Positions 1 through 64,000 of a stretch of 64,000 nucleotides of DNA are shown here, piece by piece (within the stretch, counting starts at the first letter, position 1; every line of letters begins with the position of its first letter). The stretch is from Herpetosiphon giganteus (GTDB taxonomy: Bacteria; Chloroflexota; Chloroflexia; Chloroflexales; Herpetosiphonaceae). Both the position numbers and the translations under genes were made by a program. The stretch spans positions 1-64,000 of the forward strand of contig NZ_JAFBCZ010000029.1 in the NCBI RefSeq assembly GCF_016907925.1, given 5' to 3'. The notes under the pieces are model-generated. The model was not told the origin of the DNA. It did not search any database and saw only the letters and a list, made by a program, of their open reading frames with translations.

Positions 1-2
1 AG

Positions 3-77
3 AATTCCTCGGATCACTGGCTGCTGACACGTCCAGTATACGCGGATTCTCTGCCGTTTGTACATCGCATCGATTAA
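3..77 (+). CDS. possible 3' end of an upstream gene (partial)
   Basis: One forward frame is open from the window edge to a TAA at 75-77 and encodes about 24 residues ending in FVHRID. It reads plausibly as a protein C-terminus, but it is too short to assign. In class 1 DISARM loci the gene preceding the methylase is often drmD, an SNF2-type helicase, so this could be its end. That is only a guess from position. Confidence 0.25.
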   Translation, partial: NSSDHWLLTRPVYADSLPFVHRID

Positions 78-80
78 CTA

Positions 81-290
81 CCTACCCTTGTAAGCCAGCC
101 CCCTCTCCCACTGAACGCGGGCGAGGGGGAGCACCCGTTAGGGTAGGTTTTGATCGATTGGTCGGCGGTGGAGCATGCCCTCACCTCCCAGCCCCCTCTC
201 CCACTTGAACGCGGGAGAGGGGAGCACTAACTCCGTGGTTCCCCCTCGCCTGTTCGACGGACGAGGAGGCTGGGGGGTGAGGGGATCAGT
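81..290. repeat. GC-rich intergenic repeat block, three copies
   Basis: Two direct copies of a roughly 40-base unit lie at 95-134 and 188-227; both start CCAGCCCCCTCTCCCACT and end GAGCAC. A third, inverted and diverged copy lies at about 239-287. The first copy is bracketed by the inverted 8-mers CCTACCCT (81-88) and AGGGTAGG (140-147). The block has no coding potential and looks like a dispersed, MITE-like or REP-like intergenic element at the edge of the defence island. Confidence 0.6.
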
Positions 291-313
291 CCATGGTTAA
301 CGCAATGAACCAG

Positions 314-389
314 TACATATAGCCTTCATCATTCATCATTCATAATTCATCCTTTACATATAGCCTTCATCCTTCATAATTCATCCTTT
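314..389 (+). repeat. tandem AT-rich duplication upstream of the methylase
   Basis: The segment beginning TACATATAGCCTTCATC occurs at 314 and again at 355, each time followed by CATAATTCATCCTTT. It contains internal short CATTCAT iterations. The second copy ends immediately before the methylase ribosome binding site, so the duplication forms its 5' leader. No convincing -35/-10 pair was seen here. Confidence 0.6.
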
Positions 390-402
390 GCAAAGAGGTT
401 CT

Positions 403-3400
403 ATGTCAATTGCTCGTGATCATGCCGAATGGCTTTCGTTGGTTGAGGTATCGGGGCCGTTTCTCTCGATGCCGGTTTTGTTGCGCACCTTTCCGCATGG
501 CCTCGATGCCGATGATAGTGGCCTGCGCCAAACTCTGCGCTTGGCCTACGAGGAATGGCGCGATAATCAGCAGGGCTTAGCACCCGACCCAGCCTTGCAT
601 ACCGCATGGTGGCGCTATGTGGTTCAGGCGGTGCTTGGCATCGAACGCGATTTTTTGCATGTCGATCAGGCAATTACGCCAAATTTGCAAACCACCGTCG
701 CCGAATATGGCGAGACGCTGCGCCCAACCTGGGTGCTGCACGATCAGCAGCGCGATGCTCAGCCGCGCTTATTGGGCATGGTTGTGCCCGCCAATCAGGC
801 GCTAGAAAAAGCGTTTATCGGCAGTCGCTGGAAGGCCTCGCCCGTGATGCGCATGCTCGATTTGCTGCGCGCAACCAATGTGCCGCTCGGCTTGTTGACC
901 AATGGCGAGCATTGGATGTTGGTCGTTGCTCCCAAAGGCGCAACCAGCAGTTTTATTAGTTGGTATGCAGAGCTGTGGCTCGATGAGCCATTAACCCTGC
1001 GCGCATTTCGCTCGTTGCTAGGCGTGCGGCGCTTTTTTGGGGTGGTCGAGGCCGAAACCTTGCCCGAACTCCTGCGCGCAAGTGCCGATAATCAGCAGGA
1101 AGTGACCGATCAGCTGGGGGCGCAGGTGCGTGCCGCTGTCTCGGTGTTGGTGCAAACCCTCGATCAAATTGACCTCGATCAGCAACGCCGCTTGTTGCAG
1201 GGCATTAGCGAGGCCAAAATTTACGAAGCAGCCTTAACCGTGATGATGCGCTTGGTCTTTTTGCTTTCGGCAGAGGAGCGTGGCTTGTTGTTGCTCGGCG
1301 ATCAGCTTTACGATCAAGCGTATGCGGTTTCAACCTTGCGCGCCCAGTTACGCCAGCACGCCGACCAAGCAGGCGAGGAGGTGCTGGCCCGTCGTAGCGA
1401 TGCTTGGTGCCGCTTGTTGGCAACCTTCCGCATGATTTATGCTGGGGTCTATCACGATTTGCTGCGCTTGCCTGCCTATGGTGGCACGCTGTTCGACCCC
1501 GATCGCTTTGCTTTTTTGGAGGGTCGCAGCGCTGGTAGTTCGTGGCAAACCAGCCCAGCTCAGCCCTTGCCAGTCGATAATCGCACGGTATTGCACTTGC
1601 TCGATGCGTTGCAGATGCTGCAAGTGCCTGTGCCTGGCGGTGGTTCCGAGCCGCGCCGCTTGTCGTTTCGGGCTTTGGATATTGAGCAAATTGGCCATGT
1701 CTATGAGGGCTTGTTGGACCATACAGCCAGCCGCGCCAGCGAGCCAATGCTGGGCTTGAAAGGTGCCAAAGGGCTGGAGCCAGAAGTTGCGCTCAGTCAG
1801 TTGGAGGCTTTGCGCCAACCAAATGGCCTCGATTGGGCCGCGCTCAGCGAGCTAACCGGACGCGCTACGAAAGCCATGCAACGCGAGTTTGCCCAGCAAC
1901 CAGATTTAATGCAAAATGCCAAATTGTATTCTGCTACCCAGAACAACGAGGCGCTGTTGCAGCGGGTGTTGCCATGGCAGGGGTTGTTGCGCGAGGATAG
2001 TTTTGGCAATCCGGTCGTGATTCCCGCTGGCAGTTTGTTTGTAACCAGCGGCAGCGATCGCCGCGCCACCGGAACTCACTACACGCCGCGCAGCCTGACC
2101 GAGCCAATGGTGCAGCATGCCTTGGAACCCTTGGTTTTTGCTGGCGTGGTCGAGGGCTTGCCGCCAGAACAATGGCAGCTCCACAGCGCCGAGACCATTT
2201 TGAGCCTCAAGGTCTGCGACATGGCCATGGGTTCGGGGGCGTTTTTGGTGCAGGCCTGCCGCTATTTGGCCGAACGGGTGGTTGAAGCGTGGGAACAAGC
2301 AGAACAACGCCAGCCCAAATTGATATTAACCGCTCCAAGCGCCGACCCCAGCAGCGGGGCCTTGCAGGAGCAGCCCTTGCCCAGCGATGTTGATGAGCGG
2401 CTGGCGCTGGCCCGCCGCTTGGTGGCCGACCGCTGTTTGTATGGCGTAGACCGCAATCCGCTGGCGGTCGAGATGGCGAAATTGTCATTGTGGCTGGTGA
2501 CGCTGCAAAAAGACCGCCCATTTACCTTTCTCGACCACGCGCTGCGCTGCGGCGATTCGTTGCTCGGGGTCGATCTTGCGCAGCTTGGGGTTTGGTCGCT
2601 GGCTGGCGCGGGCAATATTCCATTGTTTATTGGCAGGCTGGATCAGGCGCGACGTAAAGCCAGCGCTGCTCGCCAAAAGCTGCAACACTTGCCAGAGCTT
2701 GATATTCGCGATTTGCAGCACAAAACGGCGCTGTTGGCCGAGGCCGATGCAGCCATGCAGCGTTTGAAGCTGGCGGCAGATGTTTTGGCGGCTACGGCCT
2801 TGGTTCCGCCGCAGTTGCGCGCTGGGCTGAGCATCGAATGGTTGCAGCGCCTTGATGCCAACTTTGAGCGCGCCGATGACCAGCCGTTGCGCGAATTGCA
2901 CGCCGAGGCCAGCAGCTACCTTGGCCCAAACAAACCCTTGCACTGGCCGCTGGAGTTTCCCGAGGTGTTCGATAGCGAGCAGCAAGCCCACCCCAGCCTT
3001 GAGACGCTGTTGGATAAAGTGAAGCACGATCAGCCAATTGCGCCGATTCGGCCAACCGGCTTTGATGCGATTATTGGCAACCCGCCGTTTATGGGCGGCC
3101 AGAAGATTACAGGCGCACTTGGTACGCCCTATAGAAATTATTTAATAGAGGTCATTGCTGAGGGCAAAAAAGGACTTGTTGATTTATGTGCCTACTTCTT
3201 TTTACGCGCCGCGCCACTGCTGGCGATCAATGGCATGCTTGGCTTGATTGCCACCAACACAATTGCCCAAGGCGATACCCGCGAAGTTGGCTTGGATCAA
3301 CTGCTGAGCCAAACAATGAGCATCGTGCGGGCGATTCCTAGCCAGCCATGGCCAGGCACAGCAGCCTTAGAAGTAGCACACCTCTGGTTGCATCGCGGTC

Positions 3401-4503
3401 TCTGGCAAGGCTCGTATTATTTAGATGATCGGTTGGTAAGTGGCATCAATGCCTACTTAGCTGAACCAAGCGCCGTCAGTGGCAAGCCCAATCGCTTAGC
3501 GGCCAATGCTGCTAAATCCTTTATTGGATCGTATGTATTAGGCATGGGCTTTGTGCTTGAACCAAGCGAAGCCCATGCCATGATTGAGCGTGATTCGCGT
3601 AATCGTGAGGTGCTGTTTCCCTACCTCAATGGCGAAGATTTGAATACCAACCCTGATCAGTCACCTAGCCGCTGGGTGATTAACTTTCACGATTGGCCGC
3701 TTGAAAAGGCCCAAACCTATCCTGATCCATATAATATTGTATTGGAAAAGGTAAAATCACAACGTCTTGCTCAAAATGATCAATATGGTAGAAATAACTG
3801 GTGGAAATTTATGCGAACAAGGCCTGAACTCTACCAAACCATTGCAGGGATGGGGCGGGTTTTAGTTTTATCTCGTGTAAGCCAGCATTTTTGTCCTTGT
3901 TATGTGAAAAATAATCAAATTTATAATGAGAGACTAACAGTTTTTGCTATTAACCCTGAACTTTATTGTTTTGTACAATCATCTTTACATGAAAAATGGA
4001 TGTTATTATATGGTTCTACTTTAGAAACGAGACCTATGTATACTCCATCCGATTGCTTCGAAACCTTCCCCTTTCCCGAAGCAATTGACGGGCTAGAGGC
4101 GATTGGCGAGCAGTATCACCAGTTGCGCCAACAGATTATGCTGGCCCACAACGAAGGCCTGACCAAAACCTACAATCGTTTTCACAACCCCGCTGAGAGC
4201 AGCGAATCGATTGTGGCCTTGCGGCAAGCGCATGTGGCCATGGACGAAGCGGTGCGCAACGCCTACGGCTGGGATGATTTGGCCTTAGAGCACGATTTTC
4301 ATCAAACCAAACAAGGCTTGCGCTACACCATCAGCGAGGCAGCGCGGCGCAACGTGCTTGATCGCTTGTTGGCGCTCAATCATCAACGCTATGCAGCAGA
4401 AGTTGCCGCAGGCTTGCACGACAAAACGCCGAAAAAAGCCAAATCCAGCAAAAAGGCCAAGGCCGCCGCAGCCAATGACCAGCAACAGGGCATGGAATTT
4501 TAG
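403..4503 (+). CDS. drmMI: Eco57I-type N6-adenine DNA methylase, DISARM DrmMI-like
   Basis: Large N6-adenine methyltransferase of about 1366 residues that would mark host DNA so the DISARM machinery can tell it from foreign DNA. The SAM-binding motif I DMAMGSGAF is at residues 606-614 and the catalytic NPPF motif IV is at 893-896. A target-recognition region follows and ends near YTPSDCFETFPFP. The C-terminus is a Lys/Ala-rich tail. ATG 403 is preferred because AAAGAGG lies at 392-398; a TTG at 388 is possible in frame. No nuclease or helicase motif was recognised, so it is probably not a self-contained type IIG restriction enzyme. The segments around 3110-3190 and 3720-4060 are strikingly AT-rich compared with the rest of the gene. 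The family call is confident. The DISARM assignment rests on the drmABC genes 8 kb downstream. Confidence 0.85.
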   Translation: MSIARDHAEWLSLVEVSGPFLSMPVLLRTFPHGLDADDSGLRQTLRLAYEEWRDNQQGLAPDPALHTAWWRYVVQAVLGIERDFLHVDQAITPNLQTTVAEYGETLRPTWVLHDQQRDAQPRLLGMVVPANQALEKAFIGSRWKASPVMRMLDLLRATNVPLGLLTNGEHWMLVVAPKGATSSFISWYAELWLDEPLTLRAFRSLLGVRRFFGVVEAETLPELLRASADNQQEVTDQLGAQVRAAVSVLVQTLDQIDLDQQRRLLQGISEAKIYEAALTVMMRLVFLLSAEERGLLLLGDQLYDQAYAVSTLRAQLRQHADQAGEEVLARRSDAWCRLLATFRMIYAGVYHDLLRLPAYGGTLFDPDRFAFLEGRSAGSSWQTSPAQPLPVDNRTVLHLLDALQMLQVPVPGGGSEPRRLSFRALDIEQIGHVYEGLLDHTASRASEPMLGLKGAKGLEPEVALSQLEALRQPNGLDWAALSELTGRATKAMQREFAQQPDLMQNAKLYSATQNNEALLQRVLPWQGLLREDSFGNPVVIPAGSLFVTSGSDRRATGTHYTPRSLTEPMVQHALEPLVFAGVVEGLPPEQWQLHSAETILSLKVCDMAMGSGAFLVQACRYLAERVVEAWEQAEQRQPKLILTAPSADPSSGALQEQPLPSDVDERLALARRLVADRCLYGVDRNPLAVEMAKLSLWLVTLQKDRPFTFLDHALRCGDSLLGVDLAQLGVWSLAGAGNIPLFIGRLDQARRKASAARQKLQHLPELDIRDLQHKTALLAEADAAMQRLKLAADVLAATALVPPQLRAGLSIEWLQRLDANFERADDQPLRELHAEASSYLGPNKPLHWPLEFPEVFDSEQQAHPSLETLLDKVKHDQPIAPIRPTGFDAIIGNPPFMGGQKITGALGTPYRNYLIEVIAEGKKGLVDLCAYFFLRAAPLLAINGMLGLIATNTIAQGDTREVGLDQLLSQTMSIVRAIPSQPWPGTAALEVAHLWLHRGLWQGSYYLDDRLVSGINAYLAEPSAVSGKPNRLAANAAKSFIGSYVLGMGFVLEPSEAHAMIERDSRNREVLFPYLNGEDLNTNPDQSPSRWVINFHDWPLEKAQTYPDPYNIVLEKVKSQRLAQNDQYGRNNWWKFMRTRPELYQTIAGMGRVLVLSRVSQHFCPCYVKNNQIYNERLTVFAINPELYCFVQSSLHEKWMLLYGSTLETRPMYTPSDCFETFPFPEAIDGLEAIGEQYHQLRQQIMLAHNEGLTKTYNRFHNPAESSESIVALRQAHVAMDEAVRNAYGWDDLALEHDFHQTKQGLRYTISEAARRNVLDRLLALNHQRYAAEVAAGLHDKTPKKAKSSKKAKAAAANDQQQGMEF

Positions 4504-4519
4504 CACGGGAGCAACAACG

Positions 4520-5170
4520 ATGGCAGGCTATCTGATCTATCATCCCAAGCGCCAAATAATGGAGCATGCAGGCAAACTGATTCATCATGATTCGCTGGAG
4601 GGCAACCAAGACCCGTATATTTGGCAGGCGCAATTTCTGCACAGCTACTGCCATATTACCCAAATGCGTCCGCAGGTGGGTGACATCAATTTTTGGGTGG
4701 CTGGCGATACCTTTCCGCACTTCCAGCAGCTCTTTTGCGATTTAGTGTTTGTGGTTGCCAGCAAGCACTACTGGCCTGAGGCCAACCAGATCGCGCCCGA
4801 TGAGCCGCTTGTCGATTCAGCGGCGGCCTATGCTGACCATTATCAATGGGCGCAATGGCAACATCAATTCAAACGCCGGCGGCGCTTCACGCTCAAAGCT
4901 GATCCTGCGCGCAGCTTTCAAGGCCTGAACCACGATTGGTCGCTGATTGATATTGTGCCTGGGTTGGCCGAAGCAGGGCTTGATCTTGAGCGATTGCGCA
5001 GCAAACTGCGGGCTGGCTTCAACTCGCAACCAATGGCGCTCAGCGCTGAACAGGCCACGGCGCTCTATCAATGGCTCGACGAACAAGCGGCGCAACGCTG
5101 GTCTGGTGCAGAACTAGCTGCGATTCGCAACCCAGCGCCTGCCAGCGACCCAAGCAAAGCCCGCTGTTGA
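4520..5170 (+). CDS. hypothetical protein in methylase operon
   Basis: A 216-residue protein starting MAGYLIYHPKRQ, 16 bases after the methylase stop, with a CGGGAG ribosome binding site at 4506-4511. It is rich in aromatic residues and His. The first half carries the conserved-looking stretch GDINFWVAGDTF followed by a hydrophobic segment; the C-terminal half is helical and charged. No catalytic motif is obvious, and there is no signal peptide or membrane segment, so it is probably cytoplasmic. The tight spacing implies co-transcription and a role tied to the methylase. I do not recognise the family. A longer in-frame start at 4358 inside the methylase gene is unlikely because the ribosome binding site supports 4520. 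Confidence 0.75.
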   Translation: MAGYLIYHPKRQIMEHAGKLIHHDSLEGNQDPYIWQAQFLHSYCHITQMRPQVGDINFWVAGDTFPHFQQLFCDLVFVVASKHYWPEANQIAPDEPLVDSAAAYADHYQWAQWQHQFKRRRRFTLKADPARSFQGLNHDWSLIDIVPGLAEAGLDLERLRSKLRAGFNSQPMALSAEQATALYQWLDEQAAQRWSGAELAAIRNPAPASDPSKARC

Positions 5171-5192
5171 TCGCACGAACGAGGAATAAGCG

Positions 5193-5792
5193 ATGGTCTA
5201 CCCAACCCTTGATTACGCAACGATCACCACAATCCAGCCGTATTCGCTCTATCCATTGACCATGCTTGATCTGCTGACCGATGATCTTTTAGCGCTAGCC
5301 GAGCGCCTGCGGGCAGATGGCTATCATTGCGTTGTGCTAGATGGAACCGAGCTGAATAGCAAACTCGAATGCCATTTGGCCTTTGCCTACGGCTACGATT
5401 TTGAAGGTCACAACGACTATCATGGCATCCGCAACCCATCATGGGACGCGTTTATTAGTGAAATGCGCTGTGCGGGGAGTGTGATTGAGCATAACCAACT
5501 GCGCCAGCGATACCGTGGTTTTGTGTTGGTCTACTTACACCCTGAACGCTTTTTCAAGGCCGATGTGGTGAACTTTGCCATGCTGCTTGATATTCTAATT
5601 GGAACCGTTGCCGAACACTATCGCGCCAAAGGCATTCCCTTTAATGTAGTTCTTTCGCCGATCAATAAACGCATGTATCAATTTCTTAACACCCTTAAGA
5701 TTAGCGACCGAACATCAGCAGCATTTAATCCCTTTCTAGAAGTATTTTTTGATCCAGCGACGTTTGATCCCTTTTCAGACGAAGATTTTTAA
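5193..5792 (+). CDS. barstar-like domain protein
   Basis: A 199-residue protein with a GAGGA ribosome binding site at 5181-5185. Residues about 45-95 resemble barstar: VVLDGTELNSK is followed by a helix, then a Tyr/Gly/His-rich loop and NPSWDAFISEM, matching the family pattern of a strand, a helix, Y-x-G-x-x-W-D-A and a second helix. Barstar-family proteins bind and inhibit RNases, and some act as antitoxins. The C-terminal half (LHPERF, FNPFLEVFFDP) is unfamiliar. The gene lies 22 bases after its upstream neighbour in the methylase operon. An inhibitory or binding role inside the defence locus is inferred, and no barnase-like partner was seen. Confidence 0.65.
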   Translation: MVYPTLDYATITTIQPYSLYPLTMLDLLTDDLLALAERLRADGYHCVVLDGTELNSKLECHLAFAYGYDFEGHNDYHGIRNPSWDAFISEMRCAGSVIEHNQLRQRYRGFVLVYLHPERFFKADVVNFAMLLDILIGTVAEHYRAKGIPFNVVLSPINKRMYQFLNTLKISDRTSAAFNPFLEVFFDPATFDPFSDEDF

Positions 5793-5867
5793 GCTTCAAC
5801 GTGGAGCGGTGAGGGATTGCAATCCCCTATATGACTGATAAACGGTATGTGCCAAGGAGCAGGCCCA

Positions 5868-7622
5868 ATGCGATTTAGTGTGCAACAACTTCTCAATGAT
5901 CGTCCGCCACCGGTAACTGTTTCGCTGGCTGATACCATGGATACCGCCATCGATTTGATGCGGGAATATGATTATAGCCAACTGCCAGTGGTCGATGCGC
6001 AAGGCAAACCGATTGGATTAGTTTTTAGCGATGGGATTGTCCAAGTAGTCCATCATTTTCAAGTTAAGCCCCAGACTCTGCGGATTTCCGATGTTATGCA
6101 AAAACCTATGATTACGCGTGATGATCAAGAGCTATTTGATTTGCTAGATACGGTGCAAGCCAAAGGTTCTGTATTGATTGTCGACAACCAAGGTTTGTTA
6201 ACGGGAATCGTGACGAGCTATGACACAACTGAGTATTTTCGTCGTCAAACCCAAGATCTAATGTATGTTCAAGATATTGAATTTCGGTTGCGCGATTTTA
6301 TTCTTTCATTCTTGTTGCAGTCGAATCCAGAGCTTGAAGGAGGATCGGATACCCCGACAGTCGTGATTCCACGCGGCCAAGCACAGCGAGCTGATTTTAT
6401 CAAAGCTGTTAAGGCGCTGATGGCAGACTCACAAGCTCCAACAATTAGTGATCGGCGCATTCTGAATGTCTTCGAAACCCACTTCGAGCAAACGTCTGAT
6501 CCTCAGCCAATCGATCAATTAACGCTTGCGGAGATTATCCAACTCTTTCTCTCAAGGGACTATTGGCGTTATTATGGCCATGTATTTAGCGTAAAGCCAG
6601 AAGATATTCGCACGATCTTCGAAATTATTCGGAAAACCCGCAACGATTTAGCTCATCTGCGTGAAATTACAAACTATCAGCGCGAGCGATTGCGTTTTTG
6701 CAAAGATTGGCTGGCCCGTCATCAACCGCCACAGCTCGATACCTCCGCAATTGCTGTAATTGATGATGTAGCACCAATACAAGCGACCGATACAACGGAA
6801 CCAGTTATTATCGAGTCAGTCCAGACACCTAGCGAATTTGAAGATCCTCCGTTGCCCAATGCTAGCCGCTACGATCGTCTTGCCCACTGGCTACGTAGCC
6901 AAAACCGAACAATCAGCCAAATTCAACTGAGTTTTGCGCAAATTGAAGATATTCTTGCGTTTCCGCTCCCTCCATCAGCACGAACCCATCGCGCATGGTG
7001 GGCTAACGATACCTATGGCCATGCACATTCAAAGAGTTGGTTAGCCGCCGATTGGAAAGTCAGTTCTATTAATATGGATCAAGAGAAGGTGAGCTTTAGC
7101 CAGATTCATGAGCGCCAGCAAGCCTATATTGATTTCTTCAGCCGGTTTGTGGCAGAACTGAGATCACGAGACAAGCGCTTTTTGCCAATGTCACCCGATG
7201 GCACCTCGTGGATTACAGTGGCACGGATAAAAGCACAACAGCGGTCAATTGCCGCCTTGAATGCCCAATTTACGCGCACCGGCTTCTTTCGGCTTGAATT
7301 GTATATTGATACCGGAAACGAAGCCCTGAATACCGCGATCTATGAAGCCTTGTGGCAGCTCTATTTGCCAAAGATGGCCAAATTGACAAGTCGGATTGGG
7401 ACTGCCCCTGAGTGGGACACCATGCCACGCCGTCGCGCTTCACGGGTGACTGTTTCCCATCAGGGGGCAATTACCGCTAGCAAAGAGGAGCTTGCCGCCA
7501 TCCGCCAGTGGGGAGTCGAGACGATGGTGATGTTTCATCAACTGTTTGCTGACGCAGGCCAACTCCTCGAACAGCACTATACCACTGGTGCTGCGCCGGA
7601 GCTAGCCGCCTTGTTTGCATAA
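5868..7622 (+). CDS. CBS pair - HEPN-like - DUF7662 - DUF4268 fusion protein
   Basis: A 584-residue multidomain protein. ATG 5868 is chosen because AAGGAG lies at 5854-5859; an in-frame ATG at 5847 lacks such a site. Residues about 8-135 form two CBS domains, which usually sense adenine nucleotides. Around residues 180-275 is a helical segment with R258-NDLA-H263, the Rx4-6H signature of HEPN RNases, similar to Swt1-like HEPN. Residues about 335-415 match DUF7662 (SFAQIEDIL then RAWWANDT). Residues about 430-580 resemble DUF4268, often found with restriction or nuclease modules. The architecture suggests a nucleotide-controlled RNase or effector in the defence island. The domain calls come from motif reading; the fusion as a functional unit is inferred. 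Confidence 0.75.
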   Translation: MRFSVQQLLNDRPPPVTVSLADTMDTAIDLMREYDYSQLPVVDAQGKPIGLVFSDGIVQVVHHFQVKPQTLRISDVMQKPMITRDDQELFDLLDTVQAKGSVLIVDNQGLLTGIVTSYDTTEYFRRQTQDLMYVQDIEFRLRDFILSFLLQSNPELEGGSDTPTVVIPRGQAQRADFIKAVKALMADSQAPTISDRRILNVFETHFEQTSDPQPIDQLTLAEIIQLFLSRDYWRYYGHVFSVKPEDIRTIFEIIRKTRNDLAHLREITNYQRERLRFCKDWLARHQPPQLDTSAIAVIDDVAPIQATDTTEPVIIESVQTPSEFEDPPLPNASRYDRLAHWLRSQNRTISQIQLSFAQIEDILAFPLPPSARTHRAWWANDTYGHAHSKSWLAADWKVSSINMDQEKVSFSQIHERQQAYIDFFSRFVAELRSRDKRFLPMSPDGTSWITVARIKAQQRSIAALNAQFTRTGFFRLELYIDTGNEALNTAIYEALWQLYLPKMAKLTSRIGTAPEWDTMPRRRASRVTVSHQGAITASKEELAAIRQWGVETMVMFHQLFADAGQLLEQHYTTGAAPELAALFA

Positions 7623-7669
7623 TGTCGTAACGCGGTCAATCCCTCAGCCATTCAATCGGTTGGGGGGCC

Positions 7670-8269
7670 TCACTCGCGTTCTAATTTGTTCAGCGCTTCG
7701 ACCAAGCGAAAAACTGTGGTCGATGGGTTATCTTTTTCAGGGTTGACTGGCTGATACAGCTGAAGCAAGCGCTTGGCATGCTGAATGGCTTTGGTTTGGC
7801 GTGATTCAAGCAGTGCGTACATATCTGGCCTTGATTTGCGATAGTCGAAGCCAAGTGCTTCGCTCAGCAACCTAGGATATTCAGCCCGTTCAATCGCGGT
7901 TTGATAAAAATGAAAATGCAGCAGATACCAGAGTTCAAAGCATTCATTTGAATACGCTACCTTGATGCCATGCTGTTCTGCCTGTTGAAGCGCCGTATTA
8001 AACTGACCAGGCGGCACCGAATCGCGATCAAAGACACACCAAACCTGATCATACGTATGCGCTTGTTGTTCCTCACGGGCTTTTTTGACTAGATTTAATG
8101 GGCTATCACCTTCGCCAAGGACATGGATTTTTTTCGAGACGCGAAAACTACGAAAATAATTTGGTTCGGTCTTCTCACCTTCACAAACAATCAAAACAAC
8201 TGCTTCTTCATCACGCTGATTGATGGGCCGGCGCAAATAGTCAATTCTACGACGCGCATGCTTATTCAT
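7670..8269 (-). CDS. rloB: RloB-family Toprim-like protein (AbiLii-like)
   Basis: A 199-residue protein of the RloB family with the N-terminal signature IVCEGEKTEPNYF and the acidic pair FDRDS, as expected for a Toprim/OLD-type metal-binding fold. RloB proteins partner with an AAA15 ATPase in abortive-infection modules such as AbiL, where the ATPase is thought to sense infection and the Toprim protein to cleave nucleic acid. ATG 8269 overlaps the end of the ATPase gene by 8 bases (ATGAATAA), indicating translational coupling. A TTG at 8293 is an alternative start. The pair is on the opposite strand to the surrounding island. Confidence 0.85.
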   Translation of the reverse strand: MNKHARRRIDYLRRPINQRDEEAVVLIVCEGEKTEPNYFRSFRVSKKIHVLGEGDSPLNLVKKAREEQQAHTYDQVWCVFDRDSVPPGQFNTALQQAEQHGIKVAYSNECFELWYLLHFHFYQTAIERAEYPRLLSEALGFDYRKSRPDMYALLESRQTKAIQHAKRLLQLYQPVNPEKDNPSTTVFRLVEALNKLERE

Positions 8270-9560
8270 CAGGAGCACCCATGATCCCCGCAATATCGCC
8301 TAAGAAGGGAATTGCCCCATAGCGACCCTCGATATAATTTTTCTCCAATGAGCCAGTATTGCCAACTTTATACTCAACCAGCGAATACAGTTTGGTTGCG
8401 CCATGGCGGGTTTTCTCGGTAAACCAAATCTGATCGCGCCGAAACAAATCGTGACTGAGCAAATTGGTATCATGCGTTGTAAAAATCAATTGCGCGTGAT
8501 GCGGATTACTCGCTGCCGTATTAAACAGCTTGATAATCTCCCATGTAATTAAAGGATGAATCCGCGCATCTAGCTCATCAATCACCAAAATATAGCCATG
8601 TTTTAAGGCTTGAACAATCGGGAAGGCAAGCGCTAATAATTTTTTTGTACCATCAGATTCATGGGTTTCAATATCAAAATCTTCTACACCGACGAGGTTT
8701 CCATTCGCATCAAATTGCTCATGCAAGGTTTTGAGTTTTGAATAGGTAGTACGACTATGCCGCACAATAATTGTGCTGCCAGTCGGAGGTTTAGTTTGGG
8801 AGACGGGATAGTCATCGGGATTCAGATCCTCCACGATTCGCTCAACCTGAATATCAGCAATGCCCACATCAAGCGCTTTGACGAAATGAATAATGGCGGC
8901 TTGATCATCAGATTGTTCAAATTGCCCAAGGACATTTGTCCGACCCTGACGGTCATTAATGCTTAAATCGATTTGGAGTTGGGTAAACCACTTTAAAATT
9001 GTTTTGGCAATCTCACCATTAAACTGGGCAATGACTGAAAGAAATAAGGCATTATTGCGGGTAAATTGGCGCAGTTGATGAAATTCCTTAAACGGCTCAG
9101 CAAGCTCAATTTGCTCCCCTTCGCGCTCAAAAACCAGCGTTTCAGCGTCATTTTGGCTATGATAGAGCCATTCGCTGACCACTGCCTGAGGTGTAACCTC
9201 AAAGCCATAGCGATATTGGGTTGGCTCAATGATGAACGAGAGTTCAAAAAACGAGGGCTGATCGATTGTTGCGGTGCTCAACCGAAAACGCTCGACCTTA
9301 ATTGGATCATCAATTTGCATACTGCGGGCAGAATTGATCACAAAATCGCGAATAAAGCGTAGCGCGCTGATAAAATTACTCTTGCCACTTGCATTGGCAC
9401 CATAAATCGCTGCACTGGTAAGCAATGATAGCTTGGCAGCCTCAAAAACTGTCTGTTGATCAAGCGTTTTATTGCGCGAAGTAATGTTCGTGGCAGCCAT
9501 CGAGAAGGTTACCACCTCATTAAATGATCGATAATTGCCAATACTCATTCCAATGAGCAT
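8262..9560 (-). CDS. rloA: AAA15 (ABC/OLD-type) ATPase, RloA/AbiLi-like
   Basis: A 432-residue SMC/OLD-like ATPase of the AAA15 family. Walker A GANASGKS is at residues 54-61, the signature-like ESDGTKK lies near residue 305, and Walker B ILVIDELD is followed by the H-loop region FTTHD. N-terminal IGNYRSF is typical of the family. It is the first gene of a two-gene operon with rloB, which is encoded downstream with overlap. The operon has its own promoter at 9617-9645 on the same strand. Pairs of this type are known phage-defence modules (AbiL). The likely role is nucleotide-dependent sensing and control of the RloB effector. Codon use is more AT-rich than in the neighbouring drm genes, consistent with independent acquisition. 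Confidence 0.88.
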   Translation of the reverse strand: MLIGMSIGNYRSFNEVVTFSMAATNITSRNKTLDQQTVFEAAKLSLLTSAAIYGANASGKSNFISALRFIRDFVINSARSMQIDDPIKVERFRLSTATIDQPSFFELSFIIEPTQYRYGFEVTPQAVVSEWLYHSQNDAETLVFEREGEQIELAEPFKEFHQLRQFTRNNALFLSVIAQFNGEIAKTILKWFTQLQIDLSINDRQGRTNVLGQFEQSDDQAAIIHFVKALDVGIADIQVERIVEDLNPDDYPVSQTKPPTGSTIIVRHSRTTYSKLKTLHEQFDANGNLVGVEDFDIETHESDGTKKLLALAFPIVQALKHGYILVIDELDARIHPLITWEIIKLFNTAASNPHHAQLIFTTHDTNLLSHDLFRRDQIWFTEKTRHGATKLYSLVEYKVGNTGSLEKNYIEGRYGAIPFLGDIAGIMGAPDE

Positions 9561-9616
9561 ATCGTACTACTTTCTGCCTAGAACATTTAATTGTTTGTAT
9601 TTTTTATCCATAGATT

Positions 9617-9645
9617 AGTGTATTTGTTGGCTTTGCGCTTGTCAA
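9617..9645 (-). promoter_or_regulatory. promoter of the rloA-rloB operon
   Basis: Read on the minus strand, TTGACA (9645-9640), a 17-base spacer and TACACT (9622-9617) form a near-consensus sigma-70 promoter about 60 bases upstream of the ATPase start. Its presence supports expression of the pair independent of the forward-strand island. Confidence 0.65.
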
Positions 9646-9664
9646 ATAGGCTGTTAATCAATGC

Positions 9665-9693
9665 TTGAGTTACCATTAAAGCTATGGTATAAC
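9665..9693 (+). promoter_or_regulatory. promoter of the 9736-11580 genes
   Basis: TTGAGT (9665-9670), a 17-base spacer and TATAAC (9688-9693) lie 43 bases upstream of the next start codon. The -10 overlaps the inverted repeat described in the next entry, so the promoter is probably regulated. Confidence 0.6.
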
Positions 9694-9714
9694 AAACGAT
9701 ACCATTCATATCGT
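9684..9714. promoter_or_regulatory. operator-like inverted repeats over the -10
   Basis: ATGGTAT (9684-9690) and ATACCAT (9699-9705) are exact inverted copies separated by 8 bases and straddle the TATAAC -10. A second overlapping pair, ACGATA (9696-9701) and TATCGT (9709-9714), follows. This is the layout of a repressor operator. The binding protein is unknown. Confidence 0.5.
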
Positions 9715-9735
9715 GCAGGATAATAAGGATCGTTC

Positions 9736-10344
9736 ATGCCACACACTCCCAAAGCATGCATTACCAATTTGGCTATTCCCACGTCACTTAGCGAGTTTGA
9801 AGGGATGTTGGAGAAAAATACCAACGCTCAGGGGCAGCCTTGGACGGATCTGGAAACAGTGCTGTATCCTGGAACAGGAATACCATTAATGTGGTCTGGT
9901 TTATCGCAGATGCACGCCAGAGATTTCTTGTTCTTTTATCATGGGGTATCTTCGGTTGCACGGCTGCGAACGTTACTCCGAACCGCCCAGCGCCAAAGGT
10001 CTGATCCAAGTTTAATTGCGATTCTTGAACGCTCCCTCGTCTTAGCGCAGCGCTATGGGGGAACAATCTTTGGCTGTGGATTGGTGGGCGGAACAACCGA
10101 ATTTCATGCTCAGCCACCGCAAGGGGAGTTTCATTTTTATAATCGTCAGTTTGCCCCAATCGAGCGTGTTAATTTGTTCGATAATCCTTTACCCTATGCT
10201 CAATTCAAGCATAGCGTGCCTATTAGTCGCTTTCAAGCGGTAACGCGCTTGACTACTGAGCGACTAGCAGCGTTGAAAGCAGCGTTTCACGCATCCCAAG
10301 AAGTATTACCAGCCTATATCCGTGAGACGACCATCTTGGGATAA
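9736..10344 (+). CDS. hypothetical protein, possibly PUA/EVE-like fold
   Basis: A 202-residue protein starting MPHTPKACIT with an upstream AAGGA. The middle and C-terminal parts alternate predicted strands with a pattern loosely like EVE/ASCH (PUA-superfamily) domains: DFLFFYHG, then IFGCGLVGG, then FHFYNRQF, ending in a helix-rich segment RLTTERLAALKAAF. Such domains often read modified DNA bases in restriction loci, which would fit the context. This is a weak fold-level resemblance only. It is the first gene after an apparent regulated promoter and is followed, 33 bases later, by a nuclease-like gene, suggesting a two-gene operon. Confidence 0.7.
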   Translation: MPHTPKACITNLAIPTSLSEFEGMLEKNTNAQGQPWTDLETVLYPGTGIPLMWSGLSQMHARDFLFFYHGVSSVARLRTLLRTAQRQRSDPSLIAILERSLVLAQRYGGTIFGCGLVGGTTEFHAQPPQGEFHFYNRQFAPIERVNLFDNPLPYAQFKHSVPISRFQAVTRLTTERLAALKAAFHASQEVLPAYIRETTILG

Positions 10345-10377
10345 TTGCCGCCTATTGATGATGAACGAGGTGCTGTT

Positions 10378-11580
10378 ATGGCGAAGAATTCAGCCGACTA
10401 CTTAACTGCCATCTTATCGTTAATCCACGATCCACGCTTCGTTCAATTTGAAGCAGAACAAACGGCCCCCACTATTTTTAATGCAGTAGGGCGAACCCAT
10501 ACCGAAACATGGCACAGTGCGCTTTTGGGCTGGCTTCTTGATCCCATAGCCAGCCACCAGCTGGGGGTCTACCCGCTGCAACGCTTTTTATTGCTGCTGG
10601 CCAACAATCAGGTCACCAATCATGCGGCAGCATTTGATCTGCAATGGTTATTGACATTTGTGAAGCTTGCCGAGGCCAATGTTCGGCCCAATGAGCGTGA
10701 TCCAAACGAAGTTCGGGTCAATGATACAGGGCGGTTTGATGTGTTTATTGATCGTCTCAAATTTGAAACAGATCTTCCGCCACCATGGAAGGAAGTCCAG
10801 ATTTTGGTTGAGATGAAAGTCGGTGCAGCGATTGATATTGGTCAGTGTACGCGCTATATGGCGCATATTTATCGCCTTATGCAGCAGGGTATTTTCACGA
10901 TTCCTGTGTATCTTGCTCCGAGTCATGCATTTGTCAAAGATACAGCATCGTTGCTGGGTGATGATCGTTGGATTAGGATTGATTTTCAAGACCTCTATGA
11001 AGAGGTGATTGAACCGTGTTTGCATGCGCCAACCGTGTCGCCCTTTGGCTTAACCATGCTGAATGAGTATGTCAAAACTCTGCGCTATCGCTTGAAAGGT
11101 GGCTCACCATTGATTATTACCCAACGCGATCAGGATCTGGTTCGTCAATTATTTGCTCAACATGAATCAGCGATTACTATGCTCTACCAAATTTTATCGG
11201 AACAATTCACCAGTGATTCGGCTGATTTGGCAGAGAAAAAATCGCCAATTCAGGCACTTAGTGCTGGCACGCAACCAGTCAAAATTACCATTCAGATTGA
11301 ACAAACCATCTTTCAGGCGAAATCTATGCGTGATTTATACCAACAAGTCTTAGGGTATCTTGATCAGCATGAATTGCTTGCAACATTACCGCTTCCGATT
11401 GCTTCTGGATCGAAGCGCTATTTACTCGCCACTGAACCAATTCATCCCACAGGGAATGCGTTTATCTTACCAGCTCGGTATCGTGATTATTATATGGAAG
11501 CGAATAAAAGCCGCGATGGTGGGCTGAATGATCTTGGGAAGCTCTTGGGTTTTTGTGGATTACATTTTGCGGTGCTCTAA
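10378..11580 (+). CDS. PD-(D/E)XK nuclease-superfamily protein (PDDEXK_4-like)
   Basis: A 400-residue protein. ATG 10378 is chosen because GAGG lies at 10367-10370; the upstream in-frame TTG at 10345 lacks a site. The N-terminus has HSALLGWLLDP (about residue 46), typical of the PDDEXK_4 group. The catalytic-site pattern is complete: D121 in FDVFID and E145-M-K147 in ILVEMKVG. This is the D...ExK arrangement of restriction-like nucleases. The remainder is helical with a C-terminal alpha/beta segment and could bind nucleic acid or a partner. Such proteins often occur as single-gene or accessory nucleases in defence islands. The substrate is unknown. Confidence 0.8.
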   Translation: MAKNSADYLTAILSLIHDPRFVQFEAEQTAPTIFNAVGRTHTETWHSALLGWLLDPIASHQLGVYPLQRFLLLLANNQVTNHAAAFDLQWLLTFVKLAEANVRPNERDPNEVRVNDTGRFDVFIDRLKFETDLPPPWKEVQILVEMKVGAAIDIGQCTRYMAHIYRLMQQGIFTIPVYLAPSHAFVKDTASLLGDDRWIRIDFQDLYEEVIEPCLHAPTVSPFGLTMLNEYVKTLRYRLKGGSPLIITQRDQDLVRQLFAQHESAITMLYQILSEQFTSDSADLAEKKSPIQALSAGTQPVKITIQIEQTIFQAKSMRDLYQQVLGYLDQHELLATLPLPIASGSKRYLLATEPIHPTGNAFILPARYRDYYMEANKSRDGGLNDLGKLLGFCGLHFAVL

Positions 11581-11630
11581 ATTAGCCTCTTAGCTGACCC
11601 ATGCTACTACTCCAAGAATGGAGGATGATC

Positions 11631-12478
11631 GTGAGTAAGCGTCGTACAGTTCCTGCGCCAAAAATGGTTTATTGCCCTCTTTGCAAGGAAGCAATTCAAC
11701 ATAATCGTTTTCACTTGCATATTGAGCGGTATTGCGGATTTATTGTCAATGCGTCTCAGCATACAAATGCTGTTGCTTGCCCCTATTGCCAACAAGCTTT
11801 TCCGGCGCAACGGCTTCGTGCCCACTTTTAGCGGGCTGTGGCAAAACCACTGCCGAATTGCGTCCTGTAGATTCAATCCAATGTCCCGATTGTGGGGTCA
11901 GTATTCTTCAAAAGCGCTTAGCGAAACATCAGCGCAAATGTCCAGCCCGCCGACCAGATAAACCTGCTCTTCAGCCTGAACAAGCTGAGGCGCGTTCGCT
12001 GATTTGCCCTGACTGTCAAACAACCATTCTTCGGAAGCATTTTGATCGACATCGGCACGAGCGTTGCCCGCGACGAGCAATGCAAGCAACAGCAACGCTG
12101 ACTGAGGAAACAAGAACCCTCGAGAAGTGTCCAGATTGTGGTCTGATCATGAGTTCGCATTTAGTAGCGAATCACCGACAGCAGCATGCGCGTAGTCGTA
12201 AGGGGCAATCGGTTGAACTTGTAACCTTGCCGCCGACACCTGCGATTGCTGGTGATACCCGCCCACGCACCAAAGAAGGGTACGTCATTGAAACCTGTTC
12301 GACATGCAGGAGGCGGGTTTGTGTGGTTGAAGGCCCAAATACGTGGTACGAATTTAATATTGTTGCTAATATGAGAGCCGATCGGCATGTGTGTGATGGT
12401 GAATATTATGGCTATCGTGAATTTATTTTCGGGACGCGCCATGCCAATTACGATCGCAAAAACCGTAAAAAACGTTAA
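11631..12478 (+). pseudogene. zinc-knuckle repeat protein with a frameshift
   Basis: GTG 11631 lies 6 bases after GGAGG. The first frame encodes two Cys2-His-Cys-like units (starting CPLCKEAIQ and CPYCQQAFP) and stops at TAG 11829-11831, just after RLRAHF. The next frame continues with three further units (CPDCGVSIL, CPDCQTTIL, CPDCGLIMS) and a C-terminal domain containing CSTCRRRVC, ending at 12478. Removing TA from CACTTTTAGCG would restore the exact H-x3-C spacing of the neighbouring units; a -1 slip would also join the frames. The protein would be about 282 residues. It ends 30 bases before drmA. Whether this is a real mutation, programmed frameshifting or a sequencing error cannot be decided here. 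No canonical slippery heptamer is present. Confidence 0.7.
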
Positions 12479-12511
12479 GCTCGGCTGTTAGTTGATAGTT
12501 GAGGAGCAATG

Positions 12512-15500
12512 ATGGCTGAATCTGTGCTGCCCCCACCCCATCCATTTACCATTCGTGATGAGCTTGAAAGCCTTATTCTGCGCGATTTGCTTGGCCCTGC
12601 GGGCGGCGAGCAGGAAGAAGTGCATGAAATTAGCGTGCGTGATCGCTATTTGGTTGGCATGTTAGCCCCGCGTAAACAGCAAATTCTGCCAGAATTACAC
12701 GACGATCTTGAGCGTAGCGCCCTAACCAGCGACGAGCCACCGCTTGATGTTGGCACAACCCAAGCGCCATCGATGTTTCCTTCGTCGATGGGCTTAACTT
12801 GCTCGGTCAGCCCGCACGCTGAAACCCTCTTGGTAAGCATGACGTGGGGGAAATATCAACGGATTAGCCAAGAAACTGCCGATGGCAACAGCACGCGAAT
12901 CTGGCAACGCGAACCACGCGGCGGTAGTTGCCAGCTTGCGCTTCAGCCAGGCACTCATACTTGGCAACCAGACCCAGACGAACCGCATGTCCAAGGTCGG
13001 GCGGTTGTGCGCCAACGGGCTGAAGGCTGGAGCGTTAGTCTTTTTTTACATAATATGCAAGATGAGCCACAGCGCATGCGTGATAGCGCTTGGATTTTTC
13101 AACCACAGATTCGGGTAACTGATCCTGCTGGTGCGCCAATTTTCCGCCAACGGATGCGAGCTACGCTGCCAAGCGATCGCGAGGCGCAAACGGTGGCCAT
13201 GCGCTATCGCAGCGTGGTTGAGTTTGCGGTTGGGCATGGCGTGAGCGTGCAAGCTACCCGTGATTCGGCGCAGCCGCTGTGGGCAACCATGCTTGAAACG
13301 ACAGTTATTCCCTCTGCTGATGTCCCAGTCACCACCGAGCCAAGTCATGCAGAAGCGCCCGAACTTGCCCACTTGGTCGTTGATATGGATACGTTGAGCC
13401 GCACATCGATGGGCCAGTTTGCAGCAGCTTTGCAACCACTGTGTCAGGCCTATGCGCGTTGGATTACAACCCAAACTGGGCGCTTAACCACTGACCCAAG
13501 CCTTGCACCATGGGATGATGTTGCGGCTGATACGGTTCGCCAGTGGCAGCAAGCCTTAACCCGCATGCAAGCGGGCATCGAGCTGCTTGATCGTGATCCG
13601 CAGGCTGCTGAGGCGTTTCAATTTGCCAATCAGGCCATGGCGCGGCAACGCATGCAAAGCTTGTATGCAGAGGCGCGGCGGCGGGGCCAAACGGTCACCA
13701 GAGAAACCTTTGATCAGCCGCACTATCGCTCGTGGCGCGCCTTTCAACTTGGCTTTTTCTTGCTCAACTTGCCGGGATTAACCGTCCTGACCCATCCTGA
13801 TCGGGCTGCAAGCTCTGAAGCCTTGGCGGATTTATTGTGGTATCCGACTGGTGGCGGTAAGACCGAGGCCTACCTTGGCTTGACCGCCTATACCTTGGCA
13901 ATTCGGCGCTTGCAAGGCGTGGTTGCTGGCCGTTCGGGTATGGATGGCGTAGCGGTGATTATGCGCTACACGTTGCGCTTGCTGACCTTGCAACAGTTCC
14001 AACGCGCCAGTGCCTTGATTTGTGCCTGCGAGACCTTGCGGCGCGAAGCGGCGGCCCAAGGCGATCAGCGTTGGGGCACGACTCCGTTTCGGATTGGGCT
14101 TTGGGTTGGGCAGCGCACAACGCCGAATACAACTACCCAGAGCAAAGAAGTGTTGAAAACCCAACATCGGGGTGGTTATGGCAGCTTTGGCGCAACCGGA
14201 TCGCCAGCCCAACTGACCAATTGCCCGTGGTGTGGCAGCGCCATTGAGCCAGGCCGTGATATTAGTGTTAACGAAGCTCGTGGTCGAACGCTGATTTATT
14301 GTGGCGATCCACGGGGCGAATGTCCATTTAGTCGGCGTAATGCCAACTATGAAGGCTTGCCAGTGGTTGTGGTCGATGAAGAAATTTATCGGCGTTTGCC
14401 AGCGCTGATTATTGCCACGGTTGATAAATTTGCCCAATTGCCATGGAATGGCCGCACCCAGATGTTGTTTGGCCATGTTGATCGCTATTGTGAACGTCAT
14501 GGTTTTGGCTCGCCTGAACTTGGCGACGAAAGCGCTCATCGGGCATTGCCCAACGAAGGCTTGCCCGCAGTCAGTGTGCGCTCTCATGGCCCTTTACGGC
14601 CCCCCGATCTGATTATTCAAGATGAATTACATCTCTTGAGTGGCCCGCTGGGAACGCTTGTTGGCTTATATGAGACCGCGATAGATCGGCTGTGTACATG
14701 GACGGTGCAGCAGCAAGCGGTGCGCCCCAAGGTTATTGCCTCGACCGCCACTGTTCGGCGCGCCGATCATCAGGTGCATGCAGTATTTGTGCGCAAATTA
14801 GCAATTTTTCCGCCGCCAGGCTTTGATGCCAACGATAGCTTTTTTGCCATGGAACGGTCAATTAGCGCCAGCACGCCTGGCCGTCGCTACCTTGGCATTT
14901 GTGCGATTGGCAAGCGTCAAAAAGCTGTTTTAATTCGGGTGTATGTGGCGCTCTTAGCCGCAGCCCAAACCTTATATGAGCGCTATGGCGAAGCTGTCGA
15001 TCCGTGGATGACCCTTGTTGGCTATTTTAATGCAATGCGCGATTTGGGTGGGGCGCGGCGCTTGGTTGATGATGATATTCGCACGCGGCTCGGCAAAATG
15101 AGCCAGCGCGGCTTGGCCAATCGGCGGTCGCCCAGGGTCGAAGAATTAACCTCACGCAAAAGCGCCGAAGATATTCCAGTCTTGCTTGATGCCTTGGAAA
15201 TTCCGTTTCGGACTCAGCCAACGACCAAGCAACCACTTGATGTTGTGTTAGCGACCAATATGTTGTCGGTTGGGGTCGATGTTAAGCGGCTTGGGGCGAT
15301 GGTGGTTAATGGGCAACCAAAAACAACCGCCGAATATATCCAAGCGACCAGTCGGGTTGGGCGCAATACCCCTGGCTTGGTGATAAGCATCTTAAACTGG
15401 TCGCGACCCCGCGATTTATCGCACTATGAACAATTTGAGCATTATCACGCCACCTTCTATCAACATGTCGAGGCAATTTCGGTTACACCGTTTGCAGCGC

Positions 15501-15958
15501 GAGCCTTAGATCGCGGCTTAGCAGCGGTTTTGGTCAGCCTGATTCGGCTGTATGGCCATACCTACACCGAAAATTTGCAGGCTGGCCATATCGATCGGGA
15601 GAATCCCGTAGTCGAGGCAATGATTAAGGTACTAACCGAGCGAGCTGAGTTGGTAACGGGGCAAACTGGAGTCGCAAACCATGTGCATGCCGAGATCAAT
15701 ACACGGCTTGATGATTGGTTGAACAAAATTCACTATCGCCATGCAGGGGTGCGGCTTGGGTATCAGGGCAAGAATGATGGCCAAACCGAAGGCTTACTGC
15801 ACATGCCGAATGCCGACAAATGGGGCTTGTTCACCTGTCTCAATTCGCTGCGCGATGTCGAGCCAACCACCAATTTATTGTTGCATGATCATGGGTTTGA
15901 GCAAGATAGTTTGCGTCCGTGGGCGGGGGCGCTTGGACAGGCGGAGGATGGCGCATGA
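12512..15958 (+). CDS. drmA: DISARM helicase-like protein DrmA
   Basis: SF2-type helicase-like protein of about 1148 residues and the largest core DISARM subunit. Walker A YPTGGGKTE is at about residues 444-452, the DELH box of IIQDELHLL at 704-707, the motif III-like ASTAT near 748, and the motif VI QATSRVGRN near 943. A zinc-ribbon-like insert (CPWCG and further cysteines) occupies about 571-606. DrmA forms a complex with DrmB and threads or senses incoming unmethylated DNA. Two ATGs overlap the start, at 12509 and 12512; AGGAG at 12502-12506 gives better spacing to 12512. The stop overlaps the drmB start by four bases (ATGA), showing translational coupling. Confidence 0.92.
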   Translation: MAESVLPPPHPFTIRDELESLILRDLLGPAGGEQEEVHEISVRDRYLVGMLAPRKQQILPELHDDLERSALTSDEPPLDVGTTQAPSMFPSSMGLTCSVSPHAETLLVSMTWGKYQRISQETADGNSTRIWQREPRGGSCQLALQPGTHTWQPDPDEPHVQGRAVVRQRAEGWSVSLFLHNMQDEPQRMRDSAWIFQPQIRVTDPAGAPIFRQRMRATLPSDREAQTVAMRYRSVVEFAVGHGVSVQATRDSAQPLWATMLETTVIPSADVPVTTEPSHAEAPELAHLVVDMDTLSRTSMGQFAAALQPLCQAYARWITTQTGRLTTDPSLAPWDDVAADTVRQWQQALTRMQAGIELLDRDPQAAEAFQFANQAMARQRMQSLYAEARRRGQTVTRETFDQPHYRSWRAFQLGFFLLNLPGLTVLTHPDRAASSEALADLLWYPTGGGKTEAYLGLTAYTLAIRRLQGVVAGRSGMDGVAVIMRYTLRLLTLQQFQRASALICACETLRREAAAQGDQRWGTTPFRIGLWVGQRTTPNTTTQSKEVLKTQHRGGYGSFGATGSPAQLTNCPWCGSAIEPGRDISVNEARGRTLIYCGDPRGECPFSRRNANYEGLPVVVVDEEIYRRLPALIIATVDKFAQLPWNGRTQMLFGHVDRYCERHGFGSPELGDESAHRALPNEGLPAVSVRSHGPLRPPDLIIQDELHLLSGPLGTLVGLYETAIDRLCTWTVQQQAVRPKVIASTATVRRADHQVHAVFVRKLAIFPPPGFDANDSFFAMERSISASTPGRRYLGICAIGKRQKAVLIRVYVALLAAAQTLYERYGEAVDPWMTLVGYFNAMRDLGGARRLVDDDIRTRLGKMSQRGLANRRSPRVEELTSRKSAEDIPVLLDALEIPFRTQPTTKQPLDVVLATNMLSVGVDVKRLGAMVVNGQPKTTAEYIQATSRVGRNTPGLVISILNWSRPRDLSHYEQFEHYHATFYQHVEAISVTPFAARALDRGLAAVLVSLIRLYGHTYTENLQAGHIDRENPVVEAMIKVLTERAELVTGQTGVANHVHAEINTRLDDWLNKIHYRHAGVRLGYQGKNDGQTEGLLHMPNADKWGLFTCLNSLRDVEPTTNLLLHDHGFEQDSLRPWAGALGQAEDGA

Positions 15959-17811
15959 ACAATCCAAACCTTAGTGTTGGCGATATTCGGCCAAGCCAAG
16001 TTGTTCAGAGTTTTGGCATTGGCTCGTTAATTGATTTGCCGCATCTTTCGGTGATGGTCTTAGGTTTAGATGATTGGGTGGTGGATAGCAGAAGTGAGGT
16101 GAGCGAAGCACGCTTGCTAGCGGCAGTTCAAGCTGAACTTGGCAGTCAAGTGCAGCGGCTGATGCATCCGCCAGTTGAGACGACAGCGAGTTCGGGCATG
16201 GTCTATTCGGGCACGCCGTTGGTTGGGGTTCCCGTCGCAACCTTTCCGCGCTGGATGGTTTGCCCACTCTGTCGTCAGTTGCTCGCGATTGAAAGTTCGT
16301 TGGTGCAGCTGAAGACCGATCCGGTGCGGCCTGATCGGGCGCGCTATGTTCACGCAAATTGTAGCAAGGCCAAAGCCCCGCCAACGATGGTTCCGGCGCG
16401 GTTTTTAGCGGGCTGTGAGCATGGCCACCTTGATGATTTTCCGTGGAGCTACTTTGTGCATGGCCAGCAGGTTGGCTGTGCTGGGGTCTTGCGCATCCTC
16501 GAAGCTGGCGTTACTGGTGAAGCGGCAGAAATCTATATCGAATGCGATGGCTGCCACCATGGCACTGCGGGCAAATCGCGCCGCCCGCTCTCCGATGCCT
16601 TTGGCGAAAAAGCGCTGACCAGCTTGCCTGCCTGTCGTGGTCGCCATCCGCATGTTCGGATGTTTAGTGATGAGCCATGTTTGAAGCCGCTCAAAACGCT
16701 GGCGCTTGGGGCTTCGAATACCTGGTTTGGGGTGATGGCATCGGCTTTATCGTTGCCTCAAGCAGTCGATCCGGTTGCCAAAATTGTCGAGGAGCATTGG
16801 CTCCAATTCAATCGGGCAACCTCGATCAACGATCTGGAGATGATGCGGCGCTTTAATGTGATTCCGCCGTATCCAACAATTACAGATGCTGCTTTTTGGG
16901 CTGCGATCGAGGCCCGTCGTCAAGGGCAGAGCATTGAGAACCCAAAAAGCTTAAAAACGCCAGAATGGCAGACCCTACGCCAGCCGTTGCAAGCGCCGAG
17001 TTCAGGCCATTTTCGGGCTGTGCCAACTGGCGTACCCGAAGGCATGGCGGGCATGATCCAGCAAGTTGTATTGGTAGAACGCCTGCGCGAAGTGCGGGCA
17101 CTGTTGGGGTTTACCCGCATTCGCGCTTTTGGCGATCTTGAAGAGACGACCAGCGACGATCAAGCCATGGTTGGGCTAAGTCGAGGCAAACCAACGTGGG
17201 TTCCGGCAACCGATGTCTATGGTGAGGGTATTTTCTTGGAGTTTGACGAGGCTGCGATCCAACGCTGGTGTCAGCGGGCTGCTGTTCAGCTGCGGCAACG
17301 TCAATTTCAAGCAGCCCATCGGACATGGCGCAGCCAACGGCGGCTTGATCCGAATCAGGGCTATCCTGATATTCGCTATACCTTGCTGCATAGCTTAGCG
17401 CATGCCCTAATTCGCCAATTGGCGGTTGCCTGTGGCTATGCCATGGCGAGTTTGCGCGAGCGGATTTATGCTTTAGAACCGACAGCTGATGATGGCCCAA
17501 TGGCTGGGATTTTGATCTATACCGCCGCCGCTGATAGTGAAGGGACTTTAGGCGGCTTAGTCCAGCTTGGTCAGCCGGATACCCTTGGCTACCATCTGCG
17601 GGCTGCCTTAGAAACCTTGCAAATCTGCGCCTCCGATCCGCTCTGTGCTGATCATGAGCCACAAACCGAGCCTGGTTTATTACATGGCGCTGCTTGTCAT
17701 GCCTGTTTGTTTTTGCCTGAAACATCGTGTGAACGCGGCAATAAGTATCTGGATCGCTCGCTCGTTATTGCAACGGTCGAACGAACTGATTTGGCATTTT
17801 TTGAGGAGTAA
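15955..17811 (+). CDS. drmB: DISARM DUF1998 protein DrmB
   Basis: A 618-residue DUF1998-containing protein, partner of DrmA in the DISARM DNA-binding complex. The start ATG overlaps the drmA stop (ATGA), with GGAGG at 15942-15946. The N-terminal part holds a CPLC zinc pair (C103, C106) and GCEHGHLDDFPW, typical of the family. The C-terminal third has LHSLAHALI, LIYTAAADSEGTLGGL and a cysteine cluster (CASDPLC, then CHAC and a further Cys) that likely binds zinc. Its length agrees with known DrmB. It is followed after 3 bases by drmC. All residues expected of the family that I can recognise are present, so the gene appears intact. Confidence 0.92.
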   Translation: MNNPNLSVGDIRPSQVVQSFGIGSLIDLPHLSVMVLGLDDWVVDSRSEVSEARLLAAVQAELGSQVQRLMHPPVETTASSGMVYSGTPLVGVPVATFPRWMVCPLCRQLLAIESSLVQLKTDPVRPDRARYVHANCSKAKAPPTMVPARFLAGCEHGHLDDFPWSYFVHGQQVGCAGVLRILEAGVTGEAAEIYIECDGCHHGTAGKSRRPLSDAFGEKALTSLPACRGRHPHVRMFSDEPCLKPLKTLALGASNTWFGVMASALSLPQAVDPVAKIVEEHWLQFNRATSINDLEMMRRFNVIPPYPTITDAAFWAAIEARRQGQSIENPKSLKTPEWQTLRQPLQAPSSGHFRAVPTGVPEGMAGMIQQVVLVERLREVRALLGFTRIRAFGDLEETTSDDQAMVGLSRGKPTWVPATDVYGEGIFLEFDEAAIQRWCQRAAVQLRQRQFQAAHRTWRSQRRLDPNQGYPDIRYTLLHSLAHALIRQLAVACGYAMASLRERIYALEPTADDGPMAGILIYTAAADSEGTLGGLVQLGQPDTLGYHLRAALETLQICASDPLCADHEPQTEPGLLHGAACHACLFLPETSCERGNKYLDRSLVIATVERTDLAFFEE

Positions 17812-17814
17812 TCC

Positions 17815-18618
17815 ATGCTGGCGAGATCGTTGCAGACTGAACTCTATCGTTTGCTCCAAGCTGTGCCGACCGCCTTTATTCCGCAGATTGCCCGGCTCTT
17901 GGCGGCTTTGGATGCTGCACCTGATGCACGTGGCCAAGCCCAACTGCTGGCTGCATTGCCTGCCAATGATGCGTTGCGCCAGGCAGTTGCGCGCCTGCTG
18001 ACATGGTGGTGGCATGATTCTGCCGCGTATTCTGGGTTGCGCCTGAGCGATGCGCTCACCACAGGCGCGTATATTTATGCCAAAGAGCGGGCGCAATCGC
18101 AGCTTGATTTGGTCTGGACTGGGCCGGCAAGTCGCGAAGCAGTTCGCCAAACGACCCAAGCCTTGCTCAAGGTGATTCATAGTGCCCAAACAAGTTTGTT
18201 GCTCATGGCCTTTGCGATCTATGATATTGATCCAATTTTAGCTGAATTGGGGCAAGCACTTGCTCGTGGAGTCAGGATCGCCTGGATTATCGAACGCTAT
18301 GATGGCCATCAAACCCAGCCGCATGCCTTTCGGCTTCCTGGGTTACAGGCACTCCAACATGCTAATTTTAAGTTCTATGAATGGCCACTCGATCAACGCT
18401 CACGCACTGCTGAAGATCGCTATGGTGTGATGCATGGCAAGTGTGCGATTGCTGATGGGCGGCTTGCGTTGATCTCGAGTGCAAATTTTACCCGTTATGC
18501 GCTGCACGATAATATTGAGGTTGGTGTGCTGATCAATCATCCGACGCTGCCCGCAACCCTTGCCCGGCATATTCAGCAATTGATCGCGCAGGGCATTTTT
18601 CAACCGATCCAGCGTTAG
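17815..18618 (+). CDS. drmC: DISARM phospholipase D-like protein DrmC
   Basis: A 267-residue PLD-superfamily protein, the third core DISARM gene. It carries one HxK(x)4D motif, H207-G-K209 with D214, followed by SSANFT, the usual PLD arrangement. A nuclease role is inferred from the family, although DrmC has been reported dispensable in some DISARM systems. The N-terminal 100 residues are helical. GAGGAG sits 7 bases before the ATG and overlaps the end of drmB, so the drmABC genes form one transcript. A 10-bp GC-rich hairpin lies 27 bases after the stop and probably ends the transcript. Confidence 0.9.
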   Translation: MLARSLQTELYRLLQAVPTAFIPQIARLLAALDAAPDARGQAQLLAALPANDALRQAVARLLTWWWHDSAAYSGLRLSDALTTGAYIYAKERAQSQLDLVWTGPASREAVRQTTQALLKVIHSAQTSLLLMAFAIYDIDPILAELGQALARGVRIAWIIERYDGHQTQPHAFRLPGLQALQHANFKFYEWPLDQRSRTAEDRYGVMHGKCAIADGRLALISSANFTRYALHDNIEVGVLINHPTLPATLARHIQQLIAQGIFQPIQR

Positions 18619-18644
18619 ACCAACGTATGAGCTATAAACGCCGC

Positions 18645-18683
18645 ACCACGCGGGCCGAGCAGTTCATGCCCGACCCGCGTGGT
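18645..18683. terminator. hairpin after drmC
   Basis: ACCACGCGGG (18645-18654) pairs with CCCGCGTGGT (18674-18683) across a 19-base loop. It sits between the convergent drmC and the secreted-protein gene at 18722 and is followed only by a weak T-rich stretch. It may end transcription from both sides. Confidence 0.55.
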
Positions 18684-18721
18684 TGTGTGATTTCGTTTGT
18701 GATTGCTTGGATTGCTTGAAC

Positions 18722-19921
18722 TTAGTTGTATTGCCAGAGTTGATGGCTATCTTGGCCATTGACAAAGCCGTCAATCATCAAGAAGAAGCGATCATCGTTT
18801 TTGACCAAATCGAAGTCATCAGCTTTGTTGGTCAGGGTCTTGATGGGATTGGCAAGGCTCAGATTGCTGCCATCGAACGTGTAGGTGATAAAGCGCATCG
18901 TTTGCCAATCGTTGTCGTCGGTTGCGCTCGCAGTTTGGCCAACTACCACCACTTCGTTGCCTTGGTCGACAAGTTGAACTCTGCCCGAGAAGTAGACTGG
19001 CACCGTTGCTTCATCTTCGTAGACCAAGACATTTGGTAGTGGCGCGCCGCTCCCAGCTGCTGCTACTGTCCAGCGGGCAACTTCGGCGGTTGCTAATGGC
19101 GAGGCGGTGTTGGTTGCTGCGGTGTAAATCCGATTGCCTGATAAGGTAATATCGGCAAAGACTATCACGCCACGAGCACTTTGCGCCAATTTGATCAGAT
19201 TGCCGTTGACATCGACCTGCCAGAGCGTCACGATCATGTTGTCGTTGGCATCTTGGGCGGCCATCGCAAAGTTGCGCGAACTCTTAATATAATCGGCGCT
19301 CATCGCGATGCGGCCAGTTTGGCCAACCGAAATCCTGGTTGACTTATGGGTAAAGGTCTGGCCATCGGAGCTGAGGCCCCATACATCAAAGCGGGCGCGG
19401 CCATCGCTGAGTTGAACAGCCGATACGATTGATGGATTGGTGGTTGGGCCAACCCGTATGACGTGGACATAATTGACACTGGCTGGAATCGTGGCCACGC
19501 CAGCAGTATCACCAAGCCGCTCTAGCCGATTGGCCCCCGTGCCATTGGTTTTGAAGGCAATCAATTTGAGCTGATCGCTGGTAATTGCGGCCACCACGAC
19601 GATGTTATCGCGATATTCCGTCACATCAACATCTTGAATTGGACCTGCGGTCAACGCATAGTTGGCGCTAATCGCACCGTTGGCATCTGTGTAAATCCCA
19701 TTGATCCGCAGGGCATTGTTGTTACTGGTTTGTTTGGTCGCTGCCACATAGACCCTGCCACCATTGTACGTTCCCCCATTCGCGGTCGAGACATTATCAA
19801 CCGCAGTTGCGTTTTGGCTATCCAACAGGTCGAAATCGGCGGTGGCCGCAGCGGGCAAAATGCTGAGGGCCATCAGACTGAGAACCGCCACAATCCGCAT
19901 ACTGAGTCGTCGAACGTCCAT
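18722..19921 (-). CDS. secreted protein, possible beta-propeller
   Basis: A 399-residue exported protein. The start at 19921 follows GGAGGT with a 4-base gap; in-frame alternatives lie at 19933 and 19981. The N-terminus has basic residues and the hydrophobic stretch IVAVLSLMALSILP ending AAATA-D, a Sec signal peptide with AxA-like cleavage. The mature part is made of repeating blade-like units: short strands such as RVYVAATKQ, IVVVAAITS, RFDVWGLSS and RIYTAATNT occur every 45-50 residues. This suggests a six- or seven-bladed propeller. There is no membrane anchor and no catalytic motif. The function is unknown. Confidence 0.8.
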   Translation of the reverse strand: MDVRRLSMRIVAVLSLMALSILPAAATADFDLLDSQNATAVDNVSTANGGTYNGGRVYVAATKQTSNNNALRINGIYTDANGAISANYALTAGPIQDVDVTEYRDNIVVVAAITSDQLKLIAFKTNGTGANRLERLGDTAGVATIPASVNYVHVIRVGPTTNPSIVSAVQLSDGRARFDVWGLSSDGQTFTHKSTRISVGQTGRIAMSADYIKSSRNFAMAAQDANDNMIVTLWQVDVNGNLIKLAQSARGVIVFADITLSGNRIYTAATNTASPLATAEVARWTVAAAGSGAPLPNVLVYEDEATVPVYFSGRVQLVDQGNEVVVVGQTASATDDNDWQTMRFITYTFDGSNLSLANPIKTLTNKADDFDLVKNDDRFFLMIDGFVNGQDSHQLWQYN

Positions 19922-20051
19922 ACATACCTCCATACAACCATACTCTTGATTGGATTTAGCATAGCGGATTGCAGGGAGCAAAAAGTCTCATTGTGGGCCT
20001 AAAAAGTCTCATGCATAAATATATTGAAAACATTAATAAAATTAACATGCT

Positions 20052-20080
20052 TCTTGAAATACAAACATTTGTGCTACAAT
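20052..20080 (+). promoter_or_regulatory. promoter with a small palindrome
   Basis: TACAAT (20075-20080) is a good -10, with TCTTGA at 20052-20057 as a weak -35 at 17 bases (TTGAAA two bases later would leave only 15). Between them is the perfect palindrome ACAAACATTTGT (20061-20072), which could be an operator. It precedes the DUF1579 gene. Confidence 0.45.
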
Positions 20081-20160
20081 GTATGAGATTTTTGGCTGCC
20101 AGCGTGGGCGAAACAGGCTAGTTTCGTTCAAGCTGGCAACCTCGGGTAAGGAGCATAACG

Positions 20161-20649
20161 ATGACTGATCAACGTACACAGGCGATCGAACAGATTTTGC
20201 AAAGCGTGGTTGGGCAGTGGCAGGGAATAGCCCGCACATGGTTTGGGCCAGAAACGTTGGCCGACGAATCGCCAATTCGTGGCAGTTTGCGCCGAATTGG
20301 CACCAGTCGCTTTGTCATTCACGAATATGAAAGTGCGTTTGAGGCCACGCCACTCCATGGCGCAGCGATCTATGGCTATAATCAATTGACCGCTAGCTTT
20401 GAGGGGGCTTGGGTTGATAGCTTTCATATGCCGACCAATATTATGCTCAGCACTGGCAATCCCGCTGATTCTACGCTGAATGTGCTTGGTAGCTATGCGG
20501 TTGAAGGCAACAGCGATTGGGGTTGGCGCACCGAAATTGTTGCTGATGGCCCAGATCGGTTGTTGATTACGGCCTACAATCGCCAACCTGACGAGCCTGA
20601 AGCCAAAGCTGTTGAGATCATTTATACTCGCGTTAACGAGACTGCTTAG
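20161..20649 (+). CDS. DUF1579-family protein
   Basis: A 162-residue cytoplasmic protein matching the DUF1579 pattern: an N-terminal helix, VGQWQG, a beta-rich barrel with IYGYN and FEGAWVDSFHM, and the C-terminal GWRTEIVADGPDRLLITAYN. The family is lipocalin-like and its biochemical role is unclear. AAGGAG lies 8 bases upstream. It has its own promoter at 20052-20080 and is 96 bases from the next reductase gene on the same strand. Confidence 0.8.
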   Translation: MTDQRTQAIEQILQSVVGQWQGIARTWFGPETLADESPIRGSLRRIGTSRFVIHEYESAFEATPLHGAAIYGYNQLTASFEGAWVDSFHMPTNIMLSTGNPADSTLNVLGSYAVEGNSDWGWRTEIVADGPDRLLITAYNRQPDEPEAKAVEIIYTRVNETA

Positions 20650-20745
20650 CACGTTTACCCAAACCCTGCGCCCAATCAACCACAGCTTCAGCCTGCGCCA
20701 TGCTATACTCAAGCATCAGAAGCCTAGTTGCTAAGGAGGTTGTGT

Positions 20746-21321
20746 GTGCGTAAATTAGTCTATTTTGTGGCGTGTACCGCCGATGGTTTTATTGCTGACG
20801 AAGCTGGTGGCTTTGATTTCTTTCCGCTGACTGGCGGCCATATGGATTACATTCGCCAAGAATACCCTGAAACCATGCCAACCCATGTGCTGAGCATGCT
20901 GGGGATTCCAGCTGAGCAAAAGCGCTTTGATACGGTGCTGATGGGGCGGCATACCTATGCGGTTGGCTTGAACGAAGGCGTGACTAGCCCCTATGCGCAT
21001 CTACGTCAGTATGTTATTTCCTCGTCGCTTGGCAAGCTGGATAGTCCCGATGTGACGCTGGTTGCCCAAGATCCGCTGGGCTTGGTTCAGAGCCTGAAAC
21101 AAGAGGATGGCCGTGATATTTGGCTGTGTGGTGGTGGCTCGTTGGCCAGTGCCTTAATCAGCGAAATTGATGAGCTGGTGCTCAAAGTAAATCCCGTCAT
21201 GATTGGCCAAGGCATTCGCCTATTTGCTGGCTTGGGCCAACCAGTTCAGCTCGAATTGCTTGAACATCAAGCGTTTGAGGGCGGGGTTGCTGTCCATCGC
21301 TATGGGCTGAAGCAGGCATAA
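20746..21321 (+). CDS. dihydrofolate reductase-like (RibD C-terminal) protein
   Basis: A 191-residue protein of the RibD C-terminal/DHFR-like family, which binds NADPH and reduces pyrimidine or pteridine-like substrates. It has the family start RKLVYFVACTADGFIA, the motif FDTVLMGRHTYAVG and the nucleotide-binding WLCGGGSLASALI. GTG 20746 is chosen because AAGGAGG (20733-20739) is 6 bases upstream; the TTG at 20728 lies before that site. A strong terminator follows 6 bases after the stop. Substrate unknown; many such paralogues exist in bacteria. Confidence 0.85.
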   Translation: MRKLVYFVACTADGFIADEAGGFDFFPLTGGHMDYIRQEYPETMPTHVLSMLGIPAEQKRFDTVLMGRHTYAVGLNEGVTSPYAHLRQYVISSSLGKLDSPDVTLVAQDPLGLVQSLKQEDGRDIWLCGGGSLASALISEIDELVLKVNPVMIGQGIRLFAGLGQPVQLELLEHQAFEGGVAVHRYGLKQA

Positions 21322-21327
21322 GCAAGG

Positions 21328-21365
21328 TTGGGCATGGAGTTTTTCCATGCCCAATTGTTCTTTTT
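21328..21365 (+). terminator. rho-independent terminator
   Basis: TTGGGCATGG (21328-21337) pairs with CCATGCCCAA (21345-21354) over a 7-base loop, followed by TTGTTCTTTTT. It ends the DHFR-like gene just before the convergent PKS-NRPS gene. Confidence 0.85.
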
Positions 21366-21385
21366 AATCTGGTTGATGTTTTTAG

Positions 21386-24300
21386 TTACTGCTGGTCGTT
21401 GTTTTGAGCCATTTCATGCTCCGCGAGCAGCTGCGGGTTGGGCAAAAAGCCTTGTAAATGCAAGGGTGCTGGGCCAAAACCAGCCCTAATCACTGCGTCG
21501 CGATAGCTCAGCGCTGCTTCAACCTCAACCAATCCCCTCGTCAAAGGTAGCGTTGGATCTGCTGCCCATAACAGGGCTTCGAGCTGACAACTCGCGGCAG
21601 CATCGGGCACAATCTCGGCCAGAATTCGCTCGCGCACGGTTTGGTCGCCAAGTGGCAGATCGATTGTGCGCTGGCTTGGCCCGCAGGCCAACTGTCCACC
21701 GCCAACAATCAGCACATCGCCACGCGTTTGCATGCGCGCAATCGCGCGCTTGGGGTCAAGGCATGGCGGAAACGAATCATCGACCAGAATCGTGCCTGCG
21801 TGCAAGCGCTCAACCTCGATAATGCCCGCCGTGCTGGTGGCCGCAACAATGATTTGGGCTTGATACACGGCCTCGGGCACATCGCTCGCGGCTGTAACAA
21901 TCTCGATCGAGCCTGTATAGCCGGTTGTTTGCCGAATTTGCGCCGCCAAATCGACCAGCCGCTGCTGATTGGCTGCGGTATCGCAGAGCACCAACGAGCG
22001 TGGATGCGGCAAGCTGCGCAAGATAACCTGCAAGACTGATTGGCCAATTGAACCAAGCCCAAGCATTGCCAAATCGCTGTCTGCGAGCTGTCGCCTGCTG
22101 GTCTTGAGCGCAGCTTCGAGGGTTTGGCTCACTGCAACCACGGTTGTCGCATGGCCGGTGGTTAATGCTGGCCGTGCTTGTTGGTCGCTCTCTAGTGTTC
22201 GCAACACCCCAAAGCCATAGCCCGTCAATGCTGGCAACATCCCAGCCAGCGAGACGCAGCGCGCGCCCCGCGCTTGAGCGAGCAGCATGCTAGCGGCAAT
22301 CGCACTTTCGAGATCGGCGGCATGCTCTGGCCGTAGCTCCTCTGCAAACCAAGGCAAACACAGCATGGCCGAAGTGCCAATTGGGGTCTGAAGCAGTTCA
22401 ACCCAACGCGGCTGCCCATCGGCAAATAGCAACTTGCGCAGTTGTTCGCGAATTGTTGACGCAGGGCCTTTGAGGCCGAGGAGCGCGGCGATGCTGCTGC
22501 TGGGCGGCAAATAGCCAATTAATGCTGCATCTAAGGGAGCAGTTTGCACGTCGTGCTGGCGATTAGCAAATTGAATCATGCTGCTGGCACTGTGGCTTGG
22601 TTGGGTAATTAGCAGCTGAATATCGGCGAGCATGCCAGCTAACACATGCTGGAGCATTGCAGCATCTAGCTTACTTGGGGCTGCTTGCAGGCTCAGCCGC
22701 AACTCGCCATTGGCAGCGCGGGCGGCAAACAGCAACTCGGTTGCGCCGAGCGGCGGTTGAATTTCGGTTTGCGAGTTGGCCCAATCGAGCGTGAGGGTTT
22801 CACTGCTGAGGGTTCCTAGCGCATCAAAATCGAGAAAGGTGAAGAAGAATTGTGCTCCCGTCGCAGTTATGGCTGCGTTGCCGTTATTAGGGCCAATCAG
22901 GCGCGCGATCTCGCTTGGGGCCAGCGCATGCTGATAGGCGTTGCGAAAGGCCTGCGCGACTGGGATTAATAAAGCCTGTGCCGACTTAGCAGCCTGATGG
23001 CTGAAACGAATTGGCAGCGCGGTCGCAAAACAGCCAAATATTCGCTCAATATCGGGCAGGGCTTGGTCGCGGCCAGCATGGGCAGTGCCGATCACAAGGT
23101 CATCAACGCCAGTTAATTGGCGCAGTTGATGAATAAACACGCTCAACAGCACCAGATAGGGCGTTAGGCCCACTGCTGCTGCAACGTGGCGGAGTTGGCC
23201 GAGAATTGTTGCTGGCAGCACATGGCTCTCAAGCAACGGCGCATTTGTTTGCGCTGGATTGCGTGCTTGTAGCAGTGGGCGCTGATAGGCTTGGCGAAAT
23301 ATGGCGCGCCAATAGCTTGCCGCCGAAGCATTGTTTGATTGTTGAATAAGATTGACATAATCTTGAAAGGTTGAGCGTAACCCTGGCAGCTTTGGGGTTT
23401 TGCCAGCCACAAGTGCATCATACAGCTGAAGCAATTCTTGGCCAAAAACCCATGCGCTCCAACCATCGCCAATAATATGATGGGCTGCGATCAGCCAGAT
23501 ATGGCGCGTTGGCGCGAGTTGCAGCACCCGCATTCGCAGCAGCGGCAATTGCTCAAGTTCAAAGCGTTCTGCCTGTTCTGCATGCCAATAATGCTCGATC
23601 AGCTGCGTTGCATTCGCCCCAGCCGCCAACGCTGGCAGCAAGTCGTTGAAGCTGATTTGGATTGGTTCAGCGTAGACCTCGACTTGTTGGCGCGGCGGGC
23701 GTTGCGCGACCAACATTCGCGTTCGCAACATGGGGTGGCGCTGTACGAGCATGTTCAAGGCTTTCTGAAGCAGGCTTCGATCGAGCGGGCCATTGATTGC
23801 TAGCCGCGCGCACCACGTCGTTGGTGTCGCAGGATCGAGCGTTTCGGTCAGCAGAAAGCCAATTTGGGCTGGGGTCAGCGCAAAACTTCCATGTTCAGTT
23901 TGAGCCAAATGATGAATTTGCTCGGGCTGCTGATTGCTATTTGCTGCATCTAAAGCTTGGGCAAAGCTGGCGAGCGTGCTGTGTTGATACAAGGTAGCCG
24001 CTCGTGGCAGCACTGGCACGCGGCCTTCCAAGCGGGTCAACACTTGCAGTAGCAGCAGCGAATCGCCGCCCAATTCAAAGAAATCAGCATCGCGATTGAC
24101 GCTTGGCAGTTTCAGCACCGTTTGCCAAATTTCGGCAACCAGCAGCTCGCTTGGTGTTTGCGGCAGCGCGCCATGCTCGACGCTGCTTGGCGCAGGAATT
24201 GGTAATTGGCGCAGTTGACCACGATCGATCTTGCCTGAACTGGTAGTTGGTAGGGTCGCTAATTCAACAAAACGCTGCGGAATCATCTGCGGCGGCAAGC

Positions 24301-27300
24301 GCTTTGCCAACCAGCGCCGCAATTCAACCTCGCTTGGCAAGCTTGCCTTGGTCTTCACATAGGCGATGAGGGTCGGTTGCTCAGCGTCAGTTGTGAGACA
24401 AACGGCGGCCTTGGCAATCGCGGGGTGCTCATGCAGCGCCGCTTCAATTTCGGCTGGCTCAATGCGATAGCCACGCAGCTTGATTTGCTCATCGGCGCGA
24501 CCGATAAACACCAAATTGCCATCCGCAAGCTCGCGCACCAAATCGCCAGTGCGATACAAGCGCGCGCCTGAACCCAATGGATCGGGCACAAATTGGCGTG
24601 CTGTGAGATCGGGCCGCCCAAGGTAGCCCGTCGCCAGCCCAATTCCACCGATATACAACTCGCCAGTGGTCAACGCTGGGCAGAGATTGCCCTGCTGATC
24701 GAGCACCCGCGTGATAGCTCCGCTGATCGCTTTGCCAATCGGAATCTGGGTGCTCGCCGCGCTAGGCCGTTGTTCGACCAGATAGGCGGTTGCGTTGATC
24801 GTGGCCTCGGTTGGCCCATAATGATTCACAATTTGCTGGTGCTGACCGTACATATCTATCCAGCGGCGCACATAGCTGGCGGGTAGCGCTTCGCCACCAA
24901 TGCCAATTAAGCGTAGCTCGGCCAAGGCTGGGGGCGCTTGACCCTCGGCGATTCTGCGCTCAATTGTCGTCATGACGCTTTCCCACAGCGCTGGCACCGA
25001 ACGCCAGATCGTTGGGCGTTCCCGCTCAAGCGCTTCGAGTAAACCAATTGGATCACGCACAACCAGCGGCGCAAGCATAATGACGCTGCCGCCAGCAGTG
25101 AGCGGGCCAAGCATTTGGCTAATTGCAGCATCAAAACTTAAGGCAGCGGTCTGGAGTAGGCGATCGTTGGGGCCATAGCCAAAGCGTTCTACCAGCCAAG
25201 CAAGATAATTGGCAAGTGAGCGCTGGCTAATTGGTACGCCTTTTGGCGCTCCCGTTGAGCCAGAAGTAAACATAACATACGCTAGATCGTCTGGTTTGGG
25301 GCTGGCGATCTCGGGCGTTAACGTTGGCTCCAACGGCGCTTGCAACAGCTGATCAAGATCAAGCAACGTAAGCTGGTTTGCTGCGCTGGCTTGCAGTTGG
25401 TGGGCTAGCTCGGCAGTTTGCTGGTGGTAGAGCAACAACTGTACGGATACCTGATTAAGCTGGGTTTCAAGTTGACGTAATGGGTAACTCGTATTCAAGC
25501 CCAGCCATGGCACGCCCGCCCAGAGTGCGCCCACAATCCCAACAACACTAGCGATTGTTGGCTGGGTAAGCAAGCCGACAGGCTGATTTGGCCGCGCACC
25601 ATGCGCCACCAACCAGCGTGCAACGTGACTCGCGCTAGTTGCTAGTTGAGCATAGGTCAGGGTTGCGCCATCGGCCTTGACCGCGATTCGCTCCGGCTGG
25701 CGTATGCATTGGGCAAGAATGCGGGCTGGAGTCAGCAAGCTTGGCTTAATCTGCGGCAGCGATTCTGGCTCAACAGGCTGGAATGCTTGCTGGATTGTGG
25801 TTGGTTGCCCAAGCGCCGCCAGTTCCTGTTGATAGCTATCTGCAAGCTGTTCGATGGTTTGGGTTTGAAATGCTGCCGTTGCATACATCCACGTGGTTTG
25901 CAGCTGGCCATTGACTTCGGAAATAAGCAACGAGAGTTTGGTTGTTGCGGTGGCCGTACTGGCCGTCAGCACTTCGATGGCAATTGGGCAATCGGTGGGC
26001 AAACTCGCAGGAAAACGGGCCAGACTGAACGACGCTGCACCCGGCGCACGCGGCCCTGTTTGCTCGCGAACTCCCGCCATTCGCGCTAAATCGAGCGCCG
26101 CAACCGTAGCATGCTGTTGAATTTGTGTCCATTGCTCGCGAATGACGATCGCGAGATCGGTGATCTGCTGGTTGGCTGTAAGCTCCAAGGGCAAGGGCAG
26201 ATGGTCGGCGCAACAGCCAACGATCTGCTCGATTCCCGTTAAGCGAATGCCCCGCCCATGCTCGGCCACGTTGATCGCGATGGCATTGGTTTGGCTCCAA
26301 GCGGCCAATTGACGGGCATAAATTGCCAACAATAGGTGAAAGAGCGAAACATCGATGCTGGCTGCATGTTGGCGCAGTTGCCTGCTCGTTGTTGCAGCCA
26401 ATTGGCGATAGACGCTGCCGATTGGATGTGCGCTTGCTTGCTCCGCAGGGGCATCATTTGGCAGCGACCAGGCGAGGGCGGCGCTATGCTGGCGCAACAG
26501 GGTTTGCCACCAAGCACGATCAATGTTTGCTTGCGGGCTGGCGGCTATTTGCAAGGTTTGAATGACGTATTGTTCAAAGCTCGTGGTTAGTGCAGGCAAC
26601 GCAATTGGCTGCTTTTGAAGCAGCTTGGTATAGACCTGCCAAAGCTCATCAAGCACAATGCTGGTGCTCCAGCCATCAGCAATACTGTGGTGCAGCAGCA
26701 GATACAAATGCCAATGCTTGGCTCCATCGCTGCATAACACAACCCGAAACAGCGGCGGGTTAAGCAGATCAAATTGATAATGCGCCAAGCGTTGTTCGAA
26801 TGCAGCTCGATTAGTTGGAGCCTCGCGTTGCTCAAACCACAGGCTAGGTGGCAGTAGATTTGGATCGATGAGCCGTTGGCGTGGTTCAGTTTGGGCCTGA
26901 TCAACCGGCTCGAATTTGGCCCGCAGCATAGGATGCCGCGCCACCAAATAGCTGAACGCAGCCTGCAAAACCGTAGGATCGAGCAAGCCCGCAATCTGCT
27001 GGCGAATCAGGGTAAAAGCTGGGCTTTCTGGATACAACTGATGGCCAACATAAAAGGCAATTTGGGCTGGGGCAAGCGGAAATGTTGGTTCATTGCTGAT
27101 TTGCGGAATGGTCTGCGGAACAGTATCAACAATTTGAGTTGCAGGTCGCTCAGCGTTGAGCAGGGTACTCAAATGCACCGAAAGCTCGCGAATTGTCTGA
27201 AACTCAAAGAATAGCGTTAATGGCAAAACCGTGCCGGTGACTTGTTCAAGCTGCTTAACCAAATCGACAGCTTGCAGCGAATCAAGGCCCAGCGCCAGAA

Positions 27301-30300
27301 ACGAAGCATCAACCGCAATCTGCTCGGCTGGCAATTTGAGGGCTTTGGCAACCAAGGCCTGAATTTGCTGGCTAAGCTCGCTTGAATTCAGGGTTGCCAC
27401 CGATGATTGTTGGCGCTGTGGTTGGCTGGTTGCTTGGGGCTGAGGGTTGGTTTCAGCAGGAGCCACAATCACAATCTGGCTCTGATCTGCATACAGCACT
27501 TGCTCGAAGGCATGCAGCGCTTGGCTGGGTTTCAGCGGTGGCAAGCCTCGTTGGCGCAGATGCTCGACCAACATTGGGGTTGCCGCCAAGCCGATTCCAT
27601 CCCATGCGCCCCAATTCAACGCGGTCATGGCCCGACCTACTTGGCGCTCGCTGGCGGCAAAAGCATCGAGAAAGGCGTTGGCCGCCACATAATCGGGAAT
27701 GCCACCGCCAAGGCCCGGCACAACCGCCGCGATCGACGAGCAATTCAGAAAGAAGGCTGGTTTTTGCTGATGACGCTCAAGCGCCCGCGCCAAGAGCCAT
27801 GTGCCCTTAACTTTTGGCTCAAGTACCGCCGCAAATTGTTCAGCGCTTTTGGTATGTAGCGAAGCAACATCGGCAATGCCTGCTGCTTGGATTACGCCAA
27901 AAATTCCGGTTTCGGTTGCTGCTAGCTCAGCGATAAGCTGCTCGACCTCGTGGAAATTGCAAATATCAACTTGGCGATAGTGCGCGCTTGCCCCCACGGC
28001 TTCAAGCTCCGCAAGTAAGGTTTTGCGTTTTTGATCAAGCGCCGAGCGGCCAAGCAGGATTAATCGTGGTTGGTTGTTGCTGGCCAAATGGCGCGCCAAC
28101 TGTGCGCCAACGCCGCCTGCACCACCAACAATCACAATGACGCGGCCTGGCGTTTCGGCTGGTTTGCTGCTCGTTGTGATCACTGGCAAGGCTGTTAATT
28201 CACGGGTTAAGCGCTGGCCGCCACGCCACGCCAGCACGCCGTTGCTTGGTTGTGCTTGTAATTCATGGGCAAGCGCCTGGAGTTGCGCCGCGGCCTCAGC
28301 ATTCAGCGCCAGATCAAGCGCCACGCATGGAATCCCAAGGTGCTGATCGGGCAAGGTCGCCGCCAAACCTGCAATTAATGCTTGTTCTGGGGCAAGTTGC
28401 TCTTGCTGCTCAATTGGGTAGGCTCCGGCAGTAACAACCCACAAACCAGCTGGCTGAGTTGCTTTGGGCTGGTCTAGCAGCAATTTGCTGAGTGCTAAGA
28501 GGTCTAACACGCCAGCAATCGAGGGCCGATCGGATGTTGCTGCCCAATCAGCCAACACAATCAGTCCATAGCGTTGCGGGTTGAATGTTGCCAGCTGCGT
28601 TGCCAGCGATTCGCTGCTGACGAGCACGCAGGTTTGATTGTTGGCGTTGAGCGTTGCTGCAAGCTGCTTGGCCAGCCCATGATCTGGATTGGCGACGAGA
28701 ATCCAGTTCTCAATTGGCTGTTCAGCTGTGGCTGGGAGTGGAGCTGGTTGCCAAACCAGCTGTTGCAATAAGGCTGACGCAAACGCTGGTTGCGAGGCTT
28801 CAGCGTTGCGCAAATCGCTTAGGTCGAGCAATATCTGGCCATCGGCGGCCTTGAGTTGCAAGCGATAGCCGTTTGCGGTCGCTTGCAAGCTGACTGTGCT
28901 GATCTGCTGGCCGTGCAAATGGGTTGCTTGGTCGGCAGCTGGGCGTAGTTCAAGCGCTTGCTCTTTGAGCAGCAGCCGTTGGGCAGTTGGCAACCAATGG
29001 CGCTCCCGCGCAAAGGGATAATTTGGCAAGCGCACGCGGTGGCCAATTCCGTTCGCCAGTGCTGGCAAATTGAAATCAACGCCATGGACCCACAAGCGCC
29101 CGATTGCGTTGCGAATTGTGGCGTAATCATCCTCGCCACGGTGCAGCAGAGCCTCAACACTCCAGTCAGGCTCGTGGTTTGCCAGCATTTGGCGTGCAAA
29201 AGCTGCCAAGGTGCTGCCTGGCCCGATTTCAATAAAGCTATCGAAGCCTTCAGCAATCAGCCGTTCGAGCGCAGGCGCAAAACGCACAGGCTCAACCACT
29301 TGGGCGGCCCAGTAATCAGCGTCGAGTTTCGCAGGGCCGCGCATCCATTCTACGCTGACGGTGCTCAACAATGGAATTGCTGGATTAGCTGGCTCAAGCG
29401 CACGCGCGGCCTCGGCGATGGCTTGGACAGCGGGTTGCGTCAAGGATGAGTGATAGGCCATGCTCTGATTAACGATGATTGCATGAACACCATCACGCTC
29501 TAGCTGCTCTAGGGTGCGTTTGACTGCGCTGCTCGTGCCTGAGATAACCACTTGATTTGGGGTATTGTAGGCAGCGATGCTTAGTGGCGCTATTTGTTGG
29601 GCCACCAGCGCCGCAACCAACGCTTCAGGTGCAAACACTGCTGCCATCATACCTGGCTCTGCCAAGCTTGCCATGAGTTGCCCGCGTGCTCGTGCTAGAC
29701 CCAAAACTGCCTCAAAACTGAGCACGCCTGCAATGCATGCTGCTGCCAGCTCGCCAACACTATGGCCTACAACTGCATCGGGCTTGAGTCCCCAACTCAG
29801 CACCAGCCGTGCTAACGCAACTTCAAAAGCAACCAGCAGCGGTTGGGTAACTTCAGTATCAGCTAACTCTGCATTTTTCACTTCAGCCGCAAAACACCAT
29901 TCAAGAAGGGTTCGACCTTTGATTAGGCCAAGTTGGGCGGAGGCTGCATCGAATGTAGCCTTAAACACTGCTTCTCGCTGGTAAAGCAGCGCCCCTTGTT
30001 GCGGATATTGCGCGCCTTGGCCTGCAAACATCAGCACTACTTTGCGCCGTTTGGTGACGAGCGGCCCAACTAGCAAGCGTGGTTCAGCAACGCCAGCGGC
30101 ATAATTCTCTAAGCTTGTGGCCACCGCTGCCAGATCAGCGCTGATGATGGCTGCCCGCTGAGCAAACACTTCGCGCTCTGCAAGACTGAAATACAAGTCT
30201 GCCAAACATAATGATTGATCAACTTGAATACGTTCAGCCAACCCAGCAGCAAGTTGGCACAATGCTTGTTCGTTGCACGCCGAAATGGGAATGAGCTGTA

Positions 30301-33300
30301 GCGTAGCCTCGCTGCTTTCAGCGACTGGCGCTGGCGGCGGCTCCTCAAGAATGATATGCGCATTCGTGCCGCCAAAGCCAAAACTATTGACTCCAGCGCG
30401 TAGTGGTTGCGGCCCCTGCCATACTTGAAGTGTCGTGTTAATCGCCATGCCAGCAGGCTCCAGTTCTAAGCGATGATTGGGCGTTGTATAGTGCAGGCTT
30501 GGCGGAATTTGGCGCTGCTGTAGCATCAAAATCACTTTGATCAGCGCAGGAATACCTGCGGCGTTGAGCAAATGGCCCAGATTGGTTTTGACTGAGCCAA
30601 TGAAGCGTGGCGCTGCGTTACTCGCAGGCGGAAAGATTTGAGCCAATGAGCGCGCCTCAGTTGGGTCGCCAATTGCTGTGCCTGTGCCATGAGCCTCGAT
30701 ATACGAAACACTCGCCGGATCGATTTGGGCCTCGGCGTAGGCTTGGCGCAGGGCTTCTGCTTGGAGCAACGGATTGGGAGCCATTGGGCTGAGCGAGCGG
30801 CCATCATTATTAATTGCCGAGCCGCGAATCAATGCCAGCACGCTATCGCCATAATGTTGGGCCTTGCTGAGCCGTTCAATAATCAAAATCCCAGCCCCTT
30901 CACCAACCACAATGCCATCGGCTGCATCATCGAAGGCCCGACAACGCCCGCTTGGTGAGAGTGCGCCAGCCCGCTCGAGCAGCTGAAATGGCGTTTCAGT
31001 CAGGTTGAGGTTTATCCCGCCAACAATCGCCAAATCGCAATCGCCGACCAAGAGGCTAGTGCGCGCCATGTGTAGCGCAACCAACGTCGATGAGCAGGCG
31101 GTATCGATCGCTAGCGCTGGGCCGTTCAAATCAAGACAGTGGGCGATCCGTCCGGCAATCAGGTTGCGCATATTGCCAGTTGCCGTCGATGGGTGTAATT
31201 GTTCGCTATTGGCGACGAGCGGCAGCAACAGCTCTTGATACGATGCCTCGCCAACGCCGATAAATACGCCAACCCGCCGCTGTTCCCGCCGCTGGGCGGC
31301 ATAACCAGCACGCTCTAGGGCATGGTAGGCCAATTCCAACAGGATGCGCTGTTGCGGGTCCATCGCGGCAGCTTCAGCAGGGCTAAGCTTAAAAAAGCTG
31401 GCATCAAAATAGCTCACCGCATCGAGTTGGCTGCCCCAAGCTTGGCCTTGTGGCGCAGGGCTGGTGAGGCCATCGAGCCGTTGGCGAGGCAGTTGCCCGA
31501 CGCTATCCACTCCAGCCACTAAATTGGCCCAAAATTCTTCAGGCGTTGCCGCATCAGGCAGTCGACAGGCCATGCCAATAATTGCAATTGGCTCAGGTGT
31601 GGTGCTAGGCTGGCGCTGGATTGGCTCCTGTGCTACATTTTGATTTGACATAATTGAAGTTTGTGCCTGCAACCACGCAGCGAGGCCAGCAGGGGTTGGC
31701 CGTTGACGCAGCGCTGCAACATCAGGCTCCACATTAAAGCGATCGCCAAGCGCCGCCAACAGATCCATTAATTGCAATGAGGTAGCGCCAAGATCAAAAA
31801 CTGAATCGTGCAGCCCAATCTGACTGGGATCAATACCGATGATCTGACTGCATAGCGTGATGATTGTTTGTTCGATGCTGGCAGGAGCCATGCTGGATGC
31901 TGGCTGGTTGTGTTCGGCCAATGCCGTTTGGACGGCGGCAATCAGGCTGCTAAACTCGCCTGCTTCATAGCGTTGACGCAACTCTGTGCGCCTGATTTTG
32001 CCGCTGGTTGTGCGCGGAAACTGGCTGGCGCGCAGCGGCACAATCTCAATCGCAGTCGTGCCGGTGGTGCGGCGCATGGCACGAATCAGCTGATTAATCG
32101 CTGGCAGGGCTGATTGCCAAGCATTCAGCGCCAAAAAAACGATGACGCGCTCTTGGCGATTGCCAAGGCCGCCAACGCCACAGACGGCGATTCGTTTTGG
32201 ATTCAGCCCTTTGATGCTGGTTGCAAGGGCTTCAAGGTCGGGGGCATGGTGCTTGTGACCATTAACAATCACAATTTCCTTGGCGCGCCCAGTGATGACC
32301 AAGCGTCCGTTGTGCAGAAAACCAAGGTCGCCAGTGCGCAGCCAACCAGCACAAAATGCTGCCGCTGGATCGTTGCTGCGATAATAACCGCGCATCAACT
32401 GCGGCCCTGCAACCTGAATATGGCCAACATGGCCAGCAGCAAGCGGCTGATCAGCAGCATCGACGATTCGCACATGGCAATCAGGAATTGGCACGCCAAC
32501 ATCAACTAGCTCTAAATAGCGTGTTTGATCGTTTGAATTGGGCTGTTCAGTGACGAAACTCGCCCGCTCTTCGTGAATCAGAATCTGGCGATCAATCAGG
32601 TGAGTCTGCATGCCAGTGCCAAGCGGCGATAGCGTAACCCCAACACTAGCTTCAGCCAAGCCATAAACTGGCAACAAAGCTTGTGCCGCAAAGCCTGTCG
32701 CAGCCACATGGCTGAGAAACGCGCGACAACGCTCGGCCACAATTGGCTCTGCGCCAACAATCAACAAGCGCACACAGCTCAAATCAAGCCCAGCCAATTG
32801 TTCTTGCTTAACTCGTCTCGTTACTAAATCTAAGGCAAACGGAGCTGCTGTCAATAATGTGGCTCGATGGCGATGGGTCAGTTCTAGCCAGCTGGCTGGG
32901 CGGCGAGCAAAATAAAATTCATCAATTTTGACCTGTTTAATTCCAGCTGCCAGTGGCAACAAGTGAGCGGCAATCAAGCCCATATCGTGATAATAGGGCA
33001 TCCAACTGACGACGCAATCGTCGGCGTTGATTGCGCAGGCACTGCCCATTTGGCGCAAATTGGCCAGCAGCCCAGCGTGAGTTAGCTCGATGCCTCGTGG
33101 CTCGCCAGTGCTGCCCGATGAAAATTGCAGATAGGCGAGATCGCCTACTGCTGGTGATGTTGCCATCGCTGTGACGTTTGAGCGAAACAATTGAACTGTT
33201 GCAGTAGGCCATGGTCCAGCAAGCGCCTGCTGTTCGTGCTGCAACGGCGAAGATTGGGCTGCCAATGCCTCACCAACGGCGGCGCTAGCAAGTAACGCTG

Positions 33301-33634
33301 GTTGTTCAAGCGTCTGCCAGATTGCGCGAATTCGTTCTGGTTCGGCGGCCAGCGGGGCGGGAATCAATCCAGCGAGGATTGCACCCCAAAAGCCAGCCAG
33401 AAAATCGGCACTTGCTTCGAGCGCAATTAACAGCACTTGGCCTGCAACCAACCCATTGCGCCCTAGCTCCGCCGCGACTTCTTGTGCCGCTATATACAGC
33501 TCGCGATAGCTAATCGCCTGTTCGTGGTCAGCAGATGCCCGATGAATAATTACTTGGTTGGGTGTGGTTTCTGCGCTAGCTCGCAGCAGATCAGGCAGCG
33601 TCCGAATAGTGCGCGACAACAAATCAGCAACCAT
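21386..33634 (-). CDS. hybrid FAAL-PKS-NRPS megasynthase with AAR-like C-terminal reductase
   Basis: A single 4082-residue assembly-line protein; start supported by GGAG 8 bases upstream. Order by motifs: FAAL-like acyl-AMP ligase (about 1-575; FSSGSTGEPRG, HDMGLI); acyl carrier (Ser619); ketosynthase (about 680-1110; Cys847 in DTACSS, EAHGTGT, KTNLGH); acyltransferase (about 1200-1490; Ser1292 in GHSVGE); ketoreductase (about 1640-2050; GGAGGVG, Tyr near 1982); acyl carrier (Ser2119); condensation (HHSIADG near 2315); adenylation (FTSGSTGAPKG near 2785, FDA core); peptidyl carrier (Ser3192); second condensation (HHIIGDG near 3384); C-terminal reductase-like domain (about 3700-4060). That last domain has GLGSIG from 3859, LVDDSFPP and Cys3984 in GGGQLACG, matching cyanobacterial acyl-ACP reductase. 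The likely product is a fatty acid extended by one hydroxylated ketide and one amino acid, released as an aldehyde or alcohol. No PPTase or tailoring genes adjoin. Confidence 0.92.
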   Translation of the reverse strand: MVADLLSRTIRTLPDLLRASAETTPNQVIIHRASADHEQAISYRELYIAAQEVAAELGRNGLVAGQVLLIALEASADFLAGFWGAILAGLIPAPLAAEPERIRAIWQTLEQPALLASAAVGEALAAQSSPLQHEQQALAGPWPTATVQLFRSNVTAMATSPAVGDLAYLQFSSGSTGEPRGIELTHAGLLANLRQMGSACAINADDCVVSWMPYYHDMGLIAAHLLPLAAGIKQVKIDEFYFARRPASWLELTHRHRATLLTAAPFALDLVTRRVKQEQLAGLDLSCVRLLIVGAEPIVAERCRAFLSHVAATGFAAQALLPVYGLAEASVGVTLSPLGTGMQTHLIDRQILIHEERASFVTEQPNSNDQTRYLELVDVGVPIPDCHVRIVDAADQPLAAGHVGHIQVAGPQLMRGYYRSNDPAAAFCAGWLRTGDLGFLHNGRLVITGRAKEIVIVNGHKHHAPDLEALATSIKGLNPKRIAVCGVGGLGNRQERVIVFLALNAWQSALPAINQLIRAMRRTTGTTAIEIVPLRASQFPRTTSGKIRRTELRQRYEAGEFSSLIAAVQTALAEHNQPASSMAPASIEQTIITLCSQIIGIDPSQIGLHDSVFDLGATSLQLMDLLAALGDRFNVEPDVAALRQRPTPAGLAAWLQAQTSIMSNQNVAQEPIQRQPSTTPEPIAIIGMACRLPDAATPEEFWANLVAGVDSVGQLPRQRLDGLTSPAPQGQAWGSQLDAVSYFDASFFKLSPAEAAAMDPQQRILLELAYHALERAGYAAQRREQRRVGVFIGVGEASYQELLLPLVANSEQLHPSTATGNMRNLIAGRIAHCLDLNGPALAIDTACSSTLVALHMARTSLLVGDCDLAIVGGINLNLTETPFQLLERAGALSPSGRCRAFDDAADGIVVGEGAGILIIERLSKAQHYGDSVLALIRGSAINNDGRSLSPMAPNPLLQAEALRQAYAEAQIDPASVSYIEAHGTGTAIGDPTEARSLAQIFPPASNAAPRFIGSVKTNLGHLLNAAGIPALIKVILMLQQRQIPPSLHYTTPNHRLELEPAGMAINTTLQVWQGPQPLRAGVNSFGFGGTNAHIILEEPPPAPVAESSEATLQLIPISACNEQALCQLAAGLAERIQVDQSLCLADLYFSLAEREVFAQRAAIISADLAAVATSLENYAAGVAEPRLLVGPLVTKRRKVVLMFAGQGAQYPQQGALLYQREAVFKATFDAASAQLGLIKGRTLLEWCFAAEVKNAELADTEVTQPLLVAFEVALARLVLSWGLKPDAVVGHSVGELAAACIAGVLSFEAVLGLARARGQLMASLAEPGMMAAVFAPEALVAALVAQQIAPLSIAAYNTPNQVVISGTSSAVKRTLEQLERDGVHAIIVNQSMAYHSSLTQPAVQAIAEAARALEPANPAIPLLSTVSVEWMRGPAKLDADYWAAQVVEPVRFAPALERLIAEGFDSFIEIGPGSTLAAFARQMLANHEPDWSVEALLHRGEDDYATIRNAIGRLWVHGVDFNLPALANGIGHRVRLPNYPFARERHWLPTAQRLLLKEQALELRPAADQATHLHGQQISTVSLQATANGYRLQLKAADGQILLDLSDLRNAEASQPAFASALLQQLVWQPAPLPATAEQPIENWILVANPDHGLAKQLAATLNANNQTCVLVSSESLATQLATFNPQRYGLIVLADWAATSDRPSIAGVLDLLALSKLLLDQPKATQPAGLWVVTAGAYPIEQQEQLAPEQALIAGLAATLPDQHLGIPCVALDLALNAEAAAQLQALAHELQAQPSNGVLAWRGGQRLTRELTALPVITTSSKPAETPGRVIVIVGGAGGVGAQLARHLASNNQPRLILLGRSALDQKRKTLLAELEAVGASAHYRQVDICNFHEVEQLIAELAATETGIFGVIQAAGIADVASLHTKSAEQFAAVLEPKVKGTWLLARALERHQQKPAFFLNCSSIAAVVPGLGGGIPDYVAANAFLDAFAASERQVGRAMTALNWGAWDGIGLAATPMLVEHLRQRGLPPLKPSQALHAFEQVLYADQSQIVIVAPAETNPQPQATSQPQRQQSSVATLNSSELSQQIQALVAKALKLPAEQIAVDASFLALGLDSLQAVDLVKQLEQVTGTVLPLTLFFEFQTIRELSVHLSTLLNAERPATQIVDTVPQTIPQISNEPTFPLAPAQIAFYVGHQLYPESPAFTLIRQQIAGLLDPTVLQAAFSYLVARHPMLRAKFEPVDQAQTEPRQRLIDPNLLPPSLWFEQREAPTNRAAFEQRLAHYQFDLLNPPLFRVVLCSDGAKHWHLYLLLHHSIADGWSTSIVLDELWQVYTKLLQKQPIALPALTTSFEQYVIQTLQIAASPQANIDRAWWQTLLRQHSAALAWSLPNDAPAEQASAHPIGSVYRQLAATTSRQLRQHAASIDVSLFHLLLAIYARQLAAWSQTNAIAINVAEHGRGIRLTGIEQIVGCCADHLPLPLELTANQQITDLAIVIREQWTQIQQHATVAALDLARMAGVREQTGPRAPGAASFSLARFPASLPTDCPIAIEVLTASTATATTKLSLLISEVNGQLQTTWMYATAAFQTQTIEQLADSYQQELAALGQPTTIQQAFQPVEPESLPQIKPSLLTPARILAQCIRQPERIAVKADGATLTYAQLATSASHVARWLVAHGARPNQPVGLLTQPTIASVVGIVGALWAGVPWLGLNTSYPLRQLETQLNQVSVQLLLYHQQTAELAHQLQASAANQLTLLDLDQLLQAPLEPTLTPEIASPKPDDLAYVMFTSGSTGAPKGVPISQRSLANYLAWLVERFGYGPNDRLLQTAALSFDAAISQMLGPLTAGGSVIMLAPLVVRDPIGLLEALERERPTIWRSVPALWESVMTTIERRIAEGQAPPALAELRLIGIGGEALPASYVRRWIDMYGQHQQIVNHYGPTEATINATAYLVEQRPSAASTQIPIGKAISGAITRVLDQQGNLCPALTTGELYIGGIGLATGYLGRPDLTARQFVPDPLGSGARLYRTGDLVRELADGNLVFIGRADEQIKLRGYRIEPAEIEAALHEHPAIAKAAVCLTTDAEQPTLIAYVKTKASLPSEVELRRWLAKRLPPQMIPQRFVELATLPTTSSGKIDRGQLRQLPIPAPSSVEHGALPQTPSELLVAEIWQTVLKLPSVNRDADFFELGGDSLLLLQVLTRLEGRVPVLPRAATLYQHSTLASFAQALDAANSNQQPEQIHHLAQTEHGSFALTPAQIGFLLTETLDPATPTTWCARLAINGPLDRSLLQKALNMLVQRHPMLRTRMLVAQRPPRQQVEVYAEPIQISFNDLLPALAAGANATQLIEHYWHAEQAERFELEQLPLLRMRVLQLAPTRHIWLIAAHHIIGDGWSAWVFGQELLQLYDALVAGKTPKLPGLRSTFQDYVNLIQQSNNASAASYWRAIFRQAYQRPLLQARNPAQTNAPLLESHVLPATILGQLRHVAAAVGLTPYLVLLSVFIHQLRQLTGVDDLVIGTAHAGRDQALPDIERIFGCFATALPIRFSHQAAKSAQALLIPVAQAFRNAYQHALAPSEIARLIGPNNGNAAITATGAQFFFTFLDFDALGTLSSETLTLDWANSQTEIQPPLGATELLFAARAANGELRLSLQAAPSKLDAAMLQHVLAGMLADIQLLITQPSHSASSMIQFANRQHDVQTAPLDAALIGYLPPSSSIAALLGLKGPASTIREQLRKLLFADGQPRWVELLQTPIGTSAMLCLPWFAEELRPEHAADLESAIAASMLLAQARGARCVSLAGMLPALTGYGFGVLRTLESDQQARPALTTGHATTVVAVSQTLEAALKTSRRQLADSDLAMLGLGSIGQSVLQVILRSLPHPRSLVLCDTAANQQRLVDLAAQIRQTTGYTGSIEIVTAASDVPEAVYQAQIIVAATSTAGIIEVERLHAGTILVDDSFPPCLDPKRAIARMQTRGDVLIVGGGQLACGPSQRTIDLPLGDQTVRERILAEIVPDAAASCQLEALLWAADPTLPLTRGLVEVEAALSYRDAVIRAGFGPAPLHLQGFLPNPQLLAEHEMAQNNDQQ

Positions 33635-33797
33635 GCGGCATTCTCCAGTAGAGCCTTCCTCGAAAAGACGTTGATAACAGGATTGCCGTTCTCATGGAAA
33701 TGACCAAGGTTCTGGACATGTATCAGCGTACAATGGGCGGCGCAGCGTTTTTTTTCGTTAAGAGGATACCACAAGCTCACCGATGAGTGGTGTCTCT

Positions 33798-34220
33798 TTA
33801 AGGCAGCGTAATTTTGCGAATTGGCCCAGGCCCGGCTTGGCGCGGCCCTACTGTCTCCCAATCGAGGAAATAATAGCTGCGACTATCCGCACTCCATGCA
33901 TTGTAACAGCCCTCGGTATACGATTCGTTTGGCAGATCAATCACGACTGCTGCAGGCTCCCCGGTTATCGGATCGCGTTCCCAAAGCGGAATCGTGATCG
34001 CCTTGGTGGTGGTCAGATCGATAATCTGACTTTCATAGCCACGTTTATAGCCATCGTCATTGGGGTCATAGATATGGGCAATCACATAGCGATGGGATGG
34101 CGAAAGCGCGCAGACACCGACATGGACATTCGGAATGACAATTGGCGCAAGCCGATCACGCTCCGAAGCACAGCCACTAACTAACCCAAACAGCAGTATT
34201 CCAAGGTAATACCAGCGCAT
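33798..34220 (-). CDS. small lipoprotein, unknown function
   Basis: A 140-residue protein with a lipoprotein signal peptide: MRWYYLGILLFGL and the lipobox LVSGC. AAAGGGG precedes the ATG. The mature part resembles a piece of a WD40/TolB-like propeller (CALSPSHRYVIAHIYD, YNAWSADSRSYYFLDW), with the serine-aspartate phrases typical of such blades. It is probably attached to the outer face of the membrane. It is upstream of the PKS-NRPS gene on the same strand, 163 bases away, but there is no sign of a functional link. Confidence 0.75.
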   Translation of the reverse strand: MRWYYLGILLFGLVSGCASERDRLAPIVIPNVHVGVCALSPSHRYVIAHIYDPNDDGYKRGYESQIIDLTTTKAITIPLWERDPITGEPAAVVIDLPNESYTEGCYNAWSADSRSYYFLDWETVGPRQAGPGPIRKITLP

Positions 34221-34352
34221 GTTTGCCCCTTTCTTCGGTTATCTCAGCGTAGTAGCCTAAGTATAGCGCTCCTTGGCGTAAAAAATGCCTTGTTCAAAGC
34301 ACACGAGCCGATATTGCTCTCAAATTATGTGAAAAATCGTACAAATTACCTA

Positions 34353-34381
34353 TTGTTATTTACTTCACAAAGGTGTAGAAT
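34353..34381 (+). promoter_or_regulatory. promoter of ndh
   Basis: TTGTTA (34353-34358), a 17-base spacer and TAGAAT (34376-34381) precede the NDH-2 start by 32 bases. The ribosome binding site AGGAGG lies between. Confidence 0.65.
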
Positions 34382-34413
34382 CGACAACGTGCGGTAACAA
34401 CAGGAGGCCCAAA

Positions 34414-35706
34414 ATGCAAAAAGTGATTATTATTGGGGCTGGGTTTGCTGGCCTGCGGGCTGCCAAAACCTTAGCGGGCAAAAACCTCGATGTATTATTA
34501 ATCGATCAACAAAATTATCATTGTTTTCAACCGCTGCTCTATCAAGTGGCAACTGCTGGCTTGGAGCCAGAGCAAATTGCCTACCCCGTGCGCGGCATTA
34601 TGCACAATTGGCCGGGTGTGCGCTTTTTGATGGCTCGCGTCGAGCACATTGACCGCAGTGCCAAACAGGTGCAAACCACAATGGGCAGCTTTAGCTATGA
34701 TTATTTAATTGTCGCTGCTGGCGGCCAAACCAACTATTTTGGCAATCGCGAGCTTGAGCAATATAGCTTTGGCCTAAAAACCTTAAATGATGCTGAGCAG
34801 TTGCGCAACCATTTATTAAGCACCTTCGAACGCGCTGCCTACGAAGCCGACCCCAAGGTGCGCCAAGCCTTACACACCTTTGTGGTGGTTGGTGGCGGCC
34901 CAACCGGAGTCGAATTGGCGGGCGCGATTCGCGAATTGGTTAAGCATGTTTTGGTGCGCGATTTCCCCCAACTCGAAAATCGTCAAGTCCAGGTGATTTT
35001 GCTCGAAGCCACCGATAAAGTGCTGGGCATGTTTCCAAAACGCTTGCAGCAAAAAACCTTGCGCCGCTTGGAGCAAATGGGTGTCGATGTGCGCTTAAAT
35101 ACAGCGGTCGAGGGCGCTAGTGCTGATCAGGTGCAACTTAAAGGTGGCGAGGTGATTCCTACCCACACCCTGATTTGGGCGGCTGGCGTGCAAGGCGTTA
35201 CCTTGGCCCAAAGCCTTGAATTGGCCCTCATGCGCGGCAATCGCGTCCAAGTGCAGCCCGACTTGAGCCTCGCCGATGATCCAGCGGTCTATATTGTTGG
35301 CGATTTGGCCTATATCGAACAGGCAGGCAAACCCTTGCCCCAAGTTGCGCCGGTGGCGATTCAACAAGCGGTGACGGCGGCAAAAAACATTCTGCAATAC
35401 AGCGAAGGTCGCACAACCAGCAACTTTGTCTATCGTGATCGTGGCTCGATGGCCACGATTGGGCGTAATGCAGCAGTGGCCTATATTTTTGGGCTTCAGT
35501 TTTGGGGCTTTCCTGCTTGGGTCGTCTGGCTGTTCATTCACCTGATGAGCTTGGTTGGCTTTCGCAATCGTGTGGTCGTCTTGATCAACTGGGCCTACAA
35601 TTACTTCTTCTATGATCAAGCGATTCGTTTGATTACTGCCAATCGCAAGCCAGGCGATGTTGATTTGGCCCCAGCGCTTGAGCATATTCAAGCCACAACC
35701 AAATAA
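34414..35706 (+). CDS. ndh: type II NADH dehydrogenase (NDH-2)
   Basis: A 430-residue flavoprotein that passes electrons from NADH to membrane quinone without pumping protons. The FAD-binding motif IIIGAGFAGLRAA is at residues 5-17, the NADH-binding VVVGGGPTGVELAG near 160, and the second FAD motif YIVGDLAYIEQ near 290; APVAIQQAV is a family quinone-site signature. The C-terminal part has a hydrophobic stretch (WGFPAWVVWLFIHLMSLVGF) and an amphipathic tail for membrane attachment. AGGAGG lies 7 bases upstream, and a strong terminator follows, so it is monocistronic. Full length, all key motifs present. Confidence 0.95.
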   Translation: MQKVIIIGAGFAGLRAAKTLAGKNLDVLLIDQQNYHCFQPLLYQVATAGLEPEQIAYPVRGIMHNWPGVRFLMARVEHIDRSAKQVQTTMGSFSYDYLIVAAGGQTNYFGNRELEQYSFGLKTLNDAEQLRNHLLSTFERAAYEADPKVRQALHTFVVVGGGPTGVELAGAIRELVKHVLVRDFPQLENRQVQVILLEATDKVLGMFPKRLQQKTLRRLEQMGVDVRLNTAVEGASADQVQLKGGEVIPTHTLIWAAGVQGVTLAQSLELALMRGNRVQVQPDLSLADDPAVYIVGDLAYIEQAGKPLPQVAPVAIQQAVTAAKNILQYSEGRTTSNFVYRDRGSMATIGRNAAVAYIFGLQFWGFPAWVVWLFIHLMSLVGFRNRVVVLINWAYNYFFYDQAIRLITANRKPGDVDLAPALEHIQATTK

Positions 35707-35716
35707 TCGAGTGTAT

Positions 35717-35751
35717 CAGCGCCAACTGATTGATGTTGGCGCTGGTTTTTT
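35717..35751 (+). terminator. rho-independent terminator of ndh
   Basis: CAGCGCCAAC (35717-35726) pairs with GTTGGCGCTG (35735-35744) over an 8-base loop and is followed by GTTTTTT. Confidence 0.9.
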
Positions 35752-35948
35752 AAAATTTTCAACAGATATTCAGTAATCGAACAGCGTTCAGTGCAATAAA
35801 TTAGCTAAATAGCGCAATTAAATGGCTTGAAGCTTGGTTTTGGCTGCCATTACAAGCAAAATGATGGCTTTTCGCGATGCTTGATCAAAAATCGAACAAT
35901 GATCAACAAATGCCACAGCTTGGTTTTTTGCTCCAAGCTGCGACACTT

Positions 35949-36275
35949 TTAGCGCAGCTGCATCCAATAGAGCCAAAGTAGTCCAATCGGCAAGAGCCAG
36001 TAAATCCGTTCGCGCAGCATCAAACTCCGTCGTTTGGCTAATGAATAAATTGCTAAGCAAAGTGCTAAACCTAATTCAACATATTTTAGATAATGCCATT
36101 GTTGATAGATCGTCAGGTGTGAGCCAGTAAGCGCTTTTGGATCGATCCCATACCAGCGTTGATCTTCGATTACTACCCAGATGATGATGCTCACAATGAA
36201 TACTACGAGGGTTAATACATCAGTTAAGAGGAGCAGCCAGCTTGGGTTTTTATCAGCGTGCGGTACGTTGTACAT
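35949..36275 (-). CDS. small membrane protein
   Basis: A 108-residue protein with three hydrophobic segments: LLLLTDVLTLVVFIVSIIIWVV, YVELGLALCLAIYSLA and IYWLLPIGLLWLYW. The spacing suggests an integral membrane protein with an extracytoplasmic loop after the first helix. The start MYNVPHAD at 36275 follows AAGG at 7 bases; the longer in-frame start at 36296 is less likely. It lies divergent from the marR gene. Function unknown. The 240 bases between it and the ndh terminator are AT-rich and hold no convincing gene. Confidence 0.65.
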   Translation of the reverse strand: MYNVPHADKNPSWLLLLTDVLTLVVFIVSIIIWVVIEDQRWYGIDPKALTGSHLTIYQQWHYLKYVELGLALCLAIYSLAKRRSLMLRERIYWLLPIGLLWLYWMQLR

Positions 36276-36367
36276 AGTATTTCCTTCCCTTCTCAATGAA
36301 TTTAATCACTCATCCGTTGATCGCCAGCTGAGTATACCAAATTTGCAGCTTGAGCATGGTATTTAGA

Positions 36368-36396
36368 TTGACAGTAACCTGTCATAATAGTAATAT
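36368..36396 (+). promoter_or_regulatory. marR promoter with overlapping operator
   Basis: TTGACA (36368-36373), a 17-base spacer and TAATAT (36391-36396) form a near-consensus promoter. The perfect inverted repeat TGACAG-TAAC-CTGTCA (36369-36384) covers the -35 and spacer, as expected for autorepression by a MarR dimer. The predicted start of transcription is only a few bases before the ATG at 36406, so the mRNA would be nearly leaderless. Confidence 0.7.
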
Positions 36397-36405
36397 ATTG
36401 TCATT

Positions 36406-36894
36406 ATGCAAAATATGAATCAACAAGCTGAGATTTTTACCAACCTCATTCTTGAGCTATTTCGCTTGAACGGGGTATTATTGGCAGTTGGCGATCGGTT
36501 GACTGGGCCGGCTGGCTTGAGCAGCGCGCGCTGGCAGGTGCTTGGAGTAGTCGAACATGGCCCAATCTCGGTGGCGCATGTGGCCCGCACAATGGGGCTG
36601 ACGCGGCAAACCGTGCGCCAAACCGCCGAGGGCTTGTTCAAAGATGGCTTTATTGTCTATGCGGATAATCCGCATCATCGCCGTTCGCGGCTGATGGAGC
36701 TGACACCTAAAGCTCGGGCAGCGCTGGATTATGTGGCTCAACGCCAAGCCCAATGGGCTAGTGCTGTGGTCGCAAATCACGACCTCGCCAGCTTAAACGA
36801 GACGTTTAATACATTGTACCAGTTGCGCCAAACGCTGGAAACCTATGAGGAGACAAACGCTGATGAAACTCAATCATCTGAATCTGACGGTTGA
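36406..36894 (+). CDS. MarR-family transcriptional regulator
   Basis: A 162-residue winged-helix regulator of the MarR family. The DNA-binding core LSSARWQVLGVV, then ISVAHVARTMGLTRQTVRQTAEGL, and the wing DNPHHRRSRLMELT are all present; N- and C-terminal helices form the dimer interface. ATG 36406 lies right after the promoter, and a second ATG at 36418 is an alternative. The palindrome in its promoter suggests it represses itself. The gene overlaps the downstream glyoxalase gene by 32 bases, so the two are co-expressed, and the enzyme is probably part of what it controls. Confidence 0.9.
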   Translation: MQNMNQQAEIFTNLILELFRLNGVLLAVGDRLTGPAGLSSARWQVLGVVEHGPISVAHVARTMGLTRQTVRQTAEGLFKDGFIVYADNPHHRRSRLMELTPKARAALDYVAQRQAQWASAVVANHDLASLNETFNTLYQLRQTLETYEETNADETQSSESDG

Positions 36895-37216
36895 TGACGT
36901 GACGGCGGCGCACCAGTTTCTGCAAACCTATTTTGGCCTCCAAGACCTTGGCACCAACAAGAATATGGGCTTTCTGACTGACGAGTCGGGCATGGTGCTT
37001 TCGCTGACGCATATGAAACTAGCCAAGGAAAGCGAAGTCCGCTATCCTGGCTCGTTCCACATTGGCTTTATTCAGCCAAGCGAAGAGCGTGTCAACGAGA
37101 TCAACCAACGCCTGCGCGACGATGGTTTCGAGGTCGAAGCGCCGCACAAGGCCCATGGCTCGTGGACATTTTATTTCACCGCGCCTGGCGGCTTTGTAAT
37201 TGAGGTTCTTTGCTAA
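36863..37216 (+). CDS. VOC (glyoxalase/bleomycin resistance) family protein
   Basis: A 117-residue vicinal-oxygen-chelate protein with the two beta-alpha-beta-beta-beta modules of the family: MKLNHLNLTVDDV at the start, FHIGFIQPS in the middle and GGFVIEVLC at the end. Possible metal ligands are His5, His in FHIGF and Glu in FVIEV. The start at 36863 has GAGGAG 10 bases upstream and lies inside the end of the marR gene. Substrate unknown; coupling to MarR suggests a detoxification or resistance role, inferred from context. Confidence 0.88.
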   Translation: MKLNHLNLTVDDVTAAHQFLQTYFGLQDLGTNKNMGFLTDESGMVLSLTHMKLAKESEVRYPGSFHIGFIQPSEERVNEINQRLRDDGFEVEAPHKAHGSWTFYFTAPGGFVIEVLC

Positions 37217-37248
37217 GCAGCTAGTTTAATTGATTGCTATCCAGCAGA

Positions 37249-37707
37249 TTAGTTGCTAGCTGAAATATGGGTGGCAAACCAATAGGGCGGCGGACATGGC
37301 GGATTATGCTGCTGCACATGAGCAAGATACTCAGCGCCCACACTGCCGCCGCCCAGCGTTACCGACTTCCCAAGCTGGATTTGAATCTTCGTTTGCAGAT
37401 CGCTGATGTTGCTGCCGTCAAAGGTTATGCTTGCTTTCCAAATTACCGCATAGCCTTGGGGATTGTGGGGCGAAACGAGGCGCATGCAGCCGTCCTGAAT
37501 ATTTAGTACGCCACTCGTAAGCGCTGCTGGCTCTGGCCATGACAAGTTTGGTTGCAGTTGCAGAAATAGCGCTGCTGGAATTGCAGTTACGAGTGAGGGC
37601 GTTGCTTGAAGTGCTTGCTCGTGAGGTTGGCAAGCACTCAGGCTCACGAGCAAGCAGCTAAGGCTCAGCCAACGCAGATATTTATTTGACATAATTGAAA
37701 AATTCAT
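37249..37707 (-). CDS. lipoprotein, unknown function
   Basis: A 152-residue protein with a lipoprotein signal: basic residues, WLSLSCLLVSL and the lipobox LSAC. The start ATG at 37707 is chosen because it lies 4 bases after the stop of the upstream gene; a second in-frame ATG at 37692 (MSNKYLRW) is equally good for the signal peptide. The mature part has short strands (GVLNIQDGCMRLVSP, AVIWKASITFDG) and a Pro-rich C-terminal stretch (HNPPCPPPYWF). No family recognised. Confidence 0.7.
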   Translation of the reverse strand: MNFSIMSNKYLRWLSLSCLLVSLSACQPHEQALQATPSLVTAIPAALFLQLQPNLSWPEPAALTSGVLNIQDGCMRLVSPHNPQGYAVIWKASITFDGSNISDLQTKIQIQLGKSVTLGGGSVGAEYLAHVQQHNPPCPPPYWFATHISASN

Positions 37708-37711
37708 GCAA

Positions 37712-38197
37712 TTAAACAACTGACTCAGGCATAGCAAACGCTTGAATTGCGTTGATGTAAGCTGTGCGCTCAAATTGCCAGATTGTAGTGCTATCCATCC
37801 ATTTAATTGAATCAAGTCGCGAGGCTGGCAGTTCATCCAGTGTTTCATATGGTGTTTCACCAACAGCATAGCCTACTCGTGGCCAGCTAACGGTGGTTGC
37901 ACTTGCGCTAACTTCGATCACGACGATCGTACACGAAAAATCACAATCATCGGGGCACATCAAGATAGGAACGATGGTTGGGATTTCATTCATTACTCGA
38001 ACACGCTCCCAGACCAATTGTTGTTCTGCCTTTGTTTCAAGCCATCCAGCGATTAAGGTTGGCACAAGTCCCTCAAGATTTGAATCTTGGCAGTGCAAAG
38101 CTAGAACCTGATCGAGCGGCTGGCCGTCGATCAGCAGCATCAAATGTGGCTCGCCTGCGTAGCGAGTTTGATATAGTTCAGTGCTAATGTGGTGCAT
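37712..38197 (-). CDS. hypothetical protein
   Basis: A 161-residue soluble acidic protein starting MHHISTELYQ with GAGGTT just upstream. It begins with a two-strand unit (HLMLLIDGQPLDQVL), then has MCPDDCDFSC with three cysteines, and IVVIEVSASATTVSWPRVGY. The general look is like small immunity or Imm-type proteins of bacterial toxin systems, but I do not recognise a family. It forms a two-gene unit with the lipoprotein 4 bases downstream. Confidence 0.7.
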   Translation of the reverse strand: MHHISTELYQTRYAGEPHLMLLIDGQPLDQVLALHCQDSNLEGLVPTLIAGWLETKAEQQLVWERVRVMNEIPTIVPILMCPDDCDFSCTIVVIEVSASATTVSWPRVGYAVGETPYETLDELPASRLDSIKWMDSTTIWQFERTAYINAIQAFAMPESVV

Positions 38198-38522
38198 GGT
38201 AACCTCAATCTCTGCTCAATCAATGAGTTGCAAGCCACGTTTTGAGTTGCTTGATGCACTATAGCATACAGCACTCTTGTTCAATAGCTCATTAAACTGG
38301 CAACGAGTGCTTGTGCAACGTATCTTTACCAGAACCTCGCTTGCTCTATTGCAAAATCTCAATATATGGTATTGTTAGGCATTATCACGACAATTGTTCA
38401 ATAATGGCTTTGCTGGCCAAATTGATGCGCAAGCTTGCTACGTTTTTGCTCAAACGCCCTCTTTCCTAGCAAGTAGCTACTCAAGCGTCGTATCGTGTTG
38501 AAATTGAAGGAGTGTCGAAGCG
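38198..38522. other. intergenic region between divergent genes
   Basis: About 325 AT-rich bases between the divergent hypothetical gene and the sigma-factor gene. No ORF, repeat or clear sigma-70 promoter is visible. AAGGAG near 38509 is the ribosome binding site of the next gene. Confidence 0.5.
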
Positions 38523-39239
38523 ATGCCTAGCAATCTTGCAGCGCAAATAGCAGAAATCTGGCAGCAGCTTGTCAACCATTTTCACTGGCAATACACCCCT
38601 CACGCTAGCGCCATCATCGATCAAACGCATACATGGTGCATAACCGAATCGATTAATGATCCAACAATCATCAGGCGGCGACTAATCGCGCACTACAACG
38701 AAATGCTCTACGCTGGAATGCAAGATCAGGCGGAGGATGCAGCCCGCGATCTGCAACGAGCGTGCATGCAAGCCGGACGGCGCTCACACTATTCAGCTGA
38801 CGAATTAGAAGAGTTTGCCGCCGATGCGGTGATGATTGTGATTCGCAAACTGGGCGAGATTCAGCCGCAACGCATTTTGGCCTATGCGTTTGCCTGTATG
38901 CGCAATGCCCCAAAGGCCTTAGCCAATGAGCCAAAGATGGTGAGTCTTAATGATGATTATGATCGCAACAATGGCTATCGTGATCAGTCGATCCAGCAGG
39001 TTGAGCAAGCAATAACCGAAACTGACTTGCAGCAGGTGCTCAAAGCAAGCTTGCCCAATCCGCTCGAGTTTGAAATTATCTATCGCAGTTACTTTTCCGC
39101 TGAGACACCGCGCGCGATTGCCGCCGCATTGGCGCTGAAACCAGAACAAGTGCGGTTGCTAAAAAGTCGGGCACTCAAAAAATTGCGCGAGCATCCCCAC
39201 GTTAGACAGCTGTTTGAGCAACTCTTGGTGGAATCATAG
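38523..39239 (+). CDS. ECF-like RNA polymerase sigma factor
   Basis: A 238-residue sigma-70-family protein. The sigma2-like part is at about residues 60-135 (YSADELEEFAADAVMIVIRKL), and sigma4 is near the C-terminus (IIYRSYFSAETPRAIAAALALKPEQVRLLKSRALKKL), a helix-turn-helix for -35 binding. It has about 60 extra N-terminal residues compared with simple ECF factors. AAGGAG lies 10 bases upstream. The next gene encodes a protein with an anti-sigma zinc motif, so the two form a sigma/anti-sigma pair. Confidence 0.8.
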   Translation: MPSNLAAQIAEIWQQLVNHFHWQYTPHASAIIDQTHTWCITESINDPTIIRRRLIAHYNEMLYAGMQDQAEDAARDLQRACMQAGRRSHYSADELEEFAADAVMIVIRKLGEIQPQRILAYAFACMRNAPKALANEPKMVSLNDDYDRNNGYRDQSIQQVEQAITETDLQQVLKASLPNPLEFEIIYRSYFSAETPRAIAAALALKPEQVRLLKSRALKKLREHPHVRQLFEQLLVES

Positions 39240-39297
39240 CGCTTGCTGGCTTGCTCGATCGTGTATGATAATCCTGTCTATACCCAATGAGGTTAGT

Positions 39298-39972
39298 ATG
39301 AGCTACCAAGATTCTCAGAACCCAAATGCGCGTAAGCAGCAGTTGTATAATCGCTTAACTGCTAAGCCTGAACCATGCGCCAACTATCATGACCTGCTGC
39401 TTCAAGCAGCCCAGTTAGAGGCTGATGAGGTTGATATTGATACCGATCTTCGGTTTAGCGAATTGTTTGAACACCTTGATCTCTGCCTCGATTGCGCCGA
39501 GGAATATGCTGAGGTTGTGGCAATGCTGCGTGTATATGCCAACCAGCCGCAGCCGGTTGAATTGCAAAAGCAGCGCCCATTTTTCCCCAAGCCAGCCCCA
39601 ACCGCCGAGCGCAAAGATTCGAAAAAATGGCTGAAACTGTGGCAAGCAGCCAAACGCCAGCTTGAGCTAAACCTGCCCACAATCAGCCTTCAGCCGATGC
39701 TGCCAACAATGACGACAACAGCGCTGTACAATAGCCAATTAACTGAATTTACTGGCAAACCATTTTTCGTTGTGGCGCTGATCGATACCCAAAACCCGCC
39801 AGTGCTCAAGGTGACCTTACGCGAACCACAACCCAAACAATGGCAGGTCACTGTGCAAACCACCAAACAGCGCTATAGTCAAACCACAAATGCGCAAGGC
39901 AACGCTGAGTTTACAACGATTCCTGCAGCAGAATTAATTCAAGGTATTGTATTAACCTGCACTGAACTCTAA
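39298..39972 (+). CDS. zinc anti-sigma factor-like protein (ZAS motif)
   Basis: A 224-residue protein with an H59-x3-C63-x2-C66 motif (HLDLCLDC), the zinc-binding signature of ZAS anti-sigma factors. It has no obvious membrane helix, so it would be a soluble anti-sigma. The C-terminal 90 residues form a beta-sandwich-like domain (FFVVALIDTQ, VTLREPQ, TTNAQGNAEFTTIP) similar in style to the end of the second anti-sigma protein at 44361. The start at 39298 uses GAGG; the upstream in-frame start at 39214 lies inside the sigma gene. It probably holds the sigma factor inactive until a signal releases it. Confidence 0.75.
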   Translation: MSYQDSQNPNARKQQLYNRLTAKPEPCANYHDLLLQAAQLEADEVDIDTDLRFSELFEHLDLCLDCAEEYAEVVAMLRVYANQPQPVELQKQRPFFPKPAPTAERKDSKKWLKLWQAAKRQLELNLPTISLQPMLPTMTTTALYNSQLTEFTGKPFFVVALIDTQNPPVLKVTLREPQPKQWQVTVQTTKQRYSQTTNAQGNAEFTTIPAAELIQGIVLTCTEL

Positions 39973-39975
39973 ACC

Positions 39976-40007
39976 AGTAGCCATGCTTTACTCCAAGCAT
40001 GGCTACT
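39976..40007. terminator. hairpin between convergent genes
   Basis: AGTAGCCATGCTT (39976-39988) pairs with AAGCATGGCTACT (39995-40007) over a 6-base loop. It fills the 30-base gap between the anti-sigma gene and the convergent CHAT gene and overlaps the latter's stop codon. No clear T-run follows on either strand. Confidence 0.6.
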
Positions 40008-41901
40008 CGTCTTCCATCGTGCTCAAAACCATAAATAAACTTAGCAGTGACATCAGTATCGCCAAGGATGGAACTGCCAGCATCCACTGCAGATGCTTGA
40101 GTGCATAATTAAACAAGACCGGAACGAGCACCAGAAACACGAGCGTCATACACAGAATAATGATGTGGTTGAGCGTTTGAGTTTGCGGCGAATCATAGGT
40201 GCCTAAAGCCCATTGATTGCGGGTAAAGCGACGCATAAAAATAGCGCATCCAAGACTATTGCAGCTTATAAGCAACAGCAGCAGCAGATAGTTATAGGGC
40301 TTTACTCCGATTGATTGGCCAAACATAATAAAGCTGAAACTGTAGGCTGCAACCAGCAGAATATAACTCAACCCGTAGCCAAAATAAGCGCCCAAAAATT
40401 TGGTTATGCGTAAAAATCGGCTGGTTGCAGGTTCCATATAGCTCGGCTGAAAATAGGGCCGATAAAAAATCGCTAAAATTGTAGGAATAATCAACCCAAG
40501 CCAACTGAGCGTGTTGATCGTGGTTGATGCACTCTCTGCAATCTGCACTAAACTTGCATTTGGATAGTAGAACGGAATCACGATCGCGATACTTAATCCA
40601 AGCACCGCTACGCCAATCCAGCTGGTTTGAAACCAATGCAGCACCTGCGGTCGCTCTATCAGGCGTTGGCTGCGATCACCCAAGCGCATATAGTTGGTGT
40701 AGGCATCATTTAGAATCGCACCCCGATAAATGACCGGCAAGCTCCAATCGACCACAGCTGCAGGAATATGCGCTGTAATGGCTAAACGAGCTTGGGTTAC
40801 TGCAAATTCGAGCGGCACACCACGATCAAGTTGGCGATACAACACTTGGCTAAAAATAACCGCAGCATCTTGGCGAATTTCCCCTTGAAACGCCACCACA
40901 AACGGGATCCCTCGCCGAATCAAGCCTAATGCCACACCTTCAACCACGCCACGTTGCTGCTCTAAGCTAGCATCATCGGTTGCTGAAGCAGCTTGGGTTG
41001 CTGCATAACAGGCATGCAACACCACCAAGCGTAGCTCAGCGCTATTGCTGAGAATCGGAGCCAAATCGGCAGCCCCTACGCGCCGCACAAAGCCTGCTTG
41101 ATGGGTCAATAATAAATCATAGCGCGTCAACCCTGCTTCGATTTCAACTGGCCCACCATGCGCCACAAGATGCACCACCCGCGGCTGATGGGCGTGCATG
41201 CGTTGCAGTAACTCTTCGAGGCTGCCGGCTTCGTCAAAATAATGCTCAGGTTCAAACAGCGCGCGAATTGCAGCGCGATTAATAATGTTAGGAGCACCAA
41301 TTGGATGGGCAAGCAGCGCCTCAACTGGAAAAGGTTGCGCAATTGTGCTATCTGTTTGCACGCCAACCCCCTGAACCTGGCGGACTATGCTAATGTGTGG
41401 GTTCTGCAACAAAAAATCGCGCTCAACGAATTGATCAATCTGGTTGAGCGTTGCACTCGCAGCATCCTCCAAATCCAAGGCTGTGGTGATTAATTCCCAC
41501 GGCACGGCGAGCAGTTCTAGAACATCGGGATAAAAATTCAAGACAATCCGCAGCTGATGCTTGACCCGATGGGTGCGATTAATGGCTTGGGCCAAACTGC
41601 GTCGCGTTGCCGCTGGTAATAAACTGGCAACCCGATTGCCAAACGTATAGAGGTCGTGCTTACTAGGGGTGTTTAGTGGGACTGCTGAATCGATTTGCAA
41701 ACTATGGGCAAGTTCTAGGTATTCGCTATATTCTTGTTGAATCGCATGCAGTTGATCGGCCCGAAAGGCCTTTTGCGATGTTACCTGGAATAAGCCGCCA
41801 ACAACCGGAATCCATGAGTGTTTGGTAATGACGTTATAGGGCAACGGACTGGTTGGATCGCTCAGTCGCTTGAAGGTTAGGGTGAATTCTTCAATCTGCA
41901 T
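40003..41901 (-). CDS. CHAT-domain protein with C-terminal membrane helices
   Basis: A 632-residue protein. Residues about 150-400 are a CHAT (caspase-like) domain: the catalytic pair is H248 in HLVAHGG and C298 in LHACYA, both intact. About five hydrophobic segments follow (about 430-625), so the protease-like domain would be anchored to the inner membrane and probably face the cytoplasm. The N-terminal 140 residues are a helical platform. AAGGA lies 6 bases upstream. The start is 3 bases after the stop of the upstream membrane-protein gene, giving one operon. CHAT proteins cleave partner proteins in bacterial immunity and cell-death pathways. The target here is unknown. Confidence 0.85.
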   Translation of the reverse strand: MQIEEFTLTFKRLSDPTSPLPYNVITKHSWIPVVGGLFQVTSQKAFRADQLHAIQQEYSEYLELAHSLQIDSAVPLNTPSKHDLYTFGNRVASLLPAATRRSLAQAINRTHRVKHQLRIVLNFYPDVLELLAVPWELITTALDLEDAASATLNQIDQFVERDFLLQNPHISIVRQVQGVGVQTDSTIAQPFPVEALLAHPIGAPNIINRAAIRALFEPEHYFDEAGSLEELLQRMHAHQPRVVHLVAHGGPVEIEAGLTRYDLLLTHQAGFVRRVGAADLAPILSNSAELRLVVLHACYAATQAASATDDASLEQQRGVVEGVALGLIRRGIPFVVAFQGEIRQDAAVIFSQVLYRQLDRGVPLEFAVTQARLAITAHIPAAVVDWSLPVIYRGAILNDAYTNYMRLGDRSQRLIERPQVLHWFQTSWIGVAVLGLSIAIVIPFYYPNASLVQIAESASTTINTLSWLGLIIPTILAIFYRPYFQPSYMEPATSRFLRITKFLGAYFGYGLSYILLVAAYSFSFIMFGQSIGVKPYNYLLLLLLISCNSLGCAIFMRRFTRNQWALGTYDSPQTQTLNHIIILCMTLVFLVLVPVLFNYALKHLQWMLAVPSLAILMSLLSLFMVLSTMEDE

Positions 41902-41904
41902 CGA

Positions 41905-43287
41905 TTATCCTTGCTGCTTGGCTTGCTTCTGGAGAAAATTCAGCTGTTCGATGGTTGATAGCAGGGCATGGCGTGGCCAGCCACGCAACAACGCCCCAGT
42001 TGGCGGGAGCAGATGGGGCTGGTCGGGGGCACGTTGCGCGTTCGCTTGCAACTCGCTGATCGCCTGTTCAAGCAAGCTCTGCGCTTCAGCAGGATAGCGC
42101 TGAAGTGCAGCATAGGCTGGTTGCGCTTCGCTACAAGTAAGAATTGTGGCAATCAGTTCCAGACAAGCGCTGAGCTGGCGGAATGCAGGGTTGGTGGCAT
42201 AGGCTTTTAGGGCTGGCTGCATTTTGGCAATCAGCAGTGGCCATGCTTGTGGTTCTGCAATCTGGCTACAGGCGGTCATGTGGTTGATTAATGGGTGTAA
42301 ACTGCGTGCCCGCCGATTAAGTTGGTGGAGCAGCAGAATCCCGTGTTGGTCGGAGCTAAGTTGCCAAAATACACTGGCACTGGAGCGTTGATCGTGCAAG
42401 AGTTGCTGAATGGTGCGGCGGACAGCCGGACGTTGTGCGCTTAGACGATAAACTGCGATTAATGCCTTAAACCCGCGAGCTGGATCAAGCTGATAGAGTT
42501 GGCGTAAGCTCCAACTTAAACCAATCAAGGGCAATAGGGCTAATTCATCGTAGAGCGCTGGATGATAGCGCCACCAACGCCAAGGCTGGCCTGAAAACCG
42601 TACCAAACAGCCAATCCCGATGCTGACGAGCGACTGCCAGAGCCAACTTATAGGCCGCACGATGCCAATCCATAAACCAAGCGCAAAAAAAGCCAAGCTA
42701 AACCACAATGTACCGATCATTGGAATTAAGCCAAACTGCATCCACAGCAACATCAAACCAAGCCAAATCCGCGTCGTTAACATTGTGGGTAAGGCAATAT
42801 GGGTTGTCACAAATAATGATCCCAGTGCACAGCCAGTTACGATCAAAAACAGCATCAACAAGCGGGGATCATTGGTCTGCAAAAATTGCAACATCACGGT
42901 CGAGAGGCCAAAAAATGCAGGAACCCATGCAAGCTGCATGCGCAGCGGCCAAAAAGCATAATACGAACGCTGCAAAAAAACTGGCTCGCTCAAATAAAGC
43001 CCATCGGCAACCCGATAACGAAATGCATTGCTGGTTCCCATGACGATTGCCAAGGCACAAATTACAACCAAGAAAAGTTGGGGCAAAAGCAGGCTGATGC
43101 CGAAAAGAAGCGGCGGAGTGTCAAGCATCAGCAGTAATCCAACGCCAATCGTTACCAACCAAAAGCCAAGCCACAACGCCAGTGCTAAGCCGAGTTGACG
43201 ATAGCGATAGCGCTGGCGATGGAGATTCAGCAACAGCTGGGTTGGATGCAGCAATGCATCACGAATAATCGCAAACAAATCAAGCAT
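41905..43287 (-). CDS. polytopic membrane protein, partner of CHAT protein
   Basis: A 460-residue protein with about eight hydrophobic segments in the N-terminal half (from LALALWLGFWLVTIGVGLLL to VSIGIGCLV). They are followed by a long soluble helical C-terminal region with repeating hydrophobic/Ala/Leu/Gln patterns, possibly HEAT- or TPR-like. GAGGA lies 7 bases upstream. The stop is 3 bases before the CHAT gene start, so the pair is tightly coupled. I do not recognise the family. By position it may be a scaffold, channel or receptor for the CHAT protein. Confidence 0.75.
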   Translation of the reverse strand: MLDLFAIIRDALLHPTQLLLNLHRQRYRYRQLGLALALWLGFWLVTIGVGLLLMLDTPPLLFGISLLLPQLFLVVICALAIVMGTSNAFRYRVADGLYLSEPVFLQRSYYAFWPLRMQLAWVPAFFGLSTVMLQFLQTNDPRLLMLFLIVTGCALGSLFVTTHIALPTMLTTRIWLGLMLLWMQFGLIPMIGTLWFSLAFFALGLWIGIVRPISWLWQSLVSIGIGCLVRFSGQPWRWWRYHPALYDELALLPLIGLSWSLRQLYQLDPARGFKALIAVYRLSAQRPAVRRTIQQLLHDQRSSASVFWQLSSDQHGILLLHQLNRRARSLHPLINHMTACSQIAEPQAWPLLIAKMQPALKAYATNPAFRQLSACLELIATILTCSEAQPAYAALQRYPAEAQSLLEQAISELQANAQRAPDQPHLLPPTGALLRGWPRHALLSTIEQLNFLQKQAKQQG

Positions 43288-43480
43288 CAGGCTATCCTCG
43301 ATTCAATCAATCCTAACTATGTTTGCATGGCAGTAGTTTTGGTTTATCGGCTATTCTGGCGTATTATACCCAACAATTGCTGCGAGCGATTTGGCAACGA
43401 TTGGATTGTATTCAGCCTTGCGATAACAGCTATACTAGCGATGAATTAAACCACATCTGCATGTTGACAAGGGATAACCC

Positions 43481-44281
43481 ATGATTGTAAACCAAACCGA
43501 TGATCTATCCCAATATCGGGTTCTTTTGGCTACACTGAATCGGGAGCACCATTGGCAATTAACCCAAACCGAACAAGATCGCTATCTGCAACAATTAAAG
43601 CCGTGCTTGCTTGCTACCGAAGGTGAACAGCGCTTAAACTCAATGCTCGCCAACTATCATTATGATCACGGGATCGTGGCCAAATTCCAGACTGGCCATG
43701 GCTTTGATCAGCAGGATTGGAAGGAATGGCTGCAAACGGTTCGCACTGTATTAGCGAAGAATGGCCTCGATTGGAGTCGCCAAATTGCCACTAGCCACGA
43801 AGATTTGGTGCAAATTGCGCTCAATGGCTTGCTCGAAGCCTTGCCAAGCTATTGCTATCGTAGTCGCTTTAAAACGTGGGCTTATAAGGTGTTTTTGCGG
43901 AGTGTGCTCCAACATTTACGCCTCTTTCAGGCAAGTAAACGGACAGCTGAAATCCTTTCGCTCGATCAAAGCATCAATGATCAGTCCAGCCTTGAAGTTG
44001 CCGATAGCCACACCCCTGATCCTGCCGAGCAGACGCTGGCGAATACGCTGCAAAGCTTAATTTATCGGGTTTTGCAGCAACATAGCGATCAACGGCTGCC
44101 AGAAATTTTTCGCTTGGCCAAGGAAGTTGATCTGACGGTTACCGAAATTGGGCAGCGATTTCAATTAAGCCCTGGGCGCATCTCCGATCTGCTCAAACAA
44201 GCTCGGCACTTGCTCCAGCAGCATCCAACGATCCGCGATTGGTATAATCCAGATTCAGCACCTGATGAAGCATTCAATTAA
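43481..44281 (+). CDS. ECF-like RNA polymerase sigma factor
   Basis: A 266-residue sigma-70-family protein. The sigma2 part lies around residues 105-165 (DLVQIALNGLLEALPSY, FKTWAYKVFLRSVLQHLR), and sigma4 near the C-terminus (LTVTEIGQRFQLSPGRISDLLKQARHLLQ). As in the gene at 38523 it has an unusual N-terminal extension of about 100 residues that may be regulatory. AGGG lies close upstream. It is the first gene of a forward cassette with an anti-sigma-like protein and a TPR-CHAT protein. Confidence 0.82.
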   Translation: MIVNQTDDLSQYRVLLATLNREHHWQLTQTEQDRYLQQLKPCLLATEGEQRLNSMLANYHYDHGIVAKFQTGHGFDQQDWKEWLQTVRTVLAKNGLDWSRQIATSHEDLVQIALNGLLEALPSYCYRSRFKTWAYKVFLRSVLQHLRLFQASKRTAEILSLDQSINDQSSLEVADSHTPDPAEQTLANTLQSLIYRVLQQHSDQRLPEIFRLAKEVDLTVTEIGQRFQLSPGRISDLLKQARHLLQQHPTIRDWYNPDSAPDEAFN

Positions 44282-44360
44282 ACGGGGCGCGATCAAACGA
44301 TGTTGGGCTTTTTGCTGCCGATAGACAAACCAGCGTGTATCGATTGATAGGAATTATGGC

Positions 44361-45179
44361 ATGATCAATTCATCAATTCATCAAGAGCTTCAACTATGGC
44401 TTGAACACATAATTCAGGAGCAGGCCATTCACCAGCCGCACGCACAGTTGTATCAGCATATCGCTACATGCGATCACTGTCGCGGAATGACGATTTTAGT
44501 AACCCAAACGTATCCACAGCTTTTTCCTAGCCCTGTGGCTTGGAGCTGTGATGATGCATGCGATGAGCTGGAACTCTTTATTGAGACAGAACGCGTTGAT
44601 GCCCATCAAGCGGTTCATGAGTTTCCTGCTGTGTGGTGGCATATACTTAGCTGCGAGGAATGTGCCGCGCTGTATACAAGTTTACGGATTGTGGATCATG
44701 CTGAATCGCTGGGAGCGATAGCTACGCCACCGCTATTTAGCGCCAACCAACCAAGCATGCCCGCAATGCTTGCTGGTCAATTGCTGCAAGCAACGTCGCC
44801 AACCTATAGCATTACATTCGAGCGCGAATTTCTCAATCGTGCGCTCCAGATTAGCCAGCAACCGACGGTGCGGCGCTATCGATCCGAGCATGCTGAAACG
44901 GTCAAAATTTTAGAAGATAACCCGCAACTCCAAATTGACGATGTGCAGTATCACTTCACCGTTTTGCTCAAAATAGGCCGGAATGGGTGGAGTTTGGTTG
45001 CAACCTTAGAGCCACAATTCGCTGGTTGGCTAACTGTTCAGCTTGGTCAGCAACAGTATCGCCAGCAATTTGATCAGACTGGGAGCGCGAGCCTGAACAA
45101 TCTTGCGCCCGATCATTTATTGCTCATCGATGGGCCAGATTTAAGCATAACGCTTGATCCAGCGCTATTAAATGCCTGA
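44361..45179 (+). CDS. anti-sigma factor-like protein with two zinc motifs
   Basis: A 272-residue protein carrying two ZAS-type H-x3-C-x2-C motifs: H33/C37/C40 (HIATCDHC) and H94/C98/C101 (HILSCEEC). Two such motifs in one short protein are unusual and suggest a duplicated anti-sigma domain. The C-terminal 100 residues form a beta-sandwich-like domain (WSLVATLEPQF, LTVQLGQQQY, DQTGSASL). There is no membrane segment. It lies between the sigma gene and the TPR-CHAT gene, 79 and 23 bases from them, so it would be the inhibitor in the cassette and a natural candidate substrate for the protease-like protein. Confidence 0.78.
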   Translation: MINSSIHQELQLWLEHIIQEQAIHQPHAQLYQHIATCDHCRGMTILVTQTYPQLFPSPVAWSCDDACDELELFIETERVDAHQAVHEFPAVWWHILSCEECAALYTSLRIVDHAESLGAIATPPLFSANQPSMPAMLAGQLLQATSPTYSITFEREFLNRALQISQQPTVRRYRSEHAETVKILEDNPQLQIDDVQYHFTVLLKIGRNGWSLVATLEPQFAGWLTVQLGQQQYRQQFDQTGSASLNNLAPDHLLLIDGPDLSITLDPALLNA

Positions 45180-45202
45180 TCGTCAGGATAGAAGGATGCT
45201 GC

Positions 45203-48043
45203 ATGTTTATCCCAAGTTCTGTTCCGTCGGCCTATCGGAGCTGTTTACAGCTTGCAGATACCAACCCTCGGCAATCGGTGCTGCACGCCAAGCATGGGCT
45301 ACTGCAAACAAGCAGCAATGAACCTCTGGCGCAAGCTTGGGCGTTCTATAGCGTGGGCTGGACACTCTTTCGCTGGGAACGCTTAAGTGAGGCCGCCACG
45401 TATTTTGAACAAGCGCTTGACTACTTTCGCTCCATAGAGGATGCTGCTGGGCTGCTCCATTGCCGAGTTGGCCAGGTTTTTATTGGCTGGATGAGCGGCG
45501 CAGGTCGTAGTTTACAGCAAGAATGGCAGAGTTTGGTTGCTGCCTATCAGCTGCTGGGCGATGAGCAGGCGGTTGCTCAATTGCAAATCTATCAAGCTGC
45601 GCATTTGAATATGCTTGGCGATACAGCCCACAGCATCGCTCAATTAACCACGTTGGCCAGTAATACTTTACATAATATATCGCCGAGTAACCTCGCTCGA
45701 CTCCAGCGAATCTTGGGAGCAGCCTACCTCAATCAAGCCGATTTCCCAACTGCTGAGCGCTACTATCGGGACGCGTTGCAAACCTTTCGCCGCTTAAACT
45801 GGCAACCTGAGATTGCCAAATGCCTATTTGAACAAGCGCGCTTGGCTGAACAAAGGGGCAAATATCGACTGGCAATCTCGCTGCTCCAAAAAGCGCGTGA
45901 TCTTGCTGCCCAGCATGAATTAGTGCTGCTCAAATCCCAATGTGAGAAAGGCTTGGGCCTTATCTATAGTCGATTGGGCTATTATCAACAAGCGATCGAA
46001 CTTTTGGTGACTGCCCGAAGTTTATTTATTGCCAACCAACGCCTCGATCAAGCAGCCCAATGTGATCATAACCTTGGGATTATTTTCTATTATTATGGCC
46101 TTTTTGATTTTAGCCAAGCATTCTATCGTCGAGCACAAAACAGCTATCAAGCGCTGGATAAAACCCATGATCTGTTGATCGTCCAACGCAATCAAGCATT
46201 AATTGTACGTCGTCAAGGCCAGCCTGAAGCAGCGCTCCAGCTCCTGCAACATTTAGCTGAAGCTGCCCAGCAGACCAATGATCTTGGCGAGTTGGCGGCA
46301 ATTTTTCAGGCGCAAGCCCAATGTTGGAATGATCAAGGGCGACATGAGCAAGCACTGGACGCGATCCAACAAGCCTACGCCTATTTCACCGCAATCCAGC
46401 ATGCTGACGCAATGGGCGAATGTTTGCTGGAGTATGCAACAACTGCGCTATTATTAAATAAGTATGGCCAAGCCCGCGACTATTTTCAACGAGCCAAGCG
46501 CTTGCTAAACAAACGCCCGATGTATATGTGGTTAGCGGTGTATGGTCTTGGGCGTTGTGCTCACGCGCAAGGGCAGCTTAAAAAAGCGCGTATGTACTAC
46601 CAAAAAGCGCAGGCGATTGTGCTTAATATGCGGCGCTCAGTGCCAAGCGAGCATGCCTCAAGTGGCTTCTTTAGCCAAGCTCAAGCGCTCTATGGCGATA
46701 GTCTGAGCGTTACAATGACCCTTGGCGATGCAGCCGCCATCTTAGAAGTTGTTGAACAACATCGGGCCGTAACCTTGCAGCACTATCTCAACCAACCAGC
46801 GGCGCATATGCCATTAACCCTGCGCCAGCTGTATCAGCAACGCCGTGAGACCTTACAACACCTCATCAATGCCGCTGCTCCTGAGCATAATATTAACGAG
46901 GCACTCCAAGAATACCTCTTGCTGAGCCTTGAATTACGCCATATTGGCTTCGTGCCAGCAACGCCAATTGCGGATCGGTTTGAGCTTGATCGCATTCGGC
47001 AGCAGTTTGATCTTGCCTATGGCACGGGGTGGATCTGCTTGATTTATAGTTTTTATGGCGAGCACTTATTGATATTCAGCTTAACCACGACCAGTTTGGC
47101 CATGACTCAACAGCGAATCACGCCCCAAGCACGTCATCTTTTAAACCAACTGACCAAACCAGAATATCGCGAATTTACCTACGATGATTATGCTTATGCG
47201 CATGGACGCAGCGCCAAACGTTGGTCGATTTTGCACCAAGCCCAAGCCTTGTTATTGCCAAGCGAGATTGGGCAATTAAGCGATCCTGATCATCACCTCT
47301 TGTTGCTTCCCGATGAGTGCCTGCACGATTTGCCATGGGCGGCCTTAGCCTATCGGTCGCAACGCCTATGCCAACATGCTGTGTTACACCAGATTCCTGC
47401 TTTGCAACGCATGCCAAGCATTGAGCGAGCGGGCCGAAGCCCAAACCTTTTATTTATTGGGTGTAGCTTTCGCGACAGTGAAGATCCATTAATCTATGTG
47501 CTTGATGAGCTAGAACAGGTTCAGCAATATTGGCAGCATCCAATCGAAATTTTGTTGGATGAAAGCGCATCACGGCAACGCATCGTGCAACCTACGCCGC
47601 AAACCACGCTGGGCGATTATAGCCATATTCATATTGCAACCCATGGCCAGATGACCTCGCAACAAGGCTTACGCGCCTACATCAAACTCCATGATGGCGC
47701 TATTTTCTATGATGAAATTTTGCAACTGCAAATAGCCGATGCGTTGGTTATTCTGTCGGTTTGTCAGGGCGCTGATGGTGATGTGTTACCGGGCGCTGAG
47801 GTATTAAGCTTAAGTCGGGCTTTTTTAGGGGCTGGTGCGGCGGCGGTTATTTGTCATTTGTGGTGGGTAGACGATGAGTATGCGGTCGCAATGATGGATC
47901 GATTGTATCAACAGCTTCGCTTGGGCTATGCTGCGCCAACTGCGTTAGCCTATGCCCAACGCCAATGGATTGAGCAGCAACGCGATTTAACTACTGAGCA
48001 ATCATCAGCCATCTGGAGTGGCTGGTCGGTTATTGAGCGTTAA
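45203..48043 (+). CDS. TPR-CHAT protein
   Basis: A 946-residue protein. Residues about 1-500 are tetratricopeptide repeats (for example AQAWAFYSVGWTLFRW, AAYLNQADFPTAERYYRDAL). The C-terminal 300 residues form a CHAT caspase-like domain with catalytic H814 (HIATHGQ) and C854 (LSVCQGADG), followed by the family phrase LPGAEVLSLSRAFLGAGA. The catalytic pair is intact. GAAGG lies 7 bases before the ATG. The architecture matches TPR-CHAT proteases, for example those accompanying type III-E CRISPR, where the protease cuts a protein that restrains a sigma factor. Here the upstream genes encode a sigma factor and an anti-sigma-like protein. Cleavage of the latter is inferred. Confidence 0.88.
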   Translation: MFIPSSVPSAYRSCLQLADTNPRQSVLHAKHGLLQTSSNEPLAQAWAFYSVGWTLFRWERLSEAATYFEQALDYFRSIEDAAGLLHCRVGQVFIGWMSGAGRSLQQEWQSLVAAYQLLGDEQAVAQLQIYQAAHLNMLGDTAHSIAQLTTLASNTLHNISPSNLARLQRILGAAYLNQADFPTAERYYRDALQTFRRLNWQPEIAKCLFEQARLAEQRGKYRLAISLLQKARDLAAQHELVLLKSQCEKGLGLIYSRLGYYQQAIELLVTARSLFIANQRLDQAAQCDHNLGIIFYYYGLFDFSQAFYRRAQNSYQALDKTHDLLIVQRNQALIVRRQGQPEAALQLLQHLAEAAQQTNDLGELAAIFQAQAQCWNDQGRHEQALDAIQQAYAYFTAIQHADAMGECLLEYATTALLLNKYGQARDYFQRAKRLLNKRPMYMWLAVYGLGRCAHAQGQLKKARMYYQKAQAIVLNMRRSVPSEHASSGFFSQAQALYGDSLSVTMTLGDAAAILEVVEQHRAVTLQHYLNQPAAHMPLTLRQLYQQRRETLQHLINAAAPEHNINEALQEYLLLSLELRHIGFVPATPIADRFELDRIRQQFDLAYGTGWICLIYSFYGEHLLIFSLTTTSLAMTQQRITPQARHLLNQLTKPEYREFTYDDYAYAHGRSAKRWSILHQAQALLLPSEIGQLSDPDHHLLLLPDECLHDLPWAALAYRSQRLCQHAVLHQIPALQRMPSIERAGRSPNLLFIGCSFRDSEDPLIYVLDELEQVQQYWQHPIEILLDESASRQRIVQPTPQTTLGDYSHIHIATHGQMTSQQGLRAYIKLHDGAIFYDEILQLQIADALVILSVCQGADGDVLPGAEVLSLSRAFLGAGAAAVICHLWWVDDEYAVAMMDRLYQQLRLGYAAPTALAYAQRQWIEQQRDLTTEQSSAIWSGWSVIER

Positions 48044-48112
48044 GCAGGTCTCCGTTAACCAGTGGTGGTACCACGTCCACTGATTAAGCCAACCGTGCCT
48101 GAGCTTTAGATC

Positions 48113-48301
48113 CTAGCCGCCACCATTTCCACCGTTTGCGCCACCAGGATCAGCCATCAATACTGGCTCATCAGTTGTGAAACTTGTTGTTTGGGCAGCA
48201 TCCACGCTTGGTTGGTTGCTTGGCTTGATCGCAACGTGACTAACGATTGCCCCAATGGTCATCAAGCCAATGACCAACCCGTGTACGATCTGGCGTTTCA
48301 T
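48113..48301 (-). CDS. small exported or membrane-anchored glycine-tailed peptide
   Basis: A 62-residue peptide starting MKRQIVHGLVIGL with AAGGAG upstream. It has one N-terminal hydrophobic segment (signal or anchor), a Thr/Ser-rich middle and a Gly/Asn tail (GGANGGNGGG). The gene is convergent with the TPR-CHAT gene. A longer in-frame start at 48346 is unlikely. Short peptides like this are hard to confirm; the good ribosome binding site and signal-like start support it. Confidence 0.55.
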   Translation of the reverse strand: MKRQIVHGLVIGLMTIGAIVSHVAIKPSNQPSVDAAQTTSFTTDEPVLMADPGGANGGNGGG

Positions 48302-48407
48302 CAATGAACTCCTTTCAATCAGCGATCCATTTGCTGGATTCGCCAAGAAAGAAGGAGTTTTGGCTAAAACGTATCAAGGTTGGATCGGTTTATGGTGGTT
48401 AATAAGT

Positions 48408-48452
48408 GAAGCAGGCAGGATTACCACGTGGTGATCCTGCCTGCTTCTTTTT
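48408..48452 (+). terminator. long hairpin followed by T-run
   Basis: GAAGCAGGCAGGAT (48408-48421) pairs with ATCCTGCCTGCTTC (48434-48447), and the inner ACCAC/GTGGT adds 5 more pairs; TTTTT follows on the plus strand. It is a strong intrinsic terminator for forward transcription, but it lies between two divergent genes, upstream of the sigma gene at 48535. It either ends read-through from the TPR-CHAT operon or acts as a leader element. Confidence 0.8.
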
Positions 48453-48534
48453 GGGTGGGCTGCTATGTAAGATTTTTGTTGTTGCTGCGTTTCCTTTTAT
48501 ATAACCTACTCAATGCATCCGAGAAGGAGCGCCT

Positions 48535-49101
48535 ATGGATCTTATTACGCGGGTTCGTGATGTGTTTGGCGTGGCTCATCCGCTGGCAGACCCAGCCAGT
48601 TTTGCGCTGTTCTATCAGCAAACCCATGCCGTGGTTTTTCGCTATGTGTATATGTTGCATGGCTCACCCAAAAGCGATGTCGAAGATTACACCGCTGAGG
48701 CGTTTGCGCGGGCATGGAAGCAGCGCCATCGCTTCAGTGGCAACGATGAAGCAGCGCTTGGCTGGATTATTACGATTGCGCGGCGGATTGTCATTGATCA
48801 ACAACGGCGAGTTTCGAGCGCAGCAACACACCAACTAGACCAAGCAGATCTGCCGTCCACGCCTGAACAACAAGCCCTGTTGCGTGAGCGGCAGCAGTTG
48901 GCGCTCGAATTGCTCAATCATGTTTCATTGAACCAACGCGATCATCTGATTATGCGCTACTTTCTAGGCTGGCGCGTGCAGACAATCGCCCAACACCTTG
49001 GCTGTTCCGAGAGTTCAGTGTCGGTCAGTATCCATCGAGCCTTGAAAATTCTGCAAAACCGCTATCCAACGTTAGCAGAGGAGCTGTTCCATGACGCATA
49101 A
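48535..49101 (+). CDS. ECF RNA polymerase sigma factor
   Basis: A 188-residue ECF sigma factor. The sigma2 region is at about residues 25-90 (FRYVYMLHGSPKSDVEDYTAEAF, then GWIITIARRIVIDQQRR), and sigma4 at about 120-180 (YFLGWRVQTIAQHLGCSESSVSVSIHRALKIL). AAGGAG lies 6 bases upstream. The gene overlaps its anti-sigma partner by 11 bases. A conventional, full-length ECF factor, unlike the two N-terminally extended ones upstream. Confidence 0.92.
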   Translation: MDLITRVRDVFGVAHPLADPASFALFYQQTHAVVFRYVYMLHGSPKSDVEDYTAEAFARAWKQRHRFSGNDEAALGWIITIARRIVIDQQRRVSSAATHQLDQADLPSTPEQQALLRERQQLALELLNHVSLNQRDHLIMRYFLGWRVQTIAQHLGCSESSVSVSIHRALKILQNRYPTLAEELFHDA

Positions 49102-49831
49102 TCAATTAAACGACCAGGTTCAACCAGCAGCCGAGCAAGCGATTAGCGCATTGTTGCGCGACTTTGGCGAGCATCCGAGCAAGGAATTTCATGCCCGCCA
49201 CGCTGATGCACCATGGATGCAAGCCAGCGCGCCGAAACAACGTCGACCCTTTGGCTGGCGCGGTATGCTGATGGCCAGCTTAACGTTGTTACTCGTAACG
49301 CTGTGGTTTGCCGCTCCAAGCGGCTTCGTGGCAGCACTGAACGAGTTCTTCGGCTTGTATCGTGCCCCATCAGATACGGTCGAATCAGCAACTGGGCCGT
49401 TCCTTACGCCACCAACGGTTGCAACGATTGCAGAAGCCGAGGCCCTGGTTGGCTTTGATATTCTGACTCCGGCCCAACTTCCACCTGAGATCCATGGCAC
49501 CCAAATTATGGTCGATGGCGAACACCCAAATATGTTTGCCCACATCAATTATCTTGATGCAGGTGACAATTCGCGCGTCTCGTTGAGTGCCCAATATGGC
49601 CCGCTCTATCTTCAGATTGGTGCGACTGCTGAGGTTGAGGTCGTTCAATTGGGCAATGCCAGTGCTGAATATTTCCAAGGCGGCTTTATTAATAAAGGGA
49701 CAGTTGCTGAGTGGGATTCGAACTATCCCAATAAAACGCTGCGCTGGCAGGTTGGCGATATTTCTTATATGCTTTCTTCAGTGAACCTCTCCAAACAAGA
49801 ATTGATTAATTTTGCGCTAAGTTTGCAATAA
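49091..49831 (+). CDS. membrane anti-sigma factor-like protein (DUF4367-like)
   Basis: A 246-residue protein with a short cytoplasmic N-terminus, one transmembrane helix (GMLMASLTLLLVTLWF, about residues 58-75) and an external C-terminal domain with strands GFDILTPAQLPPEI, YLQIGATAEVEVVQL and WQVGDISYMLSSV, resembling DUF4367. It has no zinc motif in the N-terminus. The start lies inside the sigma gene, giving translational coupling. It probably tethers the sigma factor at the membrane and releases it on an envelope signal. Confidence 0.82.
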   Translation: MTHNQLNDQVQPAAEQAISALLRDFGEHPSKEFHARHADAPWMQASAPKQRRPFGWRGMLMASLTLLLVTLWFAAPSGFVAALNEFFGLYRAPSDTVESATGPFLTPPTVATIAEAEALVGFDILTPAQLPPEIHGTQIMVDGEHPNMFAHINYLDAGDNSRVSLSAQYGPLYLQIGATAEVEVVQLGNASAEYFQGGFINKGTVAEWDSNYPNKTLRWQVGDISYMLSSVNLSKQELINFALSLQ

Positions 49832-49845
49832 CGGTCGTAACGATC

Positions 49846-49889
49846 ATCAAGCCCCCATTTCCTAATCAACAAGGAAATGGGGGCTTGAT
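49846..49889 (+). terminator. 18-bp hairpin after anti-sigma gene
   Basis: ATCAAGCCCCCATTTCCT (49846-49863) pairs perfectly with its inverse at 49872-49889 over an 8-base loop. No T-run follows, but the position between convergent genes fits transcription termination. Confidence 0.65.
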
Positions 49890-49955
49890 ACTTAACGATT
49901 TATATACAAAATAGTATGCTGAACAGAATAAACATAAAAAATAGACGAGTGCTGA

Positions 49956-50624
49956 TTAACCAAATTGCTGCCACTGACCTTCAGAAACAACCTCAACCGC
50001 CGAGCCAACGACTTTGATTGCTGTTTGATCGTCGATTGCATAGCTTGGCCCATTCAGGCTGGCGGCCCATGTTTGCGCATTGGCCAAGGTATTGTGCGGC
50101 AAGGCTGGATGCTCAAGGTGTGGAAAGATACTAAAATTTACCAATCCCAAGGTTTTGTCGTCGCCCCCATGCGGCGGAGTCCAATTGACAAAGAATTGAC
50201 CAATCGCCGGAGTCAGCACCATACTGCCAGCACTCAGCCCAACATACAGGGTTTCGCTCAATGTTGGGAGTAATTCAGCCAAGCCCGATTGCTGCATCCA
50301 ATAGTGTAAATACAGCGGATCACCACCGCCGACCAAAAGCACATCGCAGGCTTGAACCTGCGGCAACCAATGCGCCCGACCAAGGCTGGGCAAGGCCGTT
50401 AGTTCTAAAATCCCCAAGGATTTCCAGCCCAATTCGCACATCGGCGTTTGCGGCTCGTTGCCGCTACTGAAGGCCCAAGCTTGGCCAAAGCCGCCACGAT
50501 TGGCATAGCTTGCAGTTGGAATACACAGCGCGTTTGATTCAGCGATTGGTTTGCTTAACAAACTAACAAGCGCCGCATGAATACTGGGGTTAGTCATGCC
50601 TGCCGAAGTAAGCAGATACTTCAT
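49956..50624 (-). CDS. peptidase S51 family protein (dipeptidase E-like)
   Basis: A 222-residue cytoplasmic serine peptidase-like protein of family S51. The nucleophile is in the elbow GLSAGSM, and LLVGGGDPLYLHYWM precedes it, as in dipeptidase E, which cleaves Asp-X dipeptides. A likely His partner is in IFPHLEHP. The start MKYLLTS at 50624 has GGAG 8 bases upstream; ATG 50627 is also in frame, and the longest in-frame start at 50735 lacks a site. It is a stand-alone gene convergent with the sigma/anti-sigma pair. Confidence 0.85.
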   Translation of the reverse strand: MKYLLTSAGMTNPSIHAALVSLLSKPIAESNALCIPTASYANRGGFGQAWAFSSGNEPQTPMCELGWKSLGILELTALPSLGRAHWLPQVQACDVLLVGGGDPLYLHYWMQQSGLAELLPTLSETLYVGLSAGSMVLTPAIGQFFVNWTPPHGGDDKTLGLVNFSIFPHLEHPALPHNTLANAQTWAASLNGPSYAIDDQTAIKVVGSAVEVVSEGQWQQFG

Positions 50625-50813
50625 CATTAACACTCCAAATAAGCTCATCCGTTCTATTGTAAATGTGTTGTCAAGCGTGGATGGCCGCATTGGAAGCCAG
50701 CTGGCGGTCGAGTTGATCATTAAAGCTAGCAGCAATAGCCTGCGGAAAATGATGGGGTGCTGGAATGGTGCCCCGACTAAGCCCGTATGGTCTCAGATGG
50801 GCGAACGACGATC

Positions 50814-50857
50814 CTATCGCTATGAATTCGCACCAGCACTATCGCTATGAATTCGCA
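50814..50857. repeat. tandem duplication, period 25
   Basis: CTATCGCTATGAATTCGCA occurs at 50814-50832 and 50839-50857, separated by CCAGCA. It looks like a recent slippage or a remnant of a degraded element. Confidence 0.8.
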
Positions 50858-50943
50858 GCATAATTGTAGCCGTTCGTATGCGCATTATCGATGAGCAGCT
50901 ATCGAAATTAATATTTAAATTGACATAATTATTATAGCGCAGT

Positions 50944-50974
50944 GCCGCGTACTTGATTAAACCAAGTACGCGGC
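50944..50974 (-). terminator. hairpin after IPT-repeat gene
   Basis: GCCGCGTACTTG (50944-50955) pairs with CAAGTACGCGGC (50963-50974) over 7 bases, 16 bases beyond the stop of the minus-strand secreted-protein gene. No T-run follows on that strand. Confidence 0.6.
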
Positions 50975-50989
50975 GTTGTAGCTTCAGGA

Positions 50990-51817
50990 TTAGTCCACGA
51001 CCAAGGTCAATTCCGAGCCACCCACAGTTGAAACTTGGTAGCTGCCCGGATTGGTGGTGGTTAGCACGATGAACGTCACTTGGCAGCGATTGGCATAACA
51101 GCCAAGTTGGGCCACAAGCGTGCCATCGAGCATTAAGTCGAACGAGCGCGCCGATTCGTTATACAGCCCACCACTACAGTGAATATAGCCACCATTGCCA
51201 ACGACCTCCACCGAGCCACCAGCCGCAACGCTGCTTGGATTCAAACTGACTAAACTGGGCGGAATCAGGGTTGCGGTTTCGTTAGCAGGGCAACCACTGA
51301 GGCCGCCGACTGGTGGCATAAAGGCCGCACTGGTTGCTAGCCCATTGAACACTGTTGGCAGGAAGGTTGGCCGTTCGTCTTGTACGTCGAGCCGCAGCTG
51401 CGAGCCACCAACAGTCGAGACTTGGTAGTTGCCGGGATTGATCGTGGTTGGCACGACGAACGTCGTTTGGCAGCGATTGGTATAGCAACCAAGTTGAGCG
51501 ACAACCGCACCATCGAGGGTTAAGTCGAACGAGCGTGCCGATTCGTTATACAAGCCACCACTACAACGAATATAGCCGCCATAACCGGTGACTTGGACTG
51601 TTTCGCCTGGTAGCGGATTGGTTGGCGTGAGGGTGAGCAAGGTTGGTTCAATCAGCTCTTCGGTCTCGCCTGGCGGGCAATTGAGCGGAGCGAATGGGCT
51701 AGCTTGGTTGGTGGCGTAGGCCACTGGCATGCGCATAAACGCGCCACCAAGAGCAATAATGGCCATCATGATCCAGACGCGAAGCAATGGGCGCTTGCTG
51801 AAATGAGTGCTGTGCAT
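50990..51817 (-). CDS. secreted protein with two tandem beta-sandwich repeats
   Basis: A 275-residue exported protein; AGGAGG precedes ATG 51817. The signal peptide is WIMMAIIALGGAFMRM with AYAT at the end. Two closely similar 95-residue units follow, each with C-P-x-x-E-T, a PTLLTLTP/PSLVSLNP strand, GGYI-C-SGGLYNESARSFDL, AQLGCY-NRCQ and NPG-YQVSTVGGS. This IPT/TIG-like layout has three conserved cysteines per unit, probably disulfide-bonded. The repeats are also alike at the DNA level, implying a recent duplication. It is the third gene of the sigma/anti-sigma operon and a possible target or sensor. Confidence 0.82.
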   Translation of the reverse strand: MHSTHFSKRPLLRVWIMMAIIALGGAFMRMPVAYATNQASPFAPLNCPPGETEELIEPTLLTLTPTNPLPGETVQVTGYGGYIRCSGGLYNESARSFDLTLDGAVVAQLGCYTNRCQTTFVVPTTINPGNYQVSTVGGSQLRLDVQDERPTFLPTVFNGLATSAAFMPPVGGLSGCPANETATLIPPSLVSLNPSSVAAGGSVEVVGNGGYIHCSGGLYNESARSFDLMLDGTLVAQLGCYANRCQVTFIVLTTTNPGSYQVSTVGGSELTLVVD

Positions 51818-51849
51818 TGGGCTTCCTCCTAATAACAATAACAATAAAA

Positions 51850-52920
51850 TTATGGGGTTGCGGTTGGTAACGACGGCGTGCTGGTTGGCGGCGGCGTTGG
51901 TGGCAAGGTATCGGTTGGCGTTGGCGCAACACTGGTCGCTGTTGGGGTTGCAGTCGCTGGCGGCCCTAGAGTGCCAATCGCCGTCAGCGGCGGCAACGAC
52001 GGTTCGGTCGGCGTTGGCGAGCCTGGAATCACAGTTTCGGGAGGGCCTTGGGTTGGAACCGTGGTTGCAATCGGCGGCATGGTTGGCAATCCTTGGGTCG
52101 CGCTTGCTGTCGGCTGCGAGCCAGTTGTTGGCACAGGGCTGCTTGGTGGCACGCGGGTTGGGCCAGTTTCCTTGGTCGGCGCTGGAACGTCAGTTGGCTC
52201 GGTGCTCACTTCGGGCATGGGCGTGGCTGATGGCAGCGCATTGGTCGCTTGCGGTGAAGGTACTGGCTCATTGGTTGGCACTGGAATGGTGGTGGCCAAT
52301 GGCGGTGAGGCCACCGGAATCGTTGGCGGATTGGTTGGCACGCTGGTTGGTTGCACCTGAACGCTGGTTGGCACGACTGGGATTGAACTTGGCAGTGGCT
52401 TGGCGACCATGGTTGGTTGGTTCGATTGGGTTGGCGTGAGCGCTGGTTGGCTGGTTGTTGATGCAATAGGCAAGGTTGTCGCGCTCGGCTGCACGACGCT
52501 CAAGGTTGGCGTGGCTTGCACAACTGCAACAGCGGGCGATGCACTTGCCAGCGGTGTTTGCAGCTGGGCAATCGTTGCAGGCTGCTTGATGGGCATTCGA
52601 TTGAGGGCTTCAATGCCGAACCATGCCAAAAGCAGGGCCATTGCCGCCAGTTGGAGCAAGCGCGCAGAGCGACGTTGCCAAAAGCGGGTTGGCTGGGTTT
52701 GGCCCAGAATCTGGGCGTGAATTGCGGCGACGGTTGCGATTGGCGGGCGGGCATCGCTCTGCACCAGTAGCGCAAACGATTGCTCGGTTTGGGCCTCTAG
52801 CTCGGCCAAGAGCGCATTGCATTGCTGACAGGTTGCGAGGTGCTGCTCAAAAGTGGCGGCATCCGCTGGAGCCACATCCGCAGCCTGAGCCAATATGGTT
52901 TTAATCTCAGCACAATTCAC
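51850..52920 (-). CDS. transmembrane anti-sigma factor with Pro/Thr-rich external domain
   Basis: A 356-residue protein. The cytoplasmic N-terminus has the ZAS motif HLATCQQC, followed near residue 88 by a membrane helix (LLQLAAMALLLAWFGI). The rest, about 240 residues, is nearly all Pro, Thr, Ser, Val and Ala in repeats such as PTPT and TATP, and should be an extended, probably glycosylated external stalk. It overlaps the sigma gene by four bases (ATGA), so it is the dedicated inhibitor. The downstream IPT-repeat gene starts 32 bases later. Confidence 0.88.
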   Translation of the reverse strand: MNCAEIKTILAQAADVAPADAATFEQHLATCQQCNALLAELEAQTEQSFALLVQSDARPPIATVAAIHAQILGQTQPTRFWQRRSARLLQLAAMALLLAWFGIEALNRMPIKQPATIAQLQTPLASASPAVAVVQATPTLSVVQPSATTLPIASTTSQPALTPTQSNQPTMVAKPLPSSIPVVPTSVQVQPTSVPTNPPTIPVASPPLATTIPVPTNEPVPSPQATNALPSATPMPEVSTEPTDVPAPTKETGPTRVPPSSPVPTTGSQPTASATQGLPTMPPIATTVPTQGPPETVIPGSPTPTEPSLPPLTAIGTLGPPATATPTATSVAPTPTDTLPPTPPPTSTPSLPTATP

Positions 52921-53429
52921 AATTCACTCTCCCCGGTATACAAGTCTCGAAAGCGATGGCGGGCACGATGCAGGCGCACCCGCACGGTCGAGACGTTTTC
53001 GCTGAGCAACTCGGCGATTTCGCTGGGGCTAAGGCCAACGCAATGCGCCATCACTAAGAGTTCTGCTTCACGCTGGTTGAGCCGAACCAAGCAATCACGC
53101 ACGTCTTGGGCGGTTGCAATCGCGTGTTCATGCGAAGGTGTGCTGGTCTGAAATGGCAGCCAGCTCCAGCGGCGTTTGCGTCGCAGCATATCAATCACCA
53201 GATTGCCCGCAATGCGGCAGAGCCAAGCATAGGGGTTATTTGGCAAGGCTTGGGTGCGGAGGGCAACAAGCGCCTTGGTAAAGGTTTCTTGCAGCAAATC
53301 AGCCGCTTGTTCCTCATCGCCGATCAAGCGCACAAGATAGCGAAAGATCGCGAGGTTATATTGGTCAAACCACGCGGCCAAGCGTTCTCGCACGGCAGCC
53401 TCGGCCAGAGGCACTGAGTCAACCACCAT
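52917..53429 (-). CDS. ECF RNA polymerase sigma factor
   Basis: A 170-residue ECF sigma factor with sigma2 (FRYLVRLIGDEEQAADLLQETF, then WLCRIAGNLVIDMLRRKRR) and sigma4 (LVMAHCVGLSPSEIAELLSENVSTVRVRLHRAR) regions. The start at 53429 has AAGG 7 bases upstream; an in-frame ATG two codons earlier is an alternative. It overlaps its anti-sigma gene by four bases and heads an operon with the IPT-repeat protein. Confidence 0.92.
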   Translation of the reverse strand: MVVDSVPLAEAAVRERLAAWFDQYNLAIFRYLVRLIGDEEQAADLLQETFTKALVALRTQALPNNPYAWLCRIAGNLVIDMLRRKRRWSWLPFQTSTPSHEHAIATAQDVRDCLVRLNQREAELLVMAHCVGLSPSEIAELLSENVSTVRVRLHRARHRFRDLYTGESEL

Positions 53430-53653
53430 ACACAATCCTTACATCCAGATCAAAAGAATTGCCTTTAAAGACGAATAAGCATGCCCTAGCATTTCAACAA
53501 TGCAAACGAATTTCAAAAATTGCTCAAAATCAGTGGTTTTCGGTGATATTTCGTGCGCGAATGGCACATTTGAGGCGTAAGTAATGTTTGCTGCATAACC
53601 CAAGTATGCTACACTCAATTTGAGTCAATCATTGGAGTAACGAGGGAGCAGCA

Positions 53654-54061
53654 ATGGGAATGAGACAGATTAAGGTTGATCGTAATTGGGTGTTTTATTC
53701 AATGATGATTCATACTTGGACACCCTCAGAACAGCAGCTTCCCGACTCACTCTATCTTGATGATCGCCAGAATCAAGCATTGTTTATCCGTCATTTTATT
53801 CAACCTCGCTTTGAACCCGCCACGAATCCTGCTGAAGTGCGTGCCCAATATCACATGAAAGAATCGCTGCGTTATTGTCTCAATGTCTATGATGAGCGGA
53901 TGAATTATGACTTCAATAAGGTTTGGCTGCAATTGATTGAATGGACGCTTTCGCCCACTGATCGCTATAAATTTTTGTGTCATGCGTGGGAGCTGTTATT
54001 TCCTGATGAGCCGTGGCAGATGGATGCATTAACCATGAGCTGGTATGTTGAGGTTACTTAA
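53654..54061 (+). CDS. hypothetical protein
   Basis: A 135-residue soluble protein with many aromatic residues and Tyr/Trp pairs (WVFYSMMIHTW, YCLNVYDERMNYDF). GGAG lies 5 bases before the ATG. No signal peptide, membrane segment or recognised motif. A hairpin follows the stop. I cannot assign a family. Confidence 0.65.
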   Translation: MGMRQIKVDRNWVFYSMMIHTWTPSEQQLPDSLYLDDRQNQALFIRHFIQPRFEPATNPAEVRAQYHMKESLRYCLNVYDERMNYDFNKVWLQLIEWTLSPTDRYKFLCHAWELLFPDEPWQMDALTMSWYVEVT

Positions 54062-54065
54062 TAAA

Positions 54066-54096
54066 CAAAACCTGCCATGGACTGAGCATGGCAGGT
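54066..54096 (-). terminator. hairpin terminator of the PRC-barrel gene
   Basis: ACCTGCCATG (54070-54079) pairs with CATGGCAGGT (54087-54096). Read on the minus strand it is followed by TTTTGTTT, so it mainly serves the gene at 54127; it also lies right after the convergent hypothetical gene. Confidence 0.75.
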
Positions 54097-54126
54097 CAAA
54101 TTGATCTGTGTTACAGAGCTTTCAGT

Positions 54127-54606
54127 TTAGGCTTGTGGTGGCTGTTCAACAATAATCGCATCATTGCCAAACGAGCGAACCTGCTCAACGGGCAGCAGGC
54201 TGCGGCCCCGCAAATCTTGAAAGAAGCCTTGTTTAATTTGATAGCCAAGGATTGTGCCGCGCTCATCGATCGATAAATCGGCAACGGTGCCAATTTGGGT
54301 TCCATCAACCGTGATGATCGTTGTGCCAGTAATTTGATGGGCTTGTTTAATCAGCGCTGCTAATTCAGGATCTTCTTTAATCGTTGTATAGAGCGGATCG
54401 CCACTTACCAACACAATATCCCCAAGGCTAATGACTTGCTCCCAGCGAATAACCCGAGCGCTGGATAACAAGCCACCAATATCGATCAGCAGGGCAACAA
54501 CCCGCGTTGGTGGTTGATCGAGCACCACATCTTGCACGCTGGCGATGCGCTCTCCGGTTGCTTGGGCGATAACTGGTTTGCCAAACAAACTGTTGACCGT
54601 ATACAT
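54127..54606 (-). CDS. PRC-barrel domain protein
   Basis: A 159-residue protein with two PRC-barrel-like units: residues about 5-75 (SLFGKPVIAQATGERIASVQDVVLD) and about 85-150 (TIITVDGTQIGTVADLSID). PRC barrels bind RNA or proteins in diverse settings, such as ribosome maturation and photosynthetic reaction centres. ATG 54606 has AAGGAG 8 bases upstream; TTG 54612 is in frame but too close to the site. Stand-alone gene with its own terminator. Specific role unknown. Confidence 0.85.
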   Translation of the reverse strand: MYTVNSLFGKPVIAQATGERIASVQDVVLDQPPTRVVALLIDIGGLLSSARVIRWEQVISLGDIVLVSGDPLYTTIKEDPELAALIKQAHQITGTTIITVDGTQIGTVADLSIDERGTILGYQIKQGFFQDLRGRSLLPVEQVRSFGNDAIIVEQPPQA

Positions 54607-54813
54607 ATCCAAAACTCCTTGTAGCTAGGTTGATTGTTCTGAAGCCACTCCAAAGCACATCCCATTCCAAGGACGAAATTGAGGATGCGATTGCATTGAC
54701 AGCCCTACTGTACCTGCCTATCATTCTTGTAGCATGTTCGATCGAGCTCGATTGAATGTTGCTCAGCGCTGCGGCTGCTGAATCAGCTCAGCTGCGTTTT
54801 TTGGCCTATTCGC

Positions 54814-54835
54814 ATCGCCATAGGCCTATGGCGAT
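54814..54835. promoter_or_regulatory. 22-bp perfect palindrome
   Basis: ATCGCCATAGG followed directly by its exact inverse (centre at 54824/54825) lies 19 bases before the metallophosphoesterase ATG. With no loop it is better suited to protein binding than to RNA folding and may be an operator over the 5' end of that gene. Confidence 0.55.
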
Positions 54836-54853
54836 CAGTGAGAAAGTATTGGC

Positions 54854-56014
54854 ATGACCTTCGTCTTCTTCGCGCTCGTCTTCGTGCTGTACGGCGGTAT
54901 CAATCTGTATATTGGTCGGCGGACATGGCAATGGTTGCAGGCCATTGCTCCCCAGCGAATTCCGCGCTGGCTCTTTTGGCTCAGCTTTTGGCTCCTCGCT
55001 AGCACTCCATTTGTAAGCCGCTTCATTGCTGGCCGCGTCCCAACGAGCCTGATGGCCCTACTTACGCCAATTGGTGGCTATTGGATGAGCATTTTTGTCT
55101 ATGCAGGCATGCTGCTCGGCCTCGTTGATCTCATTCGCTTAATGGTGCGTTTGACTGGTAGCGCTCCCAAGGGCGTGGGTTATTCGCGGCGCACGCTGCT
55201 TGCCGCTGGTGCAACGGTGATTGGGCTGCTGGTGGGCTTAATTGGCTATGGAACCTGGCGCGCACGCACTCCAGTCGTGGCCGAATATACGATTAGCGTA
55301 CCCAAACAGGCTGGGCCAGAGCGTGAATTAAGCATCGTTTTGGTGTCGGATACTCACCTTGGCTACAGCAATAGTGTTGGCCGCGTGCAAGCAATGGTGG
55401 CGATGGTCAATCAACTTAAGCCCGATATTGTGCTGATTGCAGGCGATATTATTGACGACGATTTGCAACCATTTAATGATCAAGCGATGGCGAACGAGCT
55501 GAGCAAGCTTGAGTCGCGGCTGGGCAACTACGCGATTATGGGCAATCACGATGTGCGCGCCGATGAATTGGCACTCTTTCGGGCCGACCTCGCGCAGGCT
55601 GGGATTCAGATGTTGGTTGACGAGTGGGTCACGGTCGATAATAGCTTGCTGTTGGTTGGCCGCGATGATATTGGCGGGCCACGCACCTCAGGCGATGTGG
55701 TTGGCGTGCCCTTGACTGAGATTCTGCAAGGCGCTGATCGCTCATTACCGCTGCTGATTATGGATCACAATCCAAACCGTTTTGATGATTCGGTTGCGGT
55801 TGAAGCCGCACTTCAGGTTTCGGGGCATACTCATGCTGGGCAATTATTCCCCTTCACCTTAATTACTGGCCTGAGCTATGAGCAACAATGGGGCCAATTG
55901 ACCAAAGGCCCAAGCAATCTGGTGGTTTCATCGGGCTTTGGCACGTGGGGGCCGCCAATTCGGGTTGGCACGGTTCCCGAAGTTGTGCAGATTAAGCTGC
56001 GTTTTGAGCCATAG
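54854..56014 (+). CDS. membrane-anchored metallophosphoesterase
   Basis: A 386-residue protein. The N-terminal half has about four membrane helices, and a basic cytoplasmic stretch with a Tat-like RR precedes the last (YSRRTLLAAGATVIG). The C-terminal half is a calcineurin-like phosphoesterase facing outward, with all metal motifs: SDTHLG, AGDIIDD, GNHD and SGHTHAGQ. The layout resembles YkuE/YaeI-type proteins thought to act on lipid-linked phosphates. The ribosome binding site is weak. Its substrate is unknown. Confidence 0.9.
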   Translation: MTFVFFALVFVLYGGINLYIGRRTWQWLQAIAPQRIPRWLFWLSFWLLASTPFVSRFIAGRVPTSLMALLTPIGGYWMSIFVYAGMLLGLVDLIRLMVRLTGSAPKGVGYSRRTLLAAGATVIGLLVGLIGYGTWRARTPVVAEYTISVPKQAGPERELSIVLVSDTHLGYSNSVGRVQAMVAMVNQLKPDIVLIAGDIIDDDLQPFNDQAMANELSKLESRLGNYAIMGNHDVRADELALFRADLAQAGIQMLVDEWVTVDNSLLLVGRDDIGGPRTSGDVVGVPLTEILQGADRSLPLLIMDHNPNRFDDSVAVEAALQVSGHTHAGQLFPFTLITGLSYEQQWGQLTKGPSNLVVSSGFGTWGPPIRVGTVPEVVQIKLRFEP

Positions 56015-56138
56015 GCTAAGCAATAAACCCATTGCATAAACAAATGCCTCCGATTTGATTCTGGATGGTGCAGAGGCTCCACTGACTCCAGCCCAATGGC
56101 GCTTGGCCGAGCAGATGAAGCAGTACTGGGCCAACTTT

Positions 56139-56172
56139 GGAGGATGCACAACATAAGGGATGTGCATCCTCC
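56139..56172. terminator. hairpin between convergent genes
   Basis: GGAGGATGCACA (56139-56150) pairs with TGTGCATCCTCC (56161-56172) over 10 bases, between the phosphoesterase and the VWA gene. No T-run on either strand. Confidence 0.6.
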
Positions 56173-56221
56173 TCTGCCTTCGGCGTATATGCTGCACAAC
56201 CATAACCAAGCGGTGTTTTGT

Positions 56222-57385
56222 TTATTCAAGCAGCAGCCGAATGGCCTCGCCAAAGGGAAAAGCTTCGCTATCCAGGCCGCCAGCAACGACTACCCACAAG
56301 AATGGATATTCAGGGGGTACTGGCGGAAAACTGCCATAGCCATCAGTCAAATATACCGCCACCACTGGCATATATGGACGGATTAAGCCCTCAAGGGCCG
56401 CAAAAAAGGGTCGGAAATCGGTGCCACCACCGCCGATTGGCTCAGGAATTGGGCTGTGGGCGGTGAGTTGAAATGGCCCATGCGCTTCAGCATCAACATA
56501 AAACAAATCGCAGGTGATATGCGGATAGGAACGTAAAATCCCCTGCACCTCATCCATAAAGAGCTGCAAATGGCGCTCGTCGATTGAGCCGCTGGTATCG
56601 ACCGCCACAAAAACGTGCAGACTCTCGCCAGCTAAGGCATCGAGGTAGAGACCGCGACTCAAAAAACGCCGATCAAAGCCGACAAAATCGGTGGGCGTTT
56701 GCACCAAATAGCGCCATAAATAGGTCCGCCAATCGAGTTTCTCAGGGTCGGTGTTGCGCAACTCACGACGCATGCTGCTTGGCAAACTGCCTTGGGCGAC
56801 CATCAGCGCAATCAGATCAGCTTGGTGCCGCGCATTGCGCCAATGAGCTTCTAGCACTGCATTGCGTTTGGTGCCGCGCGTCTCTTGTTCAAAACCGCCT
56901 TGGCCACTCAGACCCGATCGATCAGCCTCGGTTGCTTCGAGTAAATCAAGGCTGTCGGTCAGGGGGTAGCGGCTAGGGTCGCGGACTAATAATTCGTACA
57001 CTTCTTCGACGCTGAATGCTTCAAGCTCAGGGTCGCGCTGGGTCATGGGGTCGCAGCCAATGCCCTCGATCGTGCTGATAATGCCATTCAACACAATATC
57101 GCAGGCCGTGTTCCAAATCCGAGGGTTGCGGCTACCACGGCGGGGAAGATGCAGCAAGGCCGCATGCAACACCTGATGTACAATCAAGCGATCTTGATCC
57201 TGCTGGCGGAGAGTGGCGAAATAATCAGGGTTGACATACACCCGTTCACCATCAGTTGCCGCTTGATTCACATTCGTGGCCGCAACCACGGGCGCAAATA
57301 ACACCAAGCTCGCAAAGTAGGCTGAACGGGTGCGTAGCCGCAGCACCGAAGCACTAATCATGCGCTCAAATTCGGTGGCACTCAT
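56222..57385 (-). CDS. VWA-like / putative metallopeptidase domain protein (DUF2201-like)
   Basis: A 387-residue protein. The N-terminal part matches the putative metallopeptidase domain of DUF2201 proteins (HQVLHAALLH, then RNPRIWNTACDIVLN), but the usual HExxH glutamate is Gln71 (H70-Q-V-L-H74). The C-terminal part is VWA-like with an intact MIDAS motif DTSGS and GGGGTDFRP. Such proteins pair with MoxR-type AAA+ ATPases as chaperone-like complexes. The start overlaps the MoxR gene stop by four bases. Third gene of the operon. Confidence 0.87.
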   Translation of the reverse strand: MSATEFERMISASVLRLRTRSAYFASLVLFAPVVAATNVNQAATDGERVYVNPDYFATLRQQDQDRLIVHQVLHAALLHLPRRGSRNPRIWNTACDIVLNGIISTIEGIGCDPMTQRDPELEAFSVEEVYELLVRDPSRYPLTDSLDLLEATEADRSGLSGQGGFEQETRGTKRNAVLEAHWRNARHQADLIALMVAQGSLPSSMRRELRNTDPEKLDWRTYLWRYLVQTPTDFVGFDRRFLSRGLYLDALAGESLHVFVAVDTSGSIDERHLQLFMDEVQGILRSYPHITCDLFYVDAEAHGPFQLTAHSPIPEPIGGGGTDFRPFFAALEGLIRPYMPVVAVYLTDGYGSFPPVPPEYPFLWVVVAGGLDSEAFPFGEAIRLLLE

Positions 57386-58380
57386 GCCAACATCCGTTGA
57401 TATGCTTGGAAGAATGCTTGCAATTGGGCATCGCCCTGAACATAGGTGGCAAAGGCTCCAATTTGGCCCTTAAGCCGTAACTGCCGCATTAGATCGGCAA
57501 TAAAGACCTGTACCCATTCGGTTGGCGCTTGGGCCGCCATCCAACAAAAGGCTTGATAGGCGCTATCGGCGTTTGCAGCGCGTAATGTCAAGCCGATCGT
57601 GTTGGCATAACGTGCCCCAGGCTCGCTTGGAAAGGCGAGGTTTGCGCCTTCACCACGCAGAATCGCCTCAAAATCGGGCAGCGTTTGATAGAGTTCGGTG
57701 TAGGAGTAAAATTCTGCTGCTGCATCAATCCCGACAACCGGAGCAAGATCAAGCTCGGCCTGATAGAGTTGGCTGGCCATCACCCATGAGCGCGGCGACG
57801 GCCACGCTGGATGCTGAGGATTGAGTTTGTGCAACAGGGTTGGGCGAAATGAGAGAAAGGCAATCACTTGCTCAGCCACATTCGCATTCAGCGCATAGGC
57901 CTTGAAACTATCAAAATCGGGCGTAACTTCGAGGTGCACAAAACGATTTGCCAAGGGTGCTGGCATATCGAAGACCGAGGCTCGATCCTCTTTGCGATTG
58001 CCTGCCGCCCAAACAAACCAGCCCTCAGGCAGGGTGTAGGAGCCAACCCGTCGATCAAGAATCAGTTGTTGGGCGACCCCTTGCATGGCTGGGGGAGCCA
58101 TGTTTAATTCATCAAGAAACAAGATACCGTGCCCAGTCTGGGGCAGAAACTCTGGTGGAAACCAGCGCGAAATTCCGTTATCGGGCACTGGCAAGCCCCG
58201 TAGATCGGTTGGCGCAAGCTGCGATAAGCGCACATCAATAAAATCGATGCCGCTGTGTTGGGCAATTTGGGCTACAATGCTTGATTTGCCAATCCCAGGC
58301 GGCCCCCAAATCATCGTGCTGAGATACAGCTTTTTCTGCACCAACGTATCGAGGTAGTGCTGTAATTCTAACGGATTCAT
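57382..58380 (-). CDS. MoxR-type AAA+ ATPase
   Basis: A 332-residue AAA+ ATPase with Walker A GPPGIGKS at residues 26-33, Walker B ILFLDELN and the sensor phrase WAAGNRKED. MoxR proteins act with VWA proteins to load metals or cofactors or remodel complexes. The start overlaps the upstream repeat-protein gene by four bases, and the end overlaps the VWA gene by four bases. The tight coupling of all three strongly suggests a complex. Substrate unknown. Confidence 0.92.
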   Translation of the reverse strand: MNPLELQHYLDTLVQKKLYLSTMIWGPPGIGKSSIVAQIAQHSGIDFIDVRLSQLAPTDLRGLPVPDNGISRWFPPEFLPQTGHGILFLDELNMAPPAMQGVAQQLILDRRVGSYTLPEGWFVWAAGNRKEDRASVFDMPAPLANRFVHLEVTPDFDSFKAYALNANVAEQVIAFLSFRPTLLHKLNPQHPAWPSPRSWVMASQLYQAELDLAPVVGIDAAAEFYSYTELYQTLPDFEAILRGEGANLAFPSEPGARYANTIGLTLRAANADSAYQAFCWMAAQAPTEWVQVFIADLMRQLRLKGQIGAFATYVQGDAQLQAFFQAYQRMLA

Positions 58381-59762
58381 GCTTGCTCCTTCACTCGTTG
58401 CTCACGCGCAGTTTGGGCTGCGCGGCGGACAAAACAATGCGCATCGTTGGTCAATTCGCTGATAATTTCTAGCGGAACTGCGGGATTGAGCGCCAACGCA
58501 TAGCGCGCATACCAATAGGGCGAGCGCAGACCTTTGCGCAAATGCTGGGGATTGGTGTATTGATTGGCCATGGCAATAAAATGAAACATTGGATGCGCCG
58601 AATACAGCGCTGCGGTTAATGCCCGATCAAGCAATTGTTGGCGCGCGCTGGCTGATGTTTGGGGGTTACGGACGACTGCATTGCGTACCTGAATCGATTC
58701 ATCGGTGGCCAAGCGGGCTAAAATATCAGGGGTGACATTGGGATGTTGGGCGATTGCCTTGCGCATGCGCAACGCCGACCAGCTATAATCGCGAGCCATC
58801 GTCGCTAACAACGCAGCAGGAACATTGGGGTTTAAGGCGAGGGCATTGCGCACTGGCTGCACATCATCAAGCTCTAAGCGGGGCAACACCGCAAGTGGCG
58901 TATTGATATTGAAGGCAACCCGAGCACGAACGCTTGGATCATCATCATCAGCCAGCAGCCTGAGGATTTCGGGGTCGCTCGATTCAGCAGCACGCTTGCG
59001 TTGCTCACGATCTGCCGTAGCAATGCTGGCCAGATCGAAGCGCTCATGATTGATCGTATAGCTCATGGCCGCAAACACTTCGTCTTCTAAGACCGTGACT
59101 GTTTGCTGCAAGGCTTGTTGAATGTGTTGCTCATTTGATGCAAGAAGGCGTTGCTCAAGCCAAGCTGGCAGCGTGCCCAGCGCCAGATGCTCAATTAACG
59201 CCTCTTGGCCATCGACTGGTGGTAACGGAAGTTGGGCCACGAGCGCCTCTGCTTGCTGTTGCCAATCAGCGCCAGCCTCGCCATAGCTATTAATATGGTA
59301 GGCAATGGCTTGGGCAACATCGGGCGAGGCATAGCCACGAATCGTATTAAGCAGATTAAGCGGAATTGCTGGGTGGCGCAGAAATACTAATAAGCGTAGT
59401 TCATCCATCTGGCGAAATAAATCGGGATGTTCGAGCAACAACAACAGCAAGACCGGATTGGCGAGAAACGCTTCGGGAAAGTCGGCGGCAAAGTGTAAGA
59501 GCGTTTTTTGCGGCGTATTGGGGTTAGCAACCAAGGCGGCAACAATCGCCGTGCGGGGATGAGGCTCTAAAACCACTGCTAATGGGCCTTGGCGACCAAC
59601 AAAGCGCAGGAAGTCGGTTCCAGAAGTCGGGCGTTCAAAGTCGGGGTCGGCTACCAACGCAAGATAATTGGCAATCCGCAACAGTTCTTCGGGCGTGGTT
59701 GTCGAATCAGATGCTGCTTGGACGATGGCTTGTTCGTCAAGCGCTAATGGCTGATTTGGCAC
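58377..59762 (-). CDS. leucine-rich-variant/HEAT-like repeat protein
   Basis: A protein of about 461 residues, almost entirely alpha-helical repeats with the LRV-type phrases DPSVRARVAFNINTPLAVL, VRNALALNPNVPAALL, MRKAIAQHPNVTPDIL and VRNAVVRNPQTSASA, giving a curved solenoid. GTG 59762 is preferred because GGAG lies 6 bases upstream; a TTG at 59777 has no site. It is the first gene of the operon with MoxR and VWA partners and probably serves as substrate-binding scaffold. No cysteine cluster typical of some LRV proteins is visible. Confidence 0.85.
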   Translation of the reverse strand: MPNQPLALDEQAIVQAASDSTTTPEELLRIANYLALVADPDFERPTSGTDFLRFVGRQGPLAVVLEPHPRTAIVAALVANPNTPQKTLLHFAADFPEAFLANPVLLLLLLEHPDLFRQMDELRLLVFLRHPAIPLNLLNTIRGYASPDVAQAIAYHINSYGEAGADWQQQAEALVAQLPLPPVDGQEALIEHLALGTLPAWLEQRLLASNEQHIQQALQQTVTVLEDEVFAAMSYTINHERFDLASIATADREQRKRAAESSDPEILRLLADDDDPSVRARVAFNINTPLAVLPRLELDDVQPVRNALALNPNVPAALLATMARDYSWSALRMRKAIAQHPNVTPDILARLATDESIQVRNAVVRNPQTSASARQQLLDRALTAALYSAHPMFHFIAMANQYTNPQHLRKGLRSPYWYARYALALNPAVPLEIISELTNDAHCFVRRAAQTAREQRVKEQA

Positions 59763-59875
59763 AGAAAACTCCCTCAATAAATCGCTCGTTTACCCAACCG
59801 ATCAATCGATAAACTCGGCTGATTGTACCATTTATCTAGATATTGTAATGGATGCTTAAACGTCCAAGTCGCAAC

Positions 59876-59905
59876 TTGACACCCATGCGATCATAGCCCT
59901 ACACT
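59876..59905 (+). promoter_or_regulatory. promoter of the two-component operon
   Basis: TTGACA (59876-59881), an 18-base spacer and TACACT (59900-59905) lie about 150 bases before the response-regulator start. Confidence 0.55.
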
Positions 59906-60054
59906 AGCGAAACATCTTCAAGCTCATCCGCAAGCAGGCACAGCCTGGCTTAAATTCAAATAAACAGTAGCGGCAACATCCTCAATTGAACTGCTTGACA
60001 CAAGCTAGCTAGCCGATAACGCTGGGCGTGCGACGACGCATGAGGGGCGCAACG

Positions 60055-61299
60055 ATGACCTACAAACTCTTTTTAGTCGAAGACGAGATTATCACCCGCG
60101 AAGGGATTCGCGATGGGGTTGACTGGGCTGCGGCAGGCTATCAGTTTTGCGGCGAGGCCCCAGATGGCGAAATCGCGCTACCGCTCATCCGCGAGCGCCG
60201 GCCCGACATTGTGATCACCGATATTAAGATGCCGTTTATGGATGGCTTACAACTTTGTCGCATTCTCAAGGAAACGTTACCAACCACCAAAATTATGATT
60301 CTCAGCGGCCATGATGAGTTTCGCTATGCCCAAGAAGCACTGCAAATCGGCGTTACTGAGTATCTGCTGAAACCCATTGTGGCTCACGATCTGCTCGCAG
60401 CGCTGGCTAAAATCGCGCGCCAAATCGCTGAAGAACGGCAGTCGCGGGCGCACTTGGCAACGCTGCAAGCCCAAATGTCCGACCATCAACCACTGTTGCG
60501 CGAGCGTTGTCTGCTTGATCTGGTTGCTGGAAGTAGTTCAGCAGCTGATTTTATGGAGCAAGCACGCAGCCTTGAGATTGATCTGTTGGCTCCTTGGTAT
60601 CAGGTGCTCGTGCTGCACGTTATGCCGCCGCATGCCAGCGCAATCCCGCTGTATGCCGTTTGTCAACAAGTTGACGTAATCGTCGGCGTAATTCTCGCTG
60701 AATCGCTGTCGGTGGTGGCCTTCAAGCATGGCCTCGAAGACACGATCCTAATCGTCAAGGGCGAAACTCGCACTGATGTGGCCCAACGCGCCGCTGTGCT
60801 GAGTGCTGCCTTGAATCGGCAGTTGGCCGAGCAGGCAAATTGGCGGGCGCACATCGGCAGCGGCGAGCCAACCGACCGGCTCAGTATGATTGCCCAATCG
60901 TTTGCTCAGGCCCTGCTCCAGATCAGCGCTGGTGAGCGTTCAGCGGAGGTCGGGTTTAGCGATCAAGCGCCACTGAACGCCGATCCGATGATTATGAAAG
61001 CGCTGGCCTACATCGATGCCAACTATGCTGATCCTGCGATGTCACTGAGCCAAGCTGCTGCCCAAGCCTTACTCAGCCCAACCTATTTCAGCGCACTCTT
61101 CCACCGCGAGGTTGGCGAAACCTTTATCGACTACTTGACCAATCTCCGGATTCGCAAAGCGATTGAACTGCTGCGCTCAACCTCGCTGACCGCCAGCGAG
61201 ATCGCCTATCGCATTGGCTATCAGAACCCACGCTATTTCTACTCGGTGTTCCGCAAGGTTGTCGGGCAGCCACCCAACGAGTTTCGCCAACGCGCCTAG
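60055..61299 (+). CDS. YesN-type response regulator (REC + AraC HTH)
   Basis: A 414-residue regulator. The receiver domain (about 1-120) has the acidic pair in LFLVEDE, the phospho-acceptor Asp in DIVITDIKMPFMDG and Lys in YLLKP. The C-terminal 100 residues are an AraC-type double helix-turn-helix (SQAAAQALLSPTYFSALFHRE, then TASEIAYRIGYQNPRYFYSVF). ATG 60055 has GAGGGG 7 bases upstream; the in-frame GTG at 60028 is less likely. It forms an operon with the sensor kinase 17 bases downstream. This class typically controls sugar ABC transporters, in agreement with the binding-protein gene nearby. Confidence 0.92.
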   Translation: MTYKLFLVEDEIITREGIRDGVDWAAAGYQFCGEAPDGEIALPLIRERRPDIVITDIKMPFMDGLQLCRILKETLPTTKIMILSGHDEFRYAQEALQIGVTEYLLKPIVAHDLLAALAKIARQIAEERQSRAHLATLQAQMSDHQPLLRERCLLDLVAGSSSAADFMEQARSLEIDLLAPWYQVLVLHVMPPHASAIPLYAVCQQVDVIVGVILAESLSVVAFKHGLEDTILIVKGETRTDVAQRAAVLSAALNRQLAEQANWRAHIGSGEPTDRLSMIAQSFAQALLQISAGERSAEVGFSDQAPLNADPMIMKALAYIDANYADPAMSLSQAAAQALLSPTYFSALFHREVGETFIDYLTNLRIRKAIELLRSTSLTASEIAYRIGYQNPRYFYSVFRKVVGQPPNEFRQRA

Positions 61300-61316
61300 G
61301 CTACGAGAGGCTCTCT

Positions 61317-62846
61317 ATGGATGAAAATATGTTTGATCGTGCTCGCTCCAGTGGCTTGGCAGGCATGCTTACAATCCCTCGGCTGCGCATGCGGCTGTCC
61401 ATCCGCGACAAAATTCTGCTCGCGTTGCTGATGGTCGTGATTCTGATGAGCGTGCCCTATATTTTTCTGATCGTGCCTGGCCTCGAATACAAGACCCAGT
61501 ATGATGGGCTGATTCAGAACATTACAACTGCGAATAGTATCAACGGCTATATCAAGCCATCAATTGATGCAGAACTGTGGGAAATTATTGCTGGCAAAAA
61601 ACCATTTGCTCAAGGTACGCAATATGCGATTTTGAGCGATGTCGACCATCGAATCGAGCAGATGATCAATAACTCCAGCTCGGAAAAGGGTCGGGTCAAG
61701 CTCAGCATTATCCAGCACACCCTACAAACCCTGCGCAGTTCGATCGATCGGGTTGGGATTCAGATTGCCCAAGGCAAAACGTTTGCCGAAAATTTGCTGC
61801 TGATGGAGGAGATTCGCAGCATCACCCAATTGATTGAGGGCAACGTTCAGGCCTATGCGCTGTTTGAGGTGAAGCGCACGCAACTGCAATATCAGGCGAT
61901 GCAAAGCGACCTCACGCGTTGGGCGATTGGCGGCCTGAGCGTCATTATCACGTCGATTGGCTTTTCGATCGTCGCTGCGTGGCGCATCTCAAAAAGCATC
62001 TATGTGCCAATCAAGAAATTGCACGATGTAACCACCACGATTGCCCGTCACGATCTGGAGGCTCTGGTTATCGCCGATAATGCCGACGAGATTACCGAGC
62101 TTGGCTTGAGCTTTAACATCATGGTTGGCAAGATCAAAGAATTGCTTGATGCCAAACTCGAAGAACACGAGAACCTCAAAAAGGCTGAGTTGCGGGTGCT
62201 CCAAGCCCAGATCAACCCCCATTTCCTCTATAACACGCTCGATGCGATTATCTGGATGGCCGAATCCAAGCGCACAGCCCAGATCGTTGAGCTTGTTTCA
62301 GCCTTGTCACGCTTCTTCCGGATTACGCTCAGTAAAGGCCGAGATTGGATTACCGTGCGCGATGAGATTGCGCATATCGAAAGCTATCTGGCGATCCAGA
62401 AGATTCGCTACCGCGATATTCTCGACTATCAGATCGATATTCCCGAGGAAACTCGCAGCGGTGAGATGCTCAAACTTACGTTGCAGCCGCTAGTGGAGAA
62501 TGCGCTCTATCACGGCATCAAGAATAAGCGCAACGGCGGCGCGATTGTCGTTCGTGGTCGCTGGCTCGCTGGCGATCGGCTCCAAATCGAGGTTGAAGAT
62601 AATGGAATTGGGATGCTGCCAGCGCGGCTTGCCCAGATTCAGGAGCTGTTGGCAGCGGGCAATCGCTGGGTGGCGGGCGCGATGCCGATTGTCGAAGATG
62701 GCTATGGTATCAGCAATGTTAATCAACGGATCAAGCTCTACTACGGCCCAGACTATGGGCTGTCGATCGAGAGCACCCATGGACACGGCACCTGCGTAAC
62801 CCTGATCATTCCGCAGCAACGCAAACCAGCGCCCGGCGGGAGTTGA
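61317..62846 (+). CDS. YesM-type sensor histidine kinase
   Basis: A 509-residue membrane kinase. Helices lie at about residues 33-53 (ILLALLMVVILMSVPYIFLI) and 200-222, enclosing an external sensor domain of about 145 residues. A HAMP domain follows. The His_kinase-type phosphorylation site is QINPHFLYNTLDAIIWM, and the ATP-binding domain has ENALYHGIK, DNGIGM and GYGISNVNQRI. AGAGG lies close upstream. Co-transcribed with the response regulator. Confidence 0.93.
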   Translation: MDENMFDRARSSGLAGMLTIPRLRMRLSIRDKILLALLMVVILMSVPYIFLIVPGLEYKTQYDGLIQNITTANSINGYIKPSIDAELWEIIAGKKPFAQGTQYAILSDVDHRIEQMINNSSSEKGRVKLSIIQHTLQTLRSSIDRVGIQIAQGKTFAENLLLMEEIRSITQLIEGNVQAYALFEVKRTQLQYQAMQSDLTRWAIGGLSVIITSIGFSIVAAWRISKSIYVPIKKLHDVTTTIARHDLEALVIADNADEITELGLSFNIMVGKIKELLDAKLEEHENLKKAELRVLQAQINPHFLYNTLDAIIWMAESKRTAQIVELVSALSRFFRITLSKGRDWITVRDEIAHIESYLAIQKIRYRDILDYQIDIPEETRSGEMLKLTLQPLVENALYHGIKNKRNGGAIVVRGRWLAGDRLQIEVEDNGIGMLPARLAQIQELLAAGNRWVAGAMPIVEDGYGISNVNQRIKLYYGPDYGLSIESTHGHGTCVTLIIPQQRKPAPGGS

Positions 62847-62958
62847 TATTGGTTGCTCACTCATTGATCGTAAAAAATTAACCACCAGCTTAAAAAAACG
62901 AACACGTTGATTACTAAAAAAACATTAAAATAGCAGCTATTCTGCATAGAAATCAGGC

Positions 62959-62986
62959 TTGTTTGATGCGAGCCAGCCGCTATAAT
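62959..62986 (+). promoter_or_regulatory. promoter of the binding-protein gene
   Basis: A consensus TATAAT at 62981-62986, with TTGTTT at 62959-62964 as -35 and a 16-base spacer, about 75 bases before the start codon. The position fits control by the upstream AraC-type regulator. Confidence 0.6.
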
Positions 62987-63061
62987 AGCCAGCATCCCAA
63001 GTCAATCACGTGTAATAGCCGACCATGACTGGTCGGGAATGCGCCAAAGGAGGCGACCTCA

Positions 63062-64000
63062 ATGATTGCTCTTGCTCTCTACCGCAGCGTTATCGCGCTA
63101 GCCATAGTATCGACTCTGGCGGCGTGCAGCGAGTCTGCGCCTATAGTGAGCGGAGCACTAGCAACTCCACAAACTATCCAAGCCAAAACCTATCCTGAAC
63201 TCGTTGTCGGGTTTGCGCAAATTGGAGCCGAAAGCGAGTGGCGTACCGCCAACACCCGTTCGATCCAAACGACAGCAGACCAACTCGGCATCGAATTGGA
63301 TCTTTCCGACGCTCAGCAACAGCAAGCCAACCAAATCAAAGCTATCCGTTCGTTTATCGCCCAAGGTGTCGATGTCATCGGGGTTTCACCAGTCGTTGAA
63401 ACTGGATGGGACGAGGTTTTTGCCGAGGTCAAACAAGCGGGCATCCCGCTCATTCTGCTCGATCGCAGCGCCAATGTGTCAGCCGATCTCTACAGTGTTC
63501 GCATCGGCTCGGACTTTGTTGAAGAGGGTCGGCGTGCCTGTAGCGAGTTAGCCCGACTGCTGGATGGCCAAGGATCAATCGTCATTTTGGAAGGTACGCA
63601 AGGCTCGGCTCCAATGCTTGGGCGCGGCGCTGGCTTCCAAGAATGTCTGCAAGCCTATCCAAACCTGCACGTGCTCGCCAGCCAATCTGCTGATTTTATT
63701 CGCGCTCGGGGCAAAGAGGAGATGGCGGCCTTACTGCAAACCCATGGCCACAGCATCGACGGTGTGTTTGCCCAAAACGACGACATGGCGCTTGGCGCAA
63801 TCGAGGCCATCGAGGAGTATGGGCTGCGGCCGGGTATCGACATCAAAATTGTTTCGATTGATGCGGTGCGAGCTGCCTTCGAAGCAATGATCGCTGGCAA
63901 GCTGAATGCCACAATCGAGTGCAACCCGCTGCTTGGCCCGCTTTTCTTCGCGACAGCCCTCAACTTGGCCAATGATCTGCCAGTTGAAAAATGGATCAAG
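63062..64000 (+). CDS. sugar-type ABC transporter substrate-binding lipoprotein (partial)
   Basis: The reading frame is open to the window end, 313 codons so far. AAAGGAGG lies 8 bases before the ATG. The signal peptide ALAIVSTLAAC has a lipobox, so the mature protein is a membrane-anchored lipoprotein. It matches periplasmic-binding proteins of the ribose/galactofuranose (YtfQ-like) class: LVVGFAQIGAESEWRTANT, QIKAIRSFIAQGVDVIGVSPV, IPLILLDRSA, GVFAQNDDMALGAIEAI. The ATPase and permease genes are expected just beyond the window. Context with a YesM/YesN pair suggests sugar-induced expression. Confidence 0.9.
   Translation, partial: MIALALYRSVIALAIVSTLAACSESAPIVSGALATPQTIQAKTYPELVVGFAQIGAESEWRTANTRSIQTTADQLGIELDLSDAQQQQANQIKAIRSFIAQGVDVIGVSPVVETGWDEVFAEVKQAGIPLILLDRSANVSADLYSVRIGSDFVEEGRRACSELARLLDGQGSIVILEGTQGSAPMLGRGAGFQECLQAYPNLHVLASQSADFIRARGKEEMAALLQTHGHSIDGVFAQNDDMALGAIEAIEEYGLRPGIDIKIVSIDAVRAAFEAMIAGKLNATIECNPLLGPLFFATALNLANDLPVEKWIK

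Follow-up and report, generated by a model that had tools for sequence, protein, structure and literature searches.

The single megasynthase gene of the window (the whole stretch of 64,000 nucleotides analysed, from contig NZ_JAFBCZ010000029.1 of Herpetosiphon giganteus) ends in a domain with the fold of cyanobacterial acyl-ACP reductase (AAR). This domain is a variant of a kind that has already been solved and has been proposed for terminal amidation, the TAD, a name that presumably stands for 'terminal amidation domain'. The favoured reading, which we hold at close to even confidence, is that a terminal release domain of TAD type, with the AAR fold and predicted to bind NAD(H), would capture the chain as a thioester on Cys4016 and release it in the TAD manner, a primary amide being likelier than a free aldehyde.

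The ORF reading of the window placed the FAAL-PKS-NRPS gene at 21386..33634 of the minus strand as one open frame of 4082 residues. Pfam and NCBIfam matches gave the domain order FAAL-ACP-KS-AT-KR-ACP-C-A-PCP-C, followed by the AAR-fold end domain, all on the minus strand. The loading domain, a fatty acyl-AMP ligase (FAAL; residues 20-565, 31940..33577), was recognized by a match to PRK09192 and ACP1 (31670..31879) by a PF00550 match at 31670-31870. They are followed by the ketosynthase with the active site DTACSS (30152..31594), the acyltransferase with GHSVGE (29078..30031), the ketoreductase (27599..28138), ACP2 (27179..27370), the condensation domain C1 with HHSIADG (25775..27082), the adenylation domain (24215..25711) and the PCP (23945..24157). 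A second condensation domain, C2 (22577..23887), fills the gap between the PCP and the release domain; its HHIIGDG motif is intact and its sequence is like that of ordinary C domains. The TAD-type release domain itself spans residues 3697-4075 (21410..22546). At the positions that we take to be the adenylation pocket, the window has D-A-S-R-I-I-H-I-N and the relatives mostly have D-A-R-S-V-V-L-I-N.

When the approximately 390 C-terminal residues were scanned alone, no Pfam family was found above its cut-off. An AlphaFold2 model of the release domain, built from 40 aligned sequences, had a mean pLDDT of 92.0 and a pTM of 0.91. The best PDB matches of the model were all five entries entitled 'TAD from Carmabin Biosynthetic Pathway' (9e4s, 9e4u, 9e4x, 9e50 and 9e56; 2025), with VIA Z scores of 48.0-48.9 at 27-28% identity, the top superposition (Z 48.9) aligning 373 residues with an rmsd of 2.3. 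Cyanobacterial AAR came next (Z 28.8-29.6, the highest value against 6jzu over 322 residues), and amino-acid dehydrogenases were third at Z ~14. A Foldseek search of the PDB was also run with the model; TAD and AAR match over the full length. The sequence comparisons gave the same order, with phmmer E values of 6.9e-46 for the carmabin TAD versus 2.7e-4 for AAR 6jzq, and hhalign probabilities of 100 (E 1.4e-65, 363 columns) and 96.6 (E 6.8e-10, 196 columns), respectively. The match to the AAR model TIGR04058 (E 2.3e-5) reached 23.9 bits and thus fell below the curated cut-off of 449.7. Among solved families AAR ranks second, far behind the carmabin TAD. The original prediction, that the synthase ends in an AAR-like domain instead of a short-chain-type reductase, was borne out as to the fold and the likeness to AAR, but the nearest family is another.

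That the domain is a usual SDR-type thioester reductase misread as an AAR is extremely improbable. Many NRPS lines release their products reductively and both families bind a dinucleotide, yet the AlphaFold2 model matches TAD and AAR from end to end, and no SDR-type thioester-reductase model was among the Pfam and NCBIfam matches listed at E values up to 10. The SDR assignment was rejected. The PDB structure matches listed for the model showed no SDR fold, though such a listing does not prove one absent.

The motifs TTGHATT, GLGSIG, LVDDSFPP and GGGQLACG start at residues 3825, 3859, 3950 and 3978, in the predicted order and with GLGSIG at the predicted place. The last of these contains Cys3984 (21683..21685, minus strand), which had been proposed to occupy the position of the AAR catalytic cysteine. 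Alignment and conservation contradicted this: the residue is cysteine in 12/40 aligned rows and in only 14/80 relatives, and the column is occupied by His in 8/8 cyanobacterial AARs. Cys3984 was therefore rejected as the nucleophile. The cysteine of the AAR motif FACFAE aligns instead with Cys4016 (21587..21589, minus strand), the predicted acyl-accepting cysteine and equivalent of AAR Cys294; the FACFAE cysteine is number 294 in two of the AARs (L121 and L124) and 295-296 in the other six, where the first residue is set differently. Cys4016 is conserved in all 40 aligned rows and in 79/79 relatives covering that position and, since it was in none of the locus search patterns, this conservation is not built in. 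In AAR, according to the available text of PMC7089970, Cys294 is the acyl-accepting residue and the acyl-enzyme is reduced by NADPH. The title of PDB 9e56 describes Cys2238 of the carmabin TAD as trapped as a disulfide with dephospho-CoA. If residue 1 of the construct is taken as 1905, the start of the 9e4u chain B range, the residue count suggests that Cys2238 is the counterpart of Cys4016. A Cys-thioester intermediate on Cys4016 is plausible from the alignments.

Several other residues distinguish the TAD type from the AAR type, all encoded on the minus strand. They are His3828 of TTGH (22151..22153; Asn in the AAR and PigE types), Asp3885 at the end of the second Rossmann strand (21980..21982), which is of the NAD(H) type, and Asp3952-Asp3953-Ser3954 of VDDSxP (21773..21781); the GLGSIG dinucleotide loop (residues 3859-3864) lies at 22043..22060. 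His3828, Asp3885 and Asp3953 were found in 25/25 window-type and PCP-TAD rows versus 0/16 AAR, AAR-like and PigE rows, and Ser3954 in 25/25 versus 1/16, whereas the Asn of TTGN or TSGN was present in 16/16 AAR-type rows. The 80 loci described below were found with patterns that included TTGHA and DDSxP, so the conservation of His3828, DDS and Cys3958 among them is partly by construction; TTGH and DDS were also invariant in 10 rows collected without such patterns.

The family tree, rooted at the midpoint, comprised 44 rows. From the 80 loci, 16 were entered into the tree and 39 into alignment A2 (40 rows with the window); L012, L013 and L015 were left out of later alignments, and L018 and L021 were unused. 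One starred side of the tree (27 rows, 100/99) held 18 rows of window architecture, 7 PCP-TAD rows including carmabin, and 2 stand-alone rows. The opposite side held 16 AAR, AAR-like and PigE-like rows and one long stand-alone row. The domain of the window belongs to the first side, that of the TADs; cyanobacterial AAR is on the other. The window architecture did not form one clade; PCP-TAD rows are nested within it, the forks are weakly resolved and several rows are long. Among the three stand-alone rows, L011 lacks the His and both Asp and retains only the Ser of the four residues. This TAD-like protein (430-aa frame, genome G358 of the same phylum) has neither Asp of the DDS motif, carries Ser in place of the Cys and is perhaps a degenerate partner. 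The genome of the window encodes a separate AAR-like protein (L002, C3:178949-179506, 694-aa frame) that branches off separately, close to AAR and PigE.

The genome scan gave 195 relatives, of which 80 were kept; they come from Herpetosiphon, Streptomyces, Micromonospora, Actinoplanes, Nonomuraea and other genera. A FAAL match was visible in 47/80 loci, though the fetched flank mostly stops short of the gene end, and L050 and L083 had no AT or FAAL match. All six members of the genus of the window among the matches listed carry the domain. Megasynthase-sized frames were found in 4/396 sampled genomes of the phylum of S. anulatus and a TAD-like match in 4/386 sampled genomes of the phylum of G400. 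Seven plasmid records matched; the one from Streptomyces fungicidicus (44%) carries a hybrid synthase of comparable size. Three pattern matches in viral contigs included no relative, and no relative was found in phage records. A stand-alone TAD-like gene on a Pantoea stewartii plasmid (L023, 7719-9008) lies within an NRPS cluster and adjoins a luciferase-like monooxygenase gene. Short (359-436 aa), weaker AAR/TAD-like frames (L149-L164) were seen in 22/396 sampled genomes of the phylum of S. anulatus, all of them genomes of 0.8-2.6 Mb.

The release domain of Herpetosiphon aurantiacus (CP000875) is 72% identical to that of the window. Table 6 of PMC3368417 (2011), in its available text, lists Haur_02147 of this species as PKS/NRPS locus 3, 12.3 kb, with its product given as unknown, and says nothing of a release domain. 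Haur_02147 is probably the orthologue of the window synthase, the locus tag having been matched by size, module count and position.

Apart from the synthase, no neighbor gene was common to the window and eight relatives within about 8 kb, and the pathway therefore seems to consist of this gene alone. Relative to the literature found, what is new is a single-gene line with the C-TAD arrangement that occurs in Herpetosiphon, Streptomyces and further genera. Elsewhere in the window, a class I DISARM-like defense locus (388-18618) consists of DrmMI (388-4503), DrmA (12509-15958), DrmB (15919-17811) and DrmC (17815-18618); between these lie an AbiL-like gene (8262-9560, minus strand) and the gene of a PDDEXK_4 protein (10345-11580). 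Two CHAT-domain proteins are encoded at 40003-41901 and 45203-48043, the second with TPR repeats.

Placement at the C terminus of an NRPS protein is shared by the window domain and the carmabin TAD. A PCP immediately upstream, the arrangement common among TADs, is not present in the window, where C2 intervenes; the stand-alone TAD relatives likewise have no upstream PCP. In 78/80 loci the domain just ahead of the release domain is a C domain, L058 and L079 being short frames without a C2 match. The HHxxxDG motif of C2 is intact in 76/77 aligned rows, the exception being L083, in which the first His is missing; two further rows lack the stretch. The conserved position and motif argue for a scheme in which C2 would off-load the chain with an external amine or hydroxyl, while the TAD-type domain oxidizes, reduces or gates a bound intermediate. 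This scheme is quite unlikely, given that no acceptor carrier protein follows C2, that C2 is missing from relatives in which the PCP adjoins the domain, and that no dedicated partner gene was visible in the neighborhoods compared.

In the favoured route of thioester capture and TAD-type release, as it may be read from the domain order, the FAAL would load a fatty acid, the PKS module would add one unit, presumably malonyl, and the KR would leave a 3-hydroxyacyl chain that C1 couples to a single PCP-bound amino acid. The acyl-aminoacyl chain would then pass to Cys4016 as a thioester, and the TAD-type domain would release it, in the likeliest case with a primary amide at its C terminus. The supply of nitrogen, or a redox-neutral cycle, may be governed by the cofactor, His3828 and Asp3953/Ser3954. 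The amide is favoured because the carmabin TAD is nearest by phmmer, VIA and hhalign, because the domain groups with the TADs in the tree and has His3828, Asp3953 and Ser3954 in common with them, because Cys4016 is conserved, and because the products of pathways with domains believed to amidate include amides. However, the NAD(H) site is invariant even though no net redox change is required to form a primary amide, and a reductase would be the simpler account; the identity to the carmabin TAD is only 27%, and a C domain parts the PCP from the TAD, unlike in HcaD, VatR and the carmabin-type relatives.

Reductive release as in AAR, PigE and TamH, in which the chain on Cys4016 would be reduced by NADH to a free aldehyde and possibly on to an alcohol or imine, is the leading alternative, somewhat less likely than the amide. 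The window domain retains the dinucleotide loop, the Asp fitting NAD(H) and Cys4016, all 40 members of alignment A2 match the PigE NCBIfam model, and the AAR family contains aldehyde formers: AAR itself with its Cys294 acyl-enzyme, and, in the available texts, the TR domain of PtTamH, which is NADH-specific and converts an ACP thioester to an aldehyde (PMC9594044), and PigE, which likewise makes an aldehyde from a thioester, with Cys296 (PMC8341465). On the other hand, VIA, the tree and hhalign all place the window domain nearer to TAD than to AAR or PigE, the AAR-type Asn is His in the window, the second Asp and the Ser of VDDS are not common to the AAR types, and the TIGR04058 score is far under its cut-off. 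The aldehyde of the original prediction is no longer the default, since the aldehyde-forming AAR, PigE and TamH domains are more distant from it than TAD is; the thioester proposed with it stands as plausible on Cys4016.

An unlikely variant of the amide route is a hidden redox cycle, in which the Cys4016 thioester would be reduced by bound NADH to an aldehyde, trapped by ammonia as a hemiaminal and oxidized to the amide by the same NAD+. C2 and the domain would then make up a C-TAD unit able to off-load the chain unaided, within a pathway of one gene that extends over several phyla. If true, this would reconcile the predicted aldehyde with the amides of TAD pathways.

The release step sets the functional group of the product of a megasynthase, and an AAR-like end alone does not imply an aldehyde. 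Because Streptomyces and Herpetosiphon can be cultured, the one-gene family makes a non-cyanobacterial target in which the predicted nucleophile, Cys4016, and the residues specific to the family could be mutated.

The release route had been thought undescribed for megasynthases. However, such end domains have been described for the vatiamide and hectoramide lines (PMC10949194, available text) and solved from the carmabin line. In that same text, HcaD (hectoramide B) and VatR (vatiamides) end in a PCP and a domain believed to off-load by terminal amidation, the mechanism and enzymology of which the authors called unstudied in 2024 while suggesting ammonolysis; the amide products named are the dragonamides, carmabin A and vatiamides E and F. 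The C-terminal amide of carmabin A is also given in the available text of PMC6164609. Neither a publication of the carmabin TAD structures nor an activity measurement of any TAD came up in the literature search; the amide assignment of TADs is believed from product correlation. By description, HcaD and VatR resemble the window synthase in that the last NRPS domain takes the place of a thioesterase and serves product release; they differ in being C-A-NMT-PCP proteins with the domain directly after the PCP. A relative 91% identical to the carmabin TAD, from a genome of the phylum of G400, belongs to a 1958-aa TubC-C-A-methyltransferase-PCP-TAD protein, an order as in HcaD.

AAR (PDB 6jzq, 6jzu, 6jzy and 6jzz) shares the fold and the aligned cysteine with the window domain, but it is free-standing and has a basic residue of the NADPH type, TTGN, and DGG in place of DDS. 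PigE and PtTamH belong to the AAR family and have the conserved Cys, and PtTamH uses NADH and an ACP thioester; they differ in being aminotransferase fusions, and the PigE-like rows form a separate tree branch with TSGN and DV motifs. The carmabin TAD has in common with the window domain the whole-domain fold, the dinucleotide site, TTGH, VDDSxP, a cysteine of the catalytic type and the C-terminal place in an NRPS. The window differs from it in sequence, in the C domain after the PCP and in uniting FAAL, PKS and NRPS in one protein.

What the first reader, a model, noticed from the sequence alone, without database searches (positions are those of the whole stretch)
43481..48043. Sigma factor / double-ZAS anti-sigma / TPR-CHAT protease cassette
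The three genes are in line and closely spaced, and the CHAT catalytic pair (H814, C854) is intact. In type III-E CRISPR a TPR-CHAT protease cuts a protein that restrains a sigma factor. Here the same logic could run without CRISPR: the TPR part senses a trigger, the CHAT part cleaves the anti-sigma, and the sigma factor turns on a response. This may be an undescribed signalling or immunity system.
Basis: partly seen in the sequence, partly recalled or inferred. Interest (0 to 1): 0.8.

Follow-up and report, generated by a model that had tools for sequence, protein, structure and literature searches.

The report
Sigma, anti-sigma and caspase-like protease cassette
A filamentous soil bacterium carries, as one exchangeable gene block, a transcription switch, its zinc-finger brake and a caspase-like protease that probably cuts the brake; the same trio occurs in many species of two bacterial phyla without any CRISPR genes, which suggests a widespread, undescribed way to turn a sensed trigger into gene expression.

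Summary
In detail: sigma (43481-44281), soluble double-HxxxCxxC protein (44361-45179) and TPR-CHAT (45203-48043) lie in line, 79 and 23 bp apart; H814/C854 are invariant in 64/64 homologues. The trio is conserved. Among 38 more distant TPR-CHAT loci (Chloroflexota and Acidobacteriota) with room upstream, recruited by the protease alone, 28 have both a sigma and an anti-sigma-like gene adjacent; about 3% is expected by chance. Relatives of the middle protein pass Pfam cut-offs for zf-HC2 and for a C-terminal CarboxypepD_reg beta-sandwich. The TPR-CHAT model matches Csx29 and, notably, DdvA, a solved anti-sigma factor that carries TPR-CHAT in the same chain. That cassette sits at a variable site: one congener has 1.4 kb there, another a STAND-like NTPase. 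[quoted passage not shown] Cleavage, trigger, regulon and any immune role are undemonstrated. New variant of a known kind (Csx29-Csx30-CASP-sigma, CalpL-CalpT-CalpS, DdvS-DdvA).

The parts
38523..39239 (+). sigma-2: second sigma factor of the cassette (238 aa)
   Evidence: TIGR02937 over cut-off at C29:38745-39191 (52.1 bits); Sigma70_r4 E 1.5e-4, below the Pfam cut-off; relatives next to TPR-CHAT in L024, L028, L029, L041, L043, L044
39214..39972 (+). anti-sigma-2 (252 aa, one HxxxCxxC), overlaps sigma-2 by 26 bp
   Evidence: recruited by the iterated anti-sigma profile; similar to L043/L044 counterparts, E about 1e-20; no Pfam hit
40003..41901 (-). membrane CHAT protein (632 aa): CHAT domain then about 6 TM-like segments
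   Evidence: PF12770 59.3 bits; catalytic His and Cys kept in the L024 and L044 homologues; TM-like segments at 423-623
41905..43287 (-). 460-aa membrane protein, partner of the membrane CHAT protein
   Evidence: about 6 TM-like segments; homologue beside the membrane CHAT gene in L044; no family
43481..44281 (+). sigma-1: sigma-70-type factor (266 aa) with an N-terminal extension of about 80 aa
   Evidence: regions 2 and 4; extension shared by homologues
44361..45179 (+). anti-sigma-1 (272 aa): two HxxxCxxC zinc-type anti-sigma domains, disordered linker, C-terminal beta-sandwich; no TM segment
   Evidence: model; relatives pass zf-HC2 and CarboxypepD_reg
44457..44480 (+). first zinc motif HIATCDHC (residues 33-40)
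   Evidence: H33, C37, C40 invariant in 11 homologues
44640..44663 (+). second zinc motif HILSCEEC (residues 94-101)
   Evidence: C98, C101 invariant, H94 nearly so
44859..44897 (+). disordered linker residues 167-179 with RRYRS (R171, R172, R174), candidate cleavage region
   Evidence: pLDDT under 50; equivalent Arg 34/34 in the more distant triplets, 9/15 in the near ones; inference
45203..48043 (+). TPR-CHAT protease (946 aa): TPR repeats about 1-480, CHAT about 610-946, catalytic H814 and C854
48408..48447 (+). strong terminator-like hairpin (18-bp stem plus T tract) at the right edge of the cassette
38270..48462 (.). approximate extent of the accessory cassette (left edge 37.7-38.3 kb, right edge about 48462)
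   Evidence: flanks collinear at about 88% nt identity with G094 and G034; different content between them

Best explanation
The trio is a CRISPR-independent regulated-proteolysis switch. The soluble middle protein holds the sigma factor inactive through its zinc-type anti-sigma domains. The TPR part of TPR-CHAT recognises a trigger (unknown) or a partner that reports it. This arranges the His814/Cys854 site, and the CHAT domain cuts the anti-sigma protein, most likely in the disordered linker between the anti-sigma domains and the C-terminal beta-sandwich, which may dock the protease. The freed sigma factor redirects transcription. In the window this unit is paired with a second sigma/anti-sigma pair and a membrane CHAT protein, and all seven genes form one exchangeable cassette. 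Shown: gene content, conservation, intact dyad, fold, variable site. Inferred: sigma binding, cleavage, site, trigger, direction of signalling.
For: Linkage: sigma plus middle gene adjacent to 28/38 distant TPR-CHAT loci recruited by the protease alone and 13/20 close ones, in Chloroflexota and Acidobacteriota; chance about 2.7% per gene. In the own genome 4 of 12 CHAT genes have such a pair adjacent (P about 2e-4). Relatives of the middle protein pass zf-HC2 and CarboxypepD_reg cut-offs. H814/C854 64/64. Model (pLDDT 82.7) best matches Csx29, Z about 27, and separase. DdvA (8rot, 8rw5), titled a transmembrane anti-sigma factor, carries TPR-CHAT in one chain with the dyad aligned; M. xanthus sigma DdvS is active when DdvA is lost (PMC4374960). 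Csx29 cuts the sigma inhibitor Csx30 (PMC10028731). One linker Arg is invariant in 34 distant middle proteins.
Against: No cleavage, binding or transcription data. The window protein alone does not pass zf-HC2, and its fold search found no anti-sigma structure (model pLDDT 66). Some triplets have middle proteins of 165-175 aa without a recognisable anti-sigma domain (L059, L123, L126, L128). Seven close loci have no adjacent pair. Pairing specificity within one genome could not be shown from co-divergence. No autoregulatory promoter motif was evident by eye.
Confidence: 0.58

Rival explanations
1. The sigma/anti-sigma pair is the input and the protease the output: a stress frees the sigma factor, which transcribes TPR-CHAT (and in relatives an exported subtilase), an executioner or processing protease acting on other proteins.
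For: In many relatives an exported S8 subtilase follows TPR-CHAT (9 of 10 tested pass PF00082; similarity cluster of 19), so the operon can be read as an effector set under the sigma factor. CHAT proteins with such a subtilase but no detected pair exist (L075, L078, L117).
Against: Does not explain why sigma, anti-sigma and CHAT stay together while the subtilase is absent from the close loci examined, nor why an anti-sigma factor is fused to TPR-CHAT in DdvA.
Confidence: 0.2
2. TPR-CHAT acts mainly as a non-proteolytic sensor or co-anti-sigma, as the sensory part of a split DdvA: it binds the anti-sigma protein and modulates it by conformation.
For: DdvA combines anti-sigma domain and TPR-CHAT in one chain; no cleavage by DdvA was found in the papers held.
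Against: Both catalytic residues are invariant in 64 of 64 homologues from two phyla, which a pure scaffold would not need.
Confidence: 0.15
3. Chance or operon neighbourhood without functional coupling.
For: Sigma factors are numerous (about 31 over the TIGR02937 cut-off in this genome).
Against: Chance adjacency is about 2.7% per CHAT gene against 28/38 seen; order is recurrent in two phyla; the cassette is present or absent as a block.
Confidence: 0.03

Closest known systems
Type III-E CRISPR protease module Csx29-Csx30-CASP-sigma (PMC10028731)
   Same: TPR-CHAT protease of the same fold (Z about 27) beside a sigma-binding inhibitor and an ECF-like sigma factor; same logic proposed
   Different: No Cas7-11 or other cas gene among the genes annotated at 34.4-60 kb; TPR-CHAT far below the Csx29 model cut-off (30.3 against 300 bits); the inhibitor has zinc-type anti-sigma motifs; no Csx30 match
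DdvS/DdvA of Myxococcus xanthus (PMC4374960; PDB 8rot, 8rw5, 8rlz)
   Same: Anti-sigma domain and TPR-CHAT work on one ECF sigma factor; DdvA anti-sigma domain is the second hit of the middle-protein profile and DdvA CHAT keeps the aligned His and Cys
   Different: DdvA is one transmembrane chain; here anti-sigma and TPR-CHAT are separate soluble proteins
CalpL-CalpT-CalpS (type III CRISPR; described in PMC11229360)
   Different: CalpL is a SAVED-Lon protease activated by cyclic oligoadenylate; unrelated protease fold
Metacaspase-sigma-70 operons of Myxococcus and others (PMC3501461) and EACC2-caspase/ECF/DUF1822 neighbourhoods (PMC8195603)
   Same: Caspase-like proteins linked to sigma factors
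   Different: C14 caspase domains rather than TPR-CHAT; no zinc-type anti-sigma plus beta-sandwich protein described in the passages read

Membership tests
CHAT protease (PF12770, clan CD) | CHAT domain over the curated cut-off | tested here: met
   129.2 bits against 24
CHAT protease (PF12770, clan CD) | catalytic His-Cys pair | tested here: met
   H814 and C854 in 64/64
CHAT protease (PF12770, clan CD) | separase/Csx29-like fold | tested here: met
   Csx29 Z 27.2, rmsd 12.1 over 505 residues; separase 5fby Z 21.2, rmsd 3.6 over 308
CHAT protease (PF12770, clan CD) | proteolytic activity | not testable with these tools
   needs an assay
Sigma-70 family (ECF-like) | regions 2 and 4, TIGR02937 cut-off | tested here: met
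   71.7 against 42.9 bits; PF04542 and PF04545 over cut-off
Zinc-binding anti-sigma factor (ZAS) | HxxxCxxC motif conserved | tested here: met
   two copies; Cys invariant in 11 homologues
Zinc-binding anti-sigma factor (ZAS) | PF13490 zf-HC2 over cut-off in the window protein | tested here: not met
   no hit in the window protein; relatives L058 and L067 pass; profile finds RsiW at E 0.028
Zinc-binding anti-sigma factor (ZAS) | binds and inhibits the cognate sigma | not testable with these tools
   no complex prediction available
Type III-E CRISPR Craspase | Cas7-11 effector and other cas genes next to the protease | tested here: not met
   none among the genes annotated at 34.4-60 kb; no CRISPR-like array in 37.6-48.6 kb
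Type III-E CRISPR Craspase | Csx29 family model NF041237 over cut-off | tested here: not met
   30.3 against 300 bits
DdvA-type anti-sigma | anti-sigma domain, TM and TPR-CHAT in one polypeptide | tested here: not met
   separate genes, no TM-like segments; no anti-sigma profile hit on 64 CHAT ORFs
Known anti-phage defence system | match to PADLOC models | tested here: inconclusive
   only generic TPR and weak matches; the library is limited to described systems

The most novel reading that the evidence does not exclude
A widespread CRISPR-free immune or allorecognition signalling system: swappable TPR-CHAT proteases sense invaders and release sigma factors by cutting zinc-type anti-sigma proteins. 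The Herpetosiphon version couples two sigma/anti-sigma pairs to one soluble and one membrane protease at a site that also hosts a STAND-like NTPase in a relative. CRISPR Csx29-Csx30-sigma would then be a captured descendant of this older logic.
Probability: 0.3. Interest if true: 0.87.

Novelty: new variant of a known kind. Interest (0 to 1): 0.64.

Why it matters
Type III-E CRISPR has a protease that cuts a sigma inhibitor, but where that arrangement came from is open to question. A conserved, CRISPR-free sigma/anti-sigma/TPR-CHAT unit in two phyla, plus an anti-sigma factor in which TPR-CHAT is part of the same chain, suggests the logic predates and is broader than CRISPR. It gives concrete, small, testable systems (three soluble proteins, a named catalytic cysteine and a candidate arginine in a linker) for asking how caspase-like proteases were first wired to transcription in bacteria.

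Tried and rejected
Autoregulation: no shared ECF-type -35/-10 was evident by eye in the upstream regions of sigma genes in Herpetosiphon and relatives, and the generic promoter scan is at chance. Co-divergence: overall Mantel r 0.86-0.91 over 43 triplets, but this mixes in species divergence; swapping copies within two genomes did not favour the true pairs (ranks 7, 10 and 2 of 12), so specific pairing is unproven. Fold search with the middle-protein model gave nothing significant, so its anti-sigma identity rests on motifs, relatives and profiles. Cyanobacteria: no strong TPR-CHAT hit in 117 genomes, which by itself shows nothing because no positive control rang. Some CHAT neighbours that looked like possible sigma or anti-sigma genes proved unrelated (ABC transporter, Rieske, XisI). 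Defence context: PADLOC adds nothing firm. A defining paper on DdvA structures and the ECF classification paper are not in the library.
Full report
Observation. The three ORFs are real and exactly placed: sigma 43481-44281, middle protein 44361-45179, TPR-CHAT 45203-48043, all on the + strand, separated by 79 and 23 bp. The first is a sigma-70-family factor (TIGR02937 71.7 bits against 42.9; regions 2 and 4) with an N-terminal extension of about 80 residues that its homologues share. The third has TPR repeats and a CHAT domain. The second has no Pfam family but two HxxxCxxC motifs.

Where it is. The genome (6.16 Mb, 85 contigs) is of the same genus as the assembly whose loci coincide with Herpetosiphon aurantiacus DSM 785 (G102 and CP000875), so the window is from a Herpetosiphon species (Chloroflexota).

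What the middle protein is. In 11 homologues H33, C37, C40, C98 and C101 are invariant. The profile's best solved relatives are the anti-sigma factors RsiW, DdvA and, lower, RskA-type 3hug (E 0.03 to 0.4; weak, but DdvA is the same protein that later appears as a TPR-CHAT hit). Wider homologues found next to other TPR-CHAT genes pass the Pfam cut-offs for zf-HC2 (L058, L067) and for CarboxypepD_reg (L122). The family is therefore an anti-sigma domain of variable kind, a linker and a C-terminal beta-sandwich. The AlphaFold model of the window protein (only pLDDT 66) agrees: two helical domains, a disordered linker, then beta strands. There is no TM-like segment, so the whole switch is predicted to be soluble. 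Some triplets have short middle proteins without a visible anti-sigma domain.

What the protease is. The model (pLDDT 82.7) has TPR helices to about residue 480 and a CHAT region at about 610-946. Its best structural matches are Csx29 of type III-E CRISPR and separases. DdvA (8rot, 8rw5), whose entries are titled a transmembrane anti-sigma factor, is also among the best matches, and by sequence it aligns over the CHAT core with the same His and Cys. In Myxococcus xanthus the sigma factor DdvS becomes active when DdvA is inactivated, by a signal that is unknown (PMC4374960). I take the PDB DdvA to be that protein; the entry's organism was not shown. An anti-sigma factor that carries a TPR-CHAT in its own chain is the strongest single link between the two parts, apart from the CRISPR case.

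Conservation. Searching with the middle protein found relatives in 9 of 251 Chloroflexota genomes. Nearly all that were not cut by a contig end have the sigma gene just upstream and the TPR-CHAT either downstream or divergent. To avoid that bias I searched with the TPR-CHAT alignment alone in Chloroflexota and Acidobacteriota, then inspected neighbours. Of 38 distant loci (score under 600 bits) with at least 2.2 kb upstream, 28 have both a sigma and a middle gene within 2.5 kb, 1 sigma only, 3 middle only and 6 neither. Of 20 close ones, 13 have both and 7 neither. Two of those seven are in genomes where a sigma/anti-sigma pair or middle gene lies elsewhere (G214: L027; G012: L025), and one (L044) has the second module next door. 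With about 33 sigma genes per 6.16 Mb, chance adjacency is about 2.7%. Loci are not independent, so the tiny nominal probability should not be taken literally. In the own genome 4 of 12 CHAT genes have such a pair. One of those pairs, on contig 17, has a counterpart of the same arrangement in H. aurantiacus (L103). The catalytic pair is kept in 64 of 64 CHAT proteins.

Beyond the finding: the cassette. Two genes upstream (38523-39239 and 39214-39972) are a second sigma/anti-sigma pair. They converge on a membrane CHAT protein (40003-41901, catalytic pair kept, about six TM-like segments) and a 460-aa membrane protein (41905-43287). Relatives of this second module lie beside TPR-CHAT in H. aurantiacus (L024) and other genomes (L028, L029, L041, L043, L044).

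The site. The flanks of the window (24.9-37.7 kb and 48.5-56 kb) are collinear with two congeners at about 88% nucleotide identity. Between them the window has about 10.5 kb, G094 has 1.4 kb with one small membrane ORF, and G034 (H. llansteffanensis, matched through L085) has 6.1 kb with a 1112-aa AAA_16/NACHT-like protein and two further genes. The cassette has lower G+C (0.49 against 0.52-0.54) and ends at a strong terminator-like hairpin (48408-48447). The NADH-dehydrogenase-like gene just outside is 88-98% identical across the genus, while the TPR-CHAT finds only 28-32% identical relatives. So the seven genes behave as one exchangeable unit at a variable site that can also hold a STAND-like NTPase. 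This fits an accessory conflict or recognition function but does not prove one. A second locus, in G070, also loses synteny with H. aurantiacus at the edge of its triplet.

Mechanism. Established for Csx29: TPR-CHAT, once activated, cuts Csx30, which binds and inhibits a sigma factor (PMC10028731). The best reading here is the same logic with a zinc-type anti-sigma protein. A specific prediction: in 34 distant middle proteins one linker Arg between the anti-sigma part and the beta-sandwich is invariant, often in the context AxGxRS. Proteases of this clan often cut after basic residues (general knowledge). In the near family, including the window, the Arg is aligned in 9 of 15. The window's linker has RRYRS at 171-175 inside the lowest-confidence stretch. 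This is an inference, and the alignment there is uncertain.

Rivals. In many relatives an exported subtilase follows TPR-CHAT, so sigma may instead drive expression of a set of proteases. Or TPR-CHAT may act without cutting, as a split DdvA sensor. Only the first rival is compatible with an unrelated substrate; an assay with C854A would separate all three.

Known or new. The literature held describes sigma-linked caspase-like proteins (PMC3501461, PMC8195603) and two CRISPR-linked cases, but no paper found there describes this trio (only open-access papers are held). I call it a new variant of a known kind.

Noticed in passing
L143:13420-18992 (H. llansteffanensis, same chromosomal site as the cassette): A 1112-aa AAA_16/NACHT-like protein with a TPR-like tail, a 352-aa protein and a 388-aa protein occupy the site that holds the sigma/CHAT cassette in the window.
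   Followed up: partly
downstream of TPR-CHAT in L056, L057, L059, L066, L075, L078, L117, L121, L126 and others: An exported subtilisin-like (S8) protease gene directly follows TPR-CHAT in many Chloroflexota and Acidobacteriota loci but not in Herpetosiphon.
   Followed up: partly
L026:5555-15027: Two different sigma/anti-sigma/TPR-CHAT triplets lie back to back in one genome of the same family (G061).
   Followed up: no
own genome contigs 17 and 15 (L032, L033): Two further sigma/anti-sigma/CHAT clusters of other types; the contig-17 one has a counterpart in H. aurantiacus (L103).
   Followed up: partly
window 56222-59777: VWA-like DUF2201, MoxR-type AAA and LRV/HEAT-repeat genes in a row; a 94% identical copy of the DUF2201 gene lies on contig 33.
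   Followed up: no
window 48535-49831 and 51850-53435: Two more sigma/membrane partner pairs just right of the cassette: one ECF sigma with a DUF4367 protein, one with a P/T-rich protein with a zf-HC2-like start. The first pair is part of the conserved flank.
   Followed up: no
L028, L030 intergenic regions between divergent CHAT and sigma genes: Long inverted repeats (for example ATAGTAGCATA...TATGCTACTAT in L030) that could be operator sites.
   Followed up: no
L045:3866-4201: A XisI gene lies directly upstream of TPR-CHAT in Oscillochloris fontis, where sigma and anti-sigma are not adjacent.
   Followed up: no
window 21386-33634: A single 4082-aa ORF, not examined.
   Followed up: no
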